Part shown: positions 1 through 31,036 of the stretch, in pieces
Layout of the letters: each line of letters begins with the position of its first letter
Numbering within the stretch: the first letter of the stretch is position 1
IMG/VR virus record: IMGVR_UViG_3300025536_000033
Location: 1-31,036 of that record
DNA from: a virus
Strand: one strand, 5' to 3'
Length of the DNA stretch: 31,036 nucleotides
Program-made: the position numbers and the translations under genes
Notes under the pieces: generated by a model
The model's input: the letters and a program-made list of their open reading frames with translations, nothing else
Told to the model about the DNA's origin: nothing
Databases searched by the model: none

Positions 1-76
1 GTTCTCGCCAACCAAAAATTGAAGGAGAAAGGAGGCCAAAGGAGCGACCCAAAGACCTCCCTCCCCCTCAGAAGCG

Positions 77-703
77 CTAGCGGATGTTACCGCCAAGAGC
101 TCGAATCGCACGAGTCAACGGACCTTCCGACGAAGCCTGCTTGGTGATTTGAAAACCACGCGACGCAAGATACGCGGCGGCAGTCTTCTCGGCTTCCTGC
201 TCTTCCGTCAGCTGTGGCTGAGCCGAAGCCTGCTTGATGTGCCCGAGCTCCTGGTGGAGTGCGTGAGCCATCATGCGACCGAGGAAGTCCGCTTCGGCCA
301 TCTTCGCTTGAGCGACCTTGACCTGATCTTCACCGAAACCAGTTGCACCTTCGGCCGGAGCCTGTGGACCAGGACCAGCACCAGGAGCTGCCGCTTGAGG
401 CATTGGAGGAGGAGCTGCGGCTGCCATCGGGGGCTGCATCGGCATGCCTCCACCCATCGCAGGCATTCCCGGCATTCCGGGCTGCGGAGCGCCTTCCATA
501 CCGCCGCCCTGTGTGGCAGCGAGTTGCTGAGAGACTTCCTGGGCCAGAAGAGCGAGTTGCTGCTCGTCGAGGCCTGAAAGGTCGATGTTCTCCTGTTCGG
601 CGAGTTTGCTGAGCATGAGAGCTTGAGCGGTCTTCTCGAGGTCAGAGCCCTGGCTTGCGCCGTTAGTGCCGTATGCCTGAGCGAGCCATTGATGCATGGA
701 CAT
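77..703 (-). CDS. Putative virion protein with Gly/Pro/Met-rich centre and EKTA motifs
   Basis: 208 aa, function not recognised. The N-terminal 60 residues look helical. Residues about 64-120 are a low-complexity stretch rich in Gly, Pro, Met and Ala, probably a flexible linker. A second helical part follows (about 125-180) with a basic tail. The tetrapeptide EKTA occurs twice, at residues 23-26 and 172-175, each followed by a helix-like stretch; the same motif recurs in several neighbouring virion proteins. The ATG start is preceded by AGGAG about 8 bases upstream. It is the last minus-strand gene before the left edge, 57 bases downstream of the prohead protease gene, a position where large phages often carry scaffold, core or capsid-associated genes. 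A head-associated role is inferred from this context only. Confidence 0.8.
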   Translation of the reverse strand: MSMHQWLAQAYGTNGASQGSDLEKTAQALMLSKLAEQENIDLSGLDEQQLALLAQEVSQQLAATQGGGMEGAPQPGMPGMPAMGGGMPMQPPMAAAAPPPMPQAAAPGAGPGPQAPAEGATGFGEDQVKVAQAKMAEADFLGRMMAHALHQELGHIKQASAQPQLTEEQEAEKTAAAYLASRGFQITKQASSEGPLTRAIRALGGNIR

Positions 704-743
704 TTGTAATCTCCTGATTGCGAGTTAAGCAGAAACCGTTCTC

Positions 744-760
744 GAGAAGGGATCCTTCTC
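744..760 (-). promoter_or_regulatory. Stem-loop immediately after the protease stop codon
   Basis: Perfect 7-bp inverted repeat GAGAAGG/CCTTCTC with a 3-base loop, starting at the last base of the TAG stop of the protease gene (760-762). No T-run follows on the minus strand, so it looks more like an mRNA 3'-end, pausing or processing structure than a full intrinsic terminator. The next gene has its own Shine-Dalgarno downstream of it. Confidence 0.45.
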
Positions 761-2976
761 TAGGCTGCTGCCCGTACTCCCGATTGGGCGAGAGCTTCGA
801 GATGAAACTCTCTGTCTTCGTAGTGCGCCCCAACCAGGTATGCCAGCGACTCGGGGCCCAAGACGCCTGCTGTTGCGGTTTTCTGAATCCCCCCGGCGAA
901 AGCCATGACCAGGCTCTCTCTGCCAATAGCAGAAGAGAGGTGGGGATTGAAAACCATGCTTCGATCGATCCGGCCAGCTTTCTTCACTAAGTCTTGACGG
1001 TAGCCATTGTAGAGCTCCGCAATCTTCTCGAGGAGCTCTCCTGAGCCAGAACGCAACACACGTTCTACTCCGACAAGCCTTAATGCAACAGATGCTCTCT
1101 TTTCCAAAACCGAGCTCGCGATCGAACGAGCAGGTACAAATGGAAGGAGATAGTTAGCAAGCTTTTCTACCACGTGTTCTGTGTCGAATACAGCAAATGT
1201 ATCGTCGATCTTCTTCGTGGAAGGAAGAGTGACGTCCAAACGCTGAGCCTCACCCATCTTGACGAGGAGGAGGTTCTGGAACTCGTGAGGCTTTAGAACA
1301 ATCCCCAATGAAGCGGCCGTAGAAAGAGCGGCGGGAATTCCAAATCCCGCCATCTTCTCGATCGTCTCCTTGGGGAGATCGCCTTCTGATTTTTCCAGGA
1401 TGGGCAACATTGCTTTGCGGAAAGGTCCCGCGGGTACGATCTTTGTAATCTCGCTCAGCTTTGCGTGGGAAGCAGATTTTTGGCCGAACCCCTCAGCAAC
1501 CTTGTCAAATCCGATCTGACAAGCACCTTCACAGTCACAGTTGCAGGCTCCGGCAGCCTTCTCTTTCCCATCGCCGTTTTCCCCAAATAGGGCCTTCAGA
1601 GCAGACACAGGGACTTCTTTGATCCCACCGAATCGTTCCTTGGCATCCCCCATGTGGTGGTCGTAACTGGCCTTTGCGTCGGCCTGGGAATTGAATCCCA
1701 TCATGACCTTATTTTCGTCGAAGGTCTTACCATCAGCCTTGAGCTGCTTAATTACCCATGCCTTTTGGGCTTTTCTATTTTCGCCCAAATAGATGTCGAT
1801 TTCTTCGCCATCGGCATCCTTGGTTTCCGGGATGTACCCGTAGTGGTGCTTCATCAGCTTGCTGTATTTAATGGCTCCCTTCCTGTCCTTGTATTCCCGC
1901 TTCTCGCCCGCCTTCCACTCAATCCAGACAGGAACACCAGCTACTTCGAGTTTCTCCTTGATGGGATCGTTGGCGACCTTGCTTGCGAATTGCGTGTTGG
2001 AGATAGGTACCCCGTACATTTCTCCAAGCTTCTGTCGACGCCACTGAGCTAGAGCTTTGTCACGAGAGATGTCTGCGGCGGCAGTCTTCACAGTAGCGAA
2101 GAAGTCGTTGAGCTCTTCTTGTGGAGACACCGGAGAGAATCTTTCTCCGACATCAGCGCTGAGACGCTGAACGGCGCAGTAATCGCCCATGCAGACCATG
2201 TTGTTGACGCTAGCTAGCTTGGCTAGCATCTTGGCTGATTTGTCCGCACCGATGAAGACGAACGAGATATCGAAGAATCGAGGGAAGTCGTTGATGACGC
2301 AAACCTTCCGGCCATCCGGATAGATTCTGTTCATCTCATTCTTTGCGTGGAAGCAGTAATCCTTGGTCGTCTTCGATTTGTGATCGCAGATGGAGCAACG
2401 ATCGTAGGGAACCTTGCAGCCCATCGAGACATCGGGGAACTCCCCATTCTCGATACGTTCGTAGACATCCTCAGCGCCGTGTTTCTTGCACAACTCTTTG
2501 TCGAGGAAGATGACGAGCTCGACCCGATGCATCTTCGGGTTCCACACCGACACCACCACATGACCAAAGGCCCGAGAGGGATCCTTGTTCACATGGTGCT
2601 TGTATGGGTGGGCGTTCATGAAGGTGGGGTAGCCGTACTCCCACTTCTTCCCGATCTCTTGCATCTCCTTGAGAGGCTTCTTCAGCCATTCATCAGGAGA
2701 GTGAATAAGCGCTTTCTCGGGGAAAGAATCCCCGTTGACGTTCGATCCCCAATACTCAGCGGCACCAAGAGCCGAGACGAGAACGTAGATTCCCTTCTCG
2801 CTCTTGCTAATCGTTCCGTCTTTAATGTGCCGTTGAATCACCGGGTGGAGATTCGATGGCTGCCATTGAGGCGCAGCAGTCTTCTCAAGGAAGCTTGATG
2901 CTTCCCCTAGGATGGGTTGACAGAGCACATTGCCCTGGTCATCCCGTCCTCGATAGACGATCTGCTTGACCAGCAT
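760..2976 (-). CDS. Prohead maturation protease with inserted InPase-like domain
   Basis: 738 aa, multi-domain. Residues about 60-250 match the phage head-protease fold: a GSNxNGDxFPE-type segment (77-87), a likely catalytic His123 in NAHP, beta strands with conserved FGHVVVSVWNP, and a likely nucleophile Ser184 in DVSMGCKV. A probable zinc knuckle follows (C194, C197, C208, H210). Residues about 335-465 match the phage InPase domain (YGYIPxTxDADGEEIDIYLG, then a VMMGFNS motif and RFGGIKEV). A Cys cluster lies at 478-486, and a helical C-terminal region (500-738) carries many hydrophobic-x-K-x-A motifs. EKTAA is at 31-35. The protease would cleave scaffold and other head proteins during capsid maturation. 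It is first-neighbour to structural genes on both sides. The protease call is firm from motif pattern; what the InPase-like domain does here is unknown. Confidence 0.82.
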   Translation of the reverse strand: MLVKQIVYRGRDDQGNVLCQPILGEASSFLEKTAAPQWQPSNLHPVIQRHIKDGTISKSEKGIYVLVSALGAAEYWGSNVNGDSFPEKALIHSPDEWLKKPLKEMQEIGKKWEYGYPTFMNAHPYKHHVNKDPSRAFGHVVVSVWNPKMHRVELVIFLDKELCKKHGAEDVYERIENGEFPDVSMGCKVPYDRCSICDHKSKTTKDYCFHAKNEMNRIYPDGRKVCVINDFPRFFDISFVFIGADKSAKMLAKLASVNNMVCMGDYCAVQRLSADVGERFSPVSPQEELNDFFATVKTAAADISRDKALAQWRRQKLGEMYGVPISNTQFASKVANDPIKEKLEVAGVPVWIEWKAGEKREYKDRKGAIKYSKLMKHHYGYIPETKDADGEEIDIYLGENRKAQKAWVIKQLKADGKTFDENKVMMGFNSQADAKASYDHHMGDAKERFGGIKEVPVSALKALFGENGDGKEKAAGACNCDCEGACQIGFDKVAEGFGQKSASHAKLSEITKIVPAGPFRKAMLPILEKSEGDLPKETIEKMAGFGIPAALSTAASLGIVLKPHEFQNLLLVKMGEAQRLDVTLPSTKKIDDTFAVFDTEHVVEKLANYLLPFVPARSIASSVLEKRASVALRLVGVERVLRSGSGELLEKIAELYNGYRQDLVKKAGRIDRSMVFNPHLSSAIGRESLVMAFAGGIQKTATAGVLGPESLAYLVGAHYEDREFHLEALAQSGVRAAA

Positions 2977-2984
2977 CGAACCGC

Positions 2985-3746
2985 TTACGGCTTTTTACCG
3001 TGTCCGGTTTGGGAGGTGTAATTCCCGCGGTTGGGTTGTCCAGACATACGCTGGTTGTACGCCATCTGGCCCTCTTGATGGTTCTTGAAGCCCTGAGCCC
3101 TCTGATTCCTCGTCGAGGCCTCCTGGCCTTCCATACGCAGACGTTGCTCTTCGGCATCCATGGGGCCTTTGAGCTGAATGCCTCCAGGAGCACGCAAAGC
3201 GCCAGAATTCCGGATCTCGGAGCGAGACTTCACAATCTGCTGAGGAATGCCGACATCATCCGGATACTCGAGCTGAGCCTTGACGAAGCTCGCAGCGACA
3301 TGTGGATCTCCAGAGAACTCCGGGTTGAAACGATGGAGGGTGTTGAACACCGTCTTGACCATCGGGTCTGTCTTAGACTGTTCGGCTAGTCCTGGATTCT
3401 GGTCTAGCATATTAGACCAGTGTCGGCTCTTGGTGAGACCACGACGAGCAGCCTCGTATAGATCTCCAGCAAGACTCAACGCCACACCAGCAGCAACAGT
3501 AGAACCAATGTACTTGGTGAGTGGTTGACGGCCGAAGGCATGCGCAGCGTCCGAGATCCCAGATGCAAAGGTACCGAATTCCATGCCGACCTTCTCTAGA
3601 GAAGCTTCGGCCGCATTGATGATCCCATTCATTTCGAGAACGATCTCTTCCCGAAATGGGCTTTGTCGGATCGCTCCGGCATTCTTCGTGAGATACGCAT
3701 AATGGGTGGGAGCTACCTCGGCCACCTTTTGCATGAGAGTGTCCAT
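2985..3746 (-). CDS. Putative virion protein, one hydrophobic segment, charged Gln-rich tail
   Basis: 253 aa, not recognised. The N-terminus (MDTLMQKVAEV..., with LTKNAGA near residues 19-25) carries the hydrophobic-x-K-x-A motif seen in neighbouring proteins. A Gly/Ala-rich hydrophobic segment lies near residues 80-100 and could insert into a membrane. The last 60 residues are hydrophilic, rich in Gln, Asn, Arg and Gly, and probably disordered. The start is an ATG with GAGGGG 5 bases upstream. It abuts the preceding 95-aa gene with no gap and lies 8 bases before the protease gene, so all are likely co-transcribed. A structural or DNA-ejection role is an inference from neighbourhood and motif content. 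Confidence 0.78.
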   Translation of the reverse strand: MDTLMQKVAEVAPTHYAYLTKNAGAIRQSPFREEIVLEMNGIINAAEASLEKVGMEFGTFASGISDAAHAFGRQPLTKYIGSTVAAGVALSLAGDLYEAARRGLTKSRHWSNMLDQNPGLAEQSKTDPMVKTVFNTLHRFNPEFSGDPHVAASFVKAQLEYPDDVGIPQQIVKSRSEIRNSGALRAPGGIQLKGPMDAEEQRLRMEGQEASTRNQRAQGFKNHQEGQMAYNQRMSGQPNRGNYTSQTGHGKKP

Positions 3747-4034
3747 TTAGCCCCTCACCATTTGTTCTTGAAATTGTGGATTGAATCCGTGTGCGTAATT
3801 CTTGCCCTGGCCAATAGCCTTCTTAGCAGCAGCACCAGTTCCGAGAACAGCGCCGCCGTAGAGCAGAGGAGCAAACGCCCCTCCAGCACCCTTCGAAGCC
3901 CCCCACAGAGCATTGTGGGCCATTCGAACCGGCTTAGTAGCAAGTTGTACAGCCCCGCCTAGAATCCCGGCATCCTTCTCCATTGCAAGGGAGTTCAGTT
4001 GCTGACGAGCTTTGGTGAGTTGGGAGAATTTCAT
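3747..4034 (-). CDS. Small glycine-zipper protein with leader-like N-terminus
   Basis: 95 aa, not recognised. The first 17 residues, MKFSQLTKARQQLNSLA, match the first 17 of the C39-like peptidase encoded at 11178-11999 at 9 ungapped positions, although the rest of the two proteins is unrelated. MEKDAG follows (18-23), a variant of the motif common in these virion proteins. Residues about 45-72 form a Gly/Ala-rich hydrophobic segment that could insert in a membrane. The start overlaps the upstream gene's stop as ATGA, with GAGGAAG upstream. It is plausibly a minor virion or ejection protein, but there is no direct evidence. Confidence 0.75.
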   Translation of the reverse strand: MKFSQLTKARQQLNSLAMEKDAGILGGAVQLATKPVRMAHNALWGASKGAGGAFAPLLYGGAVLGTGAAAKKAIGQGKNYAHGFNPQFQEQMVRG

Positions 4035-5038
4035 TGGACGTGCTTCCTCAAGAAGGCTGCCGTCTTTTCCATCGCCTTGTCCGCCTCTTCGATAGCGGTA
4101 CGACTACGAACTTTCTCTTCCGCCATCTTCAAAATGCCGGCGTAGGAAACCATGATGGGATGATGGAAGTTGACGACTTTTTGTGAGGCCGTCTTCTCGA
4201 GCTGAGCCATCTTGATGACTCCTTCACGAACAAGACGCTCTGACACTGGTCGGAGAATTTGGAATGCGAAGCTGTCATTCGGCGAAGCGAGCTTGACCGC
4301 ATTCACGATCCCCATCAGGCCAGGACCACTGGGATCAAGGCAGGCGATCTTTACGCCCTGATAGAAGTCTTCCTTCGCGGCCTTCAAACCGAGATCGAAA
4401 GTCTCGTGTGCTTCAGCCAGTTTCTCTCTAGTGGCACGAAGACGAAGGTGGGTATTGAAGACGTCTTCAACCGGATTTGCGTGGTTCCACCTTGACCAAC
4501 CAACGTTGTTGACCGAGGCCACTTTATTGATGGGCTCTCCTTGTCCCTGAAGTCCGGAAACCTCATTGCCGAGTTGAATATCTTCCAGCCCAGAAGACAG
4601 ATCGGAGAAGCCTGCGGTATTCGGAATTGACCGAGTCGGAGGAACGGAGTAGTCACCCATCCCGGCTGATGGAACGGCCGAGCGCTTGCTTTGAGGAAGC
4701 CCAGTGTTAAGGGTCTTTCCTACATGGCCCGGAGATCCACCATCACGTAGATCTTGAATAATAGTTCCTGGGTCAGCGAGAGGAAAATGGACATTCTTGT
4801 CCTCGTTCTGACTGTGCAAACCCTGAAAGACAGCGTTGTTGGCGAATTCGGCGATTCGCTTCACATGTTCATTTTCCAAGCTCGGGTATTCCGAGGCGAG
4901 TTTGACGATGCTTTCGTTCAGCGAGTCCCCTTTTTGGAGGAACTGGGCTGCGGCTTTCTTCCCTAGGGTTTCCAGAAGCTCCGCTTGCGGGGCGTTCTGT
5001 TTGGCTCCAGAGATGAGCTGCTCGAAGATATCGCTCAT
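4031..5038 (-). CDS. Putative structural protein with repeated K-x-A motifs
   Basis: 335 aa. I recognise only a general pattern: residues about 40-72 (LNESIVKLASEY...IKRIAEFANNAVF-like) resemble a segment I recall from uncharacterised proteins next to head genes in large phages. Residues about 85-160 are Gly/Pro/Ser-rich and likely disordered; the rest is helical. EKTA occurs at 281-284 and 324-327, and variants (IVKLAS, INKVAS, AVKLAS, VIKMAQ, ILKMAE) run through the protein. The ATG start has GGAGG five bases upstream. It is the first gene of the leftmost leftward block and is divergent from the helix-turn-helix gene, with only 46 bases between. A head-associated role is inferred. Confidence 0.78.
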   Translation of the reverse strand: MSDIFEQLISGAKQNAPQAELLETLGKKAAAQFLQKGDSLNESIVKLASEYPSLENEHVKRIAEFANNAVFQGLHSQNEDKNVHFPLADPGTIIQDLRDGGSPGHVGKTLNTGLPQSKRSAVPSAGMGDYSVPPTRSIPNTAGFSDLSSGLEDIQLGNEVSGLQGQGEPINKVASVNNVGWSRWNHANPVEDVFNTHLRLRATREKLAEAHETFDLGLKAAKEDFYQGVKIACLDPSGPGLMGIVNAVKLASPNDSFAFQILRPVSERLVREGVIKMAQLEKTASQKVVNFHHPIMVSYAGILKMAEEKVRSRTAIEEADKAMEKTAAFLRKHVQ

Positions 5039-5084
5039 TGATCCTCCATGTACTCTTCAGTGATAGTAGAGATGCGAGGTCCCC

Positions 5085-5768
5085 ATGGGTAGCGTTTTCG
5101 AATGGATATCGATTCCCAAGGCCGCTGAAGCCTTAGATGTATCTGACCGTCAGATCTACAGATACATCGCCAAAGGGCAGCTAACGGCAATTCAGGAGGG
5201 CAAGGAACGATCTGTCAATCGGAAAGATGTCAAAGCCCTCATCGATGCGAAGAAGAAAGGGATTCCGAGAGCTATCAACGCTCTCACAGTCCTGCGAATG
5301 GATGCGGAAATCCAGATCTTGAAGAAACAGGTAGAGACGTTGATGAGACTCCTCGATGTCAGGTACGAGCCACTCGAGCTCGACAAAGAAGACCTCAACA
5401 ACCTCTTCGAAATGGCGACCCATCACCTGACCACTCCCTGGTCTCCCCATGAAGAGACGATGTGGTGCGACATCTTTGTGCGGATGCGACTCGAGGATAT
5501 GGAGAAGATTGACCAGCCAGATCCATGGAGACCCTTCTTGTCCCTAGTCAAGGTGATGTTTCATACCCCCTACAATCCAGACAATAAACTCATGCTATCG
5601 GCCGGGAAAGAGAATGTTGAGCGGATTGGTTTTTCGTGGGCCCACAAAGTTGATCAGGTGGACGCATCGACGATGAATCGTCTGCTCTACAAGGACGGGG
5701 TCAAAGAAAGGCGTATGGATAGGCGGTTGGAGCACATTCAGCAAAAACTCAGGTCTAAGAAGGAATAA
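5085..5768 (+). CDS. Helix-turn-helix (MerR/excisionase-like) DNA-binding protein
   Basis: 227 aa. Residues 7-55 form a MerR/excisionase-type winged helix-turn-helix: ISIPKAAEALDVSDRQIYRYIAKG followed by a basic wing with RSVNRKDVKALI. A short coiled coil follows (about 66-92). Residues 95-227 form a domain I do not recognise, rich in Trp, His and acidic residues, ending in a very basic tail. The ATG has GAGGT about 8 bases upstream. It lies on the plus strand between two leftward blocks and is divergent from the 335-aa structural gene, a natural place for a transcription regulator of the flanking late genes. Regulation is inferred; the DNA-binding fold is well supported. Confidence 0.85.
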   Translation: MGSVFEWISIPKAAEALDVSDRQIYRYIAKGQLTAIQEGKERSVNRKDVKALIDAKKKGIPRAINALTVLRMDAEIQILKKQVETLMRLLDVRYEPLELDKEDLNNLFEMATHHLTTPWSPHEETMWCDIFVRMRLEDMEKIDQPDPWRPFLSLVKVMFHTPYNPDNKLMLSAGKENVERIGFSWAHKVDQVDASTMNRLLYKDGVKERRMDRRLEHIQQKLRSKKE

Positions 5769-5778
5769 GACTTTAGAA

Positions 5779-5801
5779 GATCCCGTCGGTTTGTCGGGGT
5801 C
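5779..5801 (+). terminator. Possible weak terminator or attenuator hairpin
   Basis: Seven-pair stem (GATCCCG / CGGGGTC, one G-T wobble) with a 9-base loop, followed by TATTTCTT. It lies 10 bases after the stop of the helix-turn-helix gene and before the small membrane protein gene. The T-run is imperfect, so it may attenuate rather than terminate. Confidence 0.45.
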
Positions 5802-5831
5802 TATTTCTTCGAAGGAATTGGGGAATTTTAC

Positions 5832-6164
5832 ATGACTGAAAAAGAGCTACAGCTATTGAACACGGGAAACCCAGGTGACCTTCAAGCGAATGGGATCACC
5901 AAGCATCAGCAGGCATTGCTCGATTATGCGGGGGTAGCCGCACGAGCATCCAACCAGGCTCAGACAGAGGAGATCGTTGCTCGGACGCAACACATCGTCA
6001 AAACGGAGATCCACACCAGCTTCGAGCAGTATGTCAAGATGACCATGAGTCGTCGAGTGCTGATGGCGGTGGGAGCCGTTCTCATGTTCGGTGCTGGCTT
6101 CTTGGTCAAAGGAGCATTGATGGCCAAGAAAGAAGATTCGACGAATCACGTCGCCGACGACTGA
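5832..6164 (+). CDS. Small single-span membrane protein
   Basis: 110 aa, not recognised. Residues 1-70 are soluble and helical (Gln/Ala/Thr-rich, possibly coiled). A single transmembrane helix spans about residues 76-97, preceded by RR and followed by KK. A 12-residue acidic tail follows. No signal peptide or lysis motif is visible. By topology it could be a spanin-like or superinfection-exclusion membrane protein, but the sequence does not decide. It follows the helix-turn-helix gene on the same strand and is closed by a good intrinsic terminator. Its Shine-Dalgarno is unclear; GAAGG lies 16 bases upstream. Confidence 0.75.
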   Translation: MTEKELQLLNTGNPGDLQANGITKHQQALLDYAGVAARASNQAQTEEIVARTQHIVKTEIHTSFEQYVKMTMSRRVLMAVGAVLMFGAGFLVKGALMAKKEDSTNHVADD

Positions 6165-6185
6165 AGATCTATAGGAGCAATTGAA

Positions 6186-6215
6186 GGGGGAGTTTTGGTA
6201 GACTCTCTCTTTTTT
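6186..6215 (+). terminator. Intrinsic terminator of the rightward regulator/membrane-protein island
   Basis: Eight-pair stem (GGGGGAGT 6186-6193 with ACTCTCTC 6202-6209, two G-T wobbles), an 8-base loop and six T residues at 6210-6215. It lies just past the stop of the 110-aa gene and before the 3' end of the convergent terminase gene, so it would stop rightward transcripts from running antisense into terminase. Confidence 0.75.
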
Positions 6216-6220
6216 GCTAC

Positions 6221-8044
6221 CTAAGCATCTGCTGAGCTGTGGTCACGCATCGGAGCGATAACGTCCGGACGAGGACGATCGGTCATTGAAACCACGAAGC
6301 TTAGAAGGATAGAGTGGAACGAGTCGTCGGTAGAGGATGGGCTCTTCTTGTAGACGTTCTCTCGACGCTGCTCGTTGAACTCCGAGAAGATGTTCAACAT
6401 GTCGTTGCCGAATGGATTCTGAAACTGTTCCCATGCCGGAAAGCGGAACACCGTACGCTTCTTGATCGCGTTGAAGATATCTGACATGACCTCGGTACGG
6501 TTGATGAGATAACGCTTCAGACCATCATCCCACTTCACCTTGGCGCTAGGCGTCGAGTACTGATACTTGACGATACGTTCCCAACCAAAGCGGTTGAGAA
6601 GCTTGTCATTGGGCCAGAAACCGCCACCGTAGTCACAACCTACGCGACGTACCGACCAAGTATCGATAATTCGCATCACCTCATCCATCATGACGTCAGG
6701 TTCCGATTCACGGCCTTCGAAACGCATAATCTTGAAGATCGTGAAGCGGTCCTGGAGGTAAGTGCCGAGGGACAGAACTGTGTATGTGTTCTCACCTGTA
6801 CCCCAGTCGATTCCAGCATAGATGGGGTACGTACCTGCGAGGTGGCGTTTGATTTTATCCTGGAACGCCTCGTCGAGACGGATGTTGGGATCGCAATTGT
6901 CCATCACGTCTTTACGCGTGAGAGGACGAGTGCCAGAGTCATACGAAAGTCCCAAGACCTCGTTGTGAAACTTCGCTCGAGGATAGGTCAGCTGGTTCTG
7001 GATGATTTCCGGCCATGGAATCCAGGGCACCATGATCTGTGGGATGCGGAAACCTTCATACGGCTTCGGAATGCGATGAATGATGCCGGGGTTCATGGCT
7101 ACCCACTGTGCTTGCGGATCATCCGGATTGATTTGGTTCTTGCACTTGTCGCAGACCAGACTGGTCTTGCCGATGTTCCCCTCGTCGAGAATGTTCCAGT
7201 ACACCTTCGAGATCTTTCCACCACCTACCATGATGGAATGGCGATGACAGGGAACTGCCCACTCGTTCTGGGTTGAGAACTCGGTCCAGTAATACTCGAT
7301 GGTGTTGTCGAGGGACTTCGGAGTTCCCGAGTACATATAGATCTTGTACGGGGAGTGCGATGCGCACTGCTCGATAATCGGAATGTTGTCCGTCATGATG
7401 TCCTGGAGCTCATCGATGCAGATGATGTCGGCAGGAATTCCACGAACACGGTCGGCGGACATGTAGCAGTAGCGCAGAGTGATCTGGCTACGGTTGATGA
7501 ACTTCTTCAGGAAGACGTTGTCTGAGAGCTTGGTCGTGGTCCATGACTTCAAATACTCGGACGTCTCGACGGGCTCTTTCAGACGGTCTTGAGAGAAGAC
7601 CTTCGTCTGCATGTTCGTCGGAGAGATGTACAGACAGTTCAGCGCCTGAACGATGCAGGCGTAGGACAGAAGCTTGTTTCCAAGGAGCGTCGACTTCTCT
7701 ACCTGTCGTCCGCACTTCAACAGGGTGCGTTTGGAGGGAGTGTCGTAAATCTGTCGAAGGTAGCGACGACCTTCAAAGGAGAATGGAACGTAGGTGTTCG
7801 CGATCTTGTCCGGCATGCGAACAGCGAATTCGACGAAGGTAGACGGCAAGATACCGGTAACTTCATCGCTCCTACCCGAAACAGGGCCTTCGAAATCTGG
7901 AACCTCTGGTTCGTAGTCCCACTCCTCACGAAGATCGATATCCTGAAACAGGATTTTTCCGTCGCTGTTGACCTTGAACTCGACATACGGCTGAGCTCTA
8001 TTGCGAAGATACTCGTCGTAGTTTTCAATGATGTTAAAGCTCAT
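6221..8044 (-). CDS. Terminase large subunit (DNA-packaging ATPase/nuclease)
   Basis: 607 aa. The ATPase domain has a Walker A-like loop GRQVEKST (112-119), with Glu where the consensus has Gly, a variant I recall from other large-phage terminases. Walker B is IICIDE (207-212), and SGTP (239-242) fits the coupling motif. A CxxC pair (298, 301) may bind metal. The C-terminal RNase H-fold nuclease has acidic residues at D413 (GIDWG), D471 (CDYGGG) and D573/D574 (STDDS). It pumps DNA through the portal and cuts concatemers. The frame opens at a TTG at 8056; the ATG at 8044 is preferred, although GAGGTGG sits unusually close to it. Terminase is separated from portal by about 18 kb that includes the polymerase and reductase genes, so packaging genes are not clustered. 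Confidence 0.95.
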   Translation of the reverse strand: MSFNIIENYDEYLRNRAQPYVEFKVNSDGKILFQDIDLREEWDYEPEVPDFEGPVSGRSDEVTGILPSTFVEFAVRMPDKIANTYVPFSFEGRRYLRQIYDTPSKRTLLKCGRQVEKSTLLGNKLLSYACIVQALNCLYISPTNMQTKVFSQDRLKEPVETSEYLKSWTTTKLSDNVFLKKFINRSQITLRYCYMSADRVRGIPADIICIDELQDIMTDNIPIIEQCASHSPYKIYMYSGTPKSLDNTIEYYWTEFSTQNEWAVPCHRHSIMVGGGKISKVYWNILDEGNIGKTSLVCDKCKNQINPDDPQAQWVAMNPGIIHRIPKPYEGFRIPQIMVPWIPWPEIIQNQLTYPRAKFHNEVLGLSYDSGTRPLTRKDVMDNCDPNIRLDEAFQDKIKRHLAGTYPIYAGIDWGTGENTYTVLSLGTYLQDRFTIFKIMRFEGRESEPDVMMDEVMRIIDTWSVRRVGCDYGGGFWPNDKLLNRFGWERIVKYQYSTPSAKVKWDDGLKRYLINRTEVMSDIFNAIKKRTVFRFPAWEQFQNPFGNDMLNIFSEFNEQRRENVYKKSPSSTDDSFHSILLSFVVSMTDRPRPDVIAPMRDHSSADA

Positions 8045-8076
8045 CCACCTCGACAATAGCAGAAACGGACAACAAA

Positions 8077-8514
8077 ATGCTCAGTTGGATCATGCTCCTC
8101 CAGGCTAGAGTTAGCTCCGCAACTGACGGCGGGGTTCAGATGTACGAAGTCGGTACGGCCGACCCCCTCAAGAAGCGAATCGCAGTCCGCTTTCGAGATC
8201 CCATTCCAGGGAGGGATTCGTGGATAGCTTTCCAAATCATTTCCCATGCTTTCGCCAGCGTGAACGACTGTATTATTCATCGAATCAAGAAGATTAACGA
8301 GACAGAATATAGCATTGAGGTGCTGACAAAAAACCACCGAAGAGATTCGGCGTTGGACCCTTTCGTGGACAACTGGAAATCGAAGGCTTCGAAGAAGAAA
8401 GAGGCCTTCATCAAATTCATGCGAGAGAAAGCCGAAGAACTCAAGAAAGAGGCAACGGATGAACCCGAGCCGACAAGCCCATTACCCACAGACGTTGATC
8501 TGTGGTGTCGATGA
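8077..8514 (+). CDS. Hypothetical protein with basic helical C-terminus
   Basis: 145 aa from the first ATG, not recognised. Residues about 20-90 look like a compact alpha/beta domain (IAVRFRDPIP, IHRIKKINETEYSIEVLTKN). Residues 95-130 are a strongly charged, Lys/Glu-rich helix with an acidic, Pro-rich end. The start is uncertain: the ATG at 8077 lacks a visible Shine-Dalgarno, and an ATG at 8140 (124 aa) preceded by a G-rich stretch is an alternative that leaves more room for the divergent terminase promoter. Its 3' end overlaps the RNase HII start by 56 bases in another frame, so the two are probably translated together. Confidence 0.65.
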   Translation: MLSWIMLLQARVSSATDGGVQMYEVGTADPLKKRIAVRFRDPIPGRDSWIAFQIISHAFASVNDCIIHRIKKINETEYSIEVLTKNHRRDSALDPFVDNWKSKASKKKEAFIKFMREKAEELKKEATDEPEPTSPLPTDVDLWCR

Positions 8515-9082
8515 AGTAGGTCGCGGATGCCTAGCCGGACCAATTCTCAGCGTTGCAGCGCTATTCAAGGGATGGGTTGTTGGGTGTTCGGGCGTCGACG
8601 ACTCAAAGAAACTGACACCTAAGAAAAGGGATGAAGTATTCAAGAAAATCCTCCGCAGTGACGAGCTCATCGACTTTGGAATCGGCGAGGTCAGTGTCGA
8701 GGAGATAGACCGGATGGGAATAGATCAGGCCAACATCTTCGCCTTCGATAGGGCGGTGAAGTCTCTACCGATTCGTCCCAACTACATCATCGTGGATGGT
8801 TTGAAGGGGGTTCCAGGATTCTATCCAAACGAGATGCTGGTTACTCCGCAAGCCGACGGAAAGTACCCCGTTGTAGGCGCAGCGAGCATCCTCGCGAAGG
8901 TGATTCGAGATTCGTTAATGGAGGAGCTCCATCGACACCACCCTGTCTATGCTTGGAATAGCAACAAGGGTTATGGATCTAAAGAGCATATAGCAGCACT
9001 CAGGCTGCACGGCTCGACGACCCATCACAGACCGCTTTTTATCCGGGACATCATTCCAAGCCAGATGGAGTTCTTTCCATGA
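8459..9082 (+). CDS. rnhB: Ribonuclease HII
   Basis: 207 aa, normal length for the family. It cleaves the RNA strand of RNA-DNA hybrids and at single ribonucleotides in DNA, so it would help remove primers or R-loops during phage replication. The four metal-binding acids are in place: D18 and E19 in GVDEVGRG, D113 in YIIVDGLKG and D151 in AASILAKVIRD. KKLTPKKRDE (50-59) is also typical. The ATG is preceded by AGAGG at good spacing. It overlaps the upstream hypothetical gene by 56 bases and the downstream coiled-coil gene by ATGA, making a three-gene rightward unit inserted between leftward structural genes. Confidence 0.96.
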   Translation: MNPSRQAHYPQTLICGVDEVGRGCLAGPILSVAALFKGWVVGCSGVDDSKKLTPKKRDEVFKKILRSDELIDFGIGEVSVEEIDRMGIDQANIFAFDRAVKSLPIRPNYIIVDGLKGVPGFYPNEMLVTPQADGKYPVVGAASILAKVIRDSLMEELHRHHPVYAWNSNKGYGSKEHIAALRLHGSTTHHRPLFIRDIIPSQMEFFP

Positions 9083-9519
9083 GCGAAAAAGAAGATTCTG
9101 GAATTGTCGGAGCAATTCAGTCCCTTGTTCAACGAGGTGTGGAACAAGAAGCCGGATTCCAGCTTACCGCAGCCAACAAACGAATCGCTGAGCTCGAGGA
9201 AAAGATCAAGGAGCAAGCTGAAGCACTTCTGAAACCCTCAGATGAGGGCCAGAAGCTCATCGACCAAGCCATGGCCGCGGTCAAGGTCCACAGCGTTCGA
9301 GCTCGTACATCCATTGCGGAATGCGAAGAGTTTCGACGTCAAACCATCCTATTGAAGCGAGAACTGGCAGCAGTCAAACAAGAGTTGGAGGACCTCAAAA
9401 CCGCTAAGGCTAAGGAGGCGGCAGAGGTTCTGGCCGCACTACCCCCGGTCGAGGTTCAACCAGCGCTCAAAGTACGCCGTTCTCTACGTCGTCTGTCCCC
9501 CCGACCCAAAGTTGAGTAA
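9079..9519 (+). CDS. Coiled-coil protein of unknown function
   Basis: 146 aa. Residues about 28-110 are almost entirely heptad-like helix (AANKRIAELEEKIKEQAEALL, then LKRELAAVKQELEDLKTAKAKEA), followed by a Pro/Val-rich linker and a basic tail (KVRRSLRRLSPRPK) that could bind nucleic acid. No family recognised. Its start is coupled to the RNase HII stop by an ATGA overlap. Its TAA stop directly abuts the stop of the convergent leftward gene, with no bases and no terminator between. Confidence 0.78.
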   Translation: MSEKEDSGIVGAIQSLVQRGVEQEAGFQLTAANKRIAELEEKIKEQAEALLKPSDEGQKLIDQAMAAVKVHSVRARTSIAECEEFRRQTILLKRELAAVKQELEDLKTAKAKEAAEVLAALPPVEVQPALKVRRSLRRLSPRPKVE

Positions 9520-9852
9520 TCAGATAGGTGGGTAGGGGTAGAGAGTGAGCGTATACATGTGAGCGAGTTTGTGTAGCACCATCTTCGCTCCGTACTGACA
9601 CCAAAGAAGAACATCTTCGTTCAACCAGTTCTGGATCGTATTAACGATGAGATCCACGAAGGCTTGAGACGGAGATCGATATTCGTCTATGAGACCTTCC
9701 TCGGTGAAATCCAGCTGTTTGCGAGCTGGGTACTTCTTATCCGAGGCGATGGCCTGCGGCATGATAATCGACAATTCTTTCCCCGCCTGAAGGTGCATGA
9801 GGCGAAGCCTCAGGTGCCCATCAGAAAAGCGGGGAAGAACGTCAATCATCAT
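9520..9852 (-). CDS. Small hypothetical protein, end of the tail/baseplate block
   Basis: 110 aa from the ATG at 9852. The frame opens at a TTG at 9876, but the ATG pair at 9849-9852 overlaps the end of the upstream gene in the way usual here. Not recognised. It is a mixed alpha/beta protein rich in hydrophobic and aromatic residues (NTIQNWLNEDVLLWCQYGAKMVLHK in pieces), with no membrane helix. It is the last gene of the leftward block that starts at the polymerase. Position suggests a minor tail, baseplate or chaperone protein; this is inference only. Confidence 0.65.
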   Translation of the reverse strand: MMIDVLPRFSDGHLRLRLMHLQAGKELSIIMPQAIASDKKYPARKQLDFTEEGLIDEYRSPSQAFVDLIVNTIQNWLNEDVLLWCQYGAKMVLHKLAHMYTLTLYPYPPI

Positions 9853-10291
9853 TGTTCTTTCTTTTGATAGTGACAAGAACCTGCTCGATCAGAGAGTCGT
9901 TGAGTGGGTTGTCACCATAGCCATGGCACCGAACCACCCAAGAATTGAGCTCTGGAACGTAATCCCAGAATAGACGTTCGGGAAACTTGAAGGTTTCAAT
10001 AAAGGCATCACCGAGGAGATCGGCGAAGCGATCATTGAACACCCAAACCTTCTCCCCTTGAACATCTACCTTTACGTTGAACCTGTCGTTCGTCGTTGGG
10101 AAGAAGTGGAAGACCATGTCCCCGTCTCGACGGCACACATCACCGTAGAATGAAGGATTCTCGAACTGAAGAACTGGCGGGACATCAATTTTCTCTTGTG
10201 GCCTATTGACGATGGTCCCTGTTTTCTCGGCCAACTCGCCCCACCGAGCCATTTTTTCTTTTGCCCACTCGTGAGTCTCTTTGATGCTCAT
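9842..10291 (-). CDS. Hypothetical protein, possible tail/baseplate component
   Basis: 149 aa, not recognised. It has a helical N-terminus (MSIKETHEWAKEKMARWGE) followed by a beta-rich domain with many aromatic residues (VFHFFPTTNDRFNVKV, VWVFNDRFADLLGD, ERLFWDYVPELNSWVVR). No catalytic motif is visible. The ATG has GGAG 8 bases upstream, and its start overlaps the preceding 291-aa gene's stop as ATGA; its own end overlaps the next gene's start. It was kept as real because of clean overlaps on both sides and ordinary composition. Confidence 0.75.
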   Translation of the reverse strand: MSIKETHEWAKEKMARWGELAEKTGTIVNRPQEKIDVPPVLQFENPSFYGDVCRRDGDMVFHFFPTTNDRFNVKVDVQGEKVWVFNDRFADLLGDAFIETFKFPERLFWDYVPELNSWVVRCHGYGDNPLNDSLIEQVLVTIKRKNNDD

Positions 10292-11163
10292 TTGGTTTTC
10301 TCCGGAAGTTCTTTCAGTTCTGCGCCCGACTCGCTGAAGTTACCATGAGGAGCTATGTCCTCGATGCCCTTCACACCGCCAGCAGCTGAATGGGTCATCT
10401 GCCACTGCTTGAATACAGCCAAGTGGTCACGAACCGCCGTGCTCGACTCCGAGAGACGTTCGTCGATGCCTGTGGCTGCTTTCGCTAGCGTGGCGAAGGC
10501 CATCGTACGGTCTTTGGATCTGGGAGCGTTCTTCCAGTCCTTGAAGTCGAAGTTGATAGTCTCCAGCATGTCTCGAAGCATATCCTTCGCTTCGATGTCT
10601 TGACGGAAGCCGGCCATGTGGAGGGCCATACCACCACCACTCTGGATGATGGACATAAAGCGTTGCTGCTCCGTACGGTCGTAGCGTTCGAAGAAGGAGA
10701 TCCAGTCAGCCGTCTTCAGTAGAGAGCAATTGAAGAAGTAGTGGCTGTAGGAGCTCACCGCGTCGGCAGTGATGAATCTACGGAACCGACTGTTGAGTCG
10801 ACTCGCAATCTCCTTTGGATCTATACGTCCAAGAAGAAGCTGCTCGAGAACCCTGCGTACTGGGATATCGGCAAGAAGCTGGATGGAATCTCGAACCTCT
10901 GGGCTTTGGTTGTGTAGAGACCAGATTCCATGTGCTCGGAGATACTTTGTACTCTCGCGGTTGTATCGGTCGGTCGGTGCGTAGTCGACAGGGAAGTCAG
11001 CTAGCACTATCGATCGCAGTGACGCGATGTATGGGATGATCGGTGGTGGATATCCGATTCGCTGCACTCCGGTGCAGATCCAGTTGTCGTCCCTCGCTTC
11101 AGGTTGAGGGAGGGTGAGCAGATACTTAATGAAGTATTCACTCGGATGGCGGAAGGTATCCAT
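10288..11163 (-). CDS. Conserved-looking phage protein with possible helix-turn-helix
   Basis: 291 aa, not firmly recognised. Residues about 110-155 (IDPKEIASRLNSRF, FITADAVSSYSHYFFNCSLLKTADW) follow a pattern seen in small-terminase-like or other DNA-packaging proteins of large phages: a helix-turn-helix, then Y-x-x-YFF-x-x-x-L-x-x-x-DW. The remainder is helical. It could be a small terminase subunit, but it lies in the baseplate-side block and is not next to the large subunit, so this is a weak suggestion. A short 14-base gap separates it from the C39-like peptidase gene upstream, and it overlaps the next gene by 4 bases. Confidence 0.72.
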   Translation of the reverse strand: MDTFRHPSEYFIKYLLTLPQPEARDDNWICTGVQRIGYPPPIIPYIASLRSIVLADFPVDYAPTDRYNRESTKYLRAHGIWSLHNQSPEVRDSIQLLADIPVRRVLEQLLLGRIDPKEIASRLNSRFRRFITADAVSSYSHYFFNCSLLKTADWISFFERYDRTEQQRFMSIIQSGGGMALHMAGFRQDIEAKDMLRDMLETINFDFKDWKNAPRSKDRTMAFATLAKAATGIDERLSESSTAVRDHLAVFKQWQMTHSAAGGVKGIEDIAPHGNFSESGAELKELPEKTK

Positions 11164-11177
11164 GCACCTAGTCTAGC

Positions 11178-11999
11178 TCAGAAGAACCGAGGAATTGTAG
11201 TCCCTGTAGTTCCGTTACGATGGATGCCTAGGGCGATGAGAGCTCCGATGATGGCGCCTTTTATTGCACCCGTCACTGCTCCGGAAATAGGACCGGAAGG
11301 ACCTTCTCCTTCAGGTCCTGGATCAGCACCCTTCACCAATCCGACACCGGCTCCGACAATACCCAGAGCCTTAGCGCCTATAATCATAGCCTTTAATGAC
11401 TCTGGATCCATCCCGAGCTTGGTAAGCTCGTCTACCATGGACAGAGCAAATGCAGATGATTCCTTCGATAGGGGTTCTGTCACCATGACACCCCACTTGG
11501 GCATTAACTGATGCGGAGGCGCCATAGCGCGATCCCACCAGATCTCCTCGAGCTGTTCGCTTGGGATCAGCCTCCAATTTGGCAGAGCTGTTTTGCCCTT
11601 GGTGTTCGGGTCCATCATCATGAAACCTTGGTCGTTGAAACCGGCCAAGAGGACGTAGTGGCCCTTGCCAGGATGATTGAAGCTCTGTATGTCGGCGATG
11701 ATGGGGATCCCGTTCTTCAGGGTAGCCTTCGCTTCATCGAGGGATTGAAAAGACTGCTCCCACGCCTGAAACCCGATCTTGTTCGCAGCGGCCACTATAT
11801 CGCTGGTCTCGGCACCGCGATCCTTCCGTGCGCCTATAGCGGCTGCAAGATCTGCCTCTGGAAGATCGAACCCAAGATGAAGCAACGCCGCACGTAGACA
11901 GGCGGCACTACATGTCCACTCTGTCTCCTGCTGATGCGTCCCCACCTGCGCCAGCTTTGTAAGCTGCTGACGCCGGCTATGTAGCTCGGCGAAGTTCAC
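11178..11999 (-). CDS. C39-like cysteine peptidase with glycine-zipper C-terminus
   Basis: 273 aa. Residues about 20-175 match the C39-like papain-fold peptidases: likely nucleophile C30 in TEWTCSAACLRAAL, H114 in GKGHYVLLAGF, D130 in MMMDPN and a Gln (23 or 24) for the oxyanion hole. C39 enzymes of bacteriocin exporters cut leader peptides after a double Gly; phage relatives may act on virion or cell-wall peptides. Residues about 203-258 are Gly/Ala/Ile-rich with glycine-zipper spacing and could insert in a membrane. The first 17 residues resemble those of the 95-aa protein at 3747-4034. It starts with GTG at 11999, three bases after a perfect hairpin that separates it from a good Shine-Dalgarno (see 12003-12032). 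The peptidase fold is well supported; substrate is unknown. Confidence 0.82.
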   Translation of the reverse strand: MNFAELHSRRQQLTKLAQVGTHQQETEWTCSAACLRAALLHLGFDLPEADLAAAIGARKDRGAETSDIVAAANKIGFQAWEQSFQSLDEAKATLKNGIPIIADIQSFNHPGKGHYVLLAGFNDQGFMMMDPNTKGKTALPNWRLIPSEQLEEIWWDRAMAPPHQLMPKWGVMVTEPLSKESSAFALSMVDELTKLGMDPESLKAMIIGAKALGIVGAGVGLVKGADPGPEGEGPSGPISGAVTGAIKGAIIGALIALGIHRNGTTGTTIPRFF

Positions 12000-12002
12000 G
12001 AT

Positions 12003-12032
12003 CTACAGCAGTTCTTTCTGCTGTAGTCCCTT
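12003..12032 (-). promoter_or_regulatory. Shine-Dalgarno plus looped-out hairpin before the C39-like gene
   Basis: On the minus strand AAGGGA (12027-12032) is followed directly by a perfect 9-bp stem (arms CTACAGCAG and CTGCTGTAG) with a 6-base purine loop (12003-12026), then ATC and the GTG start. Linear spacing from Shine-Dalgarno to start is 27 bases, too long unless the hairpin folds and loops out 24 of them. The hairpin includes the stop codon of the upstream 664-aa gene. The same logic is known for T4 gene 25. Confidence 0.6.
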
Positions 12033-13997
12033 CAATCCAGAAATCACCTGTTCCAGATTCTTCATTGCACGCTCGAGAGATCCCTCATCGACCTGCTTGA
12101 GACCCATGCGAGCTGCGGTCAGCATTTCTGCAAGCTTCTGGGCTGTGTCGTTGAGGTGAGTGATGTATCCAGCAAAGATGGAGAGGTTCTCTGGGTTGAG
12201 GAAGTTCAAGGAGAGGATGTTGTCGGCCGTCTCTGTGTCTTCGAGGGTAGAGGCGATCTTCACCAAATCACGACGGAGCTCGAAGGGGAACCGAGAAAGC
12301 AGTTCGGCCGCTTCTTTGGTTGCTTCAGCATGAACGTGATCAAGGGGAGTGATGGTGTTGAGCCCATCGATCTCTATGAGCTTACGACCATGTCCGGCTT
12401 CAGCGAGCTTCTCTCGAGCCATTTCCTGCGTGAGTCCTGCCGCAACTAGCATGAACTCGGCAGATGAGGGGGATAGCCACATCCGAACATCTTTGGCCAG
12501 CTTCTCGAATGGAGCTCCTTCGATATGGAACTCATCTTTGCTGGAAGCCTTCAGAAATCCACGACGAGGCATCGCCTGTGCTTCTTTGACTTGCTGAGCC
12601 GCTTGTGTCGACTTGGCGATGTGAATCGCCTGACCCAAAGGCGTGAAGAACATGTCGTCTGGAATGGCGTACTCGCCCTCGTTGATCTTCTGGATGGCCT
12701 GAAGACCTGGAGTCAGGTGAAGAGTCACTTGTTCACCGAATGGCGTCTGACAGATGAAGCCGTGGTTTCCCTGTGGATCTGTGACGGAGTTCTGTATGGT
12801 GACAGGAGGAAGTGCAACAGCACTACCATCTGACTTCACGAAGACGAATGAGCCATCTCCCTGAGGCTCTCCAATGGGGATCTCCGAGATGTCATTGCCG
12901 ACGCGAACGCCAACAATTTCGTCCTGAAGGCTGTACTGCTGACCGTTCGTAAAGAGTAGAAGACTCATCGGAGTCTGGTCGAAGTTCATGACAGGAAGAA
13001 CCCAACCAGGGGATTCTTGTCCGGTCTCTTCGACACGACACGAGTACTGACCAAATTCCTGGATGTCGACGGCTTGTGGAGCATCGAGAGGAGGGCTGGC
13101 CGAGTTAGTTCCTAGAGTGACGGCCTGGCCGGGCTGCATTCCTTGAACAGCTTCTGTGCCAGCCATGCCTTGAGCCTCGGACGGCGTGAAGTCCTTCTCC
13201 TGTGGAGAGAACGCCTGTGCGTTGGCCCATTTCACACGGAAGTTGCCGCTCCCGAGCTTGATGAACTGGACGACAGTAGGCTCGATGGATGCAACCAGAG
13301 CTGCCGCAGTTTTCTCGACCAAGACTCGGTTTCCTGTGGCAATAGCAGCGGCTGCCTTGGCAAAGGCTGGGTTGGTATCGAAAGCAACAGACAGTTGAGG
13401 ATCATTTGCCAGGCGATCTACGAACGCATTTACATCCTCGTCAGTCAGGGTGTGGGAAATAGCAGATGCAAGGGAAGCGAACTTGCCAAAACCAGCGCCA
13501 CCTGCTGCTGCGCCAGTAGTGACGCCAGATCCCTGCCCGTAGTTGGTACGCACGGGGGGATACAGGTTATCGACCATTCCTTGGTCGGTGGGCTTGCGAT
13601 CGGAGAGCTCGAATGTTCTGGGGTCGAAGAGACACTCACGGACACGCTCCTCACTGAGGGGAAACGCTTGATCACCGCTGAAGAACACGTCGAGCGGCTT
13701 CAACATACGATCGACGACAATGATGGGGATGACAACCGGAGTTGCCTGTCCCGTCTCAAGCCCTTCGCTCTTGTTCGTTACCTGAGCGCTACCATAAGCG
13801 TATCCACGCTCCGGGTTCGCTCTCTGGATGAGAACGTTGACGGTGTAGTCGGAGAGGAATGGCAGATACTTGAAGATCTCCGAGCTGACCTCCCTCTGCC
13901 AGTTGTCGACATTGTCCGACAGCTTGATCGGAGAAGCCAGCTTCGAGAAGGTGACTTTCGCTTGATCATCGAGGAACAGAGGAATGTTGAGACTCAT
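12003..13997 (-). CDS. Large putative virion (tail/baseplate) protein
   Basis: 664 aa, not recognised by family. The N-terminal 150 residues are alpha/beta. Residues 151-172 are a Gly/Ala/Thr-rich linker. Residues 185-245 are helical and include VEKTAAALVAS (EKTA at 228-231). Residues about 290-470 are beta-rich with QDEIVGVRVGN- and GFICQTPFGEQVTLHL-like strands, and the C-terminal 200 residues are helical (possible coiled coil near the end). Further K-x-A motifs occur (FSKLAS at 17-22, FGKFAS, FEKLAK, LVKIAS, AQKLAE). Its start overlaps the spike gene's stop as ATGA with AAGG upstream. Size, mixed architecture and neighbourhood point to a virion structural protein. Confidence 0.8.
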   Translation of the reverse strand: MSLNIPLFLDDQAKVTFSKLASPIKLSDNVDNWQREVSSEIFKYLPFLSDYTVNVLIQRANPERGYAYGSAQVTNKSEGLETGQATPVVIPIIVVDRMLKPLDVFFSGDQAFPLSEERVRECLFDPRTFELSDRKPTDQGMVDNLYPPVRTNYGQGSGVTTGAAAGGAGFGKFASLASAISHTLTDEDVNAFVDRLANDPQLSVAFDTNPAFAKAAAAIATGNRVLVEKTAAALVASIEPTVVQFIKLGSGNFRVKWANAQAFSPQEKDFTPSEAQGMAGTEAVQGMQPGQAVTLGTNSASPPLDAPQAVDIQEFGQYSCRVEETGQESPGWVLPVMNFDQTPMSLLLFTNGQQYSLQDEIVGVRVGNDISEIPIGEPQGDGSFVFVKSDGSAVALPPVTIQNSVTDPQGNHGFICQTPFGEQVTLHLTPGLQAIQKINEGEYAIPDDMFFTPLGQAIHIAKSTQAAQQVKEAQAMPRRGFLKASSKDEFHIEGAPFEKLAKDVRMWLSPSSAEFMLVAAGLTQEMAREKLAEAGHGRKLIEIDGLNTITPLDHVHAEATKEAAELLSRFPFELRRDLVKIASTLEDTETADNILSLNFLNPENLSIFAGYITHLNDTAQKLAEMLTAARMGLKQVDEGSLERAMKNLEQVISGLKGLQQKELL

Positions 13998-15106
13998 GTC
14001 TTAACCTTTGGGCTGATGTGAGAAGACGGAGGAATGACTGGAACGGTCAAAACCGGAAGTCCGGGTGTAGCGGCTGGGCCAATCAATGCTGCTGTGACAG
14101 TAGCCATCCACGTGAGCATATCTGGAGATGCACGAAGGGCAGGAAATTGACCGTCACCAAGCAATACCTGAGATCCTTTGATGCTTACTGCTCCGCCACT
14201 CATAGAAAGTGACAAGCCTCCCGCGGTTAGCGAGATCTGGGAAGCTTTGGCAGATAGAGCGGCCATCGATTCAATCGTGAGAGGACCAGTTACTGTGATA
14301 TTTGCCAGCCCTGTGATGACCGCGTTGAGATCACCCTCCACCTTCAACTCGAGCTTCTTGACCTTCAGGTTGAACTGACCGGCCTTGTCGATCTCGAGAG
14401 ATGTCTGGGTGATTCCTCCGCCTTTGTCACGAGTTAGCAGGCTGAGGATAGTGTTGTTGCCTTGGCCGTGGGAACCCATTTTCAGGATCGCGGCGGTCTT
14501 CTCGTTCGGGTCGTCTGCAAACTCCTTGGTGGACAAGGTGAACAAGCACATTTGATGACCGTCCGAATCCTCATCCTTCCTCGCCACATTCCACGTCAGG
14601 TCTCCTCCAGGGGTGTGGAGCTCGTAGTTCTCGGCATGGTCCTGGATGATGTTTCGAATCGGAATGAAGACCCTCTGACAGATAGCCGTGGATCCGATTT
14701 GAACCACCCCACCTCGACGTAGCGAGAGGAAATTTCCGTCTCTTGTCTCGAAGTTGAGGTCTCCTGGATTCAATAGCTTTCGGCCACCTCGGTAAGAACC
14801 ACCCTCATCGACCATAGTGAAGCCAAGAACGAAGCGATCTCTACCGTCTTCCGATGGAGTACAGACCCAACACGTAGCGCCTACCTCAGGGAGGAAGTTG
14901 ATGCCCTCTCCTTGGTTCTGATTGCAATAGGGAGTCATGAGAGGGATGTCAAAGCTGTTGGTGAAGCTGAACTCTGTCTTCACATCGACGGTGTAATCTC
15001 TAATGTTGACATTAACGATTCGCGCCCGTTCCACCAGGGCGCCCATGAGCTTGCTGGCGTCTTTCGCCTTGCTCTCCGACCGAATGGGGCTTGGATTAGC
15101 ACTCAT
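13994..15106 (-). CDS. Baseplate spike / gpV-like puncturing protein
   Basis: 370 aa. Residues about 25-100 match the OB-fold of phage baseplate spike proteins (P2 gpV, Mu gp45, T4 gp5 N-terminus): NVNIRDYTVDVKTEF, then GEGINFLPEVGATCWVCTPSEDGRDRFVLGF. Residues about 110-330 are repetitive beta strands of triple-helix type (NLKVKKLELKVEGDLNAVI in pieces, ITVTGPLTIES, ISLTAGGLSLSMSGG). The C-terminus is Pro-rich. It would form the trimeric spike under a contractile tail tube, which indicates a myovirus-type phage. EKTA occurs at 202-205. It sits between the homing endonuclease and the 664-aa virion protein, in one leftward transcript. Confidence 0.85.
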   Translation of the reverse strand: MSANPSPIRSESKAKDASKLMGALVERARIVNVNIRDYTVDVKTEFSFTNSFDIPLMTPYCNQNQGEGINFLPEVGATCWVCTPSEDGRDRFVLGFTMVDEGGSYRGGRKLLNPGDLNFETRDGNFLSLRRGGVVQIGSTAICQRVFIPIRNIIQDHAENYELHTPGGDLTWNVARKDEDSDGHQMCLFTLSTKEFADDPNEKTAAILKMGSHGQGNNTILSLLTRDKGGGITQTSLEIDKAGQFNLKVKKLELKVEGDLNAVITGLANITVTGPLTIESMAALSAKASQISLTAGGLSLSMSGGAVSIKGSQVLLGDGQFPALRASPDMLTWMATVTAALIGPAATPGLPVLTVPVIPPSSHISPKVKT

Positions 15107-15107
15107 A

Positions 15108-15686
15108 TCAGTTCCGATGGTAATCCGAGACTGCGTGACACCATTTCACGAAGTCTTCGTTGGAAAAGGTTTGCTTCATGAGGTTGATAGCTACGTGAAC
15201 CCACTGAACGTTGCCAACGACGTAACCTTTGCTGCTATCGATCTTATCGAGAGAGGCTGTTGAGGCTCCGGTGCTGTAGTCGTTTGGAGCCAACGTGATG
15301 GGCAGACCGGTAAGAACGCAAAGCTTCTTTTGAGCAACGAACAAATCCCAAGCGTATTGAATAGAGATATCGAATGGGATCTCTCTACGCTTTGCCCCGT
15401 TCTTGAGATTCGCGAATTTCTGCCCAGCTAGATCGCCGACGCCTTTGTAAAGGGCACTTCTAGTACTACGTCGAGCACATCCACAAGATTTGGGATGAGG
15501 ACGCTTACCTCGCTGAGGTCGCAGAAGTTCTACAGATGCCCTTACGACTTCTTTTCCACAAGAACAACGACATCTCCAAGCAACGGTTCCGTTGTTGGTT
15601 CTCTTCGGAAGCGGGAACAAGGCCGTTAATTGACCGAAGAGTTGACCGGATAGATCTCGAGCCACATTTCGTCGTAGTTCCGACAT
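15108..15686 (-). CDS. HNH homing endonuclease (free-standing)
   Basis: 192 aa. The N-terminal DNA-binding part has a Cys-rich zinc motif, C39-x-C41-x-C43 then C68-x-C70 in KSCGC, typical of phage HNH homing enzymes. The C-terminal HNH part has CVLTGLPI (123-130), ASLDKIDSSKGYVVGN (144-159) and QWVHVAINLMK. Such enzymes nick or cut a neighbouring gene in related phages and spread by repair. It fits exactly between the RNA polymerase stop (no gap) and the spike gene (one-base gap). Its only Shine-Dalgarno candidate, AAGGAG, lies about 15 bases upstream inside the polymerase gene. The likely target is in one of the two flanking genes (inference). Confidence 0.9.
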   Translation of the reverse strand: MSELRRNVARDLSGQLFGQLTALFPLPKRTNNGTVAWRCRCSCGKEVVRASVELLRPQRGKRPHPKSCGCARRSTRSALYKGVGDLAGQKFANLKNGAKRREIPFDISIQYAWDLFVAQKKLCVLTGLPITLAPNDYSTGASTASLDKIDSSKGYVVGNVQWVHVAINLMKQTFSNEDFVKWCHAVSDYHRN

Positions 15687-18600
15687 TTAATATTTCCACG
15701 GCTCCTTAGAAGTTCCTTCTCCGAAGGTAGCTCCATAAGCGTAGGCTGGGATCGGGTGCGTACCATGGAGATTAGTCTTCCAGCCCTTGGCGGCACCTTC
15801 CATGATCGTCTCTTTCAAACGACGGAAATTGAGACGAGCCATCCAATCTTCCTGAGTATCGAGAACTGCCTGCTCCATGCCCTTCAGTACCGGCCTGCTT
15901 TCGATTCGGGCCTGCCCAGGCTCTAGATTGCGGTTGTGCTCGTCAACCAGCGTACGGCTGACTACGTCACCAGTCATGAACCCGGGATGATCTCCGGCAT
16001 CTCGAATCTGGGTAAGATTGGTCAATGAACGAACCACTGTTTCGATGTTACGCCGACGGACTCTCTCGTCCTTATAGATGCCGTCGTAGAGCTCGCTCAC
16101 CAAGTGATTCTGTACCGTAGGAATGTCGGTGAGGGGAAGTAGCTCACGAGGATTGATTGGCCCATCAGAGATGGGGGCGCCTTTTCGTACATTCATGCCA
16201 ACTGCAAGAGTCTTTCCGTCTTGGCCTTTCAGTTTCTTCGTTGCTGCTGCGAAGTGGCTCTGACCGTTGATGTAAATATTCCATCCGGTGGGGTCTTTTT
16301 CGATTTTGTCGATCCGTCCAGAGGTTCGAGCGAGGGTCGCTGAGTCGGGGAGTTTCGCCGGTAACTTGAGGAGCTCCTTGAGACGCCCGATACGAGAAGT
16401 AGCGCCAGCCCCGCGAGAACCGGAGACACCGCCAGTATGAAAGCTATCCATAGCCAACTGCATAGCCGGTTCACCGAGCGAGTGCCCAGCGATGACACCG
16501 ATATTGGTACCAACTTCATGTTCGACTCCGTTCTCGTTGAGACCGAAGCACTTCGAACACATTCCAAGACCGTGTTGGCATTTCAACGGGCTACGAACCT
16601 GGATTGATTCGATCCGGTTCTTCTTCAGCATCGCTGTGAGCTGTGGAGTGACGATTGTGTTTCGATCGAATTTCTGTCCGTTTACCACAAGAGGCTTCGC
16701 TAGGAGACGATCGTGAACATCGTCGTCCCCGATATCCATCGAAATGCCTTCCTTGGTGCCACAATCCTTGGAAACAACCATCTCAGGCATGACGAAATTG
16801 ATGATGTCCTTCGTAAGCATACCTGGCTCTGAGGTGCCTTCTGCACGCTGTAGAGTACCCATACGAGCTCCGTGAAGAGCCGTCCAATAGTCTCCAACAT
16901 CGAGACCTTCGGAGTAGGAACGCTTGACAGGAGTCGGAAGCTTACGACCTGTGGCGTCCTGCATGATCATCGGGGCGATATTCATCTGACGAAACTGCGA
17001 CCAGTTACCTCGAGCCCCGGAATCGACCATCGTGAAGATGTTGTTCTTACTCTTCTCGATTAGCGGTCGAGTGGCCTTATCGATTGCATGGCTGGCAGCA
17101 TCATAGATAGCGACGATCTTGTCTTCCTTTTCCTGCCTGGTTCCACTCCCTTTCGAGACCTTGTCTGCATCGTGATCAGCAGTAGCCAAGAGCGGATCAC
17201 GAATATGCTTGTGGACCTTCAGATCAGCAAGGTTGATAGAGAATCCCGCATCGTAGGAGTTCTTGTTTCCGAGATCCTTCAATCTGTCGACAGTGTTGGA
17301 GAACTTCTTCGGATCCTTTTTGCCGATCTCCGACAATAGGTCGAGAAGGCTGATCCTCTCGCCTCCGCCCTTTTTGGTGATAACAGCTTCTCGATTGTAT
17401 AGGAGCTCGTCAGATTGGAACTCCTTGGGCAACTGATTGGCCAAGAGCCTACGGCCATACGTAGTTGCCTTGCCATTCACGTGAATGACGTCGGTCGCAT
17501 GGATAGAGCCCTTGTCGTATTCCTTCTTAGCCAAGTCGAAAGTTGAGAATTTCTTTCCGCTATCGGTTCCCCACTTCGATAGAAGATGCAGACCCAACAA
17601 CGACTCCTGAGATGGGGCGTACATGATTCCGCCGTTTGTGGAGCTGAAGAGGTTATTCGACGGGAACATCCTCACAGATTCACGTACTGCGTCGTCTGTA
17701 AGAGGCAGGAAGGCGGACATCGTGTCGCCGTCAAAGTCAGCGTTGAAACCAGAGGTCACCAGCGGGTGGATGCGGATGGCCTTGCCATCTACCAGCTTCG
17801 GCTTGAAGGCCATGATCGAGAACTTATGAAGAGCTGGATCACGCTTCAGGAGAACTGGCCGACTTTCGAGGGCCTTTTCGAGGGCTCTCCATGCTGTCGG
17901 CGTTTCCTCTTTAAGGTCCTTACGAGCCTCGAGAGGAGACCTACCTACCTTCTTGAGTTCGCGGAGAACGAAAGGCTTGTAGAGCTCCATCGCAGCACTC
18001 CTGGGAATGCCCACGTAATCAAGATGCATTCCTGGTTCAGGGATGATTGTGGAGCGCATCGAGAGCTCTTGGCGTCGCTTCATGATCTTCTTTTGGAAGA
18101 ATCCATGTTTTGGACTCGAACCTGCGATGGTATCGAGGATGCCCTTGAGCTGACGTGACGATTCGTACTGAGGAACACCACCAACCCCCATCGTTGCCTT
18201 GAGGAGATCGTACAACTCTTCCCGCATTGGCTGTTCGAGCTCGGGTAGATCCTTGACGCCCTCCTTCAGCTTGTTATTGACGATGCCGAGATCCTTGTAG
18301 AGGTGGTTGACGTCGTCGAATCGGAGAGAGCCGTCTGGCATTGGCACAATCGGGCGGAACACCGGAGGAATCACTGGGACGTGGTTCAGGATGTACGCTT
18401 CACTCGGCTTCATATCGAGGTTGTCGAGAGCTCGTAGGTACTTCGCCTTTCTATTGGCGTGGTTCAAGGCACTACCACGTAGATTGGGCAGCTCTGCCAT
18501 CACTTTGGAGAGCTCCTTCTTCACGTTGATACCGTCGAGGATCTCTTTGATGGCCTCTCCGCCAGTCTTGCCGTTGTGATCCTTCTTGCCTTTCACGATG

Positions 18601-21600
18601 TCTTCGAAATCGACGAACTTCATGCCAGTGAGAATGACAGCAGGTCCAGGCTTCTGAGCTGTACCAACAAACACAGGGCTCGGCATCGGCTTCGCCAAGG
18701 AGATATGAGCCCAGTTAAGTCCTTTACCAGGTTCGTTGGCGTCGGGAAGACCGCCAGTGATCTTGGGATCGAAGAGCCCCTTCTCGAGCTCCTTGGCATC
18801 CTTTCCACGAAGCACACGTCCTGGATCCTCGATCTCACCATTGGAGAGGTCTAGAACGCCCTTGTCCGTGAGAGGAACAAGCTGCATATGGTGGCCAGAC
18901 TTGTTCACATCGACGCCAAGACCTTTCAAGTACGATTCGAACTTGCGATAGGCGAAGGTTGGGCGAGGAGGAGGTAGAGGCTGTCCCATCTGTACGCGAT
19001 GCCAAAAGTCAACGTGGGCTTGCGGGTTCAGGTTTTCATCTACCTGCTGATCAGCCTTGTAGGTCGCCATCTCTTTCAAATTCTTGCGGGCTCCGTGAGC
19101 GAGCAGAGCATAGAACTCGAGCTGGCCGATACCTTGACCAGGATTCTCAGCACCAGTTCCTTTGGGGGCTCTATCTATCGTGTAGTTGCCGGTGCTGCGA
19201 ACCGCCAATTTCTTCTCGACCTGGTGCTTGAGCTTCATGATGTACTGATCACCAGTCAGCACGTCTCCAAGCTTCTTCTGTGTTGAAGGGTCGTAGATCT
19301 CTTCAGTGTCCTTGAGGTTATGATCCTTGAGGTCCTTCTGAATCATCTCCGTGTAGTCGAGGTTGGCTCCTCCGAAGTTGTTCACGATATACGATTTGCC
19401 AGTCTTCTTGGCAATCTTCGACGCAGCAGTCTCGAGCATCTGACCGAGGTTGATACGGCTAGGTACGCCAGAGGGATTCATCAGAACTTCGACATGCCCT
19501 CCATCAGCTGCACCGATACGAGGCATTTCGTGGTCCGGAATGATCTGGGTGACAATAGACTTGTTGCCGTGGCGTCCAACGATCTTGTCTCCAACCTCGG
19601 CAGGCTCGTCAGTACGAACGTGGACGATGGCGCCTTTACCGTTGGGAAGTTTCTGAACCTTCACAACTTCACCAGACCCACTACCGTCCCAGGAAATACT
19701 ACGATCCGTGCGATCGAAGAGCCCCTTATCCAGCCGAGAGGCAAGACGAGAGACCATTCCAAGGTTTTCCTTCTTACCAACCGCCGCGATGAGTAGATCT
19801 CCGGACTGAACCTTCTCACCAATACGGATGACTCCATCGTCATCTAGACGATCCAGCTGAGTCTTGCCATACTTCTTGGAAGTGACGGACGAGAATGCCT
19901 GGAACTTCTTCTTGTTCATGGAGTCCTTCGAGGGATCAATCTCGACGGACTTTCGGTGGACGTGTTCTGAGGTCAACTTCTTGGCGGCACTCTCGGAGAT
20001 GACGATTCCATCTTCGAAGTTGTAGCCCTTGTACGGCATGTAGCTGACTCGGAGGTTAGTTCCGAGAGCGAGGTTGCCATCTTTGGTGAAGTTCGTATCA
20101 GCGAGAAGGTCTCCTGCCTTCACCTCTTGCCCTACTGTGACTCCTGGTGTGGAGTGCATGAACGTCTTGGAGTCGTTCAAAGGGAAGTGATTGTAGATCT
20201 GTACCTCGTGCTTCTTGCCCTTCTTGTCCTGGATGATGATCGAATCAGCGAAGCGATTCTTCGTCTCCTCCGTCTTGATAGCAACTACTTTGCCGTCGAC
20301 AGGAGCTGTATGAGAGAAAGGTGTACCGATGAGGTTCTCCCACGTCGTCTTGCCGCCCTGAACCTGAACCAGCGGAACTTCTCGATCTCGAAGGCCCACA
20401 GCCTGAGAAGCCTGACGAGAGGCCGTCATGGTTCGGTTGCCTTGGTTGTTCTGGAGGAATGGAATGAGGTTGGTGGCCTCATCGAACAACTGATGGGCCG
20501 ATACGAACATGTATCGGGCATCCTTCATCGGGCGTAGAACGATCTCTCCCGTGGCCGGATCTTTCATCTTCACTTTACTGGCGATAGCTACAGGCTTGCC
20601 ATCCACCATCTTCACCTGATCCGGAAGTAGAACGTATTCGGAATGGAGCTCGGCAGGAGTCACTCCGTTCTTGCCATCTCTGAGCTTGTTCTCTTTCAAA
20701 TCGTAGACAAGAGCTCGCGCCTCGTTGCCGTCCTTCGTCACCCCCATCGGAAGCGTCAGACTGATGCCAGTACGAACACTTTCTGGCGTGTGGATTGGAT
20801 CGAGGAACCCCATGTGAGTGGGGTTGATGAGCTTCATGGCCTTGTTGAGCGTACGGTCGCTCTTGATACCGCCTTCGTCACCACCGAGGATGGTGGTGGA
20901 GCGGTAGTTAGCCAGCATCTCGAGCGGATTCGTCTGTTCCGGATTCTTGGAGAGAGACGAGCTCGTGAAGATCTGCTTGATAGGTTTCGAGAACAGCTCA
21001 GCGGAGAGAATGTCTCTAACCTTCTCTTGTCGGTCGATGTTGTTACCGACCTTGAGTTTGATGATGCGTTGAGTGGAAGGTTTGGCGAGCCGCTCTTTCA
21101 AGAAGTCATCGATACCAGTCAGCTTCTTGAAGATGAGTGAGTTTCGATCGTCTGGAGGAGCTTCACCGCTGGCAACGGCAAGGATTCTCTTGGATGCCTG
21201 AAGAAGAGCTTCTCCAGTTACATTGTCATAGGCCTTGCCGAGAGTGTGTTTGGTAGTGTCGGGCGCCAGCTTTGCGTTATGGAACTCATTGAACACAGCA
21301 GAGGCAATCGCGTCGTAAGAGGTTCCATCTGCCTTCACACCTCTCTTGGAGATGCCTTTATAGAGCTTCTGAATATCTTGCTCGATCTTGCCGGTGGCGT
21401 TCGCCTTGTAGATATCTGCACCCCACGCCTTCTTCATGTCCTCGTCCTGAACTCCTAGAGTTTTCAGAATGGGATAGAGATTGACGTTGGTCGTACCCCA
21501 CCGGAACTTGAACTTCTTGTTCTCTGGACTGAACGGAATCTTGAGACGAGATTCCTTAGCGAAGGTGTTGCCCGCCAGAGCGAACTCAGTCTCGAGGTCA

Positions 21601-21980
21601 CCGTTGGCCTTGATCTGCGAGTACACACCGGGCTTGAGACGCCACAGGTTGTCTACCTGCCATTCGCTTCCATCGACGATGTAGCTATAGCGATCTGTGG
21701 GCTTGGGTAGCGTGAAGATTTTGGTCTTCGAACGGTCAATAATCTGTCCTGTGGTCTTGTCCACGAGACTGATATCAGCCACGACGTTAGCGCCCCATGT
21801 ACGAGCGGTCTCTTTGGCACGCTCTTGACTGCGAAGATCGCCTGCTTGCGCAGGACTATCATCTACGGTCACTTCGTTCAACACCAACTTCCGAGATCGA
21901 CCTTCGATCGGAAATGTGCCCTTGACTGCATCGACAGCTCCATCTTGGAGCTCTTTCCACGTAATTGCTGGCGTAGACAC
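15687..21980 (-). CDS. Fused beta-beta' DNA-directed RNA polymerase, single chain
   Basis: 2097 aa. The beta part (about 1-1025) has LDPIHTPE (393-400), GYNFEDGIVISE (652-663), GDKIVGRHGNK (797-807, with the catalytic-site lysines) and GVPSRINLGQMLET (838-851). It ends with FESYLKGLGVDV, matching the end of bacterial beta. The beta' part (about 1045-2097) starts with SNGEIEDPGRV and has VPVIPPVFRPIVP (1201-1213) and the Mg-binding NADFDGD (1413-1419). It also has VDSGARG, a second zinc site (C1740, C1801, C1808, C1811) and the trigger helix ending in FHTGG (H1848). The beta' N-terminal zinc domain is absent. E. coli beta plus beta' total about 2750 aa, so this is compact. It starts with GTG, with AAGGAGGG seven bases upstream. 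No sigma, alpha or omega gene is visible. It likely transcribes phage genes. Confidence 0.97.
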   Translation of the reverse strand: MSTPAITWKELQDGAVDAVKGTFPIEGRSRKLVLNEVTVDDSPAQAGDLRSQERAKETARTWGANVVADISLVDKTTGQIIDRSKTKIFTLPKPTDRYSYIVDGSEWQVDNLWRLKPGVYSQIKANGDLETEFALAGNTFAKESRLKIPFSPENKKFKFRWGTTNVNLYPILKTLGVQDEDMKKAWGADIYKANATGKIEQDIQKLYKGISKRGVKADGTSYDAIASAVFNEFHNAKLAPDTTKHTLGKAYDNVTGEALLQASKRILAVASGEAPPDDRNSLIFKKLTGIDDFLKERLAKPSTQRIIKLKVGNNIDRQEKVRDILSAELFSKPIKQIFTSSSLSKNPEQTNPLEMLANYRSTTILGGDEGGIKSDRTLNKAMKLINPTHMGFLDPIHTPESVRTGISLTLPMGVTKDGNEARALVYDLKENKLRDGKNGVTPAELHSEYVLLPDQVKMVDGKPVAIASKVKMKDPATGEIVLRPMKDARYMFVSAHQLFDEATNLIPFLQNNQGNRTMTASRQASQAVGLRDREVPLVQVQGGKTTWENLIGTPFSHTAPVDGKVVAIKTEETKNRFADSIIIQDKKGKKHEVQIYNHFPLNDSKTFMHSTPGVTVGQEVKAGDLLADTNFTKDGNLALGTNLRVSYMPYKGYNFEDGIVISESAAKKLTSEHVHRKSVEIDPSKDSMNKKKFQAFSSVTSKKYGKTQLDRLDDDGVIRIGEKVQSGDLLIAAVGKKENLGMVSRLASRLDKGLFDRTDRSISWDGSGSGEVVKVQKLPNGKGAIVHVRTDEPAEVGDKIVGRHGNKSIVTQIIPDHEMPRIGAADGGHVEVLMNPSGVPSRINLGQMLETAASKIAKKTGKSYIVNNFGGANLDYTEMIQKDLKDHNLKDTEEIYDPSTQKKLGDVLTGDQYIMKLKHQVEKKLAVRSTGNYTIDRAPKGTGAENPGQGIGQLEFYALLAHGARKNLKEMATYKADQQVDENLNPQAHVDFWHRVQMGQPLPPPRPTFAYRKFESYLKGLGVDVNKSGHHMQLVPLTDKGVLDLSNGEIEDPGRVLRGKDAKELEKGLFDPKITGGLPDANEPGKGLNWAHISLAKPMPSPVFVGTAQKPGPAVILTGMKFVDFEDIVKGKKDHNGKTGGEAIKEILDGINVKKELSKVMAELPNLRGSALNHANRKAKYLRALDNLDMKPSEAYILNHVPVIPPVFRPIVPMPDGSLRFDDVNHLYKDLGIVNNKLKEGVKDLPELEQPMREELYDLLKATMGVGGVPQYESSRQLKGILDTIAGSSPKHGFFQKKIMKRRQELSMRSTIIPEPGMHLDYVGIPRSAAMELYKPFVLRELKKVGRSPLEARKDLKEETPTAWRALEKALESRPVLLKRDPALHKFSIMAFKPKLVDGKAIRIHPLVTSGFNADFDGDTMSAFLPLTDDAVRESVRMFPSNNLFSSTNGGIMYAPSQESLLGLHLLSKWGTDSGKKFSTFDLAKKEYDKGSIHATDVIHVNGKATTYGRRLLANQLPKEFQSDELLYNREAVITKKGGGERISLLDLLSEIGKKDPKKFSNTVDRLKDLGNKNSYDAGFSINLADLKVHKHIRDPLLATADHDADKVSKGSGTRQEKEDKIVAIYDAASHAIDKATRPLIEKSKNNIFTMVDSGARGNWSQFRQMNIAPMIMQDATGRKLPTPVKRSYSEGLDVGDYWTALHGARMGTLQRAEGTSEPGMLTKDIINFVMPEMVVSKDCGTKEGISMDIGDDDVHDRLLAKPLVVNGQKFDRNTIVTPQLTAMLKKNRIESIQVRSPLKCQHGLGMCSKCFGLNENGVEHEVGTNIGVIAGHSLGEPAMQLAMDSFHTGGVSGSRGAGATSRIGRLKELLKLPAKLPDSATLARTSGRIDKIEKDPTGWNIYINGQSHFAAATKKLKGQDGKTLAVGMNVRKGAPISDGPINPRELLPLTDIPTVQNHLVSELYDGIYKDERVRRRNIETVVRSLTNLTQIRDAGDHPGFMTGDVVSRTLVDEHNRNLEPGQARIESRPVLKGMEQAVLDTQEDWMARLNFRRLKETIMEGAAKGWKTNLHGTHPIPAYAYGATFGEGTSKEPWKY

Positions 21981-22187
21981 CTGGGCGCCCTCCTTAGAGG
22001 TTGCAGGTTATGTTGAGAACTTTGGGATTCCCTATGTCTCGCGCTCGAGACGGTCTCTGGGAAGCCCGGTACCGGACAAGAGTAGTTGACATCTAGAGCC
22101 CACGTCAACAAATCACCCCAAAGTAGGCGATAAGAAGGTAGAGGCCGTAACGCCTTCTTCTTTGGTGAAGTGGCTTTGGAGGACTCA
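21981..22187. promoter_or_regulatory. Divergent regulatory region between RNA polymerase and Cys-rich island
   Basis: 207 bases without a gene. It contains the polymerase Shine-Dalgarno (AAGGAGGG, minus strand, 21988-21995) and a GTCTCG/CGAGAC stem with 4-base loop (22036-22051). The latter overlaps GAGACGGTCTC (22047-22057). A perfect 10-bp palindrome CCGGTACCGG (22066-22075) and an inverted repeat GTTGAC/GTCAAC with 13-base spacer (22085-22109) follow. An extended hairpin (22118-22165) ends the set. It must hold promoters for both directions. No convincing sigma-70 -10 box follows the TTGACA at 22086, so the promoters may be of another type. Confidence 0.6.
22118..22165 (+). promoter_or_regulatory. 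Structured 5' leader hairpin of the rightward Cys-rich island
   Basis: Two stacked stems: CCAAAG (22118-22123) with CTTTGG (22160-22165), and AAGAAGG (22132-22138) with CCTTCTT (22153-22159). The stems are directly adjacent on the 3' side, with an 8-base bulge on the 5' side and a 14-base loop. It ends 12 bases before the GGAGG of the first small gene, so it could affect translation or act as an attenuator. No riboswitch family is recognised. Confidence 0.45.
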
Positions 22188-22346
22188 ATGGCATGTAAGA
22201 AGACACCCAAAGGAGCAAATCGTGAAACATTCTTTCACCAATCCCAGAAGGACAGGCCGGATCCTCAAGCACAATACGAAGCTAAAAAAGCTGCCGCTCT
22301 AATCAGTCAATTTCCTCCAAAACCAGACCCAGATGAGACATCGTGA
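22188..22346 (+). CDS. Small basic protein, 52 aa
   Basis: 52 aa, starting MACKKTPKGANRETFFHQ. It is hydrophilic and Lys-rich, with a helical middle (AQYEAKKAAALISQF) and a Pro/Asp-rich end. Not recognised. It is supported by a strong Shine-Dalgarno, GGAGG at 22178-22182 with 5-base spacing, and by its position as first gene after a structured leader. Its stop overlaps a GTG start (GTGA) of the next tiny frame. It may be a small host-takeover protein, which is inference from size, position and lack of homologs I know. Confidence 0.65.
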   Translation: MACKKTPKGANRETFFHQSQKDRPDPQAQYEAKKAAALISQFPPKPDPDETS

Positions 22347-22441
22347 AACTTTTCTTGATAGCTTTCGGATTCGCTTTTATCACGAGAATCATGCTGGTGT
22401 TGGAGCACTACTACAGACCATACCTATATGGACGAACCTGA
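22343..22441 (+). CDS. Tiny hydrophobic peptide, 32 aa, possible membrane protein
   Basis: GTG start overlapping the preceding stop as GTGA. The frame gives a 32-aa peptide with a hydrophobic helix of about 18 residues (KLFLIAFGFAFITRIMLVL) followed by HYYRPYLYGRT. Its stop lies 11 bases inside the next gene, whose ATG has no Shine-Dalgarno of its own; coupling through this peptide would explain how that gene is translated. No strong Shine-Dalgarno of its own is seen, so it could be chance. Confidence 0.42.
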   Translation: MKLFLIAFGFAFITRIMLVLEHYYRPYLYGRT

Positions 22442-22811
22442 CGCCGAATTCTGTCCTCTTTTGTGGCAGGCAAATGGCGGTCTATTAGATCACAAGGGGT
22501 GGCCCATAGTAGGAGACGATCCCGTTCGTGGTCGATGTTTTGAGCCCGGAGATTGTGATCGATGTGAGCTGATGCAGGGCGTGCTCAGCAATCTCGCAGC
22601 ACAAGGCATCACATCTCTTTGGATCTGTCCGTCATGTGTAGGGGTAGTTTGTCGTGAAGCTAAAGAAACTGGTATCAACATTCGATTGCCTGGTTTCTAC
22701 AGCGAAGGCCCCTGTCAGCGTCCTAAATGCCACAGAGCCGAGCAAGGGGAGCACAATAGATACTCGGCGATCCTACAGCTATTGACCGTATTCAACACAA
22801 CCATACCCTGA
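22428..22811 (+). CDS. Cys-rich putative zinc-binding protein
   Basis: 127 aa, not recognised. Cysteines occur in pairs: CFEPGDCDRCELM, ICPSCVGVVC and CQRPKCH, with a Trp/Gly-rich N-terminus. This suggests a zinc-stabilised fold with at least one complete four-ligand site. It starts at the ATG at 22428, overlapping the tiny membrane frame, with no Shine-Dalgarno, so translation is probably coupled. It is part of a rightward set of small Cys-rich proteins; such sets in large phages often act early against host functions, but there is no direct evidence here. Confidence 0.7.
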   Translation: MDEPDAEFCPLLWQANGGLLDHKGWPIVGDDPVRGRCFEPGDCDRCELMQGVLSNLAAQGITSLWICPSCVGVVCREAKETGINIRLPGFYSEGPCQRPKCHRAEQGEHNRYSAILQLLTVFNTTIP

Positions 22812-22820
22812 GGAGGTCGA

Positions 22821-23129
22821 ATGTTGATCTGTTGCGGGTGTGGCTCGAAGTTCGACTTCGACATGCCCGGAGGTTTGATCCAAGCCGTATCCGCTCAGGT
22901 AAGCGGCAAATCTGGGAGAGCCGTGGTTCAGGAAGATTCATTTCCGGACGGCATCTCCCAAAAGTTTATCTGCGTTCCATGCCTCTTCGAAACAGAAGTG
23001 GCTCGAATGCTCGGGTTCTACAATCAATCCGATGATTCGGATCTTCCGATGGAGGTTTTGAGTGAGCCAACTCACGTGCCTTGCCTGTCAGCTCCCGATC
23101 TATCGTGGGCAACGGGCTATAAGCCTTGA
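22821..23129 (+). CDS. Small zinc-ribbon-like protein
   Basis: 102 aa. MLICCGCGSKFDFD at the start (CxxC-type knuckle) and ICVPCLFETE (around residues 50-58) give two CxxC pairs about 45 residues apart, as in a zinc ribbon. The rest is acidic and hydrophilic. The function is unknown; a nucleic-acid or protein-binding adapter is possible. AGGAGG lies 4 bases before the ATG, one of the best ribosome binding sites in the window, so expression is likely strong. The end overlaps the next gene by 68 bases in another frame. Confidence 0.75.
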   Translation: MLICCGCGSKFDFDMPGGLIQAVSAQVSGKSGRAVVQEDSFPDGISQKFICVPCLFETEVARMLGFYNQSDDSDLPMEVLSEPTHVPCLSAPDLSWATGYKP

Positions 23130-23508
23130 TTTCGGAGTGGTCGAGCAATCCCAGAAGTCGCAGCGAGACATCGTCAAGGTGCACGCTACTGACACAATTC
23201 ACTTCGGCTGCATCCACACATACATGAGTCGTATCAACAACGAGGTTTACGACTCGATTCGGGAGTTCGACAAACAAGAGATCCGCAAGAAGGTTGTTGC
23301 GGAACTTCGCGATGAGCTGAAGCAGGAAGTCTACGACGAGGTCGGAGACGAAATGAAGAACACCTGCGCCATCTGCCAAGCAGAGCTCGAGGAAGAGGAA
23401 GAAGAAGACGAGGATCCGATTGTCCAAAGCGCCATCGTTCGTGGCCCTCAGGATCCTCCTCCACTCCCACCAAGTCCGTTTGGCAATATGCCTTTCGGAT
23501 TCAAATAG
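23062..23508 (+). CDS. Zinc-binding acidic protein, 148 aa
   Basis: Starts at GTG 23062 with GGAGG six bases upstream, inside the preceding gene. A CLAC pair near residue 6-9, HFGC around 47-50 and a CAIC pair near residue 102-105 suggest metal binding. The middle is a long charged helix (EVYDSIREFDKQEIRKK, VVAELRDELKQEV), likely a coiled coil. After CAIC comes a run of about 11 acidic residues and a Pro-rich tail. Not recognised. It closes the rightward Cys-rich island just before a bidirectional terminator. Confidence 0.72.
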   Translation: MSQLTCLACQLPIYRGQRAISLDFGVVEQSQKSQRDIVKVHATDTIHFGCIHTYMSRINNEVYDSIREFDKQEIRKKVVAELRDELKQEVYDEVGDEMKNTCAICQAELEEEEEEDEDPIVQSAIVRGPQDPPPLPPSPFGNMPFGFK

Positions 23509-23554
23509 CAAAGAAAAGGCCCGGGTGTGTCAAACCCGAGCCCATTCTTTTGCT
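23507..23554. terminator. Bidirectional intrinsic terminator between convergent genes
   Basis: The core stem pairs GGC-C-CGGGT (23518-23526) with ACCCG-A-GCC (23534-23542), with one mismatch and a 7-base loop. It is flanked by an A-rich run (AAGAAAA) on the left and TTCTTTT on the right, which also pair partly. Either strand therefore reads as hairpin plus T-run. It separates the rightward Cys-rich island (ends 23508) from the leftward 108-aa gene (ends 23564). Confidence 0.75.
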
Positions 23555-23563
23555 AGTTATTCC

Positions 23564-23887
23564 TCAGCCGCAGTCAGGGTCACCCTCTTCGATATTGCAC
23601 CCATGAGCTTCGGCTCGACGCTTCCACTCGTCTCTTTCTTTGATCAGAGCATCGATCCTGTCGTCGAGCTGCTTCAGAGTGACGTGATACGCCGGATTGT
23701 ACTTGGCAGCTTTCAATGCCGTTTCCAGGTCAGTCGAAAATTCAGCATCCACCGAACGTCTCCGTTGAGCGTACTCCCAGAGAAGATCCTGAGCAGACGG
23801 ATCCTTGATGCTGAGTGGAACCTTTCCTCTTGGAGTTGTGGGATACTTGTCCGATTGGAATTCCCCATCGATGATATGACTACCCAT
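23564..23887 (-). CDS. Small conserved-looking phage protein of unknown function
   Basis: 108 aa from the ATG at 23887, which overlaps the reductase stop (TGATG). The frame is open further upstream, but those starts lie inside the reductase gene. The pattern DGEFQSDKYPTTPRGKVPLS...DPxAQDLLWEYAQRRRSVDAEFSxDLExAL looks like a small protein I recall from other large phages, with no known function. The C-terminus is a charged helix (QLDDRIDALIKERDEWKRR) ending in CNIEEGDPDCG. It is translationally coupled to the reductase, so a nucleotide-metabolism accessory role is possible. Confidence 0.78.
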   Translation of the reverse strand: MGSHIIDGEFQSDKYPTTPRGKVPLSIKDPSAQDLLWEYAQRRRSVDAEFSTDLETALKAAKYNPAYHVTLKQLDDRIDALIKERDEWKRRAEAHGCNIEEGDPDCG

Positions 23888-26586
23888 CAGCCGCATCCTG
23901 TCGTGTCGCCGCAACCGATGCATGTGTAACAGGAACCGGTTCGCTTGGTTGGTCCGCCACAAGAGCGGCACGGGTCACCAGATAGATCGACCACCGGAAT
24001 TGGTGACGATTTTGTACGAGCCACAATGTCCTGAGGTTCTTCAGAAGTTGTGGCAGTTACCGCTGGAACTCCCAAGTGCTCGATCTCGAGGAAGCGAGCC
24101 ACGTAATCCAGAATGCTCTTGGCTACGGGAATGGGAGTGTATCCGGTAAATCCGGAAGGCTCGAATCGAACACCCTTGAAAGTCTCTACCAGGTCATCCA
24201 GGTGAGCTCCGTGTTGTAGAGCCTTCGAGAACGACTGCGCAAAAGATTCGATCATCCCTGCGATAAAGCTTCCTTGCTTGGAGACTCGAATGAAGATCTC
24301 TCCGACTCGTTCGTCTGGATAGAGACCGACAGTGAGGTAACCCTTCACATCTCCCACACGGAATTTGTGGGTATAGCCCTTTCGTGTGACGGCCAGCCTT
24401 CGTTTCGTTCCCCAAAGAACTGGCTGGTCAGTCTTCTTCTCTTCCGTCTTGACGGAAATAGGTTGCGAGCCCTTGCATCCATCACGGTAGATGGCGAGGC
24501 ACTTGAGACCTTTCTTCCATGCCCGCATGTAGATATTAGCGATGTCTTCGACAGTTGCCGTCTTGGGCATGTTGACGGTCTTCGAAATACCTCCAGAGAG
24601 GTACGGCTGAACAGCCGCCATCATATCCACGTGGGCTTCTGGCCTGAGGGCATGATCACCCAGAGCCTCGGCGAAGATTGGCCCGTGTTCTTTCTTGAAT
24701 TGCGGACAATCATGGATGGTGCGGTGATCCGTGATGTGCTTGAGGATCGCCTTCACCTCGAGATCGGTGTACTTGAGGTTCTCGAGGGCAGGCTTGATGG
24801 TGTTATTCGGAATCGTCAGAAAGCCTTCCCCAACGGCCTTCTTGAGCGTGACGACTCCCAACATGGGTTCTACTCCAGTCGTGTCGGCATTCATGAGAAA
24901 AGAAATCGTGCCGGTTGGTGCGAGTACCGTCGTCTGTGCGTTGCGGTATCCGAATTCTTTTCCCACACGATAGGCCAATTCCCAGGCTTCGACTGCGGCG
25001 TAGTAGAGCTCGCCAAAGATCCCTTCGTCTTCCAATGGGAACGTTTCGTGGGCTTTGTCGTAGTGATTCGAGATGACCTTGGTCATGTCCTCTTTGTTGA
25101 TCTCGAATTCCGAAAAGGGACCCTTCACGTTCGCCAGCTCGGCGGATTGCATATAGGCCCGTCCACCCATTAATGCCGTGATAGCTGCTGCCACCAGTCG
25201 ACCTTCGTCGCTGTCGTAGGGCAATCCCCAGAAGGTCAACAGAGCCCCGAGATTGGTATATCCAAGGCCTAGCGTTCGGTACTTGTGACTGTTATCGGCG
25301 ATGGCCTTCGTTGGATACGATGAGGCATCTACTAGAATCTCTTTGGCCGTGATGGTAATATCTACGGCCTGCTGGAACGATCGAACATTGAATCCTTCCT
25401 TGGTAGCGAACTTGAGGAGGTTCAATGAGCCAAGATTGCATGCCGTGTCATCGAGGAAGAGATACTCGGAGCACGGGTTGCTTGCGTTGATACGTCCCGA
25501 GTTCGGGCTCGTATGCCAACGATTGGTTTGGGTGTCGAACTGAATACCGGGGTCACCGCAAACCCATGCGGCTTCTGCCATCGCATTGAAAATCTTGCGA
25601 GCCGAGTAATGACGGTGAATCTGTCCCGTCTTCAACATCGTGTGCCACTTATCGTCCCTCTCTACTGCCTCCATGAAGGCATCACTGACGCGAACGGAGT
25701 GGTTGGCGTTCTGGAATCCAGTTCGATCATAGGCATTACCTGCGACATTGAACTCGACCGAGTACTTTCCACTCTCTACCAGAGCCATTGCTTGGGCCTC
25801 TGCGTCTGCTTTGCAGTAGATGAATCCTGGAGTTCCATTCTGCTGCTCGAGAATGTCGGGGTGATCGACGTTGAGTACAACCATCTTGGCTGCCCGACGC
25901 GTCGTTCCTCCAGACTTGGTGATACCAGCAAAGGCGTCGAAGCCCTTCATGAAGGAGACTGGTCCAGAAGCGAATCCTCCGCCTGTGAGAGTTTCCCACG
26001 AGCTCCGTAATGGAGAGAGATTAGATCCTGTTCCGGAACCTCCCTTGAATAGCATCACCTCGTTGCGAGCAAGGTCCATGATGCTTTCCATGGTGTCATC
26101 GACGGACTGGATGAAACACGCCGAGCACTGAGGAGCTTTGTCCTGAGTCACTCCGACATTGAACCAGACCGGAGAGTTGAACGCGTACATGCCATGAACT
26201 AGCAAATACAAAAGTTCGTTGTGGAATGTTTGACGAGCTTCAAGATCGAGGAAGACTCCCTGCTTGGCTCCCTGTTCGGTGATCCAAAAAGCGACTCGTG
26301 CAAACATCTGCTTGGCCGAGCGCTCCTTGATTCCGTTGATGATCCGGAAGTACTTCTCGGCAACAATACCGACGGCGTTGTCTTCCCACGTTGCTGGAAC
26401 TTCGACGTTGTCCTGACGAAACTTCTCTTTGCCACCCGACCCTTTGATGACGGCGTCCTTGATCACCCACTCGATTGTATCGAGAGGATTGATCCCTGGT
26501 TTGGTGAATCGGCGTTCGAAGGACAGCCCGGGGCTTTTTGGCTGAACTGGAACAACCGTTTTCTGAACGAGCTCTGACGTATCCAT
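23887..26586 (-). CDS. nrdJ: Class II (B12-dependent) ribonucleotide reductase
   Basis: 899 aa. It reduces ribonucleotides to deoxyribonucleotides using adenosylcobalamin and supplies dNTPs for phage DNA. Key residues: N370, C372 and E374 in NPCSE, the thiyl and acid residues of the active site; redox pair C157 (SACFIQS) and C383 (TACNLGS); phosphate-binding APTGTISF (556-563); GGTTRRAAKMVVL (226-238). Residues about 726-815 match the C-terminal TSCPD domain. The tail has C873, C876, C886, C889, C892 and C898, used for reduction by thioredoxin-like partners or zinc. No N-terminal ATP-cone is evident. No intein breaks the active-site motifs. AAGGAGG lies 10 bases before the ATG. It needs oxygen neither for activity nor activation, and the host must provide B12. 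Confidence 0.95.
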   Translation of the reverse strand: MDTSELVQKTVVPVQPKSPGLSFERRFTKPGINPLDTIEWVIKDAVIKGSGGKEKFRQDNVEVPATWEDNAVGIVAEKYFRIINGIKERSAKQMFARVAFWITEQGAKQGVFLDLEARQTFHNELLYLLVHGMYAFNSPVWFNVGVTQDKAPQCSACFIQSVDDTMESIMDLARNEVMLFKGGSGTGSNLSPLRSSWETLTGGGFASGPVSFMKGFDAFAGITKSGGTTRRAAKMVVLNVDHPDILEQQNGTPGFIYCKADAEAQAMALVESGKYSVEFNVAGNAYDRTGFQNANHSVRVSDAFMEAVERDDKWHTMLKTGQIHRHYSARKIFNAMAEAAWVCGDPGIQFDTQTNRWHTSPNSGRINASNPCSEYLFLDDTACNLGSLNLLKFATKEGFNVRSFQQAVDITITAKEILVDASSYPTKAIADNSHKYRTLGLGYTNLGALLTFWGLPYDSDEGRLVAAAITALMGGRAYMQSAELANVKGPFSEFEINKEDMTKVISNHYDKAHETFPLEDEGIFGELYYAAVEAWELAYRVGKEFGYRNAQTTVLAPTGTISFLMNADTTGVEPMLGVVTLKKAVGEGFLTIPNNTIKPALENLKYTDLEVKAILKHITDHRTIHDCPQFKKEHGPIFAEALGDHALRPEAHVDMMAAVQPYLSGGISKTVNMPKTATVEDIANIYMRAWKKGLKCLAIYRDGCKGSQPISVKTEEKKTDQPVLWGTKRRLAVTRKGYTHKFRVGDVKGYLTVGLYPDERVGEIFIRVSKQGSFIAGMIESFAQSFSKALQHGAHLDDLVETFKGVRFEPSGFTGYTPIPVAKSILDYVARFLEIEHLGVPAVTATTSEEPQDIVARTKSSPIPVVDLSGDPCRSCGGPTKRTGSCYTCIGCGDTTGCG

Positions 26587-26611
26587 CGGAATGCGACCTC
26601 CTTGGAGTTAC

Positions 26612-26648
26612 AAAAACAAAAGCCCACGACATTGGGGATTGCTCCCCA
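26612..26648 (-). terminator. Possible terminator after the portal gene
   Basis: On the minus strand, stem TGGGGA/TCCCCA closes a GCAA tetraloop (26633-26648), followed 10 bases later by CTTTTGTTTTTG (about 26611-26622). The T-run is offset from the stem, so termination may be partial, letting some transcripts continue into the reductase gene, which has its own strong Shine-Dalgarno. Confidence 0.45.
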
Positions 26649-26657
26649 CTTATGCCG

Positions 26658-28703
26658 CTAGCCGAGCGATACTTGACGACGGGGTGGCTTGTTTTGCGGC
26701 AGAGGGCTCTGCAACGGATTGAGGTTGTCCGTCTGGGATCCCTTGTCTCCCTGCATCATTGCCAGTACTTGGCCATACAATTGCCGATTGGTGGCCTGCA
26801 TATTCATCAATGCGAGCTGCTGATCCATGCCCTGCATTTTGCTGATCTCCGTAGCAGCTCTGCGAGCCAGATACAAGACGTTCATCTGTCCGCCTGCCTG
26901 GGTCATGTTTAGAGGAGATTGGAGCTCCGTCGGGATTCCTTCTGCGGGAGCGCCATCAGCGTTCTCTGGATAAGCCGTTGTCCCCTCCGGCATTCCGGGA
27001 GCGGCCTCCGTACCTTGCATCGGTTGCTGATCCGATCCGGAAGCCGGGGGACCACCAGCCGGCATTGTGTCTCCGAGCATGGCCGGATCTCCATCCATGG
27101 TCGCGCCACCCGTACTGGATCCGAAGCCTCCAGGATTCTGTGGCATACCGCCTGCCATTGGACCCATGATCTTCATCGCCTGTGCTTGGTAGCGGGCTTG
27201 AACGATCTGAAGTTCTCCCTGTAGCTGGGCATTTGCCAGCTGCATCTTGCGGTTGTTCTCGAGCTGCTTGGAAAGCTCGGCGTTCTTGTACTTCTCTTCC
27301 TGAACGAGGTCGAGCTCCAGTTCGTTGAGGAACGTAGTGTCGGAGATCTTCATCGCTTGGTTTGCCTGCATCATGAGGGCAGACCGCTGGAGATCATCAG
27401 CCATACGGAACCGAGTGAACTCGATGTCCGGAGCCGGCCAATCCATGTAGTTGGCGATCCGCTTCAGAACGAAGTCACGACAGAACGTGAGGAGATCGGT
27501 TCGATAGCCCTGGAACTGGTTCTCGAGCATTCGCATCGAGACATTCGAGCCGGAGTACTGAAGGCCACCGAATACGAACTCGATGGGCACGTGCATGCCA
27601 GCCACGATTTGCTCAGACCAGGCACGCATCTCCTGGTGGAGCATGAGCGCCTTGCCCTCACCACCGACAGTCTCGTTACCGATTGGGATAGGCAGAATCG
27701 GGATATAGTTCTGGTCGAGCTTCCACTTCTCGATTTCCGCCTCGATACGACGCCGCCACAGACTGAGGTCGATTGTCGAGTACGGATCCGAGGTTCCGCT
27801 TCCGGCCTGCGGGAACAGAATTCGGAGAGGGACGATATATTGATTGGCGATACACTCCTGCGCCTTCCGGAGGATCTGAAGGTAGTAACTGTCCTTCAGA
27901 ACGGGAAGAATGAGGGGCATGCCCCATCCCATGTCCTTCTGAGCGATCGTCGGGCGCTTGAGATGGCACATCTCCCCTTCACGCATCTTGAGAGTCTTAG
28001 ACTCCCTGAGAGCGAGAATGAACTCATTGGGGATCTTCTCGATGACGTGTCGCTTCCCCATCATGATGTCGTTCTTCAACGATGTGGGGATATCGAAGAA
28101 GTAGTCCGTAGAGTTCGTAACCTCGTTGTGTTCGATGGTGATGTGTTCTGGATTCCACCGAACGATCTTGATGCCTTTGAGGTCCTTGATGTTGAGGTCT
28201 TCGACACCAGCTTCGCCTGTGATTTGGCAGGCTGGACAGGACAGGTAGAAACGGTAGTTGCGGAACTTGTAGATCGCGTTCTTGGCGAGCTGCTTGGCCT
28301 TGCAGGTTGAGCAGATGAGTGATTTCTGAATGGGCCAGTGAATCGTGATGAATGCGTTGCCGTAGCAGAAGTAGTCGAGACCTACCTCGATAAGGGTGTT
28401 ACGGAGCTTCAATCCGGTATCAATCAGCTTCATCCACTTGTCGCGAAGAACCGAATCGGCTTCCTTGACGAGAATCTGAGTGACTGGATACTCGGCCATC
28501 TTGTAGGTCACCGCGTTGATCAGCGGATTGACCATGAAGTAGTACCGACACCAGCGAAACATCTGCTTGACGCTGGTGGGCAGATACGTATGCCCAATGT
28601 CGAAGAAGGGAGACGGGTACCGCATGGTCCCGCTGTTGCCTTGGTTGTGGACGTTGTCGAAGCGAGTAGTGCTTCCGACAAAACCACTTGCGGTTGCACT
28701 CAC
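26658..28703 (-). CDS. Portal protein
   Basis: 681 aa. It forms the ring through which DNA enters and leaves the head. Support: length, large-phage portal-like N-terminal region (FRWCRYYFMVNPLINAVTYKMAEYP, 49-73, in pieces), IEVGLDYFCYGNAFI (105-119), the MGWGMPLILPVLKDSYYLQILRKAQECIANQ-type stem region, and the helical 440-500 segment. Residues 131-159 hold a CSTC...CPAC zinc knuckle inserted in the body. After about residue 500 the protein is Met/Gly/Pro-rich and disordered, with a last helical stretch near 600-660. It starts with GTG overlapping the upstream stop (GTGA), with GGAGGTG 5 bases upstream. Confidence 0.88.
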   Translation of the reverse strand: MSATASGFVGSTTRFDNVHNQGNSGTMRYPSPFFDIGHTYLPTSVKQMFRWCRYYFMVNPLINAVTYKMAEYPVTQILVKEADSVLRDKWMKLIDTGLKLRNTLIEVGLDYFCYGNAFITIHWPIQKSLICSTCKAKQLAKNAIYKFRNYRFYLSCPACQITGEAGVEDLNIKDLKGIKIVRWNPEHITIEHNEVTNSTDYFFDIPTSLKNDIMMGKRHVIEKIPNEFILALRESKTLKMREGEMCHLKRPTIAQKDMGWGMPLILPVLKDSYYLQILRKAQECIANQYIVPLRILFPQAGSGTSDPYSTIDLSLWRRRIEAEIEKWKLDQNYIPILPIPIGNETVGGEGKALMLHQEMRAWSEQIVAGMHVPIEFVFGGLQYSGSNVSMRMLENQFQGYRTDLLTFCRDFVLKRIANYMDWPAPDIEFTRFRMADDLQRSALMMQANQAMKISDTTFLNELELDLVQEEKYKNAELSKQLENNRKMQLANAQLQGELQIVQARYQAQAMKIMGPMAGGMPQNPGGFGSSTGGATMDGDPAMLGDTMPAGGPPASGSDQQPMQGTEAAPGMPEGTTAYPENADGAPAEGIPTELQSPLNMTQAGGQMNVLYLARRAATEISKMQGMDQQLALMNMQATNRQLYGQVLAMMQGDKGSQTDNLNPLQSPLPQNKPPRRQVSLG

Positions 28704-29353
28704 GCGACACCTCCAACAACCTGATCAGGCATCTCGGCCTTTCGTAGAGCTCGATGAGGAGCTGTAGCTACACGCTCTCCGATGATACTTCCTCCAATAC
28801 CGCCAATGATGGCTCGAGGAATTCCGAATCGCTTCATCGGTAGGTGTGCCATGGCTCCCATACCCATCAAACTTCCAATCGTTCCTCCGGCAAGCCCACT
28901 CACGCGTTCACCGCGAGAACGGTCGAGTCCATGAGGATCTTGTTGGCTTAACGCACCAGGAAGAGATGCGGCGGTAAGGCCGGTAAGAATTCCTTTATCG
29001 CCGACGGGGAGATATTTGGTGACGCCCTTCCTCTGATTCCATGGAAGTGCAGCCTCGCCGTCGACACTATTATTGCCCCTACCCATCCATGTCGCATCCG
29101 GGCGTTCTTTCCAGACCTGTTTCCCGGCCTCGTCTTTCAGCTTCTGCCTGACGAGAACCTTCTGCCCTTTGTGCATGACGGGGGCACCCTTCACCATCTT
29201 TGGAACTTCGTGGGTTGCCGCCTCGTACAGACCAGATGGTTTGTTCCATCCAGAACTGACCCACTTCTTGGCGGTACGTCCAACATCTCCCAGAAGACCG
29301 GAGATTTTCTCGAGCTCGTCGCTAAAGGCATTGAGCGTTGTATTGTCGATCAT
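28700..29353 (-). CDS. Glycine-zipper putative virion protein
   Basis: 217 aa from the ATG at 29353, which overlaps the upstream stop as ATGA (a TTG at 29368 is a weaker alternative). The N-terminus LNAFSDELEKISG (7-19) fits the hydrophobic-x-K-x-A/S motif seen in the other virion proteins. Residues 40-110 are hydrophilic and basic. Residues 151-170 and 177-193 are Gly-rich hydrophobic segments with GxxxG spacing (GGTIGSLMGMGAM, IIGGIGGSIIG), which may insert in membranes. Not recognised. Its place directly before the portal gene suggests a neck, internal-head or ejection protein. Confidence 0.75.
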   Translation of the reverse strand: MIDNTTLNAFSDELEKISGLLGDVGRTAKKWVSSGWNKPSGLYEAATHEVPKMVKGAPVMHKGQKVLVRQKLKDEAGKQVWKERPDATWMGRGNNSVDGEAALPWNQRKGVTKYLPVGDKGILTGLTAASLPGALSQQDPHGLDRSRGERVSGLAGGTIGSLMGMGAMAHLPMKRFGIPRAIIGGIGGSIIGERVATAPHRALRKAEMPDQVVGGVA

Positions 29354-30372
29354 GAGGTCACCAGCCAATCTTTGAGGTCGGTGAGTTGCTGATTTTTCTG
29401 TTTGCGCCGAAGGCGCATATAATCCACAGCTACTATCAGCTTCGCCGCTTCAATGTCTTCGCCGACTTCGTTGACTACGATTTCAGAGGCCGGTTTGTCG
29501 ACCCACTCTTCGAATCGCTTCTTGGTGTCTGCGAACTCGAACTTGAGGTAGTAGTCGACGTCGTCTGGGTTATCTTTTGCCCAGTCTGCCGCTTTGAAGT
29601 TGAACGGGTGTTCGTCTTCGAACTTGGCGGAGCAAGAATCGCATCTGCCATTGAATGGAGGAAGTGCATCTCCATGGTTCCCACAGTGCTGACAAGAATA
29701 GCGAGGCTGCGAGAGGAACGGTTGTGCGAAGTCCAGAGGAGGAGGAGCATAACTGATCTCGTCGTTTAGAAAGCAGGCCGCTACATACCTGCCAACCTCG
29801 TCCGAGAAATCTTCCTTTCGAATGTCATTGATAATATCGACGCCAGCCATGAGAAATGGGACGTCACACGGCTGAATGAGCCCTGGATGGGCAATGGCGC
29901 CATTCAACGTGTGGATCGTATTCTCGAAGATCTCCCACTGTTCCCAGGCCGCATCAATGATGTGGAGAGTCATGGTTGACATGATCTTCACGCGGTTGAT
30001 GTCAGCAATGCTAGTGTTGAAGGTCTTCTTGATCTCTTCGAATACAGTCTCTTGGTCCCACTCGAACCACTCCAGTCCAAACGTCTTGATGAGGGCCAGA
30101 TCTAGGACGTAGGGATGAGCCTCTGGATGTGAGAACAGATTCGATTTGGTCACCTGACGGAAGAAGATCTGAGAGGTCTTGTCTACCGCCTGTTCATCTT
30201 CCGTAGGTGGAGGCTCCCTAGGATCCTGACCGAGCTTCTCGAGCTCATCTTCTGGTTCCTCTACATTGTCATAGACAATGGGAAGTGCGGGATCTGGAAC
30301 CGATGCCTCTTTATGAAGCTTCGTTCCAATCAACCCCTCATAGAAGAGATCTTCGGGAGTCTTTTCGAGCAT
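29350..30372 (-). CDS. Putative structural protein with zinc ribbon
   Basis: 340 aa. The N-terminal 75 residues are acidic and likely disordered, with LHKEAS (19-24). Residues 84-135 (HPYVLDLALIKTFGLEWFEWDQETV...INRVKIMS) form a helical domain that I recall seeing in uncharacterised proteins of large phages. A zinc ribbon follows at C227, C230, C244 and C247. The C-terminus is a charged helix. Function is unknown. It lies upstream of the glycine-zipper and portal genes, probably in one transcript. Its ATG is 15 bases past an AGGA that lies in the loop of a perfect hairpin over the upstream stop codon. Confidence 0.78.
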   Translation of the reverse strand: MLEKTPEDLFYEGLIGTKLHKEASVPDPALPIVYDNVEEPEDELEKLGQDPREPPPTEDEQAVDKTSQIFFRQVTKSNLFSHPEAHPYVLDLALIKTFGLEWFEWDQETVFEEIKKTFNTSIADINRVKIMSTMTLHIIDAAWEQWEIFENTIHTLNGAIAHPGLIQPCDVPFLMAGVDIINDIRKEDFSDEVGRYVAACFLNDEISYAPPPLDFAQPFLSQPRYSCQHCGNHGDALPPFNGRCDSCSAKFEDEHPFNFKAADWAKDNPDDVDYYLKFEFADTKKRFEEWVDKPASEIVVNEVGEDIEAAKLIVAVDYMRLRRKQKNQQLTDLKDWLVTS

Positions 30373-30377
30373 CGAAT

Positions 30378-30398
30378 ACCGAGTCTATCCTACTCGGT
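30378..30398 (-). promoter_or_regulatory. Stem-loop over a stop codon, Shine-Dalgarno in the loop
   Basis: Perfect 7-bp stem ACCGAGT/ACTCGGT with a 7-base loop that reads AGGATAG on the minus strand. It spans the TAG stop of the gene at 30390-31036 and ends 5 bases before the ATG of the next gene, so AGGA, the only Shine-Dalgarno candidate, would be shown in the loop. Confidence 0.45.
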
Positions 30399-31036
30399 AC
30401 CGGTGCCGCTGTATCGGTCCATGGCAAGACGACCGAGAACGAGCTGGTTCGGCTTGGGTAGGGCATTGAAGAACGTCTTGGGCTCTTTGCAGAACCCATC
30501 CGCGAACTTGTCTCCGAATGCCCTCTTCACAATATGACGCCCGTTGGTAGCGAGGTTATCGAGGTCTCCCTCACAAATCCGGACGCCATTCTCATCCCAA
30601 CGCCACTCTTCTTCGGCAATCTTGTCCATCGTGGTGCCGTAGGTAGAGCTGTACGGGTCGGGGATTTCTCCATCCCAGAACCTGTTGAGGTGCTGTGACC
30701 GGTCGAACGCCTCCAGAGCATCTGCGAAGGTCTCCGGCTTCACGAAGGCTTGTTTCTCGAGGAGGGTATCGAGCACGGGGTGGAGATCATCGCTGACGTA
30801 CCTCTTACGGAAGTTCACGAAGGAGGAAACTGCATCTCCGTAGCCTTCGGCAGCGTACTTATTGATTTCTGGAGAGACCTTGATTCCAAGCTCGTTCATG
30901 CGAGCTGCCAGCTTTACACAGTAGGTTCGCCGGTCTTTGGGAGCGAACGAAGTCTCGTGCTCCTTGAAGTACACCTGCGCGACCTTCACCTGTTCGAAGG
31001 AATCGACTGGGTACTTTCCGTTTAGCAGTGTGTGCT
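30390..31036 (-). CDS. Partial conserved phage protein, probable structural
   Basis: The frame stays open to the right edge, so the N-terminus is missing; an internal GTG at 30989 is unlikely to be the true start because the upstream residues (LLNGKYPVDSFEQVKVAQ) are of the conserved type. About 215 residues are visible. The pattern YPVDSFEQVKxAxxYFxEHxxxFxPxDRRxYxVKLAARMNELGI looks like a protein I recall near head genes of other large phages, function unknown. K-x-A motifs recur (CVKLAAR, LEKQAF, MDKIAE). It is the most upstream gene of the portal block in this window. Confidence 0.78.
   Translation of the reverse strand, partial: HTLLNGKYPVDSFEQVKVAQVYFKEHETSFAPKDRRTYCVKLAARMNELGIKVSPEINKYAAEGYGDAVSSFVNFRKRYVSDDLHPVLDTLLEKQAFVKPETFADALEAFDRSQHLNRFWDGEIPDPYSSTYGTTMDKIAEEEWRWDENGVRICEGDLDNLATNGRHIVKRAFGDKFADGFCKEPKTFFNALPKPNQLVLGRLAMDRYSGTGTE

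Follow-up and report, generated by a model that had tools for sequence, protein, structure and literature searches.

Can one phage gene encode the whole catalytic core of a bacterial-type RNA polymerase, and if so, where did the gene come from and when in infection would its product act? Textbook cellular RNA polymerase is an alpha2-beta-beta'-omega assembly, in which alpha is needed to bring the large subunits together. The locus that raises the question lies in a linear fragment of a large tailed phage, which makes up the entire IMG/VR record analyzed here (31,036 bases; hereafter the window). From its letters, an initial annotation had reported that the main motifs of both large subunits lie in one unbroken 2097-aa frame, beta then beta', and had weighed two origins for it: a cellular polymerase captured independently, or a phage lineage of its own.

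Architecture and predicted fold of the polymerase

The frame was recovered with exactly the coordinates first reported, and its strand, which had gone unstated, is minus. All four catalytic motifs (GYNFED, GDKIVGRHGNK, NADFDGD, and GEPAMQLAMDSFHTGG) fall within this same frame. Its features are as follows:

15687..21980, minus strand: single-chain beta-beta' RNA polymerase, 2,097 aa (GTG at 21980, stop at 15687)
21989..21995, minus strand: Shine-Dalgarno sequence AAGGAGG, 8 nt 5' of the polymerase GTG
18897..21980, minus strand: beta half, residues 1 to ~1028 (alignment to E. coli RpoB; Foldseek against bacterial beta chains)
15690..18896, minus strand: beta' half, residues ~1029-2097 (alignment with E. 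coli RpoC)
20010..20027, minus strand: GYNFED, residue 652, equivalent to E. coli beta E813/D814 (motif and alignment)
19560..19592, minus strand: GDKIVGRHGNK, residue 797; K799 and K807 correspond to E. coli beta K1065 and K1073
17724..17744, minus strand: NADFDGD magnesium-binding triad, residue 1413; D1415, D1417, and D1419
16548..16763, minus strand: second zinc site; C1740, C1801, C1808, and C1811 correspond to E. coli C814, C888, C895, and C898
16428..16475, minus strand: trigger loop GEPAMQLAMDSFHTGG, residue 1836; H1848 corresponds to E. coli H936

Pfam models matched the 2,097-aa protein in the order Rpb2_3, Rpb2_6, Rpb1_1, Rpb1_2, Rpb1_3, Rpb1_4, and Rpb1_5, with E-values of 2.9e-59 for Rpb2_6 (the best) and 4e-26 for Rpb1_2. 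Domain order and motifs agree, bearing out the view that the phage encodes a single-chain beta-beta' polymerase with a near-cellular catalytic core, and a chance origin of the frame and its motifs is excluded.

Individual residues were compared in an alignment of E. coli RpoB and RpoC with 31 fused phage sequences, the window's included, and 24 split ones. D1415, D1417, D1419, R1380 (beta' R425 in E. coli), and H1848 were invariant across all 31 fused and 24 split sequences, as were the equivalents of beta R678, R1106, D814, K1065, and K1073, and every catalytic residue checked was invariant or nearly so. The second zinc site was conserved across the aligned family, with one cysteine substituted in one relative. 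The N-terminal zinc-binding domain of beta' was absent from every aligned family member (31 fused, 24 split), and none of the E. coli insertions SI1, SI2, and SI3 was present in the window protein. As aligned, the end of beta (~1028) joins the start of beta' (~1029) directly, without a linker, and the beta' half lacks ~19 N-terminal residues relative to E. coli RpoC. Two parts that bind sigma in bacteria, the flap tip and the beta' clamp helices, are represented in the window protein by segments of similar length whose key residues differ. Of the positions relevant to rifampicin sensitivity, that of E. coli S531 is a threonine in all aligned family members, and the residues at D516 and H526 are mostly different.

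Structure prediction had been put forward with the initial annotation as a check on it. An AlphaFold2 model of residues 560-1500, built with 48 natural sequences, reached a pLDDT of 87.7 and a pTM of 0.78, and its top Foldseek matches in the PDB were the beta and the beta' chains of bacterial enzymes (E ~1e-34, ~500-540 columns each). Judging by the sequence alignment, the matches to beta chains presumably span the earlier portion of the model and those to beta' chains the later one. The core of the polymerase is predicted to fold as a bacterial beta chain followed by a bacterial beta' chain.

Relatives, genomic surroundings, and ancestry

The initial annotation had named a read-level error joining two genes as the outcome that would overturn it. 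The identical unbroken architecture is found in the independent viral contigs L002 (84% identity), L004 (71%), and L003 (61%), and wider scans of viral contigs returned at least hundreds of relatives, which are common in metagenomes. Among 200 non-redundant viral contigs that were compared, 105, including these three, carry a complete beta-beta' fusion, which rules out an assembly artifact or read-level join. Another 82 encode beta fused to the N-terminal part of beta' (beta-beta'N), with the C-terminal part (beta'C) separate or not seen; beta'C lay in the same locus in 50, and the break in beta' always fell near residue 1501-1507. The remaining 13 were truncated, recoded, or split elsewhere, and none of the 200 had beta and beta' as two genes divided at the beta/beta' junction. 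Because the scans were seeded with the window's family and the best 80 of each were taken, other architectures may exist. L013 and similar 'Staphylococcus/Listeria phage' wastewater records at first seemed to be phages with split beta and beta', but L013 was rejected as bacterial contamination because it has the zinc finger of cellular enzymes and falls among Bacilli. A match in the Acinetobacter 'phage' MD-2021a was likewise set aside as a bacterial rpoBC operon.

The surroundings of the polymerase gene are those of a virion operon:

26658..28703, minus strand: portal protein, 5' of the polymerase in the same operon
23887..26586, minus strand: class II ribonucleotide reductase, between portal and polymerase (Pfam)
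13994..15106, minus strand: baseplate/spike-like protein, just 3' of the polymerase; homologue downstream in 72/200 loci
12003..13997, minus strand: conserved structural-operon protein, function not assigned; homologue downstream in 86/200 loci
6221..8056, minus strand: terminase large subunit (PHROG 675)
760..2976, minus strand: protease-like head protein in which an InPase-family domain (PF18823) is embedded (profile matches)

A same-strand portal homologue lay upstream of the polymerase in 163 of the 200 loci, at a median distance of 1.1 kb; 168 loci have 3 kb or more of sequence on that side. The best matches of the window portal and of the capsid of a relative (PHROG 2522) were the isolated phages Arash and D69/D148/D181; these were also among the best for the terminase and were matched by the window polymerase. 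Because portal, capsid, terminase, and polymerase all match the same phages, the polymerase gene belongs to a virion operon that is characteristic of a single phage lineage.

A phylogeny with cellular sequences, also suggested at the outset, was inferred with FastTree (82 taxa) and with IQ-TREE under LG+F+G4 (46 taxa). Bacteria were sampled from Pseudomonadota, Bacillota, Actinomycetota, Chloroflexota, and Atribacterota, with Campylobacterota, Rickettsiales, archaea, and eukaryotes outside the sample. In both trees the sampled bacteria formed one fully supported clade, and the phage family was set off by a branch of 0.9-1.4 substitutions/site. The window polymerase grouped with ~200 phage homologues outside all sampled bacteria, with L002 and then L004 nearest to it, and the split-beta'C clade received full support. 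The root inside the phage family differed between methods: FastTree placed L270, a fused form, first (support 0.48), whereas in IQ-TREE the cellular branch joined close to the split clade (58). Yersinia phage YerA41 and Cobetia phage Carin-5, in which beta' and beta are encoded apart, formed another long branch. Because cellular beta' is undivided, the simplest history would be that beta and beta' fused first and that the split clade later underwent a single fission.

A phage might recently have taken up a host rpoB-rpoC pair and fused it, as the pair is fused in Helicobacter or Wolbachia; this would account for the near-cellular motifs and for a beta-then-beta' order that is the same as in the rpoBC operon. 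Such a history is scarcely credible, however, given that bacteria of several phyla fall together in a single fully supported clade apart from the long phage branch, that the beta' zinc-binding domain is missing throughout the aligned family, and that among the matches listed in the genome scan no bacterial contig exceeded 31% identity. On its placement outside the five bacterial phyla sampled in the FastTree and IQ-TREE phylogenies, we reject a recent cellular capture. Of the two origins considered initially, the distinct phage lineage is upheld by the trees, by synteny, and by the portal, terminase, and capsid ancestry common with Arash and D69.

Sigma partner, virion evidence, and proposed role

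Because the Pfam sigma region 2 model alone missed most members of the sigma family, a family-specific profile was built. With this profile, a sigma-70-family factor was found in 25 of 28 large polymerase-bearing records (E 1e-145 to 4e-33), or in 21 of 24 once the four seeds were left out. The profile matched no sigma gene in three of the 28 large fragments, and none in the 31-kb window. The factor aligns with solved SigA/SigB/RpoS across regions 2-4 (E 6.5e-17), with regions 2, 3, and 4 collinear and region 3 matched by 17 of the 18 members. When sigma alone was used for a collection scan, with a subset of the sequences because the alignment of 18 was too diverged, nine contigs were recovered, and eight of these carry the polymerase. 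Exactly one beta core was present per genome (24/24 records). Neither RpoA (alpha) nor omega was matched in the family records by sequence profiles whose controls did match; since this absence is judged by sequence profile only, host alpha could still be recruited.

Published virion proteomics of Salmonella phage Arash bear on where such an enzyme would be found. The Arash polymerase is ~32% identical to that of the window and has beta'C split off, with Gp206 being beta-beta'N and Gp216 beta'C. Gp206 was the top virion protein with 3,516 spectra, above the capsid protein, Gp216 had 1,210 spectra, and Gp10 had 467 spectra and 24 unique peptides (PMC10585845). The family sigma profile matches Arash at 11901-12449, which identifies Gp10 (11892-12596) as the sigma factor. 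A second Arash sigma, Gp196, does not appear in the text of the virion table (PMC10585845). Virions containing both core and sigma are documented for this isolated relative only.

We propose, with a probability of roughly 0.75, that the window encodes a single-chain RNA polymerase that depends on sigma, travels in the virion, and needs no host core subunit to transcribe phage genes. One polypeptide would provide the entire catalytic core (beta plus beta') of a bacterial-type RNA polymerase, as a member of a large and old family of tailed-phage polymerases that may have no need for alpha or omega. The core would pair with a phage-encoded sigma-70-family factor, and the resulting holoenzyme would be packaged in the virion, injected with the DNA, and used from the start of infection, so that transcription of phage genes would owe nothing to the core enzyme of the host. 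With a single chain, alpha-assisted assembly of beta and beta' would be unneeded after delivery, and phages of the split clade may redirect the same core later via a second sigma. For the window's own phage, activity, sigma binding, packaging, and host independence are predicted. A wider proposal, which we offer tentatively and at somewhat less than even odds, is that this widespread clade injects a minimal two-protein, alpha-free holoenzyme of fused core and dedicated sigma, that the fusion is ancestral to the clade, and that the lineage branched off no later than about the time when the sampled bacterial phyla separated, and so preserves a bacterial-type enzyme able to work without alpha and omega.

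Many phages that encode an RNA polymerase leave early transcription to the host enzyme, and the window polymerase might instead be synthesized in the infected cell to serve the middle and late genes. Such a timing would fit the second sigma of Arash and the split clade, Gp196, lying outside the virion table, and a late role is needed anyway because there is only one core per genome. Virion detection is also known only for Arash, whose authors allow that abundant non-structural proteins may be carry-over (PMC10585845). We nevertheless consider a non-virion enzyme unlikely: the Arash polymerase has the highest spectrum count of any virion protein, its own sigma is found in the same virions, and the gene lies between those for the portal and baseplate-like proteins. 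The same abundance could suggest a structural role, with a decayed or repurposed polymerase-like protein built into the particle. This is the least probable of the alternatives, as the catalytic aspartates, lysines, and arginines and the trigger-loop histidine are all retained, dN between the window and L002 is just 0.11 (dS is saturated), and the sigma factor is co-inherited.

If the virion-packaged polymerase is confirmed, no simpler sigma-dependent enzyme of its kind would be known than this natural single-chain beta-beta' core, which combines a cellular-like active site with a sigma of its own. It would be directly usable in structural and mechanistic work, and its family would offer an independent deep branch for studies of RNA polymerase evolution. 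It would explain an odd published result, namely that the top Arash virion protein is an RNA polymerase, and it predicts host-independent early transcription in a large group of uncultured phages. The dedicated sigma, the virion-packaging evidence, the split-beta'C sister clade, and a probable overlap with the mReC lineage, considered below, go beyond the initial annotation.

Comparison with known polymerases

The phiKZ and AR9 enzymes are also double-barrel phage polymerases, one of which is carried in the virion. They comprise four to five polypeptides, in two sets per phage, without a sigma-70-family subunit (PMC7598289, PMC7824862), whereas the window polymerase is one chain and its family has a single core per genome and a sigma. 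Enzymes of the crAss type and YonO place both catalytic barrels on one chain, as here, but are much more diverged, whereas ordinary Rpb1/Rpb2 profiles find the window polymerase readily. Polymerases of the crAss type are carried in virions. Cellular rpoB-rpoC fusions, as in Helicobacter and Wolbachia, likewise run beta then beta' in one chain; unlike them, the window family has no beta' zinc-binding domain and lies outside the sampled bacteria (a sample without Campylobacterota and Rickettsiales). Polymerase, portal, terminase, and capsid all place Arash and Vibrio phages D69/D148/D181 in the family of the window, and Arash and D69 have the same type of sigma. They differ from the window in that beta'C has a gene of its own while beta-beta'N is one chain, at ~30-32% identity, and Arash and D69 encode a second sigma near the polymerase.

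The multimeric RNAP-encoding Caudovirales, or mReC (Weinheimer & Aylward 2020, PMC7481178), are likewise tailed phages in IMG/VR with polymerases of near-cellular sequence that carry NADxDGD and form a clade apart from bacteria. The window polymerase has the beta and beta' homologies (by Pfam in place of COG models), the NADxDGD motif, and the complete frame of at least 800 aa by which mReC were defined, and it too forms part of a clade distinct from the bacteria sampled. Because the published criteria should have captured it, the window family very probably overlaps the mReC lineage, which is compared here by its published description. Among mReC contigs, a PF07068-type capsid was reported in 8/97 and a PF03237-type terminase in 17/97 (PMC7481178). 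PF07068 had no match in 26 relatives of the window, in a search that, like that with PF00940, had no positive control; the best Pfam match of the window terminase was PF05876, with PF03237 only below its cut-off. The mReC paper describes beta and beta' subunits, and its main text makes no mention of fusion in mReC, a dedicated sigma, or virion packaging (PMC7481178). Later work reports a viral gene for 'beta and beta prime' that roots at the base of mReC (PMC10159854). Phage polymerases of this sort are as such already known, and an earlier description may exist outside the openly licensed literature; what may be new is the architecture, the sigma partner, and the link to the Arash proteome.

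Insertions and breaks in the polymerase genes of relatives

Several relatives recovered in the homologue scans (contigs or records with L-numbers as handles) have polymerases that are interrupted by intein-like insertions, sited at active-site motifs:

L002 polymerase (L002:9965-17359; 84% identical to that of the window): after GRHGNK, 341 aa, with canonical C...SGN/S ends
L278 polymerase: after GDK
L254, L255 and L277 polymerases: after TPE
L015, L226, L242, L244, L245, L396 and L400 polymerases: after NADFDGD

Further breaks in the polymerase gene were found at residue ∼1131 in L219 and residue ∼511 in L215, with the pieces lying 1-2 kb apart; these are possibly introns or homing elements. 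Two records filed under phages, OR844998 (L013) and CAKLQH020000005 (L202), were rejected as such, each being a bacterial chromosome contig with rpoBC, the bacterial gene pair for beta and beta'.

In-frame TGA codons

The polymerase genes of L335 and L339 contain 11 and five in-frame TGA codons, respectively, and those of L088 and L324 one each. These genes are otherwise intact, and the codons suggest that TGA is recoded in some members of the lineage.

Accessory genes and the PF18823 domain

Two genes of the window lie beside the polymerase or among structural genes:

15108-15686: zinc-finger, HNH-endonuclease-like protein (judged by eye), adjoining the polymerase stop, downstream
8459-9082, + strand: RNase HII, flanked by structural genes on the opposite strand

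The HNH-endonuclease-like protein, possibly a free-standing homing endonuclease, has a homologue in only two relatives; the RNase HII is kept in 10.

In the split clade, the phage relatives in which beta'C is a separate gene, one part (L005, L006, L007, L008, L264 and their relatives) carries an insertion of ∼140-160 aa within beta, with a match to InPase family PF18823 (L005 and L008 tested). The window has this domain in its protease-like head protein (760-2976, - strand).
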